A stretch of 64,000 bases of DNA from Solanum dulcamara (lineage: Eukaryota > Streptophyta > Magnoliopsida > Solanales > Solanaceae). Where the stretch lies: positions 43,269,097-43,333,096 of the forward strand of contig NC_077242.1 in the NCBI RefSeq assembly GCF_947179165.1, given 5' to 3'. Positions 1-64,000 of the stretch are shown here, one piece after another. Positions within the stretch are counted from its first letter, which is position 1. Each line of letters opens with the position of its first letter. The notes beneath the pieces are model-generated. The model saw only the letters and a list, made by a program, of their open reading frames with translations, was not told the DNA's origin and did no database searches. Position numbers and translations under genes: made by a program.

Positions 1-1126
1 TTCCGTAGGCATAATAAAATACATATATACACCTCCAAGTTGTTGAGGAACACCGTATATAACTAATTCATGGAGGAAAATTGAAACTTACCTTGAAATC
101 TCAAAACTGTGGTTGCCTTCTCTTTTCCTCTCTACGTTTCTTTCTTCTCTCGCTCTTTGGCTGAAGTTTTGGATAGATAATGAGGTCCTTAGTGAAAATA
201 CATACATTTATATGTTACCTTCGGAGGTGATATATGTCATCTCCATAGAGTGACACATGTCCAACCCTTATTGGACCAACGTAACCATGCAACCACTTCG
301 TGGGTGCCACATATCCTTAGTGGGGCCCACCCCAAAGTAGGTGGGTCACCTACTTGACCCCAAGCAGGTGGGTCACCTTTTTCCATGTGGCACCTTCCCG
401 TGCTACCACGTGTTGCCTTCTCTTGCTTCTACGTGTCCCTCCCACGTGCTGCCATATGTCAAGTAAGTGCATCACCTACTTAGTCCAAGTAGGTGCATCC
501 ATTGCTTAGTTCTTTTTCGTGGGTTCATAATATCGTCTTACTTTAAAGACCTATGTAACCCTTTCTACGTAATCTCGGCGTGTACTCAAGTAGCTTAAGT
601 ATTTAAGACCTCCGAAGTGATAGCTTACATACGTAAGTCGAGTCCTACGACTCATTACTTGGCCTCCAACTCCTTCCAAACTCTCCTAGACCTATTTTCA
701 CCCTTCCCTCTCATGGAGTATCACATTCTGCTTTCCTTAAAGTTGTGTGATAGTGTAGTCTTTGGTAAAATAGTCATAACTTTTCACTCTGAACTCTGAA
801 TGAGGCAAAATCAATGGCATTGGAAAGAGAATTTAAAGACCGTTAAATTGATAGGTGATAGGCTACCTAGAGCTTAATATTATGAAAGTTATTGTTATTT
901 AAAGTTGATCCTTATATAATATTATATGAAACCTCAATTAATAAATGATCTTTGAACTTGACTTAGTGCTAGAGGTTCCTTTTGATCCTAATTCACCTCT
1001 AATACACTTTAAATACTTAGGAATTGATCCTAAAACATACGTTCATTTAGGAGTCTTCGAGTTCGGGCCTATACTCATAAGAAGAAAGGATCTGGTCTTA
1101 TCTTAAAAGAATTTTGGGATATAACA
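1..1126 (-). mobile_element. 3' LTR of a minus-strand Ty3/gypsy element, cut by window edge
   Basis: The LTR start (reverse complement of TGTTATATCCC) is at 1126 and is followed on its right by a decayed polypurine tract and the 'cattcatcctcgaatga' motif, so this is a 3' LTR read on the minus strand. The leader with a splice-donor-like 'cttacctt' (about 90-97), the 'gtgacacatgt' box (250-260) and the AAGTAGGTG block (470-500) occur in the order seen in the other LTRs. The first 100 bases resemble 63400-63500 near the other end of the window, so the two LTRs are of one subfamily. Nothing here codes for protein. Confidence 0.8.
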
Positions 1127-2129
1127 ATATCTCTCCCTTGGGATCATTCATCCTCGAATGATGAGTAAACCAAGGATGAACTAGAGCCATGAATAACAGT
1201 AAAGACTCAATTATTCCACCCATCAAATGCTCTAAACAATTAACTATTTGAGGTCAAGGATGGATATATCAATTTAAATCAAGAGTATAGACATTTCCTT
1301 AAATATTTTCATCATTTGGCATGAATAGAACATCGAAATTCTATCAATTGAATTATCAACATTTAGATCACAAATCGTCGAACTTAACAAAGAAAACATC
1401 AACTTGAAATAAGAATAGGATGTTACTCTCTACATCATCGTTGATAGCATGAATAAAAGTAGATATTTGGTTTTAATATCATCCCTATATGACAGACTAT
1501 CCCTGATTTCAACACTATCAATGGGAAGTACCAACAAAGGATCTCCCAAGCACTCGTTCGATCATCAAGACATGAAGCACAATATAATCAACGACTAACT
1601 AAAAAAGTAACTCCAATGCAGGGGTGACATCTCCAATCTGCTTCACACTTTGGTAAGGCTAATATATTAGTTCCCATGCTCCACCTACTTTCCAAGCCTC
1701 GTAACACGCTTCATGTACATCCAATCTTTCAACTCAAACTCCAAGTCTTTTCCTCTCACCTCAATTTTCACACTCTATGAAATAGTTTTTCACTCCTTTT
1801 ATGACTTAGTGAACTAAGTTTGGTCCTACCCACTCAAAGATAGGGAACTCACTTGCTAGAAGACATCATTCCAGGTGTAAGGGAAGAGCGACATCCTCGA
1901 ATGTTCTCATCAACATTTCTCTTACCAAGTTAAAGCCTAGCTCTAAGTGGTAAGGTGCAATCCTAAGATGATCGTACTTATACAAATATAACCCTCGAAT
2001 TCATATTCCATACCTCAATAGGTACCTTTTACTTAGAAAATCTAATCCTTCTCACTACTTAATACAAACACTCACAATCATTACCCAAAAGTCATCAATA
2101 GCCTACTACCATCACTCTCATAGTGAAAA
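1127..2129 (-). pseudogene. Decayed polypurine tract and integrase C-terminal remnant
   Basis: The polypurine tract lies at 1127-1150 (read on minus: a purine run before the LTR). The rest is heavily mutated. Reading the minus strand around 1700-1750 gives LEFELKDWMYMKRV, which fits the integrase C-terminal pattern of gypsy elements (a 'leFevgDxVxLK' segment after the catalytic core). 1640-1890 keeps the expected order for integrase, with stops and frameshifts throughout. The flanks 1150-1500 and 1900-2129 show nothing I recognise. The identification rests on a short motif and could be wrong in detail. Confidence 0.4.
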
Positions 2130-2439
2130 TATTACACCCCACACTTTTGTACATTGGAACATTTTTTTTCTAAAAGATTTCCCTGTGATTCATTTTATCT
2201 ATGAAGTTCTATATGAGTACCGATAGTTGGAAATAGGTTTAGAGGGATTTGGAAGGAGTTGGAGGTGAAATAATGAGTCGTGATAATTAACCTACTTGCA
2301 TAAGCTACCGACTTGGATGCCTTACATAATTAAGCTACTAGAGTACATGTCTAGCTTAAGTAGCGAGGATTACATAGGTTCTTAAAGTGAGACGAGATTA
2401 TGAACATAAGAAAGAGGAATAAGGAGGTGATGCACCTAC

Positions 2440-2545
2440 TTGGAACAAGCAGGTCAATCACCTATTTGGACTAAATAGGTGATGAACCTACTTGGACCAA
2501 GTAGGTGATGAACCTACTTGGACAAAGTAGGTGATGCACCTACTT
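2440..2545. repeat. Palindromic AAGTAGGTG array in the LTR
   Basis: Four tandem units of about 26 bp, each with arms ACCTACTTGG and CCAAGTAGGT around one base, separated by 'gatga' or 'gatgc'. The best unit is 2476-2496. Each unit can fold into a 10-bp hairpin, and adjacent units can pair with each other. The same array recurs upstream of the TATA region in nearly every LTR of the window (for example 18400-18450, 20200-20275, 35455-35510, 40505-40560, 50000-50045, 59455-59525). Confidence 0.85.
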
Positions 2546-3048
2546 TGATGGAACCCACCCTGCCACATGGCAGCCATGGGGTGGATACATGGATGAGGTG
2601 GCTAAATAAGGGATGGACATGTATCACCCTTAGGGGATGACACATGTCACCCCGTAAGGAAGGGTATATATATGCACGTTGATGACTAATCTCTCATTTC
2701 ATCATCCTTAACTTAGCCAAATTGAGAGAAAAACCTAGAGTGAAAGAGAGGAGATACGGGTTGAACAAGAACAAGGTAAGCCCTCGACTTTTTATCTGTA
2801 GATTAATTATATAAGTTATTCTTTGGTCAAATGAAGGTGTTTAACAACGTAAATTAATTATTAGGACAGCAAGAAATTCTAATTAGAAGTCTATCACCTT
2901 TCAGTTGAGTTGCTAAGGTATGGTTTCTTCCTTTCAAATTGAAGTTAATGGTGTTGTAATGGAAAGAGTACTTGTATTAGTTATGGTTGAAGATAAGAAA
3001 ATAACATAATTATTTTCGACGTTGTAAACAGACAGAATTGAAGTCGTT

Positions 3049-3053
3049 CTAGT
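3049..3053. repeat. Target site duplication, left copy (CTAGT), of E1
   Basis: The five bases immediately left of the E1 5' LTR are CTAGT and match those immediately right of its 3' LTR at 10584-10588. Five bases is the usual duplication made by gypsy integrases. Confidence 0.93.
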
Positions 3054-3498
3054 TGTTACACCACGGACTCTTGAGCTCGGAACGCCTTCTTAAGTTCCTT
3101 AGACACTATCATGTGAGCCGGATAAGCTACGACACTATCAAACAACTTTAAGGAAAGAAGATTGTGATACCTCGCGAGAAGGGAGGTTGGAGATAGAGTC
3201 ATAAGAATCCGGAAAGAGTTGGAGGCTAAGAAATGAGTCGTAGGACTCGATTTACCTACGTAAGACACTGAGTTAAGAGTCTTATACACTTAAGTTGCTT
3301 AAGGATATACCAAGCTTACGTAGTGCGGATTACATGAGCTCTTAAAGTAAGACGAGATTACCAACCCGCGAGAAAGGGAAAAAGACGACGCGTGGCAGCC
3401 AATGGAGGAGCTACACGTGGAAGCACCTCAAGCAAGCAGGTGATGCACCTACTTAGGGTCAAGTAGGTGATGCAGCTTCTTGGGGGAGGTGGACCCCC

Positions 3499-3587
3499 GC
3501 TGCCACGTGGCAGCCCCTAATTGGCAGCATGACACGGTGGCCAATCATGGCTTGACACGTGTCACCCCTTGGGACCACCTATATAAG
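3499..3587 (+). promoter_or_regulatory. E1 5' LTR promoter: two G-box palindromes and TATA box
   Basis: A perfect 16-bp palindrome GCTGCCACGTGGCAGC lies at 3499-3514, a CCAAT near 3541, the 12-bp palindrome TGACACGTGTCA at 3553-3564 and TATATAAG at 3580-3587. CACGTG is the G-box core bound by plant bZIP and bHLH factors. The spacing is that of a pol II promoter, so transcription should start shortly downstream, which puts the U3/R boundary about 550-600 bp into the LTR. Binding is inferred from motif knowledge. Confidence 0.7.
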
Positions 3588-3698
3588 TTGATATGTATCC
3601 TAATGACTTCAGTTCATTAACAAATTTCTAGCAGCAACGTGAGAAAACAAACCCTATGAGCTAAGGAGAAAATTTCGACGGCTTGGGAGAAATAAATA

Positions 3699-3888
3699 GG
3701 TAAGTCCCATTTTCATTCCGTAAATTAATTAATTAGCATATACTACGATGATATGGAAGTATTATTAGTACAAAATTAGGATTTGGTGCGGCAAAAATCG
3801 GACAGCAAGCTATCACAATGATTCAGCACGTGAAAAAAGTTCCGAGGCACGATTTTGGCGAGTTCTAGCCAATTTCGGGAAAGGTAAG
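3699..3888 (+). other. Two splice-donor-like sites in the E1 leader
   Basis: GGTAAGT at 3699-3705 and AGGTAAGT at 3881-3888 match plant 5' splice sites. Equivalent pairs 170-190 bp apart recur in most LTRs of the window on either strand (25770 and 25935; 46517 and 46705; minus-strand 'cttacctt' at 34265/34434, 53660/53836, 63112/63297). A third candidate, GTATGT at 4544, follows a 47-bp block (4497-4543) preceded by AAATAG. This suggests a spliced 5' leader; no transcript evidence is available here. Confidence 0.5.
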
Positions 3889-5010
3889 TTCTTCCCCTCT
3901 AATTTGAAGTTTATGATGTTAAATTATGGTGTATTACACACCTTAGGAGCTGATGGAAGTTGGGGAAAATGTTTTAAAAGTTCGGCGTTCGAAATAAATG
4001 AATTTAGAATCGCTATAGTTAAGTTGTTGTCGAAATAAGGTGTTATGCGTGTGGGGGATGCTGCTGGTTGTGTTGAGGCGTGTTGCAGGGTATAAAAGTT
4101 CTCTAAATTATTTGTGGGAGCTTCTGGTTAGAGCCACATGACCTTCCGCTTTTCAATTAAAGAATTTGCGAAAGAAAGATTAAAAACTCTAGTTTTGGTA
4201 TCTTAGTTTCGAGTGAATTGTTGGGGGTTTATATTGTGTAATTTTGGTCTTAATATGTATATGTATGGGCTGATGGTTGCATTGTTGGTTGGATGCAGGT
4301 GCTAAGGACATGGTTGGGAATTCGGATAGGGCACATTATAGGGGAGGTGCTGCCCGATTTTCGTTAACGCCTTAAGTAGTTAAGGAACTAGTCGAGAAGG
4401 CAAGCGAAGGGATGAATGTTATGAATACTCGTGGGTAGTCAAAGTTTTTGAAAAGTCTAAGGTTGTTAATACTTGAATTACTTCGATGTTAAATAGGTTT
4501 CGAGGACAACGACGTGGACGTGATTAAGAGAAGTCCATACAAGGTATGTGAAACTTTCTTTTGGCGTATTTTTGGAATAAGTATGTAGAGCTATTTCTCT
4601 TTTCTTTTGGCATGTCTTAGATATAAGTTATAAATGATATGAATATGATATTTGGGATTTAATCCATTCGTAAATGCCTGAGAATGAGTCGAGACTCTTA
4701 TTTACTTCTTGATATTAGAACTCCTATAATAGCTAAGTCATTGCCTTTAAGACTTCTATGTGATGGAAACTAGTACATATAGAGCTTATTTCTTATTTCC
4801 TTTAGGATGACTTAACTTTTAAGTGAAATGATATATGATATGGGTTTAGAGGTAATTCCATTCATGAACTCTGAGGGTAACTCGTGACTTGTAGTCACTT
4901 CTGACCATTTCGAGTCTGAAAGTAGTCAAACCATTATTCCTGAGCCTGCTATATAGTGAATAGTAAGTGGAGATACAAGCTCCTTTCCTTGAAGGCTCTG
5001 AATGATCAAT

Positions 5011-5130
5011 GTCTCTGATTGCATAACTGTGTCTCTGATTGCATTACTGTGTCTCTGATTGCATAACTGTGTCTCTGATTGCATAACTATGTCTTTGATT
5101 GCATAAACCATGTTTCTGATTGCATAAGCT
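5011..5130. repeat. 20-bp minisatellite, about 6 units, in E1 5' LTR
   Basis: Units starting GTCTCTGATTGCATAACT occur at 5011, 5031, 5051, 5071, 5091 and 5111, an exact 20-bp period with few changes. Other LTRs in the window hold a single unit (for example 39558), so the array expanded in the E1 lineage. Its antisense reading frames give the repetitive peptide seen at 4926-5247, which is not a gene. Confidence 0.9.
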
Positions 5131-6018
5131 ATGTGGCATTCTCTTGATGCATGTCTGTGATTCCTGAGGCCCCAACTGATGTAAGCCTAATGACATCTGA
5201 AGGTCACTTCGTATAAGTACCTTCCTGGTCTTCAGGTGACGGTTCACTTGACAGTTTAATCGAGTCTCAGATAAGGACTTAGTTGCATATGGTTTCTCAC
5301 TACTCTACTTGTGCATACTGTAACCCTTCTTTCTTCGCATCCTACGATGGGCCGGATATTATGTCGAGCGCAGCTTTACTACTTTTTTCACCGCGTTCTG
5401 GGCCAGATGTGTATAGTTCCACGCACGAGGAGATGATGCCGTACGTGAGGTGTGATATATGTTATATGTTATGATGATACGATTATTCACCGAGTCCCAG
5501 GCCGGCTGCAATATGATAGTATATGTGGCGAAATAAGGGAGGCACCACCGAGTCCCTCCTTAGAGGGCCGGGTACGTATGTATATTATGATGGTACGCTA
5601 TAGACGTACACCACTCCATTCACCGAGTCCCTTACTAAAGGGGCCGGATACTTTATGTAGGCATGCATATGAGATTAAAGCAATACATTGTGACCCTGAG
5701 CCCCGCAGTGAACCGGGTATAATACGATGATATACATGATTAGATGATACCGTATATGATGATATGATACCGTATACGATGATATGATGAAATGAAATAC
5801 ATTATGATACGATGATATGTGATTATGAAGTAATGATGATGACACCGAGTTCACTAGAGGGCTGGGCACAGTATATGATAGTGTATAGGATTACGTGTCC
5901 TAAGGTGCAGGTACAGTAATTTGTTAATTGTTATACTTGTCCCCTGCATCCCTATTTCAGTTATGATCTCAGTTACGATATGTTATGCTTTACATACTCA
6001 GTACATATATCGTACTAA

Positions 6019-6037
6019 CCCCCCTTTTCTTAGGGGG
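6019..6037. other. C5/G5 hairpin conserved near LTR 3' part
   Basis: CCCCCC, an 8-base T-rich loop and GGGGG form a short strong hairpin directly before 'ctgcatttcatgcccgcagg'. Matching hairpins are at 10086-10103, 43018-43037, 48890-48908 and, on the minus strand, about 16545-16567, 32443-32463 and 61378-61398. They follow 'ctcagtacatatatcgtac'. The role is unknown; RNA 3'-end formation or packaging are possibilities. Confidence 0.6.
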
Positions 6038-6523
6038 CTGCATTTCATGCCCGCAGGTACAGATGTTTATTCTGGAGATCCATCAGCATAGGAGTTTCTC
6101 TCAGCTGTGTCGGAAGTGCTTCACTATTCTGGAGCCTAAATTTTGATGCTGGTCACTTAATGTATATATTTTGTACATTCAGGGGTACGGCAGGTGCCTT
6201 GTCCCGCCATATGTTGCGGTTACTATTCTTAGAGGTCTGTAGACATATGTGTATGTGGGTTGTTTGTGAGTTAGTTTCGATTTTGCCTATTCGATATGTT
6301 GTGAATGTTTTTGTTATAGCAGCCTTGTCGGCTTGCGTGCCCTTTTATGATATGATATGAATGGAAGAGGCTACAGGAACATAAAATTTTTTTAACTCAT
6401 TGGGGTTTTTTTCGAGTAGTATCCCTTTGTTCATAGTTCAGTATGACTATAAAAGATAGGTAGGTATACGGAGGTCCAGGTCGGACCCCAGTCGCGGCCT
6501 ACGGGGTTAGGTCGTGACAGAAG

Positions 6524-6535
6524 TGGTATCAGAGC
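6524..6535 (+). other. E1 primer binding site, initiator tRNA-Met
   Basis: TGGTATCAGAGC is complementary to the 3' end of plant initiator tRNA-Met, the usual primer for minus-strand cDNA in this group. It lies four bases (GAAG) after the 5' LTR end. The 12 bases are intact. Confidence 0.95.
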
Positions 6536-7061
6536 AGTTCGTCCTTGGAATGTCTACAGACCATGTCTAGTAGAGTCTTGTTTATCGGTGTGTTGTGTAC
6601 CACATCTATAGACAGGAGGCTACAGGACAGTTAGGATGTTACTTTCTTTCAGATCTAAGATCGTGCGTTAGAGCTATGTTAGTAGGATGATCCCTCACTA
6701 ACGTACCATTATGTTTGCAGCAATGCCTCCAAAGAAAGCGACAGTTGCTTAAAAGGGCAAGTCAATAGCGGATGAAACACGTCGGACTTCGGGGGTTATT
6801 AAGGCTCATGCCCAGTCTATGCCGGGAATCATGCTCTAGTCGGCGAGCTCTACTATGCTGCCACCCCTAGAGTAGCTAGAGAAGCAGTAGCTGCATCCCC
6901 CGAGGCCCAGTACCTAGGCCTCTAGCCCCACAGCTAGGGCTAGAAGACAGGGCAATGAGGGATGCAGTTCAATTATTGACCAGATTAATGGCAGGGCAGG
7001 TTCAAAGGCATGGGTTGGGGATAAAGAGGCGATGTAGTGAGTCTTAAGGAAAGTTTTATTC
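6536..7061 (+). pseudogene. E1 untranslated leader and truncated gag fragment
   Basis: After the PBS comes the leader shared with the other elements ('tgtgttgtgtaccacatctat'-like text), then 'gtttgcagca' directly before the gag ATG at 6723-6725. The frame begins MPPKKATVA, hits a stop, continues KGKSIADETRRTSGV and reaches another stop. In a different frame 6943-7035 gives RAMRDAVQLLTRLMAGQ, which matches the E2 gag segment RAMRDEVQLLTRLMEG. At about 7035 gag breaks off and jumps to the last few tens of bases of the internal region, so roughly the rest of gag and all of pol is missing. It cannot make a working capsid protein. Confidence 0.85.
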
Positions 7062-7097
7062 AACATTCGGGGACGAATGTTCTAAAGGGGGGAAGGA
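7062..7097 (+). other. E1 3' internal palindrome and polypurine tract
   Basis: AACATTC (7062-7068) and GAATGTT (7075-7081) flank six bases, followed by the polypurine tract AAAGGGGGGAAGGA (7084-7097) immediately before the 3' LTR. The tract primes plus-strand DNA synthesis. The palindrome is kept in the other elements on both strands. Confidence 0.92.
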
Positions 7098-7542
7098 TGT
7101 TACACCCCGCACTCTTGAGCTCGGAATGTCTTCTTAAGTTCCCTAGACACTATCATGTGAGCCGGATAAGCTACGACACTATCAAACAACTCTAAGGAAA
7201 GAAGATTGTGATACCTCGTGAGAAGGGAGGTTGGAGATAGAGTCATAAGAATCCGAAAAGAGTTGGAGGCTAAGAAATGAGTCGTAGGACTCGATTTACC
7301 TACGTAAGACACTAAGTTAAGAGTCTTATACACTTAAGTTGCTTAAGGATATACCAAGCTTACGTAGTGCGGATTATATGAGCTCTTAAAGTAAGACGAG
7401 ATTACCAACCCGCGAGGAAGGGAAAAAGACGACGCGTGGCAGCCAATGGAGGAGCGACACGTGGAAGCATCTCAAGCAAGAAGGTGATGCATCTACTTAG
7501 GGTCAAGTAGGTGATACAGCTGCTTGGGGGAGGTGGACCCCA

Positions 7543-7653
7543 CTGCCACGTGGCAGCCCCTAATTGGCAGCATGACACGGTGGCCAATCATGGTTTGACA
7601 CGTGTCATCCTTAGGGGCTGACACGTGTCACCATTTAGGACAACCTATATAAG
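7543..7653 (+). promoter_or_regulatory. E1 3' LTR promoter: three G-boxes and TATA box
   Basis: CTGCCACGTGGCAG is at 7543-7556, TGACACGTGTCA at 7596-7607 and again at 7619-7630, and TATATAAG at 7646-7653. Relative to the 5' LTR one 23-bp G-box unit is extra. An active 3' LTR promoter would read outward into 10584 onward. Confidence 0.65.
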
Positions 7654-9075
7654 TTGATATGTATCCTAATGACTTCATTTCATTAACAAATTTCCAGCAG
7701 CAACGTGAGAAAACAAACCCTAAGAGCTAAGGAGAAATTTTCGACGGCTTGGGAGAAAAAAATAGGTAAGTCCCATTTTTGTTCCGTAAATTAATTAATT
7801 AGAGTATACTACGATGATATGGAAGTATTATTAGTACAAAATTAGGATTTGGTGCAGCAAAAATCGGACAGCAAGCTGCCGCAACGATTCAGCACGTGAA
7901 AAAAGTTCCGAGGCACGATTTTGGCGAGTTCTAGCCAATTTCGGGAAAGGTAAGTTCTTCCCCTATAATTTGAAGTTTATGATGTTAAATTATGGTGTAT
8001 TACACACCTTAGTATCTACTGGAAGTTGGGGAAAAGGTTTGAAAAGTTCGGCATTCGAAATAAATGAATTTAGAATAGCTATAGTTAAGTTGTTGTCGAA
8101 ATAAGGTGTTATGCGCGTGGGGGATGCTGCTGGTTGTGTTGAGGCATGTTGCAGGGTCTAAAAGGTCTCTAAATTTGGTGTGGGAGCTGATGTTTACAGC
8201 CACATGACCCTACGCTTTGCAATTAAAGAATTCGCGAAAGAAAGATTAAAAACTCTAGTTTTGGTATCTTAGTTTTGAGTGAATTGTTGGGGGTTTATAT
8301 TGTGTAATTTTGGTCGTAATATGTATATGTATGGGCTGCTGGTTGCATTTTTTGTTGGCTTCAGGTGCTAAGGACATGGTTGGGAATTCGGATAGGGCAC
8401 ATTATAGGGGAGGTGCTGCCCGATTTTCGTTAACGCCTTAAGTAGTTAAGGAACTAGTCGAGAAGGCAAGCGAAGGGATGAATGTTATGAATACTCGTGG
8501 GTAGTCAAAGTTTTTGAAAAGTCTAAGGTTGTTAATACTTGAATTACTTCGATGTTAAATAGGTTTCGAGGACAACGACGTGGACGTGATTAAGAGAAGT
8601 CCATACAAGGTATGTGAAACTTTCTTTTGGCGTATTTTTGGAATAAGTATGTAGAGCTATTTCTCTTTTCTTTTGGCATGTCTTAGATATAAGTTATAAA
8701 TGATATGAATATGATATTTGGGATTTAATCCATTCGTAAATGCCTGAGAATGAGTCGAGACTCTTGTTTACTTCTTGATATTAGAACTCTTGTAATAGCT
8801 GAGTCATTGCCTTTAAGTCTTCTATGTGATGGAAACTAGTACATATAGAGCTTATTTCTTCTTTCCTTTAGGATGACTTAACTTTTAAGTGAAATGATAT
8901 ATGATATGGGTTTAGAGGTAATTCCATTCATGAACTCTGAGGGTAACTCATGACTTATAGTCTCTTCTGACCATTTAGAGTCTGAAAGTAGTCAAACCAT
9001 TATTCCCGAGCTTGCTATATAGTGAATAGTAAGTGGAGATACAAGCTCCTTTCCTTGAAGGCTCTGAACGATCAA

Positions 9076-9195
9076 TGTCTCTGATTGCATAATTGTGTCT
9101 ATTATTGCATAACTGTGTCTCTGATTGGATAACTGTGTCTCTGATTGCATAACTATGTCTTTGATTACATAAACCATGTTTCTGATTGCATAAGC
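9076..9195. repeat. 20-bp minisatellite in E1 3' LTR
   Basis: Six units of 20 bp starting at 9076, 9096, 9116, 9136, 9156 and 9176, the partner of the array at 5011-5130. The equal copy number in both LTRs shows that the array was present before insertion. Confidence 0.88.
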
Positions 9196-10583
9196 TATGT
9201 GGAATTCTCTTGATGCATGTCTGTGATTCCTGAGTCCCCAACTGATGTAAGCCTAATGACATCTAAAGGGCACTTCGGATAAGTACCTTCCTGGTCTTCA
9301 AGTGACGGTTCACTTGACAGTTTCATCGAGTCTCAGATAAGGACTTAGTTGCATATGGTTTCTCACTACTCTACTTGTGCATACTATAACCCTTCTTTCT
9401 TCGCATCCCACGATGGGCCGGATATTATGTCGGACGCAGCTTTACTACTTCTTTCACCGCGTCCTGGGCCGGATGTGTATAGTTCCACGCACGAGGAGAT
9501 AATGCCGTACATGAGGTGTGATATATGTTATATGTTATGATGATACGATTATTCACCGAGTCCCAGGCTGGTTACAATATGATAGTATATGTGGTGAAAT
9601 AAGGGAGGCACCACCGAGTCCCTCCTTAGAGGGCCGGGTACGTATGTATATTATGATGGTACGCAATAGACGTACACCACTCCATTCACCGAGTCCCTCA
9701 CTAAAGGGGCCGAATACTTTATGTAGTCATGCATATGAGATTAAAGCAATACATTATGACCCTGAGCCCCGCAGTGAACCGGGTATAATATGATGATATA
9801 CATGATAAGATGATACCGTATACGATGATATGATACCGTATACGATGATATGATGAAATGAAATGCATTATGATACGATGATATGTGATTATGAAGTAAT
9901 GATGATGACACCGAGTTCACTAGAGGGCCGGGCACAGTATATGGTGGTGTATAGGATTACGTGTCCTAAGATGCAGGTACAGTAATTTGTTAATTGTTAT
10001 ACTTGTCCCCTGTATCCCTATTTCAGTTATGATCTCAGTTACGATATGTTATGCTTTACATACTTAGTACATATATCATACTGATCCCCCTTTTCTCGGG
10101 GGGCTGCGTTTCATGCCCGCAGGTACAGATGTTTATTCTGGAGATCCATCAGCATATGAGTTCCTCTCAGCTGTGTCGGAAGTGCTTCACTGTTCTGGAG
10201 CCTAAATTTTGATGCTGGTCACTTCATTATATATTTTTACATTCAGGGGTACGGCGGAGGCCTTGTCCCGCCATGTGTTGTGGTTACTATTCTTAGAAGT
10301 TTGTAGACATATGTGTATGTGGGTTGTTTGTGAGTTAGTTTCGATGTTGCCTATTCAATATATTGTGAATGATTTTGTTATAGCAGCCTTGTCGGCTTGC
10401 GTGCCCTTTCATGATATAATATGAATGGAAGAGGCTACAGGAACATAAAAAAGTTTTAACTCATCGGGGTTTTTTTCGAGTAGTATCCCCTTGTTCATAG
10501 TTCAGTACGACTATAACAGATAGGTAGGTATACGGGGGTCCAGGTTGGACCCCAGTTGCGGCCTATGGGGTTGGGTCGTGACA

Positions 10584-10588
10584 CTAGT
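10584..10588. repeat. Target site duplication, right copy (CTAGT), of E1
   Basis: CTAGT directly follows the terminal ACA of the 3' LTR and matches 3049-3053. Confidence 0.93.
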
Positions 10589-11645
10589 TGGATTAAAGTT
10601 TGGTTATTATTGTCATTACTATAGTATTGTATTTTAAGGTACTCATGTATGTTGAGGGAATAAAAATACAGATATGGATGAGTACACGTGCTGCTGGTTG
10701 CAGCCATGTTATACTCCTTTTCGTGTAATTGTAATTTTACAAAATACAGATCCAAAAACCATATTTTGATGTCGTAGTTTTGGATGGACTGTTTGGAACT
10801 CGTTTTGAATAACGTTGAAGTAGTTTTATTTTATATTAATGGTGATTGTTGTTGTTGGTGTGTTTGTGCTAATCAAAAGATAATTGGATGTTCGAATAGA
10901 GCCAGTTATAGAGCAACTATTAATAGACTAGTCGCCAAAGGTGAATGAGGAAATGATTCCTATGGATACTTGAATGTAGATTTAAGAGCTGGAAAGTTGA
11001 AATTTATTAATATTAGTATTACATTCGTTTTCAATAGGTTTAAAGGGATACGAAGCAAGCATGGTTACGGTTGATCCGTAAAAGATATGTAAGGCCTATC
11101 CCTTCTTTTCTTTCGGCATGTCTTAGATATAAGTAAAATGTTATATGAGCTTTGAGGGTAAGTCCATTCATAAGATCTGAGTATAACTCGTGACTCTTAT
11201 TAACTTCTGGATATTAAAACTCATAAAGTTGTTTAGTTACTACCCTCGAGCCTTCTGTATGTTGAATAGTAATTGGATGTATAAGCTCCTACTCCTAAGG
11301 ACTCTACGATGAAAAATATCTCTGATACTAGAAGTTGTTTAGCTGTGTCTTGATACTTTTCTAAGATTCCTGAGGCTCCAGTTGAGATGGTCCTTAATGA
11401 CATTTAGAGGGTACTTGAGATGATTACTACTCTGATCTTCACATGATGGTTCACTTGACTATTTTATTGAGTCTTAGATAATGATTTCACTTGCATATGG
11501 TTACTCACGACTCTGCTCGTAGATACTGTTAATACATCTCTCACCGAGTCCCATAATGGGCTGGGTATGTTATCATGCACAGCTTTACTACAGCTTCACC
11601 GAGTCCCGAGCCAGGTATGATATATATATATAATGATATTGATGA

Positions 11646-12600
11646 ACTTATATTGCACCATTTGTTCCTCAAGCCTACCGTCTTTGTCCCTTAAGGATTT
11701 CACTATTTTTGAGGTGAAGTCGTGTGCATGCAGTACCCCTCTATGTCTTATGCCTTTCCACCCTTATTGCGTACCCAACACAGACTTCTAACTTTCTCAA
11801 CAACATAGCAAATTCACCTCAATCATGGCCTTACCTTATCACCATGTAGTCGTACTACACCTTTAAGTTCATAACTATATATTCCCTTTTCATTCCATAC
11901 TCATAATCAATTAATTACATCTACCTTGGGTGCTTCCATTCGAATTCCCTTATCATTTCTCCCGTCTATGTCTATCTTTTATTCTGCACACGAGGAATCT
12001 TATGCTACCTTTGTATAATTTGGAACACATACGCATAATCCTTTTTCTCATTTCCAAAACATATTCTGTTCATCCATCTTTATTCGTATCATACCCATCA
12101 TTTCCTAACACCCATTCTACCTTGTTGCTCATCTTTCTACAGCTTGGTATTTTGCAGTTCCGTCACTTCTAGCATTCATATCCTTAGCTACACCTGTGAT
12201 GACTTATTGCTACACTATTATCTCTCTTTCTTCCTGTTTCCTCCTTTCAGTTTATCTTTCTTTCCTTGTTCTTGCTATCATTTCCGTCATCATATAACCT
12301 TTATTCGAAGCTTTCCCTACAAAACTTGATAAGTCTTTCTTATTTGTTCTATACCTCACTTTTTTGTTTCACTCTTTTCTTTATATTCTTTTCACATGGA
12401 CCACGTCATATCTTTGGCCACTTTGTCATTAGGATTTGCTTATTTCCATAACGATTCTCATTATATTCACCTTATATCCTCTTCGTATTCCACCCCATAG
12501 TATAACACTTCTTAACCTTTTTCATGATTCTTACTATGGGTTAATTACACTAGGTAAAGTAAGTATACTTAACATTTTACCCTTCTTAGTCAGTCTTATC
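11646..12600 (-). mobile_element. NC sequence of E2 (unrecognised, pyrimidine-rich on plus strand)
   Basis: This stretch matches 29990-30720 in E8 in the same orientation. For example 12497-12556 and 30652-30711 are nearly the same sequence ('ttacactagg' near their ends). It follows RNase H where integrase would be expected. The plus strand is pyrimidine-rich, so the overlapping plus-strand ORFs at 11930-12699 are rich in Leu, Ser, Phe and Pro; they look like composition artefacts. I do not recognise any domain on either strand. Confidence 0.6.
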
Positions 12601-13030
12601 CTTATCCGCTCTGGTTGTTTATCTGCCAAGCTACCCATTGATTTATGGCTAAGTACATCTACTATAACATTTTCTTTCCCTTGGGGGTATAAGATGTAAA
12701 TATCATAATCTTTTAGCTACTCTAGCCACCTTCTTTGCCATAACTTCAGCTCCTTCTGCTTAAAGATGTATTGGAGACTTTTATGATCTGTATAGATATT
12801 AATATGTACGCCATATAGATAGTGCCTCCATATTTTCAAAGCATGAATTACTGTTAATAACTCCAGATCATGAGTTGGATAATTCCTTTCGTGCTTCGTG
12901 AGCTATCGGGAGGCATAGGCTACGACTCTACCATGTTGCATTAATACACAACCTAGCCCAACATCGGAAGCATCACAATAAATAACGTAGCCATCTAGTC
13001 CTTCAAGGAGAGTTAGAACTGGGGTCGTAG
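12601..13030 (-). pseudogene. Decayed RNase H domain of E2
   Basis: The minus strand around 12640-12720 reads a tail ending KENVVADVLSHKSMG, the characteristic end of gypsy RNase H (PGKxNVVADALSR). Further upstream (12760-12960) the frame pieces correspond to the segment that runs from the 'YCDASD' start through the 'TDHKSLQ' stretch, here interrupted. The domain would degrade the RNA strand of the RNA/DNA hybrid during reverse transcription. Substitutions and breaks leave it inactive. Confidence 0.8.
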
Positions 13031-14000
13031 TCAACTTATCTTTTAGCAACTCAAAGCTTCATTTACAAGTATCGGTCTACTGGAACTTAGCCGCCTTCCG
13101 AGTTAGCCTTGTTAAAGGTTCTTAAATAGAACCAAAGATCTCCACGAATCTCCTGTAATATCTTACTAGCCTCAGGAAAATATGTACCTCAGTAGGTGTC
13201 GTAGGTCTAGGCCAACTATTTACGGCCTCAACTTTTTGTGTATCTACTTGAATACCATCAGTTCCAATAATATGCCCCAAAAATACTACTGAAGTCAACC
13301 ATAATTCACATTTTATATAAATTTAGCGTACAACTTCTGGTGCTAAAGCACCCCAAGTACCATCCGCAAATGATCCGTATGTTCCTCTTCTAATCGTGAA
13401 TAGACCAGAATATCATCAATAAATACAATCACAAACAACTCTAAAAATGTCTTGAACACCCGATTCATTAGGTCCATAAATACCGCTGGAGCATTAGTCA
13501 GCCCAAAAGACATTACTCTAAACTTATTGCCCGTATCGAGTTCATAACACAGTCTTTGGAATATGTGTTTCCCATACTCGTACGTGGTGATAGCCTGACC
13601 GCAGGTCTATCTTTAAGAAACACTTGACACCCTACAACTGGTCAACTAAATCATCAATTCTGGAGAAGGGATATTTGTTCTTTATTGTTACCTTATTCAG
13701 TTGCCTATAATCAATATATATTCGTAGCAACCCATCTTTCTTTCTCACAAATAGTACCGATGCTCCCCAAGGTAATGTGCTGGGCCTAATGAAACCCTTT
13801 TCTAACAAGTCTCTTAGTTGCTCCTTCAACTCCTTCAGCTCTGTGGGTTCCATTCTATAGCGAGGAATAGATATGGGCTGAGTATCTAGTAACACATCTA
13901 TACTGAACTCTATCTCCCATTCAGGGGGAAGACCTAGGAGTTCATCTAGGAATATATGTGGATATTCATTGACTACTAGCACTCACTGAAGAGTCGATAC
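13031..14000 (-). pseudogene. Decayed reverse transcriptase of E2
   Basis: The best open part is 13632-13982, whose protein includes [45 protein letters not shown] and [16 protein letters not shown], the standard N-terminal RT blocks of Ty3/gypsy. The catalytic block is still visible in another frame at about 13395-13432 as [10 protein letters not shown] (the F-x-D-D motif), preceded by [12 protein letters not shown] near 13470-13515. Frameshifts lie between the blocks, for example near 13600. RT copies element RNA into DNA in the virus-like particle. Both catalytic aspartates persist but no continuous frame does. Confidence 0.9.
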
Positions 14001-14490
14001 CTCTGCTTCCAGGTTATGCACATAAACCAGATGATAAATATACTCATTTCTAACCATCTTCCTTGCCTTGAGGTGTGAAATAAATTTACCCCTCTGTGAT
14101 GTCATATTCCCCAACCATTCGATTATTGGCTCTTCCAAGAACTGGAACCAAATTATTTTGTTTCTACAATCAATGTTAGCATAACAAGAAGCTAACTAGT
14201 TCATACCCATAATAAAGTCAAACTCTGTCATACTTAACTATATTAAATCGGCAAGGTATGATGACTATAGACACCCACCGAGCAATTTCTATATATTTTC
14301 TTGGCTATAACAGAGTCTCCTACCAGTGTGGCTACCTTAAATGGTTCTATTAACTCATGTTTTATTCCAATCCTACTAGAAACAAAGGAAGATATATATG
14401 ATAAGGTGGAGCCTAGATCTACCAATGCATATACATCCCGGGAGAAGATTGATAATATACCTATAACCATATTTGGTAACGCCTCCTGAT
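14001..14490 (-). pseudogene. Decayed retropepsin-type protease of E2
   Basis: The frame at 14243-14470 encodes RDVYALVDLGSTLSYIS. In this family the active site is normally D-(S/T/P)-G; here D18 (codon 14417-14419) is followed by Leu and then Gly, so the catalytic Asp is present but the middle residue is unusual. The downstream part (14040-14240) matches the linker towards RT but has stops. The protease would cut the gag-pol polyprotein. Confidence 0.8.
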
Positions 14491-15793
14491 CTTGTCTACT
14501 AGATAAGGCATAGATACAGTTCGAAGGACTGCTAGAATTGAAAGTTCCACCATGTCCAACTTATGTATGAACACCTTGCCCTATAGGGCGCATAGACACC
14601 GAAGAATAAGAACCAACAACTAACCCAGTAGCCTGAGATATACCACTTGGGTTACCGCTGAGTGGACACTCTCTCATGAGATGGCCTTGATGGCTGCAAG
14701 TAAAAAAAACACCTGTAGCAAAATGGAATTCCCTAAAATGAGATCTACCACAACAAGAATAATGATGCAAAGGTGGCCTCGACTGACGCAAACCCCTGTT
14801 CATCTTTGAACCTAAAATCCTAGAGCTCTGACTGGCTCCTCAATACCCTGTGCTATCAAATCTCCCATCTGTGAACTGTGGGGGTGCACTTCGGGCTGGC
14901 TGAGAAGGATATCTACTATAGTGCTGAGGCTTACCGCCTCGAAACTCCCTCGAATAACCAGCCAACCTAGCTCTCTTATACTGGCCTATGTCATAATCTC
15001 TATTGGGCAGATGCCCTCTGTAACAATCCTCTACCCCTTGTGCGTATGCCTGTACCCAAGCAATATCCATACCTAGTTGAGAAGCCATGTCCATACAGTT
15101 ATCAACCAAATAATGATCCAATCCTATCACATAATGATGCACTCTATCAGCCATATCACCTACAATAATGGGCGCATGTCTCGCCAATGAGTCAAACTCA
15201 AGGCTATAATCTCTAATACTTCTCCAATTCTGCCTTAATTGTAATAATATATCAACTATGGCTCATCTCATCTCCAGAGGTGGAAAATGGACAAGGAAGG
15301 CTTCCACAAACTCATTTCATACTTCTAGAGGAGATCCCTCACCCCTCGATAATTCCTAAGAATCATACCATTTAACGGCTACATCATGCAACCGATATGA
15401 AGACAACTCAACAGACTCAGTCTCAGAGGCCCTAATTATTCTCAACATATGCTGCATCAGTCAAGTAAACTCCTGTGGGTCATCCGTAGGTCTTGATCCA
15501 TAAAACTCTTGGGGGTTACAAGTCAGGAAGTCACGAACCCTCAAATTATCATGCCTATTTACATTATCTACTCCTAGCCTATGCCTTGGAGCCAGCCCTT
15601 CCATTAATCTAGTTAGCAACTGAACTTCATCTCTCATAGCTCTATCTTTCTCCCCTAGCTGTGGGGCTAGAGGCTCAGGTATTGGAGACTTAGGCATGGA
15701 TTGGGCATGGGCCCTAGTAACTCATAGGGTCTGGCTAGTCTCTTCTGCAACTCACTTGCCCTTCTGGGTAGCTGTCCCTTTCCTTGGAGGCAT
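14491..15793 (-). pseudogene. Decayed gag of E2 with zinc-knuckle remnant
   Basis: The start is the ATG read at 15793-15791 (MPPRKGTATQKGK..., then a stop), two bases after an acceptor-like 'tgtgcag'. Frame pieces follow in gag order: 15461-15697 (RAMRDEVQLLTRLMEG, NLRVRDFLTCNPQEFYGS), 14840-15187 (MADRVHHYVIGLDHYLVDNC, IAWVQAYAQGVED) and 14561-14803 with the nucleocapsid knuckle TCSHQGHLMREC. The CCHC first cysteine is Phe, so the zinc site is broken. The equivalent region 15190-15460 is closed by stops. Gag would form the particle and bind element RNA. Confidence 0.88.
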
Positions 15794-15997
15794 CGCTGCA
15801 CACATAGTAATATATTAGGGAGGAATTATCTTGATAATGCACCTCCATCGCACAATTTAAAGTAGATAAGAAATATAGCATCCTAAATGTCCCATAGCCT
15901 CCTGTTTATAGATGAGGTATACAACACAATGATAAACAAGACTATACTAGACACGATTTGTAGACACTCTATGGATGAACTACTCTGATACCACTTT
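15794..15997 (-). other. E2 leader and primer binding site
   Basis: The PBS complement ACTCTGATACCA is at 15982-15993 (one change from GCTCTGATACCA), four bases from the LTR end at 15998. The leader between PBS and gag contains 'gtagcctcctgtttataga' (minus-strand feature near 15896-15915), also found in E1, E3, E5, E6, E7 and E8. Confidence 0.9.
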
Positions 15998-18741
15998 TGT
16001 CATGATCCAACCCTGTTGGCCATGATTGGTGTCCCAGTTGGACACTCGCGTGTACCCCTATTAACTATAAGTAAACCACGCTTAACTTATAACTTAAGGA
16101 CATAAAATGTTATCTCAAAATGTCACATGTTCACATATTGGCATAACCCGAATCCTGAGGAGTCGCAACCTATTAATAGGTAACATAGGATATATGCCAA
16201 TGTGGTTGTCATAGCATGTGGGGTCGTCCCACTATATACATATACGCGAGCCGACAAGGATGCTACTACAAAAGGGAATATCCCAAAATATAAGTCATAT
16301 GGACACAACTGAACACATATACAAACAACCCACACACACATATATGTACAGACTGCTAAGAGTGTCAACGGTATTATATGGTGGGATAGGGCCCCCACCG
16401 TACCTCTGAATAAACAAATATATACATTAAAGATAACAAAAATCTGGGCTCCAGCACAATAGAACATTTCCAAAACTGCTAAGTGGAAATCCTAAGTTGG
16501 CGTATCCCTGAAACGCGAGTCTGTACCTGCAGGCATAAAATGCAGCCCCCCCCCCAAAAAAAAGGGGGTCAGTACGATATATGTACTGAGTATATAAAGC
16601 ATATCAAAGCATAAAAAAATAACATCTGAAGTAGAGGTTCAGGAGACAAATATCCTAGTCAAGAAATCACTGTAAGTGTATCTTATGAAATAAAATCATG
16701 CATGGTCATATCATATATTATATCCAGCCTATTATGGACTCGGTGAGTTTGTCATAGACATGTATCATATTCGGCCCATCATGGGGCCCAGCGCCATTAT
16801 CACATTATCATGTTATCATACCATATAATTATATATATATACCATACCCGACCCTCTAGTGAGGGACTTAGTGAATAATGCAGTAAAACTGAGCATGATA
16901 ACGTACCCAGCCAAGAACTTGGTGAAAGATGTATTAACAGTATGCATGAGCAGAGTAGTGAGTAACCATATATAAATCAAATCATCATCTGAGACTTAAT
17001 GGAATAGTCAAGTAAACCATCACTTGAAGATTAGGGTAGTAATCATCTCAAGTACCCTCTAAATGTCATTAAGGATCATATAGAATGGAGCTTTAGGAAT
17101 CATAGACATGTATCAAGACAATGCTAAAAATCTTATGGAATCAGAGATATTTGCCATCGTAGAGTCCTTAGGAATAGAAGCTTATACATCTAATTACTTA
17201 TCAACATATAGAAGGCTCGAGGGCAATAACTCAACTACTTTAAGAGTTTTAACATCCAGAAATGAATAAGAGTCATGAATCATACCCGGAGCTTATGAAT
17301 GGAATTATCCCCAAAGCTCATATCACATATCACTTATATCTAAGGCATGCCAAAAGAAAAGAGGGATAGGCATTACATACCTTTTATGGATTAACCGTAA
17401 CCAAGCTTGCTTCGTTACCCGTTAAACCTATTTAACATGAAAGTAATACTATTATTAATAAAATACAACTTTCTAACTTATAAATCTACAAACAACTACC
17501 TATAGGAATCATTTTCTCATTCACACTTCTCGATTAGTATTTTGGTTCATTAAGAACTTAATGGAAATCGGGAAGCATGTCCTCTAGATAACTCGCCTAA
17601 TACAAACTTCCAATTAGCCTCCGATTAGCAAACAATACCACAATAATACCCACCATCCATATACAATAAAAATACTTCAATATTATCCAATACAAGCTCC
17701 AAGCAGTCCACCCAAAACCACGACATCAAAATATGGTTTTCGATATTTATATCATAAAATCATAACCATACGGAAAGGACCATAACGTGGCTGCGAATAG
17801 TAAAACTTCTACTCATTCATGACTATATTGTCAGCCCTTCAACATACCTGTATTACCTTCAAATACAACACCATCATAATGACAACACTAATTAAACTTA
17901 AATCCAACTAGAACGACTTCAATTCTATCCATTTACAACGTCAACAATAACCGTGTAATTTTCTTACCCTAACCCTACTTAATACAAAGTAATCTTTCCA
18001 TTACAACACCATTAACTACAATTTGAATAGAAGAAACCCTACAGTAGTAACTTGGCTTCTTAACTCCACTGAAAGTTGATGGCGTCCCATTGGACTTTCT
18101 TGTTATCCCAATAATTAATTTATGTTGCTAATCACCTTTATTTGATTGAAGAATACCTTAGATAATTAATTAATGGATTAGCTCTCTCCTTCATTCTCTC
18201 AAGAATTTTCAAAGTTGAAGATAAGGAAATGAACCCTTAGTCATAAATTTATCCTTATATACACCACCTTTTGGGTGACACGTGTTAGCCCCTAAGGGTG
18301 ACACGTGTTAGCCCCTAAGGGTGACACGTGTCTAGCCCCTACATGTCTACCTCATCCATGATCCCACCCCACAACTGCCATGTGTCTTGGTGGGATCCAC
18401 CTTAGTAGGTGCATCACCTAGTCATGCCAAGTAGGTGCATCACCTACTTACTCCTTTTCGTAGGGTCGTAATCTAGTCTCGCCTTGAGAACCTACATGAT
18501 CTTTACTACTCAAGCTTGACATGTACTCATGTAGCTTAATAATGTAAGACATCCAAACTGGTAGCTTACGTAGGTCGATTACCATGACTTATTATTTAGC
18601 CTCCAACTCCTTTCAAATCCTTCCAAACCTATCTCCAACCATCACTACTCACATATTACTTCATAGATAACATGGATCACATGGCAACTTTTTAGAGGCA
18701 CTAAAAAAATGTTCTAGTGTAAAAATGTGTGGGGTATAACA
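15998..18741 (-). repeat. E2 5' LTR (2744 bp)
   Basis: On plus it runs TGTCATGATCC... to ...GGGGTATAACA, the reverse complement of a TGTTATACCCC...GGATCATGACA LTR. It carries the C/G hairpin (16545-16567), 'ggcccatcatggg' repeats (16730-16920), a three-unit G-box repeat (18276-18335) and AAGTAGGTG palindromes (18400-18450). It is several hundred bases shorter than the other complete LTRs, with the shortening mostly in the repeat zone. The ORF at 16123-16473 lies in this LTR and shows no domain. Confidence 0.9.
18270..18338 (-). promoter_or_regulatory. Three tandem G-boxes before the E2 LTR TATA region
   Basis: CACGTG cores occur at 18279-18284, 18302-18307 and 18325-18330, an exact 23-bp period with unit text 'cctaagggtgacacgtgtta'. 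'ttatataca' (18256-18264), downstream in minus-strand reading, would be the TATA box. Tandem growth of the G-box unit differs between LTR copies. Confidence 0.7.
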
Positions 18742-19204
18742 AATGTGATGATTTCCAATAATCCCCATCACTCCCATGCGTAGCCAAAAGTTTCACGATC
18801 CACCAGCATTTAGAATCACCCAATTTAGACACCCACATCTCCCACAATTGAATTTTGAAGTCCTTAGTTAAAGATGAAATGCGTCTTGTCTTTTAACTTA
18901 AAGACCAGAAAATATTGGCCTTCGTGATCATGGCAAAAGTGGCCCATGATACTAGTGAATAGGGGATTGATGCTCCACAAATGCGAAGAAGGCCTCCAAA
19001 AACACGGCTAGTGCCTCGTGAATGCAGAGGCCTTGGTGCTTAGCTTTCCTGAATGGGGCACATCATGTTTTTCCAAAGTTCAAATCTCTAACAGGGTGCT
19101 CAGGATTCGTTTGAAACCCCGTGCGCACAAACAAACTATGCAACCCAACCAAATTGGACGTTCTGACTCAACAGTGCACTCAAAATTTCTATTCGAGATC
19201 ATCT
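18742..19204. other. Unassigned block between E2 and E3
   Basis: This 463-bp stretch matches none of the LTR or internal sequences here. It is less AT-rich and contains 'atgcgaagaaggcctcc' and 'cctcgtgaatgcagaggcc', resembling degraded CGCGAAG-type repeats that I associate with other plant gypsy lineages. The ORF at 19018-19221 overlaps it and runs into LTR sequence, so it is not a gene. It may be original target DNA or a piece of an unrelated transposon. Confidence 0.4.
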
Positions 19205-20560
19205 CAATAAGACAAAAGTAATACTCTTATTAATAACCTTCGACTTTCCATCTTCTAAATCTATAACTAATTATCCATAGGAATCATCACCTCATTTACA
19301 CTTCTCAACTAGCATATTGATTAGGTGAGAAGGTAAGGGAAATCGGGCAGCATTTCCTCTATAACTCGCCCTATCCGAACTTCCAATTACCCTTCGATTA
19401 GCACAACCATATCAAAAAAAAACCACCACCCATATACCATAAAACTACTTCAACATTATTCAATATAAGTTCCAAATAGCCCACCAAAAACCATGACATC
19501 AAATTATGATTTCCAACCTTTATTTTGTAAAACCACAACCACACAAAAAAGAATATAACGTGGCTACGAACAACAGCACTTATACTCATTTATAACCATA
19601 TTTCCATCGCTTCAACATATGCAACTTACCTTCAAATACAATATCATAGTAACGACAACACTAACAAAACTTTAATCTAACTTGAACGACCTCAATTCTG
19701 TCCATTTACAATGTCAACAATAACTATGTAATTTTCCTACCTCCAAACTTATTTAATACAAGTAATCTTTCCATTATAATATCATTAACTCCAATTTAAA
19801 AGGAAGAAACCCTACTTTAGCAACTTGGCTCCACAACTCGACTGAAAATTGATGGACTTCTCGTTGCACTTTATTGCTGCCCCAATAATTAATTTATGTT
19901 GTTAAACACCTTTATTTTCTTGAAGAATACCTTAGATAATTAATTTACGAATTGAAATTCTAGGCCTTACCTTGTTTCTAGCTTGGCCATAACTCTCTGC
20001 TTCTTTCTCTCTATTTTTCTCCAAAATTCTAAGTGTAGAAGATGATAATGAAACCCTTAGTCATTAGCTGATATATATACCCCTCCTTCGAGAGTGAAAC
20101 ATGTCAGCCCTAAGGGTGACACATTTCCATCTTCTAGGCGTCCACCTCAGCCCATGCACCCACACAATGGCTGCCATGTATGTTGGTGGGGTCCACCTTA
20201 GTAGGTGCATCACTTACTCAATCCAAGTAGGTGTATTACCTACTTATTCCAAGTAGGTGCATTACCTTCTTATTCTTTTTCATGAGTTCGTAATCTCGTC
20301 TGACTTTAAGAACCTATGTAATCCTTGCTACTTAAGCTCAACATGTACTCAAGTAGCTTAATTATGTAAGAAATCCAAATTGGTAGCTTACACAAGTAGG
20401 TCGATTACTACAACTCATTATTTGTCCTCCAATTCCTTTCATATCTCTCTAAACCTATTTCCAACAAACACTACTCACACAACTTTAGGGATAACATGGA
20501 TCATATGGCAACTTTCAGAGAAAAAAAAGGTTCCAATGTACAAAAGTACGGGGTATAACA
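19205..20560 (-). repeat. E3 3' LTR, truncated
   Basis: It ends on plus with GGGGTATAACA at 20560, joined to the polypurine tract. The far end stops at 19204/19205 against the unassigned block, so about 2 kb of LTR is lost. It is closely similar to the minus-strand LTR at 36641-38262 (same text 'ggttccaatgtacaaaagt' near both ends), a shared subfamily. It contains three AAGTAGGTG units (20195-20275). Confidence 0.85.
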
Positions 20561-20600
20561 TCATTCTCTCATTTAGAACATTCATCCTAGAATGTTAACT
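20561..20600 (-). other. E3 polypurine tract and palindrome
   Basis: On plus: 'tcattctctcattta' followed by GAACATTC, ATCCTA, GAATGTTAACT. The purine run is broken by several transitions compared with 59881-59896. Confidence 0.8.
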
Positions 20601-20689
20601 AGCCTCATAAGTCCCTTATTAATCAATACAATAGATTTAGAAGTTTAGATTACTGGTAGACATTGGGAACAAGTACGGATATTTATTCT

Positions 20690-22140
20690 TCATTTCTTCC
20701 TCATCTTTCTAGGTCATCTCTTTTCTATTCTTATTTTGCCACAGTACTTTGACGAAGGCCACGTCCTTGGTGCGCAATCTTCTGACTTGGCGATCAAGTA
20801 TGGCTATAGGGTGTTCCTTATAAGATAGTTCCACTTTCACATGGAGATCATCCATGGGTAATACTTTAGAAGGATTACCAATATATTTATGAAGTATCGA
20901 CATATGAAAGACTGGTTGTACTGCTTCAAAATCTGATGGTAGGTCCAATTCATAGGCAACTATGCCTATTCTATGGATGATCTAATACGGACCAATGTAT
21001 CTGGGGATAAGTTTCCCATTCTTGCCGAATCTCATTATCCCCTTCATGGGTGATACCTTTAAGAACACCCAACCATTCACCTAACACTCCAAAGGTCGAC
21101 GTCGATTATCTACATATAATTTCTGTCCACTCTAGGCTATTAATAACCTCCCCAGAATGAGCTTTACTTTATCCACAATTTTCTCAACCATGTTTGGGCC
21201 TATTAGTCATGTTTCACCAATATCAAACCAAACAATAGATGACCTATACTTCCTGTCATACAAAGCCTTATATGGTGCCATCTGAATACTAGAATAATAG
21301 TTATTATTATAGGTAAACTCGATAAGTAGTAAATGATCATCCCAACTTCCTCTAAAGTCAATGATACATGCCCACAACATATCCTCTAACTTCTAAATAG
21401 TACATTAAGCCTGCCTATCACTCTGAGGGTGAAATATTGTGTTAAGATTTACTTTTCCCCCCAATCCTTCTTGGAATGATCTCCAAAAGTTAGCGCTAAA
21501 CTGAGCTTCTCTGTCCGATATAATAGATGTGGGGACCCCATGATATCTTACCATTTCCTTATTATATAACCTGACATAGTCCTCAGCTGAATATATGGTC
21601 CTAACTGGAGGAAATGGGTTGTAATGAAGTTCATATTAATTTCTTCCATTCCATCTCCTGTAGTAGTCCACCAAGCTTTTGATGCTTCATCATGACCTAT
21701 TGGCAATACGGGCAGTGGGCTACAAACTTTGTTATATCCTTCTTTATGCCATCCCACCAACATAAACATCTGAGGTCATGATACATCTTAGTTGAGCCTG
21801 GATAAACAGAATATCGGGCATAGTATGCCTCTCTAATCACCTGTTGCTATAGCCCTGCAATCTTAGGTACACATGTTCTACCTCTATATCTTAGCACTCC
21901 ATCAGGTGCGATCTAGAATGAAGTCTTTTCCATTGGAAGAGCTGCATTCCTATTCTGTTCCAAAATAGTGTCTTCGTACTAGCATTGCTTTATCTCTTCT
22001 ATGATAGAGGAGTCAACAACTCCTTTAATAGAAACTCCACCTTACCCGAATCAGCCAAACGGACTCCAAGGTTAGCTAACTCACACGTATTGTGGACTAT
22101 CTCTTTATATTCTGGTTGTACATCTACCAAGCTACCCATT
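20690..22140 (-). pseudogene. Decayed integrase of E3, zinc finger to chromodomain-like tail
   Basis: Minus-strand order: the HHCC zinc finger keeps HCPYC (21703-21717); the core begins near 21640 but the first catalytic Asp is not visible; the second Asp is present in IISDREAQFSANFWRSFQ (Asp codon 21513-21515); the third position reads FHPQSDRQA followed by a stop (21405-21407) where Glu is expected. The C-terminal part at 20709-20948 reads FEAVQPVFHMSILHKYIGN, ELSYKEHPIAILDRQVRRLR, then VKVLWQNKN, the chromodomain-type tail of Tekay elements. Integrase would join cDNA to host DNA, and this tail may steer it to heterochromatin. It is non-functional here. Confidence 0.9.
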
Positions 22141-22560
22141 GATTTACGGCTGAGTGCATCGGCTACAACATTTTATTTCCCTGGGTGGCAAAGAATATCA
22201 ACATCATAATCCTTCAACAACTCTAGCCACCTTCATTGCCGTAAATTCAGCTCCTTCTACTTAAATATGTATTGGAGACTTTTATGATCGGTATAGATAT
22301 TAATGTGTATGCCATATATATAGTTCCTCCATATTTTCAAAGCATGAATTACTACTGCTAACTCCAAATGGTGAGTAGGATAATTCCTTTCGTGCTTTCT
22401 GAGTTGTCAGGAGGCATAGGCTATGAAGAATCACAATAAATAACATAGCTATCTGGTCCTTCCAGAAGAGTTAGAATTGGAGTCATAATCAACTTATCTT
22501 TCAGCAACCAAAAGCTTGGCTCACAAGCAACGGTCCCCTAGAACTTAGCCGCCTTGTGAG
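22141..22560 (-). pseudogene. Decayed RNase H domain of E3
   Basis: The plus text at 22130-22200 ('gatttacggctgagtgcatc') mirrors 12640-12700 of E2 and reads on minus as the 'NVVADALSRKSMG'-like domain end. The region to 22560 keeps the order of E2 but has lost about 60 bp near 22425 ('gctatgaagaatcacaata' joins two parts separated in E2). Confidence 0.78.
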
Positions 22561-23240
22561 TTATACTTGTTAAAGGTATGGAAATTGAAGTAAAGTTCTC
22601 TACAAACCTCGTGTAATATCCTGCTAACCCTAGAAAACTATGTACTAGGTCTCAGCCAAGCCCTTACAGCTTCAATCTTCTGTGTATCTACTCAAACGCC
22701 ATCCATTCTAATAACATTCCCCAAGAATGCTATCAAAGTCAAATAGAATTCATATTTAGAGAACTTACTATACAACTTCTGGTCCTAAAGCACCCCAAGT
22801 ACCATCCGCAAATGATCCGTAGTTCCTTTTCTAATCGTGAATATACTAGAATATCATCAATAAATATAATCACGAATAAGTCTAGAAATGGCTTGAACAC
22901 TCGGTTCATTTGATCCATAAACACCGCTGGAGAATTAGTCAGCCCAAAAGACATTTCTTTAAACTCATAGTGCCCGTATCAGGTTCTCCCCAAGGCGATG
23001 TGTTGGGCCTAATGAAACCCTTTTATAACAAGTCTCTCAGTTACTCCTTCAGCTTTGTGGGTGCTATTCTATAGGGAGGAATAGATATGGGTTGAGTATC
23101 TGGTAAGAAATCTACAGTGAACTCTATCTTCCCTTCAGAGAGAAGACCTAGGAGTTCATCTAGGAATACATCTGGATATTCATTGACTAGTGGCACTAAC
23201 TGAAGAGTCGATACCTCTACTTCCAGGTTATGCACCCAAA
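22561..23240 (-). pseudogene. Decayed, partly deleted reverse transcriptase of E3
   Basis: The frame at 22739-22954 reads [20 protein letters not shown] and [17 protein letters not shown], holding the F-x-D-D catalytic motif. The upstream frame 23041-23235 reads [15 protein letters not shown] and ends in the 'PPYRIAPTKLKE' block. Compared with E2 about 600 bp between these blocks (most of fingers and palm) has been lost at about 22980-22985, so the enzyme core is deleted as well as mutated. Confidence 0.88.
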
Positions 23241-24260
23241 CCAGATGATAAATATAACCCTTCTACCTACCCTTCTTTCCTTGAGGTATGGAATGAATTG
23301 ACATTCAAATTGTTCCTGGGTCACAAGCGAATATTTAACGCATAAACTACTTGTGGTACATGTTGTACTTTTCAAGTAAAGGTAAAGCTTAATTATTGTC
23401 CATTGTCGCTCTTTCATTTGAGCTTCTTCTAAGACAAATTGTGACTAGAAAATATTTTGGTTTCTTTAAAGAAATCCTAAGTTCTGCAGCTCGTATATGC
23501 TTTTTTTGTGGAATAGAGTTTCCTGAATAAGAATGATGCCTCTTACAGATGACATGGAGGGTATCTCTTAATATTTGATCCAATCATCTAAAATTTATCT
23601 TATCCATATCAACCTCATACTGACTATTATTACTAATTAAATAGTTAACTTTATTTCTCGAAATCAAACTTGAAACTTGGCAAAATCTCATTGTTACTGT
23701 TGACCCGAACCTTTAAGGCATATTATGAACTACATATCATTGTCTTTTTTATTCCAAGAACATTTTTCATAGTTTCCTCTGTATTTCTTACCATCTCAAA
23801 ACTTACACGCAAGAAATACCAACAATGCCTCACAGGACTAACACACATATATGATATCGTATTGTAGCCACACAGGGCTTCTTATATCAATCACAAGACG
23901 AAAATGACAAACTTGCCTCATATATCCAACACCAACTGTCCTTATAACTCTTTCTGATTCACTTTTTCTTTTAATTTTTAACTACCAATTTCAAACATAC
24001 TTGTAGCATTCATACTATGTTTGTTTTGTATATACAAATTCTCATTATGCTCCCTTGCTATCCAATTTTCCTTTTTAGGTGCAACTATTTTTCATCCTAG
24101 CCTACAAAATTCCCATGGGTGGGAATGCCTTGGTCATTATTACTCGTAACTACCTAGTTATTGGCTCCATTAATTTCCCTTACCACTATTAGGTAACAAT
24201 CTATGGTAAATGTACGTACATAGGAAATTTTGATGAAGTCTCTTATACCTGTAGGAAATT
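23241..24260 (-). mobile_element. NC sequence of E3
   Basis: Text such as 'tttcctctgtatttctta' (23780) and 'gtagccacacagggctt' (23862) matches E8 (31340-31480), E5 (55560-55680) and E6 (60370-60480). In E3 it sits just upstream of RT, where protease is expected. The short ORFs at 23217-23583 cross the junction and have no recognised domain. Confidence 0.65.
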
Positions 24261-24263
24261 TTC

Positions 24264-24641
24264 CTAGATCATCCGATTTGGTGATCTAGGAAATAAAGTG
24301 TGCTCCCCGTCATTATCTGTCCACCACCTACTCTTCTGCCCTTCATCATCTTCTTCTTTTGAATCCAGGGAACATAGATAACCAGGTAACTCCTGGTTTA
24401 CCAATGACCAGGACAGGGGGCTAGAATATTCTATAACACTTACCGGGGTAGCCGATCTGACATAGTGTTCAGCTATAAGAGCAAGTAGTATGGCTTCTGA
24501 GACCACTTCTCTAGATATCAAACACTCTGGGAGAATTATCATTGGGTCCTTTGAAGGATCGATGTCGATAGAATAACTGGGGATCCTCCTACTCGATCTT
24601 GGAGCTTGAGGTCCCGAATTTACCCTAGGGGCCTTCTCCAC
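24264..24641 (-). CDS. 125-codon acidic ORF in the gag position of E3 (unknown)
   Basis: This is the longest open frame of E3 and one of the longest in the window without simple-repeat content. The N-terminal part is basic and Pro/Arg/Ser-rich (APRSSRRIPSYS), then comes an Asp/Pro block (IDIDPSKDPMIILPECL), a hydrophobic stretch (SEAILLALIAEHYV), and an acidic C-terminal half (DSKEEDDEGQK, then WWTDNDGEH). I see no zinc knuckle, protease or RT motif. It lies about 100 bp downstream of a decayed gag ATG (near 24737). Asp/Glu-Pro-rich N-terminal ORFs are known from some plant gypsy elements, so it may be a divergent gag N-terminus. It is open throughout, unlike its neighbours, which could be chance at this length. 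Confidence 0.35.
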   Translation of the reverse strand: MEKAPRVNSGPQAPRSSRRIPSYSIDIDPSKDPMIILPECLISREVVSEAILLALIAEHYVRSATPVSVIEYSSPLSWSLVNQELPGYLCSLDSKEEDDEGQKSRWWTDNDGEHTLFPRSPNRMI

Positions 24642-24910
24642 ACCCTCCTACTGTCTGAAGCTGGCCTCTTCATCTTTCACATAAATCTGCACCTACCTAC
24701 ATGAAAAGAGGTCAGAAACAATCTTTCCTTAGAGGCATCACTGTACACATAATAGTCCAATAAAGATGAATTATCATGGCAATATCGCTCTATCGGATAA
24801 TTTAAAGTAAAAAGGAAAGGTAGCATCCTAAATTTCCTGTAGCTCCCTTTTTATAGATGTGGTGTACAACACACCGATAGATAAGACTCTACTAGACACG
24901 ATTTGTAGAT
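24642..24910 (-). other. E3 leader with decayed gag start; PBS deleted
   Basis: 'ctttccttagaggcatcactgt' on plus gives a minus-strand start MPLRK preceded by an acceptor-like 'tgtacag'. Then come the shared leader ('agctccctttttataga', 24841-24857) and 'cacgatttgtagata'. At 24910 the sequence jumps into LTR ('atccaagatggacactc'), missing the PBS and the outer LTR bases. Confidence 0.75.
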
Positions 24911-25150
24911 AATCCAAGATGGACACTCATGTATACTCCAATTAACTATAAGTAAACCAAGCATTATTTATAACTTAAGGAAATATAATGTTCTCTCAAA
25001 CTGTCATATGTTCACCTATTAAGACAACCCTTCTCCTGAGGAGTCACAACTTATCAATAGGTAACACAATACATAAGCCAACGAGACTGTCATAGCATGT
25101 GAGGTCATCCCATTATATATATATACGCAAGCCAACAAGGCTGCCATCAC
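24911..25150 (-). repeat. E3 5' LTR remnant
   Basis: It corresponds to the part of the E2 LTR at 16035-16265 ('gtatactccaattaactata', 'cgcaagccaacaaggctgcc'). It is cut on the right by the TG of the plus-strand LTR at 25151. Confidence 0.75.
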
Positions 25151-27866
25151 TGTAATGCCCCATACTTTTGGTACAAGGGAACACCTATTTAGCTTCTCTA
25201 AAGCTATTATGTAATCTACATTATCTATAACATTACTAAATAACTCTAAGGAAGGGAGGATGTGATGCCCCATAATATGGAAGATTGGAAATAGGGTTAT
25301 AGGAATTTCAAAGGAGTTGGAGGCCAACTAATGAGTCGTAGGACTCGACTTACTTGCATAAGCTACCAACTTGGACGTCCTACATAACTAAGCTATTTGA
25401 GTACATGTCAAGCCTAAGTAGCAAGAAAGACATAGGCTCTTAAAGTGATAGGAGATTAAGAATTCGCGAAAAAGAAGCAAGTAGGTGACAAGTAGGTGAT
25501 GCACCTATATGGACAAAGTAGGTAACCCACATAGTTGGGGTGGACCCCATTCTTCAACGTGGTATCCAAGAATTGGGTGCATGGCATGAAGTGGCGCCCT
25601 AAGGGCTGGACATGTATCACCCCTAGGGGCTGCCATATTTTACTTTCCAAAGGAAGGTATATATGCCTAATATTATGAACAAACCCTCATTTTCAGCATC
25701 TTATACTTGGAAATTTTGAGAGTAAAACCTAGATTGAAAGAAAGAGGAGCTACAACCAAGCTCCTCCAAGGTAAGCCTCGAATTTTTGTTCTGTAAATTA
25801 ATTATCTAAGAGGATTCTTTGAGTAAGGAATGGTATTTAATAATGTAAATAACTTGTTTGGGGCAGAAAGGAAGGGTAACGATCAGTCCACTACGTTTAA
25901 GCTGCATTAGAGAGCTTCTGAGGCAAGTTTTGGCAAGGTAAGGTTCTCCCTTTCGAGTTTGAGTTAATCAAACTGTTATGGAGTATATTAATTGTGTTAC
26001 ATGAAGTTGGAATTTTTAAAAATTGCATAAGTAGGCTAGACATTGTGAACAAGTGAAATTAAAGTCGTTCTAGCCGAGTTAAAGTTGTTAAGGTTGTATA
26101 GTGTTGTTGCGATTGTGGCGTGGTATTTGGAGATGATTTAATGGAATGTTTCAGGGATGGAACATGGGTCAAAACATATTTGGGTTCTTCTGGTTGCAGC
26201 CACCTAACCCTCCGTTCTGCATGGTTAAAGATTTTATGAATTAATGATTGAAAACTTTATTTTGGAGTAGTAGTTTTGAGCGGGCTGTTCGGGACTTGTT
26301 TTGTGTAATGTTGAAGTGGTATAATTGTGTATTGGGTGCAGATTGTTTTTGTTGGTTGGGTGTACTAATTGAAGATGTAATTGGATATTCGGATAGGGGA
26401 AGTTATAAAGGAGATGCTTCCTGAATTCCGTTAACTTCTTAACTAACAAATAGACTGTCGAGAAAGACGAATGAGGAATTAATTCCTATGTGTTCTTGGT
26501 TGTGGAATTAGAAGCATGAAAGTGAAAGGTTATTAATCTTAGTATTACTTTTGTGTTAAATAGGTTAAAGAAGTAACGAAGCGAGCTTGGATGCAAGTAA
26601 TCCTTAACAGGTATGTGAAGCTACCCTTTCTTTTCTTTTGGCATATCTTATATGTAAGTATTATGTATGTGAAATTGGGAGCTATTCCATTCTTAAAGAT
26701 CTGAGTATGAGTTAAGATTCTTGTTCACTTCCTACTAATTAGAACTCCTGTAATAGTTGAGTTATTGCCTTATAAGTCTTCTATGTGAGGAAAAGTAGTA
26801 TACTTAGAGCCAATCTCTTCTTCTTGTTGGAATGCCTTAAGTATAAGTAGAATGAAATATGATAGGAATTTGGAGGTAATTCCCTTCATAATCTCCGAGT
26901 ATAACTCGTGACTCTTACTCATTTTTGAATAATAAGGGTCTTAAAGTAGTTAAACTACTACTCTCGAGTATCCTATACATTGACTAGTAGGTGGAGATAT
27001 AAGCTTCTTATCCTAAAGTCTCTACAAGGGTAAAAGTCTTTCATTGCATCAAATATATAGCATAACCTTTATACATGCCTCTAATGCCTGAGAGTTAACT
27101 TGATATGATTCCTACTAACCGTTAGAGTGTACATAAGATAATTACTACCCATATCTTCAAGTGATGGTTTACTTGATTACTTTTTTGAGCTTCGGATGAT
27201 AATTTAGTTGCATATAGTTACTCGCTGCTTTGCTCATGCATACTGTAATACATCTTTCACCGAGTCCTGGGATGGCTATGATATATGTACATAATATATT
27301 GATCAGGCCATCATACCTCGGCATCATTATGTGATATATAGATTAGTCTTTTGTTCTGCGACATTATTATACAATATGTATGTATACGAATTGGGTTGTC
27401 CTACCTCGGCATTATTGTATGTAGACGGATTGGGCCATTGTAACTCGGTATTATTATAAGAGATACGGATCAGGCCATCTTACCTCAGCATTATTATATG
27501 AGATACAAATTGGGTCATCGTACATCGGCATTATTATATGAGATATGGATCGGGATGTCGTTCCTCTTTATTATTATAAGATATGTGGATTGGGCCATCA
27601 TTTCTCGATGTGTACTTGCTCTATACATGAATTGGGTTTACGTTCCATAATGCTAATAGTACATGTGTGCCTATGATGATAGAATGATATATTTGTAACA
27701 TATGAGATGATGTCGTATACGATGATGTGATAGCACCGAGCCCTACGGTTGGCCGAGTACGGTATATAAGGATGATGTACATGCTCTTATTTCATAAGGT
27801 GCAGACATAGTAATTGTTAACTATTATACTTGTGTTCCTGCATCCCTATTTCAGCTTACGAGTACT
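25151..27866 (+). repeat. Plus-strand LTR, probably the 5' LTR of E9
   Basis: It starts TGTAATGCCCCATACTTTTGG and follows the standard LTR plan: AAGTAGGTG units (25480-25515), donor-like AAGGTAAGCC (25768-25777), AAGGTAAGGT (25935-25944), 'gttaaataggttaaagaag' (26560), a 40-bp minisatellite (27405-27620) and 'cctgcatccctatttcag' (27840-27855). The last ~500 bp, including hairpin and GTCGTGACA, are missing because the sequence switches to E8 internal DNA near 27866. It is the closest relative of the LTR at 35124-36640; the two are probably one pair. Confidence 0.82.
27405..27620. repeat. 40-bp minisatellite in the 25151 LTR
   Basis: The phrase ATTATTATA(T/A)G starts at 27450, 27490, 27530 and 27570, an exact 40-bp period, with weaker units before and after. 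Unit text: 'ggattgggccatcgtacctc' plus 'ggcattattatatgagata'. The same unit, reverse-complemented, is found at 32760-32930 and 51801-52046. Confidence 0.85.
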
Positions 27867-27949
27867 TCAAGATTTCTCTGTATTGGGTGTCCTCCATAGG
27901 CCTCTTATTAACCCATATGATAAGATTAAGAAGGTAGATTACCTGTAGG

Positions 27950-28720
27950 CATAGGAGATAGGTACGGATATTTTGTTTCCATTTCTTCTTCGGCTTCTCA
28001 GGTCGTTTCTTCTATATGCTCATTTTGTTACCATAGTTTGACGGAAGCCAAGTCCTTAGTTTGCAACCTTATAGTCTGCCGATCAAATGACGGTGATAGG
28101 TTGCTCCTTGTAGAATAATTTCCCTGTTATGTGGACCTCATCCACAAGGAACATTCTGGGAGGGTCACTTATATATTTACAGAGTATTAATCTGTGAAAA
28201 CTGAATGTAACATTTCAAATTGGATGGTAGGTTCAACTCGTAGGCAATTTTGCCTATTCTACGACTAATCTAATAAAGGGCCAAGTTTTTCTTTCCTGTC
28301 GAGTCCCATTACATCTTTCACTGATGATGCTTTCATGAGTACCCAATCCTCAACTTTGACCTCGAAAGTTCAACATTGATTATCTGAGTATGACTTTTGT
28401 CAATTCTGGACTATTAATAGGTTCTTCTAAATGAGCTTCACTCTATCAATAGTTTGTTGGCTCATGTCCGGATCCATTAGTGCACTTTCATCAACCTTAA
28501 ACCAACCAACGGGTGCTCTACCATACAAAGCTTTCTATGATGCCATTTAGATACTATTATATGCAACTTCAATAGGTGAAAGGTGATAACTTCAACTGCT
28601 TTTGAAGTTAATACTGTAGGCCCGCAACCTATGTTCTCGCGTTTACATAGTGTGCTCGGCCTATCTATTAGTCTGGGGGTGTAATATTGTATTATGTTCT
28701 TAATTCCCTTTAAAAGGTTT
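27950..28720 (-). pseudogene. Integrase C-terminal remnant of E8
   Basis: The minus strand shows decayed pieces in integrase order: near 28530-28500 RAFYGRAPVGWFKVDESALM; near 28370-28330 FEVKVEDWVLMKASSVKDVM, equivalent to the 'leFevgDxVxLK' block; near 28190-28080 LRKYISDPPRMFLVDEVHI and FYKEQPITVI, equivalent to ILHKYIGNPSKVLPMDD of E3. Only the C-terminal third is represented and stops are frequent. Confidence 0.75.
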
Positions 28721-31411
28721 TAACTGTCCTTCTACTCTACAACTTATAAACCAAATCCTTAGAGTTGTCTATCATACAATTTCTTTTATTCCAGCGTGTA
28801 ACTCTTTAGGCGTGTCCTAGTTCATTTTTTTCTCAAGTCTTGTTTCATGTTCTTTTACCACAGCTCGTATTGTAATATTTACCCAAACATGTGAGAGTGC
28901 TTACCACAGCCTGGAAGATGCCTTAGCATTTCTATACTGGTCTTTAGGTAAACCCATATCATTTTCTACTTCCTTCAACTGATGTCAGGGATTTACTATA
29001 GATTTTGTCCTTAGTACTGATTATACTTTAAGGGTTTTGCCTCAAACCATATCACACTTTTCTTTAATATATTCGAACTATGGTAGTCACCTTGCTATTA
29101 CTGACTTCTTATTATCTTTATCAAGTAATCACTTCATCTCACCCTTAGCATACCAATATTCGTAGGTTTCATAACTATTCTTGTACACTTCGCACAACGT
29201 GCATTCAATTCATATCACTGTCTGTCCTTCTCTTGACTTACTTTGCTTTAAGTAGGTTAGTGTACTATACAATCTATTTTGCTGCATGTACATCACAATA
29301 TCAGTAGTTAGTAACTCTATCACCAACATCTTACCTTTAGTTAACTATAGTATGGCTATCCCTTATAATATCTTCAAGTTCTCATTATAATTTTCTCGTT
29401 GTATTCCTCTCTTTTGTATGCACCCATTCTATGATGTCATACCATTTGAGGTCTTTACCAATAGTTCCTAGCACTGTCTTAGATATCATGGTTTTTATCT
29501 GTCCGTTGCTGGCTTTTGAGATCTTACCGACTCGTTCTAGTATGGGATCTCACTTGGAATTTAAGTATTAATGTTAATATGTTGTAATGTCAGTTAATTT
29601 CATCTTACGCTGGTATTTCTCTTATCTACTTCCCCCTTTAGGGTATATTTATGTCATTGTCTGCTTACCTTCAAATTTCCAAATGCATATGAGTCTGTTC
29701 TAATGTATTTGGTATACCTATGCTTTTGGTTACCAATGTACGACACCTTAACACAATCATAAGGTGCTGATCTAGTCTACTTGTTGGTACTCGGTTCACG
29801 TAGCAATTTATTCGAAGCCACCTTCTATTTATCCCAATCAGTAGTCAGACAGTGTGTTTAGTTGTTTCAACTTCTCCGTTCTAGAGCACTTATTTTCTGA
29901 TGATACATGTCTCAAGCTTTGTCATAACACTATTTTTACCCCATTGAATACTACTTGTTTCTTTAGTAAATTTGCAATGAAACAGTTGTTTTGCAACCAT
30001 ACTTTCCTTAACTGTTAAGGATCTTACTATTTTCCCATGGTGGAGTCACATATATTCCTTACTTCTTTATGCCTCAAGAGCTTTCATCCATGTTGTGCAC
30101 CTGATGTTATCTTCTAATCTTACTTAAAACCATATTAACTTTGTTCTAATAGTGGCCTTGTCTTATCACCTTTTCATCGCACTATACCTTTAGTTCATAG
30201 CTGTCTATTTCCTTTCTTGTCCAATACGCATACTTAATTAATCACATCTATCTTGAGTACTTCCTTTAGTCATCCTTTCATTTCTCCTGTCTATGTCCAT
30301 TTGTTTTCTATACACAAGGAATTCCATGTTATTCCTATATCCTTTGGGAAACACTAGTTTTACATAACCTTCCTTTCTCGTATCATCTGTTTATGTTAAT
30401 TTGTTTTTAGCAAACCAGTCATCGCTGGCATACATCCTGTCCTGTTGCTCATCTCTACTTTTGCTACTACTTGACCTTTTATTTTGAACTTCCCCTATAA
30501 GTTTGTGTAAGTCTTTCTTATGCGTTCTCTATTTGCTCTTCTTTTTTCCATAAATACATCGTATCCTTCAGTTGCTTCCTTCCTGGACTTTACTTATCCT
30601 TATCACGATCCTCGTTATATTTACATGACACCCTATTCGCATCCATTCCTATAGTATAACACTTCTTAACCTTTTTCATAAGTCCTATTATGGGTTAATT
30701 ACACTAGGAGAGGTAAACGCTCCTAACCTTGGTCAACATCATCCCCTAGTATCACAAGACCTTCCAAAGTACTTTAGCATTTTATCACCAACACGAGACC
30801 TTGAATAGCCCAAAAAGTTATGTTTTCCATTCGCAAGTTATATCTCTAATTAGTGGGAAAAGAACTAGTAAAATGTTGCCATGGAGCATTCTCCAACCAC
30901 CGTCCAAATGGAACTAGAATCCAATAAGCCCTACAGTACTTTTTAGCACTTGACTCACATGATCTCCCTCTAGGTTCACTCTTAAGTCGTGAAAAAATTT
31001 TCAAGTTCACAACTAGGGGTTGAGGGCTTTGTACCTTTCCACGGAAGTGAAACGCAATTCCTGGACATCTTGTCCTTCAACATGAGCCTTTACCAAGGCA
31101 AAAATACGGTTGGAAAATATCTTGGTTCCTCAAATCAATTTTGAACTTTGCTGCTCATATAGGATTTGTCCGAAATAAAACTCCCCAAGTAGAAGTAGTG
31201 CCTCTCACTGAGAACCTGGAGGGTACATCTTTCATCTTTAGTTTAACATAATAAGTTCACCCTATTGGTATTAACTTCCAAGACGTATTACGAACTTCTA
31301 TCTCATTCTCTCCCTTTTTTGGTTATTGGGAAAATTTGGGCAGAGTTTCCTCTGTATTTCTGACTATCTCAAACCTGCACATAGAAAATGCCACACAATG
31401 CCTCATAAGGC

Positions 31412-31415
<4 letters not shown>

Positions 31416-31451
<36 letters not shown>
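31416..31451. repeat. (AT)18 microsatellite
   Basis: A pure AT dinucleotide run of 36 bp inside the NC sequence of E8. The ORF at 31336-31575 reads through it as an Ile/Tyr run and is not a gene. E5 (55634-55644) keeps only a short AT run at the same place. Confidence 0.95.
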
Positions 31452-31454
<3 letters not shown>

Positions 31455-31560
31455 TATCATATCACAGCCACACAGGGCTTTCAATATCATCTCATATCAT
31501 AGCCACACAGGTCTTTCAATATCATCTCATATCATAGCCACACTGGATTTCAATATTAAT
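31455..31560. repeat. 35-bp repeat, three units, in E8 NC
   Basis: 'agccacacag' starts at 31466, 31501 and 31536 (35-bp period) within 'tcatatcatagccacacagg' units ending 'tttcaatatcatc'. E5 has two units (55660-55715), E3 and E6 one each. Confidence 0.88.
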
Positions 31561-31956
31561 AATAGTATAAAATGATAGACTTAGCTAGTATGTCAAACTC
31601 GGACTGCATCTGTTAGATTCTCCATCTACTTTTCCTTTCAATTTTCAACTTTACATGTTAATCATATTTCAATACCTTACCTAGCACATATCTTTCGTGC
31701 CTTGGCTTACCTACGTGCTTTGTAACTTCTAATGTCGTCAGTCACTTTCTTCTATCGATGTTGTCCTTCTGCTGAAATAAGAGGTTAGTATAAGGAATTT
31801 CACTTCCTATTACTCGGCTTTATTGCACGATCTTTGATATGAAAGAAAAGTAACATCGTAAATGTCCTGTAGCCTCCTGCTTATAGATATGGCGCGCAAC
31901 ACACCGATAACCAAGACTCTACTAGACACGGTCTATAGATACTCTAAGGATGAATT

Positions 31957-31968
31957 GTTCTGATACCA
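31957..31968 (-). other. E8 primer binding site
   Basis: GTTCTGATACCA differs at one base from the exact complement GCTCTGATACCA and lies four bases from the LTR end at 31973. Confidence 0.9.
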
Positions 31969-32699
31969 CTTCTATCATGACCCAACACCGTAGGCCGTGA
32001 CCAGGTGCCCAAGCTGGACACCCACATATACAGCTGCAAACTGTAAGTAAGTTTGTCTCCCGAGGGACCATGACTTATCACTTAGGAAGCATAACACCTG
32101 AGCTGATAAGGCTATCATAGCATGTGGGGTCATCCTATTATATACATATATGCAATCTGACAAAGCTGCAATGGCAAAGGGAACGTCCAAAAACATAAAT
32201 CATATGGGCATAATGGAACACACATACATACACAACCTACACACTTGTCTATAGACCTCTAAGAGTGTTAACGACTATATATGGTGGGAAAGGACCCCCG
32301 TCATACATATGAATAAACAAATATATACATAGAAGGTTTGGTAGCAAAACTCGGCTCCAAATTATTGGAGCTTCTCCCAACTTGCTGAGTGGAATCCTAA
32401 GCTGGCAGACTCCCAAAACCTGTGTGTGTACCTACGGACATGAAATGCAGCCCCCCAGAAAGAGGGGTTCAGTACGACATATGTATTGAGTATGTAAAGT
32501 ATAAACATCATAAAAGGGCATAACTAATATAGGAATGCAGGAGACAAGCATAACATTCACAAAACTACAGTACCTGCATCTTATAAATTGAAGTTGTGTA
32601 TACCCCAATCAACCTTTTACCCAGCCCGCTAGGGGACTCGGTGTTAAAAATAAATCATCTAACATAATAGGCATATATATGCCATTAGCACTATGGAAC

Positions 32700-32930
32700 G
32701 TATAGCCCGATCCATGTATATAGCAAGTACATGCTGAGAAACGACGACCCGATCCACATATAGTATAATAATGCCGAGGAATGATGGCACGATCTGTGTC
32801 TCATATAATAATGTCGAGGTACGATAACTCAATCTGTATATTGTATAAGAATGTCAAGGTACGATGACCGATCCGTATACATACATCGTTCAATAATGCC
32901 GAGAAATGATGGCCCGATCCACATATCCCA
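32700..32930. repeat. 40-bp minisatellite in E8 LTR
   Basis: 'taataatg' or its variant starts at 32766, 32806 and 32846 (40-bp period), with degenerate units to about 32930. Same unit family as 27405-27620 and 51801-52046, at the same place in the LTR. Confidence 0.82.
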
Positions 32931-34532
32931 TTACAATGCATATATGTGCATGTAACACTTGGTAACATGTCAAAAATCCCTCATGTATCACCATAAAGTA
33001 TGCCCAAGATCCCCTAGGTATAGGAGCTTACACATCCCATCACTATTCAGCCTATAGAAGGCTCAAGGGACGTAGTTCAACTACTTTAAGACCCTTATAA
33101 TTCAAAAGTGAGTACAAGTCATAGGTCACATCCATGACCTATAAATGGAATTGTCTTTAATTCATATCATACATCGTTTTACTTACATTAAGCCATTTCA
33201 AGAAAAGGAAGAAATAGGCTTCACCTGTATTACTTTTTATCATGTAGAAGGCTTACAAGACGATAACTCAACCATCGTGGGAGTTCTAACATCAAGAAGT
33301 GAATAAGATTAATGAGTCATGCTTGGGGTTATAAGAATGGAACTATCTCCATATTACATATACCAACCACTTATGGCCAAAACATAGCAAGAGAAAAGAA
33401 GAGTTAAGCTTTACATACTCATCCCTTCTTAACGTATGGAAGGCTTGAGAAGCCCTAGTTCAATTTCTGTAAGAGTTCCATCATCAAGAAGTAAATAAGA
33501 AAGGTGAATTATGCTTGGCATATATGTGTAGATTTACCCTTAAGCTCCTATCAGTCATTACTTAACTTGAAGACTTGCCAAAAGAAAGTAAAGATAGGCT
33601 TTACATATCTTTTATCCAGTAGTCGTACCCACTCTTGCTTCGTCGCCTTACGAACCTATTTAAAATGAAGGTAATACTAACATTAATAACCTTCTATTTT
33701 CAAACTTCTCAAACCATAACCAAGCATCCATAGGAATCATTTCCTTATGTGCCTTTCTCAACTCGTTTATTAATCGGTTAAGAAGTTAACGGAAATCGGG
33801 CAGCACTTCCCCAATAACTTGCCCTATCTGAACTTCCAATAACATAATCAATTACTACAGCCAAACAAAAACAATAATCAGCAGCTTACATATAAGTAAA
33901 CTACTTCAACATTACGCAACACAAACTCCAAGCAACTCGCTTAAAACTACGATACCAAAATACGGTTTTCAATTGTTGATTCGTAAAATCATTAACCATG
34001 AGGAACGGAGGGTTAGGTGTCTGTAACCAGAAGAAACCACACCTATTTTTACCCACGTTCCATCCATAAAAATATCTTCAAAGACAACGACACAATCACA
34101 ACAACACTATACAACCTTAACAACTTTATCTCGGCTAAAACAACTTCAATTTAGTTTGTTTCTAATGCCAATCATACTTATAAATTTTCCTACTTCCAAC
34201 TTCATTTAAAAAATGTAATAAACTCCATAACAACATTATTAACTCAACTTTGAAAGGGAAGTCCTTACCTTGTCCAAAACTTGCCTCGGAAGATTTCTAA
34301 TGCGGCTGAAAAGTAGTGGACTGCTCGTTACCCTTCCTTGCTTCCCCAAACCATTAATTTATATTATTAAAAACCTCTATATAACTGTAGGATACCTTAA
34401 ATAATTTATTCACAGAGAATAAATCGGAGCCTTACCTCTCATTGCTCAAACCCGTAGCTCCCCTTAGGTTAATTCTAGGTTTTTCTTTCAACTTTACTTT
34501 TAAGTTAAAGTGATAAAGGATGATAATTTCAC

Positions 34533-34587
34533 CTATATATATATCCTTTAAGAGGTGACACGTGTCATCCCCTAAGGGTGACACGTG
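34533..34587 (-). promoter_or_regulatory. E8 LTR promoter: two G-boxes and TATA-like run
   Basis: CACGTG at 34559-34564 and 34582-34587, again 23 bp apart, next to 'ctatatatatatcc' (34533-34546), which would be the TATA box in minus-strand reading. Confidence 0.65.
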
Positions 34588-35089
34588 TCCAACCCTCATT
34601 GGACTAACCAAGCCATCCCACCACTCCAAGGCGACCACATGGGCATATGGGACCCACTCCAAGTAGGTGTGTCACTTACTTAGTCCAGGTTGGTGCATCA
34701 CCTACTTAGTCCAAGTAGGTGTATCACCTTCTTGCTTCCGATTAGGTGCTACGCCTCCTTCTGCCTCTTTCATGGGTTCGTAATCTCGTCTTATTTTAAG
34801 AACCTATGTAATCCTTGCTACATGAGTTCAACTTGTACTCCCATAGCTTAAATATGTAAGACATCCAAGTTGGTAGCTTACGCAAGTAAATCGAGTCCCA
34901 CGACGTGTTAATTTGGCCCCCAACTCATTTAAAATCTTTATAGCCCTATTTCTAACCTTCACTTTTATGGGGCATCACATCCTCCCTTCCTTAGAGTTAT
35001 TTGATAAAATTATAGATAATTTGGGCCACATATCAACCTTTAAGAAGCTTAAGAAGACATTCTAAAGTACAAAGGTACAGGGTATAACA

Positions 35090-35123
35090 CATTCGAGGAT
35101 GAATGTTCTAAAGGGGGGAAGGA
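35090..35123 (+). other. E9 polypurine tract and half palindrome
   Basis: CATTCGAGGATGAATGTTCT then AAAGGGGGGAAGGA (35110-35123) directly before TGTTATGCCCC. It is intact and on the opposite strand to E8, whose LTR ends at 35089. It shows that the LTR at 35124 is a 3' LTR. Confidence 0.9.
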
Positions 35124-36640
35124 TGTTATGCCCCTCACTTTTGGTACATCGGAATACCTATTTAGCTTCTCTAAAATTATCATGTGATCCACATTATCTA
35201 TAACATTACTAAGTAACTCTAATGGAGGATGTGATGCTTCATAATAAGGAAGATTGGAAATAGGGTTTTAAGAAATTTGAAAGGAGTTGGAGGCCAAGTA
35301 ATGAGTCGTAAGACTCGACTTACTTGCGTAACCTACCGACATGGACATCTTACATAACTAAGCTACTTGAGTATACATCAAGCTTAAGTAGCAAGGAATA
35401 CATAGTCTCTTAAAGTAAGACGATATTATGAACCCGCGAAAAAGAAGCAAGTAGGTGACAAGTAGGTGATGCACCTACTTGGACAAAGTAGGTGACCCAC
35501 CTACTTGGGGTGGACTCCACGCTGCTATATGGAAGCCAAGGATTGGGTGTATGGCATGAGGTGGTGCCCTAGGGGCTGGATACGAGTCACCCCTAGCGGC
35601 TTCCACGTGTCACTTTCCAAAGGAAGGTTTGTATTCCTAATATTATGACAAAACCCTCATTTTCAGCATCTTATACTTGGAAATTTTGAGAGGAAAACCT
35701 AGAGAGAAAGAAAGAGGAGCTACGGCCAAGCTTCTCCAAGGTAAGCCTCAAATTTTCATTCTCTAAATTAATTATCTAAGGGATTCTTAGAGTAAGGAAT
35801 GGTTTTTAATAATGTAAATTACTTGTTTGGGGCAGCAAGGAAGGGTAATGAGCAGTCTACTACTTTTCAGCCGCGTTAGAGAGCATCCGAGGCAAATTTT
35901 GGCAAAGCAAGTTTCTTCCTTTCGAGTTGGATTTAATGAAGTTGTTATGGAGTATATTACTTGTGTTACATGAATTTGGAAGTAGGAAAAATTGCATAAG
36001 TAGGTTGGACGTTGTGAACAAATAAAATTAAAGTCGATCTAGCCTAGTTAAAGTTGTTAAGGTTGTATAGTGTTGTTGCGATTGTGGCGTGGTCTTTGGA
36101 GATGATTTAATGGTGTGTTGCAGGGATGTAATGTGGGTAAAAAGAGGTGTGGTTTCTTATGGTTTCATCCACCTAACCCACCATTCTGCGTGGTTAAAGA
36201 TTTTATGAATTAACGATTGAAAACCTTATTTTGGAGTCATAGTTTTGAGCGGGCTGTTCGGGACTTATTTTATGTAATGTTGAAGTGGTATAATTGTGTA
36301 TTGGCTGCTGATTGTTGTTGTTTGTTGGATGTACTAATTGAATATGTAATTGGAATTTTAGATAGGGAAAGTTATAGAGGAGATGCTGCCCGAATTCCAT
36401 TAACTTCTTATCTAACTAATAGACTAGTCGAGACTAGTTGAGAAAGGTGAATAAGAAATTGATTCCTATGGGTGCTTGGTTGTGGATTTATAAGTTGTAA
36501 AGTGAAAGGTTATTAATATTAGTATTACTTTCATGTTAAATAGGTTAAAGAATTAACGAAGCCAGCTTGGATGCGAGTAATCCATAACAGGTATGTGAAG
36601 CTACCCTTTCTTCTCTTTTGGCATGTCTTATATGTAAGAA
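35124..36640 (+). repeat. E9 3' LTR, truncated
   Basis: It starts TGTTATGCCCCTCACTTTTGG and closely follows 25151-26640 (AAGTAGGTG units 35455-35510, 'ccacgtgtcact' 35601-35612, AAGGTAAGCC 35739-35748, 'gttaaataggttaaagaat' 36536). The second donor-like site is mutated ('aaagcaagtt', 35914). It breaks off near 36640, just after 'ggcatgtcttatatgtaag'. Confidence 0.82.
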
Positions 36641-38262
36641 TAGAAATGGATATATATCGACTATTATCCAACATACTGAAAATTAGAGGAGGAGGCTCAA
36701 TCACTTAAGAATTGTAATATAAAGAAGTGCATAAGGATCATGAATCACACTCAAAAGCTTATGGATGGAATTATCCCAAATTTCATATACATATTATTCC
36801 TTACTTATATCTAAGATATGCCAATAGAAATGAGGGATCACTTTCCAGACCTTTTAAAGACCAACAGTAACCAAGCTTGTTTCGTTACCCGTTGAACCTA
36901 TTTAATACAAAAGTAATACTCTTATTAATTACCTTCGACTTTCTAGCTTCTAAATCTACAACCAATTATCCATAGGAATCATCTCCTCGTTCAAACTTCT
37001 TGACTAGTATATTGATTAGTTTAAAAGTTAATGGAAATCAGTCAGCATTTCCCCTATAACTCGCCCTATCCGAATTTCTAATTACCCTCCAATTATCACA
37101 GCCATATCAACAACAACAACCACCACCCATATACCATAAAACTACTTCAACATTATTCAATAAAAGTTTCAAATAGCCCACCAAAAACCATGACATCAAA
37201 ATACGGTTTCTGACCTTTATTTTGTAAAACCACAACTACAAGGAAAGGAGTATAACGTGTCTGCAAACAGAAGCACTTGTACTCATTTATAACCACATTT
37301 CCATCTCTTGAACATATACAACTTACCTTCAAATACAATACCATAGTAACGACATCACTAACCAAACTTTAATCTAACTAGAACGGCTACAATTCTGTCC
37401 ATTTATAATGTCAACAATAACTATGTAATTTTCCTACCTGCAACCTTATTTAATATAAGTAATCTTTATATTACAACATCATTAACTCCAATTTGAAAGA
37501 AAAACCCCTACCTTAACAACTTGGCTCCGCAATTCGACTGAAAATTGATGGACTTCTCGTTGCACTTTCTTGCTGCCCCAATAATTAATTTACATTATTA
37601 AAACCCTTCATTTCCTCAAACAATACCCTAGATAATTAATTTATGAATCGAAATTCGATGCCTTACCTTGTTGCTAGCTTGGCCGTATCTCTCTCTCTTT
37701 CTTTCTCTCTATTTTTCTCTAAATTTCTAAGTGTAGAAGATGATAATGAAGCCCTTAGTCATTAGCTAATATATATACTCCTCCTTTAAGAGTGACACAT
37801 GTCATACCCTAAGAGTGACATATTTCCAGCTCCTAGGCATCCACCTCAACCTATGTACCTACCCCACGGCTGCCACATGTCTTAGTAGGGTCCACCTTAG
37901 TAGGTGCATCACCTACTCAGTCCAATTAGGTGCATCAACTACTTATTCTAATTAGGTGCATCACCTTCTTATTCCTTTTCATGGGTTCGTAATCTTATCT
38001 CACTTTAAGAACTTATTTAATTCTTTCTACTTAAGCTCGACATGTACTCAAGTAGCTTAATTATGTAAGACATCCAAGTAGATAGCTTACACAAGTAGGT
38101 TGATTACCACGACTCATTATTTGGCCTTCAACTTCTTCCACATCCCTCTAAATCTATTTCCTACCAACACTACTCACACAAAACTTTAGGGATAACATGT
38201 ATCATATGGAAACCTTTCAGAGAAAAAAAAGGTTCCAATGTACAAAAGTGCAGGGTATAACA
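36641..38262 (-). repeat. Minus-strand LTR fragment
   Basis: It ends GGGTATAACA at 38262, the proper LTR start in minus reading, and extends left to about 36640. It lacks the outer half. It is very similar to the E3 3' LTR (19205-20560). No polypurine tract follows at 38263, so it is a solo or rearranged LTR piece. Confidence 0.82.
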
Positions 38263-40233
38263 TGATGGTTGGAAAGAGGTTTGGAAGAATTGGAAAGTAG
38301 TTGGAGGCCAAGTAGTGAGTCATAGTAATCGACCTACTTGCATAAGCTACTGATTTGGATGTCTTATATAATTAAGTTACTCGAGTACATGTCGAGCTTA
38401 AGTAGAAAAGATCACATAAGTTCCTAGAGTGAGACGAGATTATGAACCTATGAAAAATAGTAAGTAGGTGATGCACCTACTAAAAAAAGTGAACCCCACA
38501 AGGACACGTGGTAGCAGCTGGTTGGTGCATGGATGAGGTGGACCTATAGGATCTGGACATGTGTCACCCTTGGAGCTGGACCCGTGTAGGAGCTGGACAT
38601 GTGTCACTCTTAGGGGCTGACATGTTTCACCTTCAAATGTGGTGTATAAAGACAATTATTGACTAAGAGCTTGTTATTAGTTCATCATTTTCTTAACATT
38701 AGACTTAGAAAAAAAAGAGAAAGAAAGAGAGTTCAATTTGTGGCAACTTTGGCCATGGCTGAAGCAAGGAAGGGCTTCAAGTCTTGCTCCGTAAATTAAT
38801 TCTCTAAGGTAATATCGACCCATTGGAAGGTGATTAGCTACGTGGGATTCATCATTGGGGAAGCAAGGAGGTTCAATGAGAATTCCATCAACTTTCAGCC
38901 GAGTTACGGAGCCAAGTTACTATGGTAGGGTTTCTTCCCTGTGGTTGTGATTTTATGAAATAAATATTGAAAACCGTATTTATATGTCATGGTTTTGGGT
39001 GGGCTATTTGGAGCTTGTATTGGATAATGTTGAAGTAGTCTTATTATATATGGATGGTGGGTATTGTTGTTGTATTCTTGTGCTAATTGAAGGTTAATTG
39101 GAAATTCGGATTAGGCGAATTATCTAGGGGACATGCTACCCAATTTCCATTAGTTCTTAACTAACCAAAATACTAATCAAGAAGTGTGAACAAGAAAATG
39201 ATTACTATGGGTAGTTGGTTCTAGATTTATAAGTTAGAAATTTGTAGTTTATTAATAATAGTATTACTTTCGTGTTAAATAGGTTCAACGGGTAACAAAG
39301 CAAGCTTGGTTACGGTTGATCCATAAAAGGTATATAAAGCCTATTCCTCTTTTTTTGGGCATGTCTTAGATATAAGTGATATGTGATATGAACTTTGGGG
39401 ATAATTCCATTTATAAGCTCCGAGTATGATTCATGACTCTTATTCATTTCTAGATGTTAAACCTCTTAAAGTAGTTGAGCTATTGCCCTCGAGCCTTTTA
39501 TATGTTGAATAGTAATTGGATATATAAGCTCCTATTTCTAAGGACTCTACGATGAAAAATGTCTCTGATTCCATAAGTTGTTTAGCATTGTCTTGATACA
39601 TGTCTATGATTCCTGAGGCTCCATTTGATATGATCCCTAATGACATTTAGAGGGTACTTGAGAGGATTACTATCGTGATCTTCAAGTGATGGTTCACTTG
39701 ACTATTTTATTGAGTCTTAGATGATTATTTAACTTGCATATGGTTACTCACTACTTTGCTCGTGCATACTGTTAATATATTTTTTACCAAGTCTCGGGCC
39801 ATGTACGTTATCATGCTTAGTTTCACTACATTACTCACTAAGTCCCTCACTAGAAGACCGGTTATGGTATATATATATATGATGATATGATATGATGACA
39901 TAATGACGTGATGATGGCATCGGACCCCATCATAGGCTAAATATGATACATGTATATGGCAGACTCACCGAGTCCATAATGGGCCAGATATGATATATGA
40001 TATGATCGTGCATGATTTTATTTCCTAAGGCACAGGTACAGTGATATGTTGAGTATTATATTTGTCTCTCGAACCTCTACTTCAGATGTGATCTCATTTA
40101 TGCTACGTCATTATTTATATACTCAATGCATATATCGTACTAACTCCCTTTCTTCAGGGGGTTGCATTTCATGCCTGCAGGTACAGACTTACATGTTGGG
40201 GATCCACCAGCATAGGATTTCCACTCAGCAATG
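38263..40233 (+). repeat. Plus-strand LTR fragment
   Basis: It begins inside an LTR ('tgatggttggaaagaggttt', roughly 130 bp after a normal start) and ends at 'ccactcagcaatg', roughly 300 bp before a normal end. Landmarks: AAGTAGGTG (38460-38480), 'gttaaataggttcaacggg' (39275), G-box-like 'gacatgtgtcac' (38558-38569), hairpin remnant (40145-40160). The right breakpoint shares CAATG with the intact LTR at 49713, a possible microhomology joint. Confidence 0.75.
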
Positions 40234-43200
40234 TGACTAAACAATCCTAAGGAAGGGAGGATGAGGTCATCCCAAATGATTAGAAATAGATTTGGAAGGA
40301 TGAGAAAGGAGTTGGAGGCTAAGTAAAAAGTTGTGGAACGCGACTTACTCGCGTAAGCTACAAACTTGGATGTTTTACAAAATTAAGCTACTTGAGTATA
40401 CGTCTATCTTAACTAGCAAAGATTATATAGATTCTTAAAGTGAGACGAAACTATGAACCTACGAAAAGGAGCAAAAACTAGATTCCAAACCTACGAAAAG
40501 AAGTAAGTTAGTGACAAGTAGGTGATGCACCTACTTGGAGTAAGTAGGTGACACACCTACTTGGGTGGACCCCACCATTCCACATGGAATCCGGGTGCAT
40601 GGAATGAGGTGGATGAATGGTAGTTGGACATGTGTCACACTTGGGGTAGGACACGTGTAGGGGATGGACACGTGTCCCCCTTAGGGGTTGACATGTGTCA
40701 CTTTCAAAAAAGATATATATATGCCTAAGTAATGACTAGGAACTTCATTTGTTCATCTTTTCTTAACATTAAGCTTAGAGAAAACTAGAGAGAACAAGGA
40801 AAGCTCTAAACCATGGCAAGTTCGGTCATGGCTGCCACAAGGTGGGGCTTCGAGTCTTACTCTCTAAATTAATTTTCTAAGGTAATATCGACCCATTGGA
40901 AGGTGATTAGCTGTATGGGATGCATCGTTGTGGAAGCAAAGGGGTCCAATGACCAGCCATCAACTTTCATCCCTTATTCTTGTTCTAGACTTGGAAAAAA
41001 ATTAGAAAGAAATGAGAAAGAGAGCCACGACCATAGAAGCAAGGTAAGCCCTCCAATTTTTCTCCGTAATAAACTATTTACGGTATTATTCAATCATGTG
41101 AAGGTATTTAATGACGTAGATAAATTGTTGGGCTGCAAGGAGGTTCAATATAAATCTATAACTTTCGGCAAGTTTCGGAAGCTTGTTTGTTAAGGTATGG
41201 CTTGATTCCCTTCTCCCATGTCTAGGACAGTGTTTAATCATATTATGGGTATATAAATATGAATTGGAAACATAAAAATAGGTACATTCCGGCTGAAGGA
41301 TATTGCAGGTCGCGTAAGGACTGTTTTGACGCTATTCTAACGAGTTGAAGTTTTGCTAGTGTTGTCGTTATCATGGTATTGTATTTGGAGGTGATTTATC
41401 TATGTTACAGGGATGGAACAAGATTAAAAAAGGATGTATACTCTGTTGGTTTCATCCACCTAATACCCCATGTTGGTGCGGTTAATATTTTGCGAAATAA
41501 AGATTAAGAACCCTATTTTGGTGTTATGATTTGGGGCGAGTCATTGAGAACTCGTAGCTGCTGGATGTTGTTGGTAATATGTCTGATAAGGTTAGTGGTT
41601 AAATTGGAAATTTGGATAGGGAAGGTTATAGAGGAAACGCTGCCCGATTTCTATTAACTTTGGAACTAGTCAATAGACTAGTCAAGAAAGACGAGCAAGG
41701 AAATGGTTCCTATAAATACGTGAATATTAATCTAGGAACTCGAAATTTTAAGGTCATTAATATTAGTATTACTTTCATGATGAATAGGTTAAGGACGTAA
41801 CGAGGTGAGCTAGATTACAGTTAATCCATAAGAGGTATGTAAAGCTTATCTCTTCTTTTCTTTTGGCATATCTTAGATGTAAGTGTGAACGATATGTATA
41901 TAAGCTTAGGGTGATTCCATTCATAAATTCCAAGCATGAACCATGAGTCTCATTCACTTCGTGATATTAAAATTCCTGCAATAGTTGAGTTATTGCCTTT
42001 TAAGGCTTTTATATATGAAAAGTAGTATATGTAAAGCCTGTCTCTTCTTCCTTTTAGAATGTCCACTCATAAGTTTCAGACATAACTCATGACTCGGGTT
42101 GACTCTTGAATGCTAGAGGTCCTAAAGTAGTTGAACTACTAACTTCGAGCCTTTTATATGTTGAGTAGTGACTGAGTACGTAAGCTCCTATTTCTAAAGA
42201 CTCTATGATGATAAATGTCTCTGATTGAATAAGCTATTTATCTTGGTCTTAATACATGTCTGTGATTCATGAGACTCCGTTGATATGGTCCCAAGGGCAT
42301 TTAGAGGATACTTGAGATGACTACTATTCTAATCCTCAAATGATAGTTCATTATGATTGTGTAATTAAGTCTTAGAGGATGATCCCATTATAGGTGATTC
42401 CTACCGTGGGTTCCAAGTGACGGTTCACTTGATGACTTTGTTGAGTCTAAGATAATGATTTAAAATTTATATGGTTTCTTACTACTCCACTCGTATGTGC
42501 TATTAATACATCTTTCACTGCATTCCATGAAGGGCCGAGCATGACCACATCCTATTAAGGGCCGGACAAACATGATATATGATAAAATGATTATTCACCG
42601 GTCGCATAAAGGGTCGGGCACGACCGCATTCCATGAAGGGTTAGGCAGGCATGATATATGTATATGATGATATGAAGATATGATAATTAACCGACTCCCT
42701 TACTAAAGGGTCGGATACAATATATAGACATGCATATAAAACTATAGTGATACAGTTGTAGCACCGAGCCCCACGATGGGCCGGGCACGGTATGTGATGA
42801 TGATACATATGAATGTCACTTTAAGAAAAGGATCTTTACAGAAAAAGAGCTCAGAGGTTTAGTCAGCTATTGTCCTATTTTCTTTTTGATTCCATATTAT
42901 AAGATGTAGGTACTGTGGTTAATTAACTGTTATACTTCTCTCCTGCATTCATATTTCAGCAATAATCTCATTTATGCTATGTTATGATTTCTAATCTCAG
43001 TACATATATCGTAGTGACCCCCTTTCTTTGGGGGGGCGCATCTCATGCCCGCAGGTACATATATTTATTTCAGGGATCCGCATGCTTAGGATTTCCACTC
43101 ATCTATTTCGGAAGTGCTCCACTATTCTGGAGCCTAGATTTTGTTACTGATTTTCTAATATATATATTTATTTATTCAGGGGTACGGCGGGTGCCCTATA

Positions 43201-43502
43201 CTGCCATATGTTACTGTTAATATCTTAGAGGTCGGTAGACATATGTGTGGGTTGTACGTATAAGTTCTGTTCAGTTATGTCTACATGACGTATTGTAAAT
43301 ATTAAGATGTTATGGCAGCCTTGTCGGCTTGCACGCCCTTTCTTGATAAGATACGAATGAAAGAGCCTACATATATATAGAAATGCTATGACCCACTGGG
43401 GTTCTTATGTATAGTTCTTATATCGATTGTTACATCTAATAGCAATGTATATGGGGGTCAGGGTCAAACCCCAGTCATGGCTAATTGGGTTGGGTCATGA
43501 CA
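40234..43502 (+). repeat. E7 5' LTR, first ~75 bp missing
   Basis: It begins 'tgactaaacaatcctaagg', equal to 49716 onward in the 3' LTR, and ends GGGTCATGACA at 43502. AAGTAGGTG palindromes 40510-40562, G-boxes 40652-40657 and 40669-40674, 'tatatatatg' 40714-40723, donor-like AAGGTAAGCC 41044-41053, hairpin 43018-43037, and 'gggccgagcatga' repeats 42530-42790. The ORF 40903-41193 spans the leader and donor-like site and is probably chance. Confidence 0.88.
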
Positions 43503-43506
43503 AAAA

Positions 43507-43518
43507 TAGTATCAGAGC
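43507..43518 (+). other. E7 primer binding site
   Basis: TAGTATCAGAGC, one change from TGGTATCAGAGC, four bases after the LTR end. Confidence 0.9.
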
Positions 43519-45650
43519 AGTTCGTCCTTAGAGTGTCTATAGACTGTGTCTGGTAGAGCCTTGTTTATCTGTGTGTTGTGCACTACATCTATAAACAGGG
43601 GGCTACAGGATATTTAGGATGTTACCTTTCTTTCACATCAAAGAACATGCCATAGATCCGAGTTATAGGAAAACTTTATTATACTAACCTTTGATTTTAG
43701 CAGAAGGACGACATCAACAGAAGGAAGCCTATCTGAATAGCAAAGTTCAGACCGAGGTATTTCTAGTTATGCCTTTGATTTAGAAAAAGCTCATGTTAAA
43801 GGGCAAAATCATTTTGTTGAAAAGTACAAAGCCCTCAATCATTAATTGCGAACTAGATAATTTGTTCACAACTCAAGAATAAACCTAGAGGGAAACCACA
43901 TAGGTCAAGCACTACAAAGTACTGTGGTGCTTATCGGACTCTAGTTCCCTTCTGGTGGTGGGTGGAGAGTGCAATTAACCCAAAGAAGGAATCATGGTAA
44001 AAGTTAAGAAGTGTTATACCATGGAATCAAATACGCACAAGATATCATATAGATATAATGAGGATCATTATGAAAAGAAGTAAAGTTTAGTAAGGAAATA
44101 ACTAAAAGATATGGGTATGAGTAAGATTAGGAATCAGCATCGGGTACATGATAGAGGTGAAAATGTCATGAAGAGGTATTGTGTATGTGTAACTCCACCT
44201 TTGAACATAGGGGGAGCCCTCGAGGATAGGGAATAGAGATTTGTGAAATAACTGAGGCATTGTGAAATTACTAACGGAACAAGTGGTATCCATTGGGATA
44301 ACTAAAAAAAGTGTAATGAAAAAATGTGAAACACGTGTCATCAGAATATAAGTGATCCCAAATAGAGAACCTGACCAATTATAAGAACTAGTGACGTACT
44401 AAGTGGGATGAATGAAATGTGGCTTCGAATAAATTGCGACATTACTTGTATGACTCGAGTATCAATAATTAAACTAGATTTCATACTATATATTGAGAAT
44501 TATAAGAATCCCATGATTTCGTTAAGGATGGTCTCCTATATGGGTAACTTAAAGTATAGATGATATAAAAGAAGATATGGATAGGGTGTCGAATACCAAA
44601 GGTATGGAAAAAGAATCATATAAATTTGAGAAGGTGGAAATAAACAGAGAATGGTATGAGTACACCTTAAATGGGGGGAAGTGAAAACGAGAAATATAAG
44701 CGTGAGATGCAATTAACCACCACTACTAGGTGTTAATGCGAACACTTAAATTTTAATCTAGATTCCAAGCTAGCATGAGTTAGCAAGATCTAAAGGCCAG
44801 CAACAAACGGATAGAGCCCATGGTATCTGGGACAGTGCTAAGAATTATTGGTAAAGATCTTGAACGTTATGACATCAAAGGATGGGTGCATATAAAAGGT
44901 ATGAATAGGACAAGAGAGTAAGCGTGATTAATGGAAAGATGGTGTACAGGATAGCAGGACTAAACCTGATTAAAAGTTAAGGTGTTGGCAACCAAGTTAT
45001 TGGCTACTGATGTGGTGGCATACAAGCAGCAAATAAAAAAGGATAAGAAATCTCTCCTATGGTAGAATATGAGAAGACTTAAGAGTAAGTAAAGGAAGAA
45101 AAATGAGTGTGACAACATAGATCGCAAATGCATGTCAGTACAATGGAAATAAGTAAAGAAGAATAAGCCAAGAGAAAGAAAGATTATGATTCAAGTGGAA
45201 CGCACTCTGTACAAACTGTATCAGAGTAATTATGCAACCTACAAATAAGGGTATGCTAAGAGTAAGACTAGGTGATTACCTGATGAAAAAAAGTAGGTGA
45301 TTACATTACTTGAATACATTAAGAAAAAGTATAAGAGGGGTTGAGGAAAAACCATTAAGATGTCGTCAATATTAAGGACAAAAGCCATAATGAAGCCCTG
45401 ACATCAACTGAAGAAGGTAAGAGATGATACAGGTTTACATAAAGACGAGTGCAGCAATGCTAAGGCATCTTCTAGGTTGCTTATATGCAAATAATCGACG
45501 TTGACATCTAGAGTTCAAGTTGATGATTGGGGGTTCGTATAAGTGTCACCCAGGAATGGGGTAATAATATTCGGAAAGAAAGGGAAATATTGCCCTCATG
45601 TTAGTTCTTATCAGACCATCTATAGAATAGGGAAAAGTTTCCTATGAATT
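43519..45650 (+). mobile_element. NC internal sequence and leader of E7
   Basis: The leader ('tgtgttgtgcactacatcta', 43571-43590) is followed by about 1.95 kb of NC sequence in the opposite orientation to E8. For instance 'agaagtgttata' at 44010 mirrors 'tataacacttct' at 30656 and 12501. It directly precedes the integrase tail. It is purine-rich on plus, without long ORFs or recognised domains. The ORF at 44102-44341 on minus is not supported by anything. Confidence 0.65.
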
Positions 45651-45827
45651 GGCCTTACAATCTGGTTTGAAGACAATATATCCAGTTTCTCACATATTAA
45701 TATTCTGCAACAGTATAAGTGAACCCTTCTAAAATATTCTTCGTGGATGAAGTTTGCGTAATAAAAGAGTTATCCTATGAGAAGCAACCTATCGCCATTT
45801 TGGATCGAAAAATTAGGAAGTTGGGAA

Positions 45828-48800
45828 TGTTATACCCCATACTTTTATACCTTGGAAGGTTCTTAAGCTTCTTAAGTATCTTGAAAGGCTCTTAATTTCT
45901 TGAAAGGGTCTTAAGCTTCTTAGAAGTTACCATGTGAGCCAGATGTTCTATAACGCTATCAAGTAACTCTAAGGAAAGGAGATGTCATACCCTATAATAG
46001 AGAAGATTAGAAATAGGGTTAAAAGAATCCAAAAGAAGTTGGAGGCCAAGTAATAAGTCGTAGGACTCTACTTACTTACGTAAGCTACCAACTTAAAAAT
46101 CTTACATTCTTAAACTACTTGAGTTCATACCAAACATACGTAGCAAGGAATACATAGGTTCGTAAAGTAAGATGAGATTATGAACCTACGAGGAAAAAAA
46201 CAAAGTGACACATGGCAGCAAGAGAGAGTGCCACGTGGAAGCAACTGGAAGTGCCACATGGTAGCAGGGGAAGCAAGGGGTGGACCCCACCTGTCATGTT
46301 GTAGCCCATGAGTGGAGGCGTGGTGTTTTGGCCCTATGAGAGCTTGACACGTGTCACCACTTAGGGAATGAAACATGTCACCCCCTAAGGTGGCCTATAT
46401 ATATATGTTTTATGGTCATATTTATCCAAACAATTCATTCTTATCCAAGAAAATTCTAGATAAAAAAGAAGAGAAACCCTTAAGCTAGAGAGAGAGCTAT
46501 GGATTTTGGGAGAAAAAAGGTAAGTTCTCTGATTTCATTCCATGAATTAATTATCTAGGGAATAACAAGAGGGTATGAAGGTGTTATTAATGTAAAATTA
46601 TGGTTTGGAGCAGCACTAAAAGGATAACAAACAGCCATGAAGTTTCAGTCATGCTAGGAGAACTTTCGAGGTGAGTTTTGGCAAATTTTGGCTTGTTTCG
46701 GGCAAGGTAAGGTTTTCCCTTTCAAATTAGAGTTTATGATGTTGTTATGAAGTATATTAAATTTCTTAAATGAGGATTGAAGTGGAAAAATTGTATAAGG
46801 ATGCCTGACGTTAGAAACAAACTAAATTGAAGTTGTTATAGTCAAATCGAAGTCGAGTAGTGTGTTATGATTGTGGTGATGCAGTTGCAGCGGGTTGGAT
46901 TGCGTGTTTCAGGGATGGAAAGTTTTATAAAATGGGTGTGGGTAATGCTGGTTTAATCCACATGACCCTCTGTTTCATATTGTTAAAGGTTTTACGAAAT
47001 AAAGGTTAAAAACTCTATTTTTGTATCACAGTTTTGAGCTAGTTGTTTGGAGTTGTATTGAGTAATGTTGAAGTGATTTGATTGTATATATAGCTGAAGT
47101 TTGTTGTTGGTAATATGTCTTCTAATATTAGTAGTTGGATAGGGCAATTTATAGGGGAGATGCAGCCCGATATTTGGTATCTTCAGAACTAGTAATAAAC
47201 TGGTCGAGGGAAGTCGATAGAGAAACGATTCTTATGGATACTTGGTTGTAGAGTTGGAAATTCGAAAGTGAAAGGGTATTAACCTTAGTATTTCTTTCAT
47301 GTTAAATAGGTTTAAGAGACGATGGGGCGAATGTGGCTAAGAATAATCCGTAAGAGGTATATGAAGCTACCTTCTTTCTCTTGGCATATTTTTTGCATAT
47401 GTATGTAAAGCTACCCTTCTTCTGTCTAGATATTTCTTTGACATCAGTTATGACGTTATTTTGAAATGTTTATGGTATCGAGTCCCTTGATGGTCCAAGT
47501 ATGATATATGTTACTATCTAAGGATTGGGCCGTACATTCCACGACACATATATGTATGACGACTATATGAGGGAATGTAGAGAGTATGCAAACCTTATCT
47601 CTTCTTTTCTCTTGGTATGTCTTAGTCATAAGTGGTTGGTATATGTACTATTGGGATAATTCCATTCATAGAACCCCGAGTATGATTCGTAAAAATTATT
47701 CACTTCTTGTTGTTAGAAATCCTACGATAGTTGAGTTATTATCTTGTAAGTCTTCTACATGATGAAAGGTAGTACACGTGAAGCCTATCCCTTCCTTCTT
47801 TTGAAATGGCTTAATGAAAGTGAAGCGTTATATGATATGAGCTAGAGGTAATTCCATTTATAGGTTCTGGGTGTAACTCATGGCTTGTACTCACTTCTGA
47901 ATGTTAAAGGTCCTAAAGCAGTTGAACTACTACCCTCGAGCCTTCCATATTTTGGGTAGTAACTAGATACTCAAGCTTGTATTCCTAAGGGCTCTAGGGC
48001 GATGAATGTCTCTGATTGCGTAAGCTGTGTATCATTATTTTGATACAAGTATATGATGCCTGAGACGAAAATAATCCAATTTGACCACTGTACATTGCTA
48101 ACATGAGAAAATGGAATAATCTAGAATCTTGAGAATAGGCGAGAGGAGAAGTGTTGTTTGCAAGCGAACCCAATAATGCCATGAGGCGTTCTTCTAGATT
48201 AGAATATCAAAGGAGGACGTTGCAGATGCCCGGGGCGGATAGAGTAAATTCAACAAATCTAAGGAAGCAAGTCCTAGGCCTCACTATCTATCAATCAAGA
48301 AGGTAAGACTCCACTTAATATGATCTCTAATGACCCTCAGAGGGCACTCAGGCCAATTACTACTCGTATCTTCAAGTGACGGTTCACTTGGATATTTCAT
48401 GGAGTCTTAGATAATGATTTAACTTACATAGAGTTACTCACTACTCTCCTCGTGCATATGGTTAATATATATTCCACCGAGTCCCTCACAAGAGGTCTGG
48501 GTATGACTAAGTACCATAAAGGGCCGAGTATGATATAAGATGATATAAGTATTCACCGAGTCCCATAAAGGGTTGGGTATGACCGAGTCCCATAAAGGGC
48601 CGAGTATGATATATGTATATGATTGTAAGATGACATGATTATTGACCAGGTCCCACAAAGGTCGGAGTATGGTATATATACGCATATGATGACATAATGA
48701 TACATTTGTAACATCGAGTCCCACAATGGGCTAGGAAAGAAATATGACACTGAGATATATAATATCGCTTTACAAGATGCAGCTACAGTGATTTATTAAT

Positions 48801-49395
48801 TGTTATACTTATTCCCTGCATGTCTATGTCAACTGTGTGCTCTTTGTGGTATCTTATGCTTTATATACTCAGTACACATATCGTACTGACCCCCTCTTTT
48901 CGAGGGGGCTGCATTTCATGCCCGCAAGTACAAATATATACTTTAGGGATGCGCCAGCATAGGGGTTCCACTCACCAGTTCAAAATCACTCCATTGGGCC
49001 AGAACCTAGTTTTAGTACTAACCCTCAATATATATATTTATTTTTTAACGGGTATGGCGGTGGCCTTGTCCCGCCTTATGTTACTGTTTTTACTCTTAGA
49101 GGTCTGTGGACATGTATGTGGGTTGTATATGTACGTGTGTATAGTTGTGCAATTATGTCTTATATTTTGGGTCGTTCCCTTTATCGTGGAAACCTTATCG
49201 ACTCACGCGTGTGTTCATTATGGAATGACCCTACATGTTACAATAGCCTTGTCAGCTTATACATTATATTGCCTTATGCTTTCTGTTGGTATGTTAGAAC
49301 TCTAACAGGAGGCATGTTTACTTATAGTTAGCAGGGGTACACATGAGTGTCTAGTTCGCACACCGATCATGGCCCTTATGGGTTGGGTCGTGATA
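45828..49395 (+). mobile_element. Complete LTR (solo-like, 3568 bp) nested in E7 integrase
   Basis: It starts TGTTATACCCCATAC at 45828 and ends GGGTCGTGATA at 49395 (normally GTGACA). G-box TGACACGTGTCA 46346-46357, TATA-like 'ctatatatatatg' 46395-46407, donor-like sites 46516-46522 and 46705-46711, 'gttaaataggtttaagaga' 47303, hairpin 48890-48908. Flanking pentamers are GGGAA (45823-45827) and GCAAA (49396-49400), only 3 of 5 equal, so the duplication is doubtful. No internal region or second LTR is present, as expected after LTR-LTR recombination. ORF 48820-49305 reads through the LTR end and has no domain. Confidence 0.85.
48066..48310. other. Extra ~245-bp segment inside the nested LTR
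   Basis: Other LTRs run directly from 'gattcctgaggctcc' to 'tgatatgatccctaatgaca', but here 245 bp intervenes. It is richer in G+C ('gcagatgcccggggcgg', 48224-48240) than its surroundings and matches nothing else in the window. A plus-strand frame is open from about 48148 to 48303 (…[18 protein letters not shown]…) and ends at AGAAGGTAAG, a splice-donor-like site. It may be a captured piece of a host gene or an unrelated small insertion. I do not recognise the protein. Confidence 0.45.
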
Positions 49396-49600
49396 GCAAA
49401 CTAAGGGGGTGGCTTCTATCAGAGTATTACGGCGAAACAAAAACTAGAAAGAGGATGACCTGGGAAGTCAAAAGAAAGATAGAAAAGAGATGTCCATACA
49501 TTTTCCTTAAATCCAAAGGTAATCTACACTCCTAAATTTATTAGATGATGACTATTATAGAGAACTCCCACAACCCTTGTGAAATCCCATAGGATTGGTT

Positions 49601-49636
49601 AACATTCGAGGATGAATGTTCTAAAGTAGGGATGGA
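49601..49636 (+). other. E7 palindrome and polypurine tract
   Basis: AACATTC (49601-49607), GAGGAT, GAATGTT (49614-49620), then CTAAAGTAGGGATGGA, a purine tract broken by two T bases, directly before the 3' LTR. Confidence 0.88.
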
Positions 49637-51189
49637 TGTTATACCCCATACTTTTGTACCTTGGGACGTGTTCTTAAGCTTCTTGAAAGTTTTCATGTGA
49701 TCCCTACTGGCTACAATGAGACTAAACAATCCTAAGGAAGGGAGGATGAGGCCATCCCAAATAATTGGAAATAGATTTGGAAGGATGTATAAGAAGTTGG
49801 AGGCTAAGTAAAAAGTCATAGAATCCAACTTACTCGCATAAGCTACCAACTTGGATGGCTTACAAAAATAAGCTATTTGAGTATACGTCGAGCTTAAGTA
49901 GCAAAGATTATATAGATTCTAAAAGTGAGACGAGACTACGAACCTACGAAAAGGAGCAAAAACTAGATTCTAAACATATGAAAAGAAGTAAGTAGGTGAC
50001 AAGTAGGTGATGCACCTACTTGGTGTAAGTAGGTGACATACCTACTTAGATGGAACCCACCATTCCACGTGGCATCCCCAAAGTAGGCGCATCGAATGAG
50101 GTGGACGAATGGCAGTTGGGCATGTGTCACACCTAGGGTAGGACACATGTAGGGGATGGACACATATCCCTCTTAGGGTTTGAGACGTGTCACTTTCAAA
50201 AAATATGTATATATGCCTAAGTAATGACTAGAAACTTTCATTTGTTTGTCTTTTCTTAACATTAAGCTTAGACAAAACTAGAGAGAACAAGGAGAGCTCT
50301 AAGCCATGGCAAGTTCGGCCATGGCTGCCACAAGGTGGGGCTCCGAGTCTTGCTCCATAAATTAATTTTCTAACGTAATATCGAACCATTGGAAGGTGAT
50401 TATCTGCATTGGATGCATCGTTGGGGCAGCAAAGGGGTCCAACGACCAGCTATCGACTTTCAGCCCTTATTCTTGTCCTAGACTTGGAAAAAAATTAGAA
50501 AGAAAGGCGAAAAAGAGCCACGACCTTAGCAGCAAGGTAAGCCATCCAATTTTTCTCCGTAATTAACTATTTAGGGTATTATTCAATCATGTGAAGGTGT
50601 TTAACAACGTAGATAAATTGTTGGAAGCAAGGAGGTTCAATGTAAATCTACAACTTTCGGCAAGTTTCGGAAGCTTGTTGGTTAAAGTATGGGTTGATTC
50701 CCTTGTCCAATGTCTAGGAAAGTGTTAGGTGTATAAATAAGAGTTGTAAACATAAAAATAGGTACGTTATGGCTGAAGGATGTTGCAGGTCGCATAAGGA
50801 CTGTTTTGACGCTATTCTAACTAGTTAAAGTTTGGCTAGTGTTGTCATTAGCATGGTGTTGTGTTTGGAGGTGATTTAAATATATTACAGGGATGGAACA
50901 CGATTAAAAATGTCTGTATATGCTGCTGGTTTCATACACCTAAAACCCCATGTTCGTGCGGTTAAGATTTTGCGAAATAAAGATTAAGAACCCTATTTTG
51001 GTGTTGTGGTTTTGGGTGAGTCATTGGGAACTTGTAGCTACTGGTTTTTGTTGGTAATATGGCTGCTAAGGTTAGAGGTTACATTGGAAATTTGGATAGG
51101 GCATGTTATAGAGGAAATGCTGCTAATTTCCATTAACTTCAGAACTAGTCAATAGACTAGTCAAGAAAGACGAGCAAGGAAATGGTTCC
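49637..51189 (+). repeat. E7 3' LTR, left part
   Basis: It starts TGTTATACCCCATACTTTTG and matches the 5' LTR closely from 49716 onward, including AAGTAGGTG palindromes (50005-50045), 'gacacatgtagg' (50142-50153) and donor-like AAGGTAAGCC (50534-50543). It is interrupted at 51189/51190 by E5 inside the 'gaaatggttcct' block. The rest of this LTR should lie beyond the right end of the window. Confidence 0.88.
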
Positions 51190-54100
51190 TGTCACGTCCC
51201 AACTCCGTAGGCTACAATGGGTGCCCGAACTAGACACTCGTGTATACCCTTGCTAACCATAAGTAAACCGGTCTCCTATTTGAGTCATAGTGTGCCAACA
51301 TGCAAGATAATATATAAGCCGATGAGGCTATCGTAGAATATCGGCACAACTTTACATACATACATATACACAACCCACATACATGTCCACAGACTTCTAA
51401 GAGTAAGAACAGTAACATAAGGCGGGATAGGGAAGAACAAATAAATATATACATCGAGGGTTAATACAAAATATAGGTTCCGGCAGTATGGAGCGCTTCT
51501 GAACTGCTGAGTAGAACTCCTATGCTAATGGATCCCCAACATGTGTATTTGTACTTGCGGACATGAACGCATCTCTCCATCCTCGGATCAAAGGGGGGAT
51601 AGTACGACATATGTATTGAGTATATAAAGTATAGACATCATAAGGAAATTATAGTTCGCGTAAGGATGCAGAGGTAAGTATGACATCTAATCATTTACTG
51701 TACCTATAGCTTATAACATAAGGTCGTACATACTATCATCACAAACTGTACCTGTCCCATTTGGGGATGTGGTGTAATGACTACATCACTCTATTATACC
51801 ATATAGTAATGCTGAGGAACATTCGGTCCGATCCACATATCATATAGTAATATCGAGGAACGTTCAGTCCGATCCATATATCATATAGTAATGTCGAGGA
51901 ATGTTCGGTCCAATTAATATATTATATAGTAATGCCGAGGAACGTTCGACCTGATCTGTATATTATATAGTAATACCGAGGAATATTCGGCCCGATCTGT
52001 ATATTATATAGTAATGCCAAGGAACGTTCAGCCCAATCCGTATATTATATATCGTACTTGGCTCTTTATGGGACTCGGTGTCATTATATAATTATATACC
52101 TTACCCGGCCCTTTATGAGACTTGGTGTCATAATCATCATATACCATACCCGGCGCTTTATGGGACATGGTGAAAGATATATTACAGTATACATGAGTAA
52201 GGTAGTGATTAACCATATACAATCTAAATAATTATCAGAGACTCGACAATGTAAGAAGATTAATCTATCGTCTGAGGACCAAAATAGTAGTGTAACCATC
52301 TTGAGTGTCTTCTAAATGACATTAAGGCCTATACCACTTAGGATCTCGCAGACCCTAGACATGTACTAAAGTAATACTAACAGTTCATAGAATTAGGGAT
52401 ACCTGTCGTCATATAGTCCTTAGGACTAAGAGCTTATGTATCAGTACTTCTCAACCTATGGAGTTCAAGGAAAGTAATTCAACTTACTATAAGAGTTTGA
52501 CATCCAGAAGTGAATAAGAGATACGGGTTACATTTAGGACTTAAAAGTGGAGTTACCCAGAGCTCGTATCGCATTTTACTTACAATTAGGACATGTCAAA
52601 GAAAGAGAAAGAATAAGTTTTACCTAGTCTCTACTTTTTCTCAAGGAGTCATCATTTACATATATCGTACCCGGCCCGTCATGGGCTTGGTATCAGAACC
52701 TTATTATTGCATTACCTTACAATCATAGAACCACACTTATGTCAAAGACATATCAAGAGTAAAGAAGGGTAGCTCTGCGTACTTATGCCAAAACATGCCA
52801 AGAGAAAGGAGATAACTTCACATACTTACTACTCTCCATCATATAGAAGCCTTGAGAGACAATAACTCAACTAGTATAGGAATTCTACCATCAAGAAGTG
52901 AATAAGACTTATGAGTCATACTTGGGGTTATATGAATGGAATTATCCCCATATTTTGTATATCAATCACTTAAGGCTAAGATATGTCAAAACAAAGAAAG
53001 GGTAAGCTTCATATACCTCTTACGAATTACTCTTACACATTCGCCTCGTCGTCTCTCTAACCTATTTAAGATAAAAGTAATACTAAGGTTAATGACCTTT
53101 CACTTTCTAATTTCCAAATATACATCCAAGTACTCATAGGAGTTATTTCCTTATCCATTAACCTCGACTAGTTTATTACTAGTTCCGAACCTACCAAAAA
53201 TCGGGTAGCATCTCTTTTATAACTTCAACATCCCCGAGATTTCAACTCGGCCACAATTCCAACAACCATACCAATAAAAAAAACCAGCAGCATATTTAAA
53301 AGTAAATCACTTCAACCTTACACAATACAAGCTCCAAACTACGATACAAAAATAGAGTTTTGAATCTTTGTTTCGCAAAATATTTAACCATAACAAATGG
53401 AGTGTCATGTGAATGAAACTAGAAGAACCCACACCTTTGTTAAAATACTCTGAATCCCTGCATCACGCAACCCAACCAGCTGTACCCGCAGCACCACAAT
53501 GATAACCTACTACTCGAGTTTGATTTAACGCTAGCGACATTAATTTAGTTTGTTTCTAACGTCAAGCATTCTTATGCAATTATTCCAATTCCAGCCTCAT
53601 TTAATACATGTAATATACCCCATAACAACATCATAAACTTCAATTTGAAAGGGAAAGCCTTACCTTGTCCGAAACTCGCCAAAACATTCCTCGGAAGTTC
53701 CTTTAGCGCGCCTAAAACTTCGTGGCTGTTTGATGATGTTTTGGGCTGATCCAAACCATAAATTTTCATTACTAACACCTTCATAACATCTTGGTAAACC
53801 GTAGAGAATTAATTCGCGGAACAAAATTGGAGACTTACCTTTTTTTCTCCTCCAAAACCGAAGCTCTCTGTTCTCTCTAGCTCAAGTTTCTCTTCTCTTT
53901 TCTTCTAGACTTTTCTTGAATTATTTTGGATAAAAAGAAACTTAAAAGATAAGGATGACTTAAAAGTCTTCAAACACATCTATATATAGGCCACCTTAAG
54001 GTGTGTCACATGTCAACCCCTTAGTGGTGACACATGTCAAGCCCTTATAGGGACAGCGCATCACCCCCTCCCCTTAGGGGCTGCCATGTCGCATGTGGGG

Positions 54101-54620
54101 ACCACCCCCTTGCTGCACCTGTTTCCATGTGGAACTCCCTCATGGGATGCCATGTGTTGTTTTCTTTTCCTCCTCGTGGGTTTGTAATCTCGTCTTGCTT
54201 TACGAACCTATGTAATCCTTACTACGTAACCTTTGTATGCACTCAAGTAGCTTAAGTATGTAAGATTTTAACATTGGTAGCTTACGTAAGTAAGTTGAGT
54301 CCTACGACTCATTACTTGGCCTCCAATTCCTTCCGAATTCTCATAACCACATTTCCAATCTTCTCTTCTATGGGGTGCCACACTCTCCCTTTCTTAGAGT
54401 TGTTTGATAGCGTCATAGATTATCTGGCTCACGTGACAACTTATAAGAAGCTTACTATCATTTCAAGAAACTTAAGAATCTTAAGAGGTTCAAGAAACTT
54501 AAGAAGCTTAAGAGGTTCAAGAAACTTAAGAAGCTTAAGAAGCTTGAGAACCTTCCAAGAAACTCAAAAACCTCTCAAGATACAAAAGTCTTTTAAGATT
54601 CAAAAGTACGGGGTGTAACA
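51190..54620 (-). repeat. E5 3' LTR (3431 bp)
   Basis: On plus TGTCACGTCCC to GGGGTGTAACA. It holds a 41-bp minisatellite (51801-52046), 'ccctttatgggac' repeats (52060-52175), the 'cctcgtcgtctctctaacctattta' block (53043-53067), donor-like 'cttacctt' at 53659 and 53836, 'tgacacatgtca' boxes (54003-54040) and a run of 'aagaaacttaagaagcttaa' near its start (54475-54545), an unusual short repeat that inflates the ORF 54274-54618. Confidence 0.92.
51801..52046. repeat. 41-bp minisatellite, six units, in E5 LTR
   Basis: ATATAGTAAT starts at 51801, 51842, 51883, 51924, 51965 and 52006, an exact 41-bp period with very few changes between units, so expansion looks recent. Confidence 0.95.
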
Positions 54621-54822
54621 TTCTTCCCCCCTTTAGAATATTCGTCCAAGAATATGAACCAAGACCTTTCTCCGGATCTTAGACCGACTATACGGAGAGT
54701 TTCTCTATCCCATTGCCATAACATATACTCTCATGGAGCAATCAATATCAGAGTTCCAAAGGTTAGGATTACTTGTAGACGTAGGGAATAGGTATGGATA
54801 CTTGTGTTTCATTTACTCTTTC
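54621..54822 (-). pseudogene. E5 polypurine tract and integrase-end remnant
   Basis: 'ttcttcccccctttag' (54621-54636) is the polypurine tract complement, followed by a decayed palindrome. 54765-54822 ('acgtagggaataggtatgg' and 'catttactctttcac') matches 27945-28005 in E8 and 20660-20712 in E3, the 3' end of pol. The match stops where the 5S-like segment starts. Confidence 0.7.
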
Positions 54823-54925
54823 ACTTCCCAGAGGGTCCCCCATCCTCGTACTACTCTCAGCCAAGCACGCTTAACTTCAAAGTTCTGATGGGATCCGATG
54901 TGTTAGTGCTGATATGATCGCATTC
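54823..54925 (-). pseudogene. 5S rRNA-derived segment (103 of about 119 nt) inside E5
   Basis: Read on minus, this is recognisably plant 5S rRNA from its 5' end (54925, GAATGCGATCATATC, cf. GGRTGCGATCATACC) through 'ccatcagaact' to the region of box C, ending at 'tgggaagt' (54823). The box A region is 54859-54876 ('agccaagcacgcttaact' on plus) and the box C region 54824-54844. By eye about 14 of 103 bases differ from the plant 5S I remember, many as C-to-T or G-to-A. The last about 16 nt are missing. It is in the same sense as the E5 RNA. It is surely not a working 5S gene: no 3' end, mutated core, and no 5S spacer or tandem copies beside it. Capture by template switching onto 5S RNA is a reasonable inference. 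Confidence 0.88.
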
Positions 54926-56114
54926 ATCCCTTATAAGATCTCGTTTGAAGTTTAAGCATTTCCATTTACATATGATAGAGTCAATTGGTTTTCTCTTATG
55001 ATTATATTTCTATTGTCCGCTTCCCCCTTTTAGGGTATACCCATGTCATCTTCTTGTTTATTTTCAACTATTCATACGCATATGATTCTATTCCAACACA
55101 TTTCATATACTACACCTTCAGTTTGTAGCTATCTATTCCTTTTTTGTCTGATACTCGTACTTAATTGATCATGTTTATCTTGAGTGCTCCTTGTAGTAGT
55201 CATTCTATTCTTGAGTCATAAACAACTTATCTTGTCCTCTAATAATAGTTGAGGGTTTTGTACTTTCCAACAAGAATGAAACTGCATCATCGGGCATTTT
55301 GCCTCTCAACGTGAGGTTTTCCTATGGCGAAATACAGCTGAAGATACCTTAGTCTGAACTTTGCTGCTCAGATAGGCTTTTGTTTCTCTGAAATAAAATT
55401 TTCCAAGTAAAAAGGGTGCCCCTTATCGACAACCTGGAGGGTACCTTTTACATCTTTAGTTCAATATAATAGGGGTACTCGGTATCAATTTCCAAGACAT
55501 ATTAAGAATCTATGTTTCATTCCCCCCCCCCTCTTTTTTTTTGTTTTGGAAAATTTCAACAGAGTTTTCTCTATACTCCTTACTATCCCCAAAACTTGAA
55601 CGCAGGAAATACCAACAATACCTCATAGGGCCAACATATATATATTCATATCTTATCACAGCCACACGGGGCTTTCAATATCATCTCATATCGCAGCCAC
55701 ACAAGGCTTTCAATATCAACAATAGTATGAAAATGATGGACTTACCTCAGGTGTCCAACTCAACCTTCATTTGTTACACTTTCCAGTCTACCTTCATTTC
55801 AGTTTTCGACTTTACGTTTTAATCATGTGTCAATACCTTACCTAACAGATACCCTTCCTTCCCTTGCTTACTTGCATGCTTTGTAACTTCCAATATCATC
55901 AATTACTTTCTTTGGTTGATGTCGTCCTTTGGCTAAAGTCCAAGGTTAGTATAAGGAGTTTCCCTATGACTCGGATCTATGGCACGATCTTATACAAGAA
56001 AGAAAGGTAACATCCTAAATATCCTATAGCCTCCTATTTATAGATGTGGTACATCACACATTGATAAATTAGACTCTATGAGAGATGGTTTGTAGACATT
56101 CTGAGGACCAAACC
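54926..56114 (-). mobile_element. NC internal sequence and leader of E5
   Basis: 54935-55100 matches E8 29545-29720 ('cttccccctttta', 'gggtata' and following text) and 55230-55980 matches E8 31000-31830, so about 1.3 kb of the E8 version is absent in between. A C12/T run (55522-55542) and two 35-bp 'agccacacag' units (55660-55715) lie within. ORF 55541-55822 is a shadow. The common leader is near 56010-56110. Confidence 0.65.
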
Positions 56115-56126
56115 GCTCTGATACCA
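56115..56126 (-). other. E5 primer binding site
   Basis: GCTCTGATACCA, the exact complement of TGGTATCAGAGC, three bases from the LTR end at 56130. Confidence 0.95.
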
Positions 56127-56129
56127 TTT

Positions 56130-56351
56130 TGTCACGATCTAACTTCGTAGGCTGCGAAGGGTGCCTGAATTGGACACTGACGTATACCCTTGCTAACCAT
56201 AAGTAAACCGGTCTCCTATTTGAGTCATAGTGTGCCAACAAGCAAGATAATATATAAGCCGATGAGGCTTTCATAGCATATCAACATAACTATACATAGA
56301 TACATATATACAACCCACATACGTATCCACGGACCTCTAATAGTAAGAACA
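56130..56351 (-). repeat. E5 5' LTR remnant, split by E6
   Basis: TGTCACGATCTAACTTCG onward matches 51190-51412 of the 3' LTR almost base for base ('aaccggtctcctatttgagt' in both). It stops at 56351 where E6 starts; its remainder should lie beyond the window. Confidence 0.9.
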
Positions 56352-59300
56352 TGTAACGACCCAATCCCATAGGCTCGACTGGGGTCCGACCTGGACCCCC
56401 ATATACGTATGTATCTTCTATAATCAAGTTGAACCATATGTGATGTGATACTATAAAAAAAACCCAATGGGTCAAAACTTTTTCATATAGTTGTAGCCTC
56501 TTTCCCCTAAATCATAATATGAAAGGGCACGCAAGCCGACAAGGCTGCCATATCAAAATAACCTTTACAATATGACATACAGGCATAGCTGAAACAAACT
56601 TATAAACAACTCATATGGATATGTCTATAGACCTCTAAGAATAGTAACGATTACATAAGGTGGGACAGGGTCCCCGCCGTACCCCTGAGTAAACAAATAT
56701 ATACATGGGAGGACCAGTACCCAAAGGCTAGGTTCCGGAATAGTGGAGCACTTCCAACATAGCTAAGCGGAAATCTTAAGCTGGCGGATCTCCGAAATGA
56801 ACATTTGTACCTGTGGACATGAAATGCAGCCTACCAAAGAAAGGGGTTCAATACGATACATGTACTGAGTATATAAAGCATAACATAATATAAGTGAGAT
56901 TACAACGGAAGTAGGGGTGCAGGAAACAAGTATAACAATTAACAAAGCACTGCACCTGCATCTTATAAAATGAGAGCATGTATATCATCCTGCTATACCG
57001 TACCTAGCCCGTTGTGAGACTCGGTGTTATCATATAAACATGTATATTATTTCATCATGTCATCGTATACGGCATCATATCGTCGTATACAGTTTAATCT
57101 TATATGTCATCATAGTATATCCGCTCAACTATGGGGATTGGGTTCTCAAATGTATTCTTATATTTTCATATGCATGCCTACATAAACTATCCGGCCCATC
57201 ATGGGACTCGGTGTCAGCATTTTTTATACGGTCATTATATGCATACATGTGTCGTACCCGGTGCTCTATGAGGGTGTCGTTCCACAATCATACTATCATA
57301 ATAGTCATACTATTATATATCATACTTGACCATTTATGGGAATCGGTTGTACCTAGCCCTTTACGGGACTCGGTCATACCCGGCCATTTATGGGACTCGG
57401 TGAATAATCATATCATTATATATCGTACCTGGCCCTTTATGGGACTCGGTCATACCCGACCCTTTATGGGACTCAGTGGAAGATGTATTAACAGCATGCA
57501 CGAGTAGAGTAGCGAGTAAGCATATGCAATTAGCTCATCATATGAGACTCGGTATAAAAATCATCACGAACTATCATTTGAGGATCAAAATGATCATCAT
57601 ACCAAGTATCCTCTAAATGCCATTAGGGTCCATATAAAAGGAGTCTCAGGAATCATATACTTATATTAATACACTGCCAAACGGCTTATGAAATCAGAGA
57701 CACCTATCACTATAGAGTCCTTAGGCACAGGAGCTCATACGTTCAATTACAATTTGACATATACAAGGCTCGAGTGTGATAGCTCAATTACCTTAAGAGC
57801 CTTAGCATTTAGAAGTGCACATGAGTCACATATTATACTCGGAACTTACAACTAGAACTACCTCCACACTCATATCATATCTCATTTCATTTACATTTAA
57901 GACATTCCAAAGGAAAGGAGCAATATGCTCTACATATATTACCTTTTATCATATAGAAGCCTTAAAAAGGCAATAGCTCAGCTATTAAAGAAGTTTTACC
58001 ATCACGAAGTGGATAAGAATTATAAACTCTACTCGGAACTTTACGAATGGATTTATCCCCATGTTTCATATACAAACCATTCATAACTCATATCTAAGAC
58101 ATGCCAAAATAGAGAAGAATAGCTTTACATACTTATGCCAAAAACATGCCAAGAGAAAAAAGGTAGCTTCACATATTCATCACTTCCTAACGTATGGAAG
58201 GATTGAGAAGCCCTAGTTCAATTACTATAAGAGTGCTTTCATCAAAAAGTAAATAAGAACCAGAATTACACTTGGAATTTATGAGTAGATTTACCCTCAA
58301 CTTCATATCATTCCTTACTTAACTTGAAGACATGCCAAAAGAAAGGAAGAGATAAGCATTACATACCTCTTATTGATTGCTTTTAACCAGGTTGTCGCAT
58401 CGTTCTCTGAACTTATTTAATACGAAGGTAATACTAATATTAATAAACTTTAACTTTCCAACTTCTAAATCCATAACCAAGAACCCATAGGAATCACTTC
58501 CTTATTAGCCTTTCTCGACTAGTCTTGACTAGTCTATTAGCTAGTTTAAGAAGTTAACGGAATTCGGGCAGCGTCTTCTCTATAACTTTCCCTATTCGAA
58601 CTTAACATTTAACCCCCAAAACTTAGAAGAAAAATACCAACAACAATCAGCAGTATATATACAAGTAAACCACTTCAACATTACACAACACAAACTCCAA
58701 AAAACTCGCTTAAAACCACAATACCAAAATAGGGTTTCTAATCTCTATTTTGTAAAACCTTTCACCACACGAACCGGGGTGTCATGTTGATGAAACCAGA
58801 AGAATATACAGCTATTTTTATTCATGTTCCATACCTGCAACACTACAAAACAACGCCCAATACAACACCACAATAACAATGACACTAGCCAAACTTTAAC
58901 CCGCTAGAATCTCGTCAAAACAGCCCCTACATGACCTGCAATGTTCTTCAGACGTAACATGCATATTTTCATGTTTCCAACCCATAATTATACACCCATA
59001 ACATTCTTAAACATTTTCCAAAACGTGGGAGGAGAGAATCAAACCTTACTTTGCTGAAAATTTCCCTTAAAAGCTCCTCAATATGCTGAAAATTGATGGG
59101 TTGTTAGTCGCCCTATCTTGCTGTCCCAAAAATCCAATTTAAGCTATTAAACACCATTATGTAACCATAGGATACCTTAAATAATTAAATCACAGAATGA
59201 AATCGGATGGCTTACCTTGTTTTCCTCCAAGTCGTGGCTGCCCTCTTCCTCTCTCACATTTTTTCCTCTTTTTTTGGCTAGGGAAGCTGAAAAGTGATGT

Positions 59301-59880
59301 TGATCCAACAATATACATATATATATATATATATATATCCTTAAGAGGGGACACGTGGCATCCCTTAGGGGTGACACATGGCATCCCCCTAGGGTGCCAC
59401 CTTATCCATGCGCCCACTCACATGAATCCATGTGGCAGCATGGGTTCCACCCCAAGCAGGTGAGTCACCTACTTGGTCCAAGTAGGTGCATCACCTACTT
59501 AGTCAAAGTAGGTCCATCACCTACTTGCTTCCAACTAGGTGCTATGCCTCTTTTTGACTCTTTCGTGGGTTCATAATCTCATTTTACTTTAAGAACCTAT
59601 GTAATCCTTGATATATAAGCTCGACACGCCCTCAAGTCGCTTACTTATGTAATACGTACAAGTTGGTAGCTTACACAAGTAAGTTGAGTCCTACGACTCA
59701 TTACTTGGCCTTCAACTCCTTCTGGATTCTTATAACTCTATTTCTAACCTTCATACTTATGGTGCATCACATCCTCTCTTCCTTAGAGTTATTTGATAAC
59801 ATTATAGATAACCTTGGTCATGTGTAAACTTTTAAGAATTTAAGAAAGCTTTTCAAAGTACAAAAGTATGGGGCATAACA
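56352..59880 (-). repeat. E6 3' LTR (3529 bp)
   Basis: On plus TGTAACGACCCAATCCC to GGGGCATAACA. 'accgggactcggt'-type repeats (57180-57490), the 'gttgtcgcatcgttctctgaac' block (58391-58412), donor-like site (59212-59219), (AT)n run (59313-59338) acting as TATA region, G-box CACGTG 59352-59357, AAGTAGGTG palindromes (59455-59525). ORF 57040-57507 is built from the 30-60-bp repeats. Confidence 0.92.
57180..57490. repeat. 'CCCGGCCCTTTATGGGACTCGG' repeat cluster in E6 3' LTR
   Basis: About eight imperfect copies of a motif with core CCTTTATGGGACTCGGT, spaced by 'catatatcgtaccc'-like or 'catacccg'-like text. The core contains the inverted pair CCC(TTTAT)GGG. Clusters of the same core lie at 61720-62090 (E6 5' LTR), 52060-52175, 48480-48730 and 5335-5870. 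Confidence 0.85.
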
Positions 59881-59916
59881 TCCTTCCCCCCTTTAGAACA
59901 TTCATCCTCGAATGTT
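59881..59916 (-). other. E6 polypurine tract and palindrome
   Basis: TCCTTCCCCCCTTTAG (59881-59896) is the intact polypurine tract complement, followed by AACATTC (59897-59903), ATCCTC, GAATGTT (59910-59916). Confidence 0.93.
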
Positions 59917-60004
59917 AACTAGTCTCATAAGGTCTTGTGAGGACTTTAGGAATTCTTTGTAATAGTTTTCGTCCATAGTCCTTTTATTCATCAACTCAAC
60001 TAAT

Positions 60005-60240
60005 CTAGGAGTTTAGACTTCCTATAGACATAGGGAACCTATGTTCCCAATCCCTTCCCGAATGATATCCAGCGGTTAGGTGTAAATTGAACTTCCCTTC
60101 TAAGATAATAGATATGGGAACTCCATGAAATCTTATTGTTTTTATGCTATAACATCTCGCATAACCCTCAGCTGAATATGCCTTTCTAACTGGAAGGGAA
60201 TGGGTTGATTCTGTCAGCCCATCTATCATAACCCATATGA
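60005..60240 (-). pseudogene. Integrase core fragment of E6
   Basis: The 74-codon frame at 60005-60229 reads MIDGLTESTHSLPVRKAYSA, then FHGVPISIIL. This is the start of the catalytic core of gypsy integrase, with the first catalytic Asp at residue 3 in the 'xDxLTKSxH' block. The segment after ISII is frameshifted, so the second Asp is lost, and the fragment ends with sequence near the 3' end of pol. It is flanked by deletions on both sides. No activity is possible. Confidence 0.82.
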
Positions 60241-60882
60241 ATTCATACTTCCTTAGAATGCGAGGTCATCCATACTCATAGTTTAGTCAAATCTCATTCT
60301 TATTATGGACAAGGCATACTACAACTCTATATCTCATTCTTCTTTTATTTCTAGGAAAATTTGGGCAGAGTTTCCTCTATATTTCTTACTATCTCAAACC
60401 TGCACGCAGAAAATGCTAGCAATGCCTCATAGGTATAACACATATATTCATATCATATCGCATCATATCCACACAGGGCGACCAATATCAGCAGTATAAA
60501 AATGGACTTACCTTGTATGTCCACTCGAACTGCACCTGTTGCACTTTCCTATTTACTTTCCCTTTCACCTTTCAACTTTACATGTCAATCCTATTTCCAC
60601 ACCTTACCTGACATATCTCCTACGTGCCTCTACTTACCTACGTGCTCTATAACTTCCAATATCGCCAGTTACTTTCTTCTATTGATGTTGTCCTTCCACT
60701 GAAATCACAGGTTATTATAAGGAATTTTATTCCCTATGACTCGACTCTATCGCACAATCTCAAATATGAAAGAAAGTAACATACTAAATGTCCTGTAGCC
60801 TCCTGTCTATAGATGTAGTGCACAACACACCAATAAACAAGATTCTACAAGACACGGTCTGTAGACACTCCGAGGACAAACT
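60241..60882 (-). mobile_element. NC internal sequence and leader of E6
   Basis: 60355-60480 matches E8 31325-31480 ('tttgggcagagtttcctct' in both), and 60520-60880 matches E8 31610-31950. One unit of the 'tccacacaggg' repeat remains. The common leader 'ctgtagcctcctgtctataga' precedes the PBS. Confidence 0.7.
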
Positions 60883-60894
60883 GCTATGATACTG
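60883..60894 (-). other. E6 primer binding site, decayed
   Basis: GCTATGATACTG, three changes from GCTCTGATACCA, four bases from the LTR end at 60899. The position is certain although the bases have drifted. Confidence 0.8.
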
Positions 60895-60898
60895 CTTC

Positions 60899-63800
60899 TG
60901 TCATGACCCAACCCTGTGGCCTCGACTAAGGTTCGACCTGGACCTCTATATATGTATCTATCAGCTATAATCAAGTTGAACCGTGTGTGATGTGATACTA
61001 TACACAAAAATCCCAATGGGTCAAAACTTTTTCATGTACCTGTATCCTATTTCCCCTATATCATAAGATGAAAGGACAGGCAAGCCGACAAGGCTGCAAT
61101 AACAAAATAACCTTTACAACACGACATAAATGCATAGCTGAAACAAACTTATAAATAACTCATATACATATGTTTACAGACCTCTAAGAATAGTAATGGT
61201 AACATTAGGCGGGATATGGCTCCCGCCGTACCCCTGAGTAAACAAATATATACATGGGAGGAAAATTACCCAAAGGCTAGGCACCGAAACAGTGGAGCAC
61301 TTCCAACATATATGAGCAAAACTCCTAAGCAAGCGGATCTTCGATAGGACCATCTCTACCTACGGGCATGAAATGCAGCCCCCCAAAGAAAGAGGGTCAG
61401 TATGATACATGTACTGAGTATATAAAGCATAACATAGTATAAGTGAGATTACAGCAAAAGTAACGGTACAGGAATCAAGTAAAACATTTAACAATGCACT
61501 GCACCTGCATCTTAAAAATGAAGGCATGTATATCATCCTCCCATACAGTACCCAACCCACTGTGGGACTCGGTGTTATCATATCATCACGTATATTATTT
61601 CATCATGTCATCGTATACAGGATCATATCATTGTATATGGCATAATCTTATATGTCATCATAGTATATCCAGTCCACTATAGGGCTCTGGGTCACAAATG
61701 TATTCCTATATTTTCATATGCATGCCTACATAAAGTATCTGACCCATCATGCAACTCAGTGTCAGAAAGTTTTATAAGGTCATCATATGTATACATGTGT
61801 CGTACCCGACCTTCTATGAGGGACTCGGTCAACAATCATACTATCATAATAGTCATACCATCATATGTCATACCTGGCCCTTTATGGTACTCGGCCGCAC
61901 CCGACCCTTTATGGGACTCGGTGAATGCTCATATCATCATATAACGTACCCATCACTTTATAGGACTCGGTCATACCCATTGCTTTATGGGACTCAGTGA
62001 ATAATCATGTCATCATATATCGTAATCGACCCTTTATGGGACTCAGTCATACCCAGCCCTTCATGGGACTCGGTGGAAGATGTATTAATAGAATACACAA
62101 GTAGAGTAGTGAGTAACCATATGCAATTAGCTCATCATCTGAGAGTCGGTATAATAATCATCATGAACTATCATTTAAGGATCAAAATGATCATCATCCC
62201 AAGTATCCTCTAAATGCCATTAGGGGCCATATCAAATGGAGTCTCATGAATCATAGACTTGTATTAATACACTACCAAAAAGCTTATGAAATTAGAGACA
62301 CCTGTCACTATAGAGTCCTTAGTCACGGGAGCTTATACATTCAATTACTATTTCACATATACAAGGCTCGAGGGTGATAGCTCAACTACCTTAAGATCCT
62401 TAGCATTTAGAAGTGCACACGAGTCACGTGTTATACTCGGAACTTACAACTAAAGCTTCACATACCTTGTCTGACTTACTCCTTATCCTGTTCGCATCGT
62501 CGTCCTTTGAACCTATCCAATAAGAGAGTAATATGCATATCAACTCTTCTTAACTTTCAAGCATATTAGGTTACACCTTAGTATTAATAGAATCTATTTC
62601 CTTAGTCGTTTCCTCGACTAGTTCTTTAGTTTGTTAAGGCGTTAATGAAAATTGGGCAGCACCTCCCCTATAATGTGTCCTATATGAATTTCCAATCAGG
62701 TCCCTAAGACCTACATCCAACCTACAACAATAACCTGCAGCAATTCACACCAACAATATACAACATAAACTCCTAACGACTTATTCAAAAATACGATATT
62801 ACAATAGGGTGTCTAGCCTTTATTTTGTAATGCCTTTAATTATACGCAATGGGGGGTCATATGGCTTCTACCAGCACCACCCTAACCCACATTAGAACAT
62901 GTTTAGGCCCTGCAACAACAATCCACACCCCTGCAGCAGCACCTCACAAAAGCAATACTTTATTTGGACGACAATTCAACTATAGCGACTCCAACTTAGT
63001 TTGTCTTCAACGCCCAGCATTTCTATACTATTTTCACGTTTCCAGCAACACACACAAGGTGTATAATACACTCCATAATAATAACATAAAGTCCAAATTG
63101 AAAGGATAAACATTACCTTACCCGAAATTGGCCAAAATTGTCAAATCGCAACTCGGAACATCTTCAACGCGTTGAACTTGAACGGGCTATTTGTGCAACT
63201 TCCTCGCTTCCCCAAATTGGATTTTCTCATTATTAAACATCGTTATATAACCACGTGATACCATAACTAATTAATTCACGGAATGAAACGCAGAGGCTTA
63301 CCTCCAATAGGCCTAACCTGTAGCCTCTCTCTCTTGTCTCCAACGTTTTTTTCTTCTTGTTTCTTCCAAGTTTCCGATTATAAATTTGAAGTTTTGGTTC
63401 CGTAGACATCGTAAAATACATATATACATATCAACATACTTAAGGAACACCGTATATAATTAATTCACGAAGGAAACTTGGAAAACTTACCTTTAAGCTT
63501 CCAAAGCCATGGCTGCCTCTCTCTCACGTTTTCTCCCTATGCTTAGCTGATGTTTTTGGATAATTGAACAAATGAAGAGTCATATACACATATATATATG
63601 AGGTGACACGTGTCATACCCTAAGGGTGATATGTGTCAGGCCCTTATTGGGTCACCTCAACCATGCGACCAATAGGGTGCTGCCACATGGCAGTGGGGTC
63701 CATCTCCCCCAAGCAGGTGGGTCACTTGCCTGCTTGAGGTGCTGCCACATGTCACCCTGCTAGGCTTCCATGTGTCTAATTTTTTTCCTCCCTCGTGGGT

Positions 63801-64000
63801 TCGTAATATCATCTTATTTTAAGAGCCTATATAATCCATGCTACGCAAGCTTGGTACGTACTCCAATAGCTTAAGTATGTAAGACTTCCAAGTTGGTAGC
63901 TTACGTAGGTAAATCGAGTCCTACGACTCATTACTTGGCCTCCAATTCCTTCCAGATTCTTATGATTCCATTCCTAACCTTTTCTACTACAGGGTATCAC
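60899..64000 (-). repeat. E6 5' LTR, cut by window edge
   Basis: TGTCATGACCC onward follows the E6 3' LTR ('atcaagttgaaccgtgtgtg', 'aagccgacaaggctgc', hairpin 61378-61398, repeat cluster 61720-62090). About 0.5 kb present in the 3' LTR (57855-58350) is missing at 62455. Donor-like sites at 63112 and 63297, then a second leader copy at 63420-63530, G-box CACGTG 63607-63612. The LTR start lies beyond 64000. Confidence 0.82.
63233..63535. repeat. Duplicated leader block in E6 5' LTR
   Basis: 'aattaattcacgga' plus the donor-like 'cttacct' and a 'gcctctctctct' run occur at 63260-63335 and again at 63455-63525, about 195 bp apart. The second copy resembles 1-130 at the other end of the window. An unequal exchange between LTR subfamilies would explain the doubling. 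Confidence 0.6.

Follow-up and report, generated by a model that had tools for sequence, protein, structure and literature searches.

The stretch of Solanum dulcamara DNA analyzed here (64,000 nt, referred to as the window) raises the question of how a segment of 5S rRNA came to lie in the interior of an LTR element, and what, if anything, it does there. In the original prediction, the segment was read as plant 5S rRNA beginning exactly at the 5′ end of the RNA and running in the sense of the element, and both parts of that reading hold. The Rfam covariance model of 5S rRNA (RF00001) scores 64.2 bits (E 3.5e-11) on the minus strand at 54808-54925, against a gathering score of 38, and it is the only model to reach its gathering score in an Rfam scan of the whole window; a permissive scan of the window yields no second 5S. 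A single 5S match is therefore found, rather than a head-to-tail 5S array with spacer.

The 5S segment and the element around it

Base-by-base comparison places the true homology at nt 1-102 of the 5S, from 54925 down to 54824, which is narrower than the Rfam match; base 54823 is identical to 5S nt 103. The segment is 89% identical to the host 5S genes and takes in the A box, the IE and the C box region, of which the C box is mutated in the window copy. The 5S, primer binding site (PBS), polypurine tract (PPT), and LTRs all lie on the minus strand, so that the 5S is oriented in the element sense (Table 1). Elsewhere in the window, a weak 41-nt match to part of the 5S is seen in a pol-bearing remnant (22642-22682; 75.6%, E 0.005), which is probably due to chance.

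Table 1. Positions of the 5S-bearing element, its parts, and its 5S-lacking comparison relative in the window
Feature	Position	Strand	Basis
Captured 5S rRNA, host 5S nt 102 down to nt 1	54824-54925	minus	Rfam and base-by-base comparison
AGGGAT between gypsy flank and 5S nt 1	54926-54931	minus	alignment
Pol remnant, chromodomain/integrase C-terminal codons	54728-54823	minus	alignment to pol-bearing relative
Polypurine tract AAAGGGGGGAAGAA	54621-54634	minus	sequence
Primer binding site TGGTATCAGAGC	56115-56126	minus	sequence word
Short internal region, ~1.5 kb	54621-56129	minus	without Pfam domain
3′ LTR TGTTAC...GTGACA, 3,431 bp	51190-54620	minus	LTR alignment
Surviving end of 5′ LTR, 87% identical to 3′ LTR	56130-56351	minus	LTR alignment
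5S-lacking comparison relative	27902-31973	minus	alignment

The carrier is a non-autonomous element of the Ty3/gypsy type, as is evident from its LTRs, PBS, PPT, 5-bp target site duplications (TSDs), and the gypsy domain order of a coding relative. This pol-bearing relative (20560-24913) contains reverse transcriptase, RNaseH, an integrase zinc finger, and an SH3-like end in three broken frames, of which the 5S elements retain just the last pol codons. The PBS, which we take to be of the initiator tRNA-Met type, is exact in 7 of 21 loci including the window, and is mismatched or without a match in the others, while the PPT lies at a near-fixed distance of about 190 nt past the 5S in the 20 fetched copies and the window. 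LTR alignments extend up to ~3.2 kb in the family loci, and the LTRs of the 5S elements measure ~3.2-3.4 kb. TSDs were read by eye at eight printed loci, with 5/5 bases agreeing at L014, 4/5 at L019 and L028, and about 3/5 at L009; the remaining four were unusable.

The flank between the 5S and the PPT aligns with 20621-20695, the integrase/chromodomain end of the pol-bearing relative, and with 27902-27990 of the 5S-lacking relative, as was anticipated when this side was called a pol end; the motif at 20621-20695 is one that we take to be a chromodomain. Similarly, the predicted loss of about 1.5 kb relative to the 27.9-32 kb element is borne out, because 27991-29540 of that element is absent from the 5S elements. 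The assignment of the other flank to NC sequence is not supported, since the interior of the 5S element is without any Pfam match and this flank gave no match to the gag stretch that Pfam detects elsewhere in the window. A second, PPT-like polypurine run is present in the interior (55020-55035, minus strand) and is kept in 5S-lacking relatives. Within the 3′ LTR, 41-bp tandem repeats occupy 51795-52040, and at L009, L021, and L022 the LTRs match themselves at offsets of about 41 or 82 nt.

Related elements lie close by in the window. The remainder of the 5′ LTR is cut off at 56352 by a related element (56352-64000) that is nested in it and whose LTR ends there; its 3′ LTR spans 56352-59880, its PPT lies near 59881-59894, and an LTR end followed by PBS-like text is found at 60899. 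At the other side of the window, two LTRs that are 94.8% identical (3054-6519 and 7098-10583) stand ~578 bp apart, with PBS text after 6519 and a PPT at 7084, thereby delimiting a related element (3054-10583) that lacks 5S and whose interior is shorter still.

Copies, dispersal, and the host 5S genes

The search for further copies spanning both junctions, as proposed with the original prediction, was carried out with a 351-bp query, which returned 4,240 first-look candidates; the best 40 were scored and match essentially the whole query. Both 5S junctions are common to all 40 scored copies, the window included, and in each of them the 5S starts at nt 1 and ends at nt 102/103. Since the copies scored were the best matches to a 5S-containing query, 40 of 40 is an ascertained count; nevertheless, junctions that recur in 40 copies are neither chance nor an assembly quirk. 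The 5S element is thus a dispersed, multi-copy family and not one odd element; it is a real and amplified chimera of a gypsy element and host 5S rRNA. Among 20 fetched ten-kb loci, the 14 that were scanned with Rfam each hold a single 5S at the gathering threshold, always in an internal position, and none of the 14 has a 5S in its LTRs. At L015, a second, inverted 5S-like piece (9531-9624) is 79% identical to the window segment and stays below the Rfam threshold. For the 11 copies that could be dated, LTR-pair K2P distances of 0.072-0.117 correspond to insertion ages of ~2.8-4.5 My at 1.3e-8 substitutions per site and year, or 5.2-8.3 My at 7e-9.

The host 5S genes were located with a typed dicot 5S query of 119 nt. 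Of the 40 scored matches, 38 fall at ~64.118-64.133 Mb of C7, a contig other than that of the window, in an array with a spacing of mostly 341 bp, and the other two lie near 63.823 Mb of the same contig. A 5S array broken by LTR insertions, the explanation that would have undone the original prediction, is ruled out, since the same junctions recur at scattered sites and the true array lies on C7.

The host 5S gene differs from the typed dicot query at nt 24 and nt 93, two positions at which most copies of the element family agree with the host. Identity to host nt 1-102 averages 92.0% over the 40 element copies (84.2-96.1%), and C>T and G>A changes make up 246 of their 324 substitutions. Even the most frequent departure from the host 5S occurs in 10 of 21 copies, short of a majority. 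From the small number of shared differences and the host states at nt 24 and 93, it follows that the captured sequence was, as far as can be told, the 5S of the lineage itself.

Junctions and origin of the chimera

At its 3′ junction, the 5S meets the pol remnant at the W-E-A codons of the chromodomain. From 150 scored pol-bearing ends, six were retrieved, four of which (L034-L037) carry at their Thr-Trp-Glu-Ala codons the word CCTGGGAAG, an exact 9-mer of 5S nt 94-102; the captured 5S stops where this word stops. L038 shares 7 nt of the word with the 5S, whereas the 20.6 kb element of the window itself (L033) has no match to the 5S word at the junction, and CCTGGGAAG is likewise absent from the 5S-lacking element at 27.9-32 kb. 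As a control for chance, 13 of 20,000 shuffles of the 33-mer of L034 share at least 9 nt with 5S nt 86-119. The base after nt 102 varies (T in 26, C in 13, and A in one of the 40 copies), so that the 3′ breakpoint can be fixed only to within 1 nt. No direct parent of the chimera was found.

These observations are best explained by capture of the 5S from RNA through template switching of reverse transcriptase, to which we give a probability of about 0.68. The RNA of a non-autonomous Ty3/gypsy element, with its pol already shortened, would have been reverse-transcribed in a particle that presumably also held host 5S rRNA. On the assumption that copying proceeded from the 3′ side and that the copied parent possessed the 9-mer, the enzyme, while copying the chromodomain codons (CCTGGGAAG), may have switched to the identical word in the 5S (nt 94-102), copied the rRNA as far as its 5′ end (nt 1), and then returned to upstream element RNA, whereby ~1.5 kb of the element would have been replaced by ~102 nt of 5S. 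The resulting chimera, with LTRs, PBS, and PPT kept, could then have been amplified to a large family, presumably by mobilization in trans.

A switch onto 5S RNA and off its 5′ end is what the original prediction had proposed, and its two halves have fared differently. On the 3′ side, the exact 9-nt word in four of six pol-bearing relatives strengthens the proposal beyond what had been noticed before. The 5′ side is weaker: the start at nt 1 agrees with it, but AGGGAT precedes that base and a form with a longer spacer exists. In the short 5S elements, GATCCCATA is followed by AGGGAT and then by 5S nt 1, whereas in the 5S-lacking relatives GATCCCATA runs on uninterrupted into (C/T)T(G/A)(G/A)A... 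in all 12 copies fetched by a query drawn from their own lineage. The word TATAAGGGAT is present in the replaced region of relatives (e.g., L071 and the 27.9 kb element) and is a possible source of AGGGAT, although the predicted direct joint of TATAAGGGAT to 5S nt 1 occurs in 0 of 40 scored matches.

The longer form emerged from an empty-site query, for which 40 matches were scored and 16 were read, comprising three short 5S forms, one element without 5S, and 12 long-spacer loci. The spacer from GATCCCATA to the 5S measures 92-94 nt in nine of these loci and 144 nt in three (L075, L081, and L084), compared with 6 nt in the short form; the 144-nt version is a tandem duplication of part of the spacer. 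Two copies of AAGGGATGGATG frame the long spacer, both of them exact in three of the 12 loci and degenerate in the rest. At the seven long-form loci that were measured, the 5S begins no more than 2 nt from nt 1 and is 89.2-93.2% identical to the host gene, and the 3′ junction is common to all seven long-form loci that reach that far. The long-spacer loci imply that the 5′ side has been rearranged at least once, and one capture with later reshuffling is the simple reading of both forms. The AAGGGATGGATG repeat contains 5S nt 1-5, which favors the short form as the earlier one; a tree of 234 columns and 50 rows (40 short forms, nine of the 12 long forms without L075, L081, and L084, and one joined outgroup) interleaves short and long forms and therefore decides nothing on their order.

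An element situated beside or inside a 5S array might alternatively have recombined with it at the DNA level, by microhomology or end joining, and been amplified afterwards. The 9-nt word could equally guide such a recombination, and an origin through proximity to 5S arrays has been proposed for Cassandra (PMC10853983). The host spacer before 5S nt 1 reads ...GGAATGAT, so that its bases -3 to -1 are GAT, as in AGGGAT; this GAT could be host spacer or chance, and the donor may on that account have been DNA that extended slightly into the spacer ahead of the gene. Against a DNA donor, every one of the 40 scored copies has its 5S starting at RNA nt 1, and agreement with the host spacer extends over at most the 3 nt that precede it; because the host 5S unit is mostly 341 bp, a DNA-level end exactly at the transcript start would be a coincidence. 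Capture from DNA is hence regarded as unlikely, albeit the most serious rival. For the template switch speak the start at nt 1 in 40 of 40 copies, the 9-mer in four of six relatives, the shared sense, and the LTR/PBS/PPT layout; AGGGAT before nt 1, the long-spacer loci, the missing TATAAGGGAT joint, and the two of six pol relatives without the 9-mer speak against it.

That the 5S was brought in by another 5S-bearing mobile element, such as a Cassandra-type TRIM or a 5S-derived SINE, inserting into the gypsy element is most improbable: such elements exist in plants or animals (PMC10853983, PMC10886601), and the PBS word equals that reported for Cassandra (PMC7215508), but both 5S flanks align with 5S-lacking gypsy relatives, ~1.5 kb of the element is replaced and not interrupted, and at both positions that set the host 5S apart from the dicot query the founder agrees with the host. 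This route was rejected provisionally, on the gypsy flanks and the replacement.

Function of the internal 5S and comparison with known systems

Whatever its origin, the 5S segment is most likely a passenger at present. That it would act as a working Pol III promoter or as an RNA signal aiding spread is distinctly unlikely, although the 5S-bearing family is of considerable size (4,240 first-look candidates vs 1,580 for a 5S-lacking query, counts that are not strictly comparable), the control region of the founder is that of the host gene, and 19 of 40 copies retain both Cassandra-type boxes intact, as judged by the A and C box patterns printed in a Cassandra study (PMC7215508). Nucleotide diversity among the 40 copies is 0.128 in the 5S, compared with 0.091 (34 columns) and 0.079 in the flanks, and the same trend is seen in 21 copies; this comparison gauges decay after insertion and not selection during amplification, and the 5S rate is raised by its richness in CpG (6 sites). 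At sites outside CpG/CHG, the control region (nt 50-97) has changed at 0.042, compared with 0.0375 in nt 1-49, and the IE box shows one change at four such sites, which is too small to weigh. Moreover, the window copy fails the C box pattern, and TTTT occurs past the 5S in 21 of 40 copies, in 17 of these only at nt 261-262, a position before which 17 short sequences end.

Visible constraint on the 5S was consequently rejected, its diversity being no lower than that of the flanks and its control region changing as fast as nt 1-49. With the 5S as variable as its flanks and the C box of the window copy broken, a present function is unlikely. Transcription from the Pol III boxes may possibly have taken place at the birth of the element. 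A bolder proposal is that the lineage acquired the whole 5S control region in its interior, ~190 nt ahead of the PPT, and exploited it, through Pol III transcription or by binding 5S proteins that would aid packaging or nuclear export, in becoming a large non-autonomous family, which would make it a 5S-driven element outside the Cassandra/TRIMp3 plan; this appears clearly improbable.

If the template-switch reading is true, the family is a base-level fossil of the pickup of a host structural RNA by LTR elements, in which the donor, the likely switch word, and the RNA end are all visible, and whose product was amplified instead of lost. The family also carries a practical warning, as element-borne pseudogenes can be tallied as 5S loci in large numbers when plant genomes are searched for 5S.

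Among known element classes, the 5S element may be likened to what we would call LARD-like long non-autonomous Ty3/gypsy derivatives, with which it shares long LTRs, an interior without a detected coding domain, and the retention of PBS and PPT; it differs from them in the captured host structural RNA. 5S-bearing LTR elements are known, namely Cassandra and Ajax, which carry the 5S in short LTRs (PMC10853983 and PMC10886601, respectively). An internal 5S in a long-LTR gypsy derivative is not among the matches listed in the open-access literature, as covered by title and start of abstract and with subscription papers mostly outside, and a survey reports that 5S sequence was found in none of the other TRIM families studied (PMC4717578). 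Ajax and the TRIMp3 group resemble the present family in having 5S-derived sequence in a non-autonomous LTR element, whereas Ajax comes from nemerteans and has its 5S in the LTR of a TRIM (PMC10886601).

Cassandra, like the present family, is a plant non-autonomous LTR element with a host-like 5S (PMC7215508, PMC10853983) and with the PBS word TGGTATCAGAGC (PMC7215508); an 18-nt spacing of the A and C boxes is seen in 19 of 40 copies of the present family and not in the window copy. The differences are that the 5S is internal here and in the LTR in Cassandra, that the LTRs measure ~3.2-3.4 kb instead of a few hundred bp, which exceeds TRIM size, that the interior holds a gypsy pol remnant, and that the 5S, covering nt 1-102, is bounded on one side by the 5′ end of the RNA. 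The family adds, beside Cassandra, an example of an LTR element that has taken up 5S sequence, here at another location and in another type of element, and it is relevant to whether Cassandra-like captures are rare or recurrent. Finally, Veju and BARE-2 are described (PMC13317346) as template-switch chimeras of plant LTR elements; as in the present family, foreign sequence was acquired by abnormal template switching (here on the preferred reading) and then propagated, whereas the donor here is 5S rRNA and is recognizable to the base.
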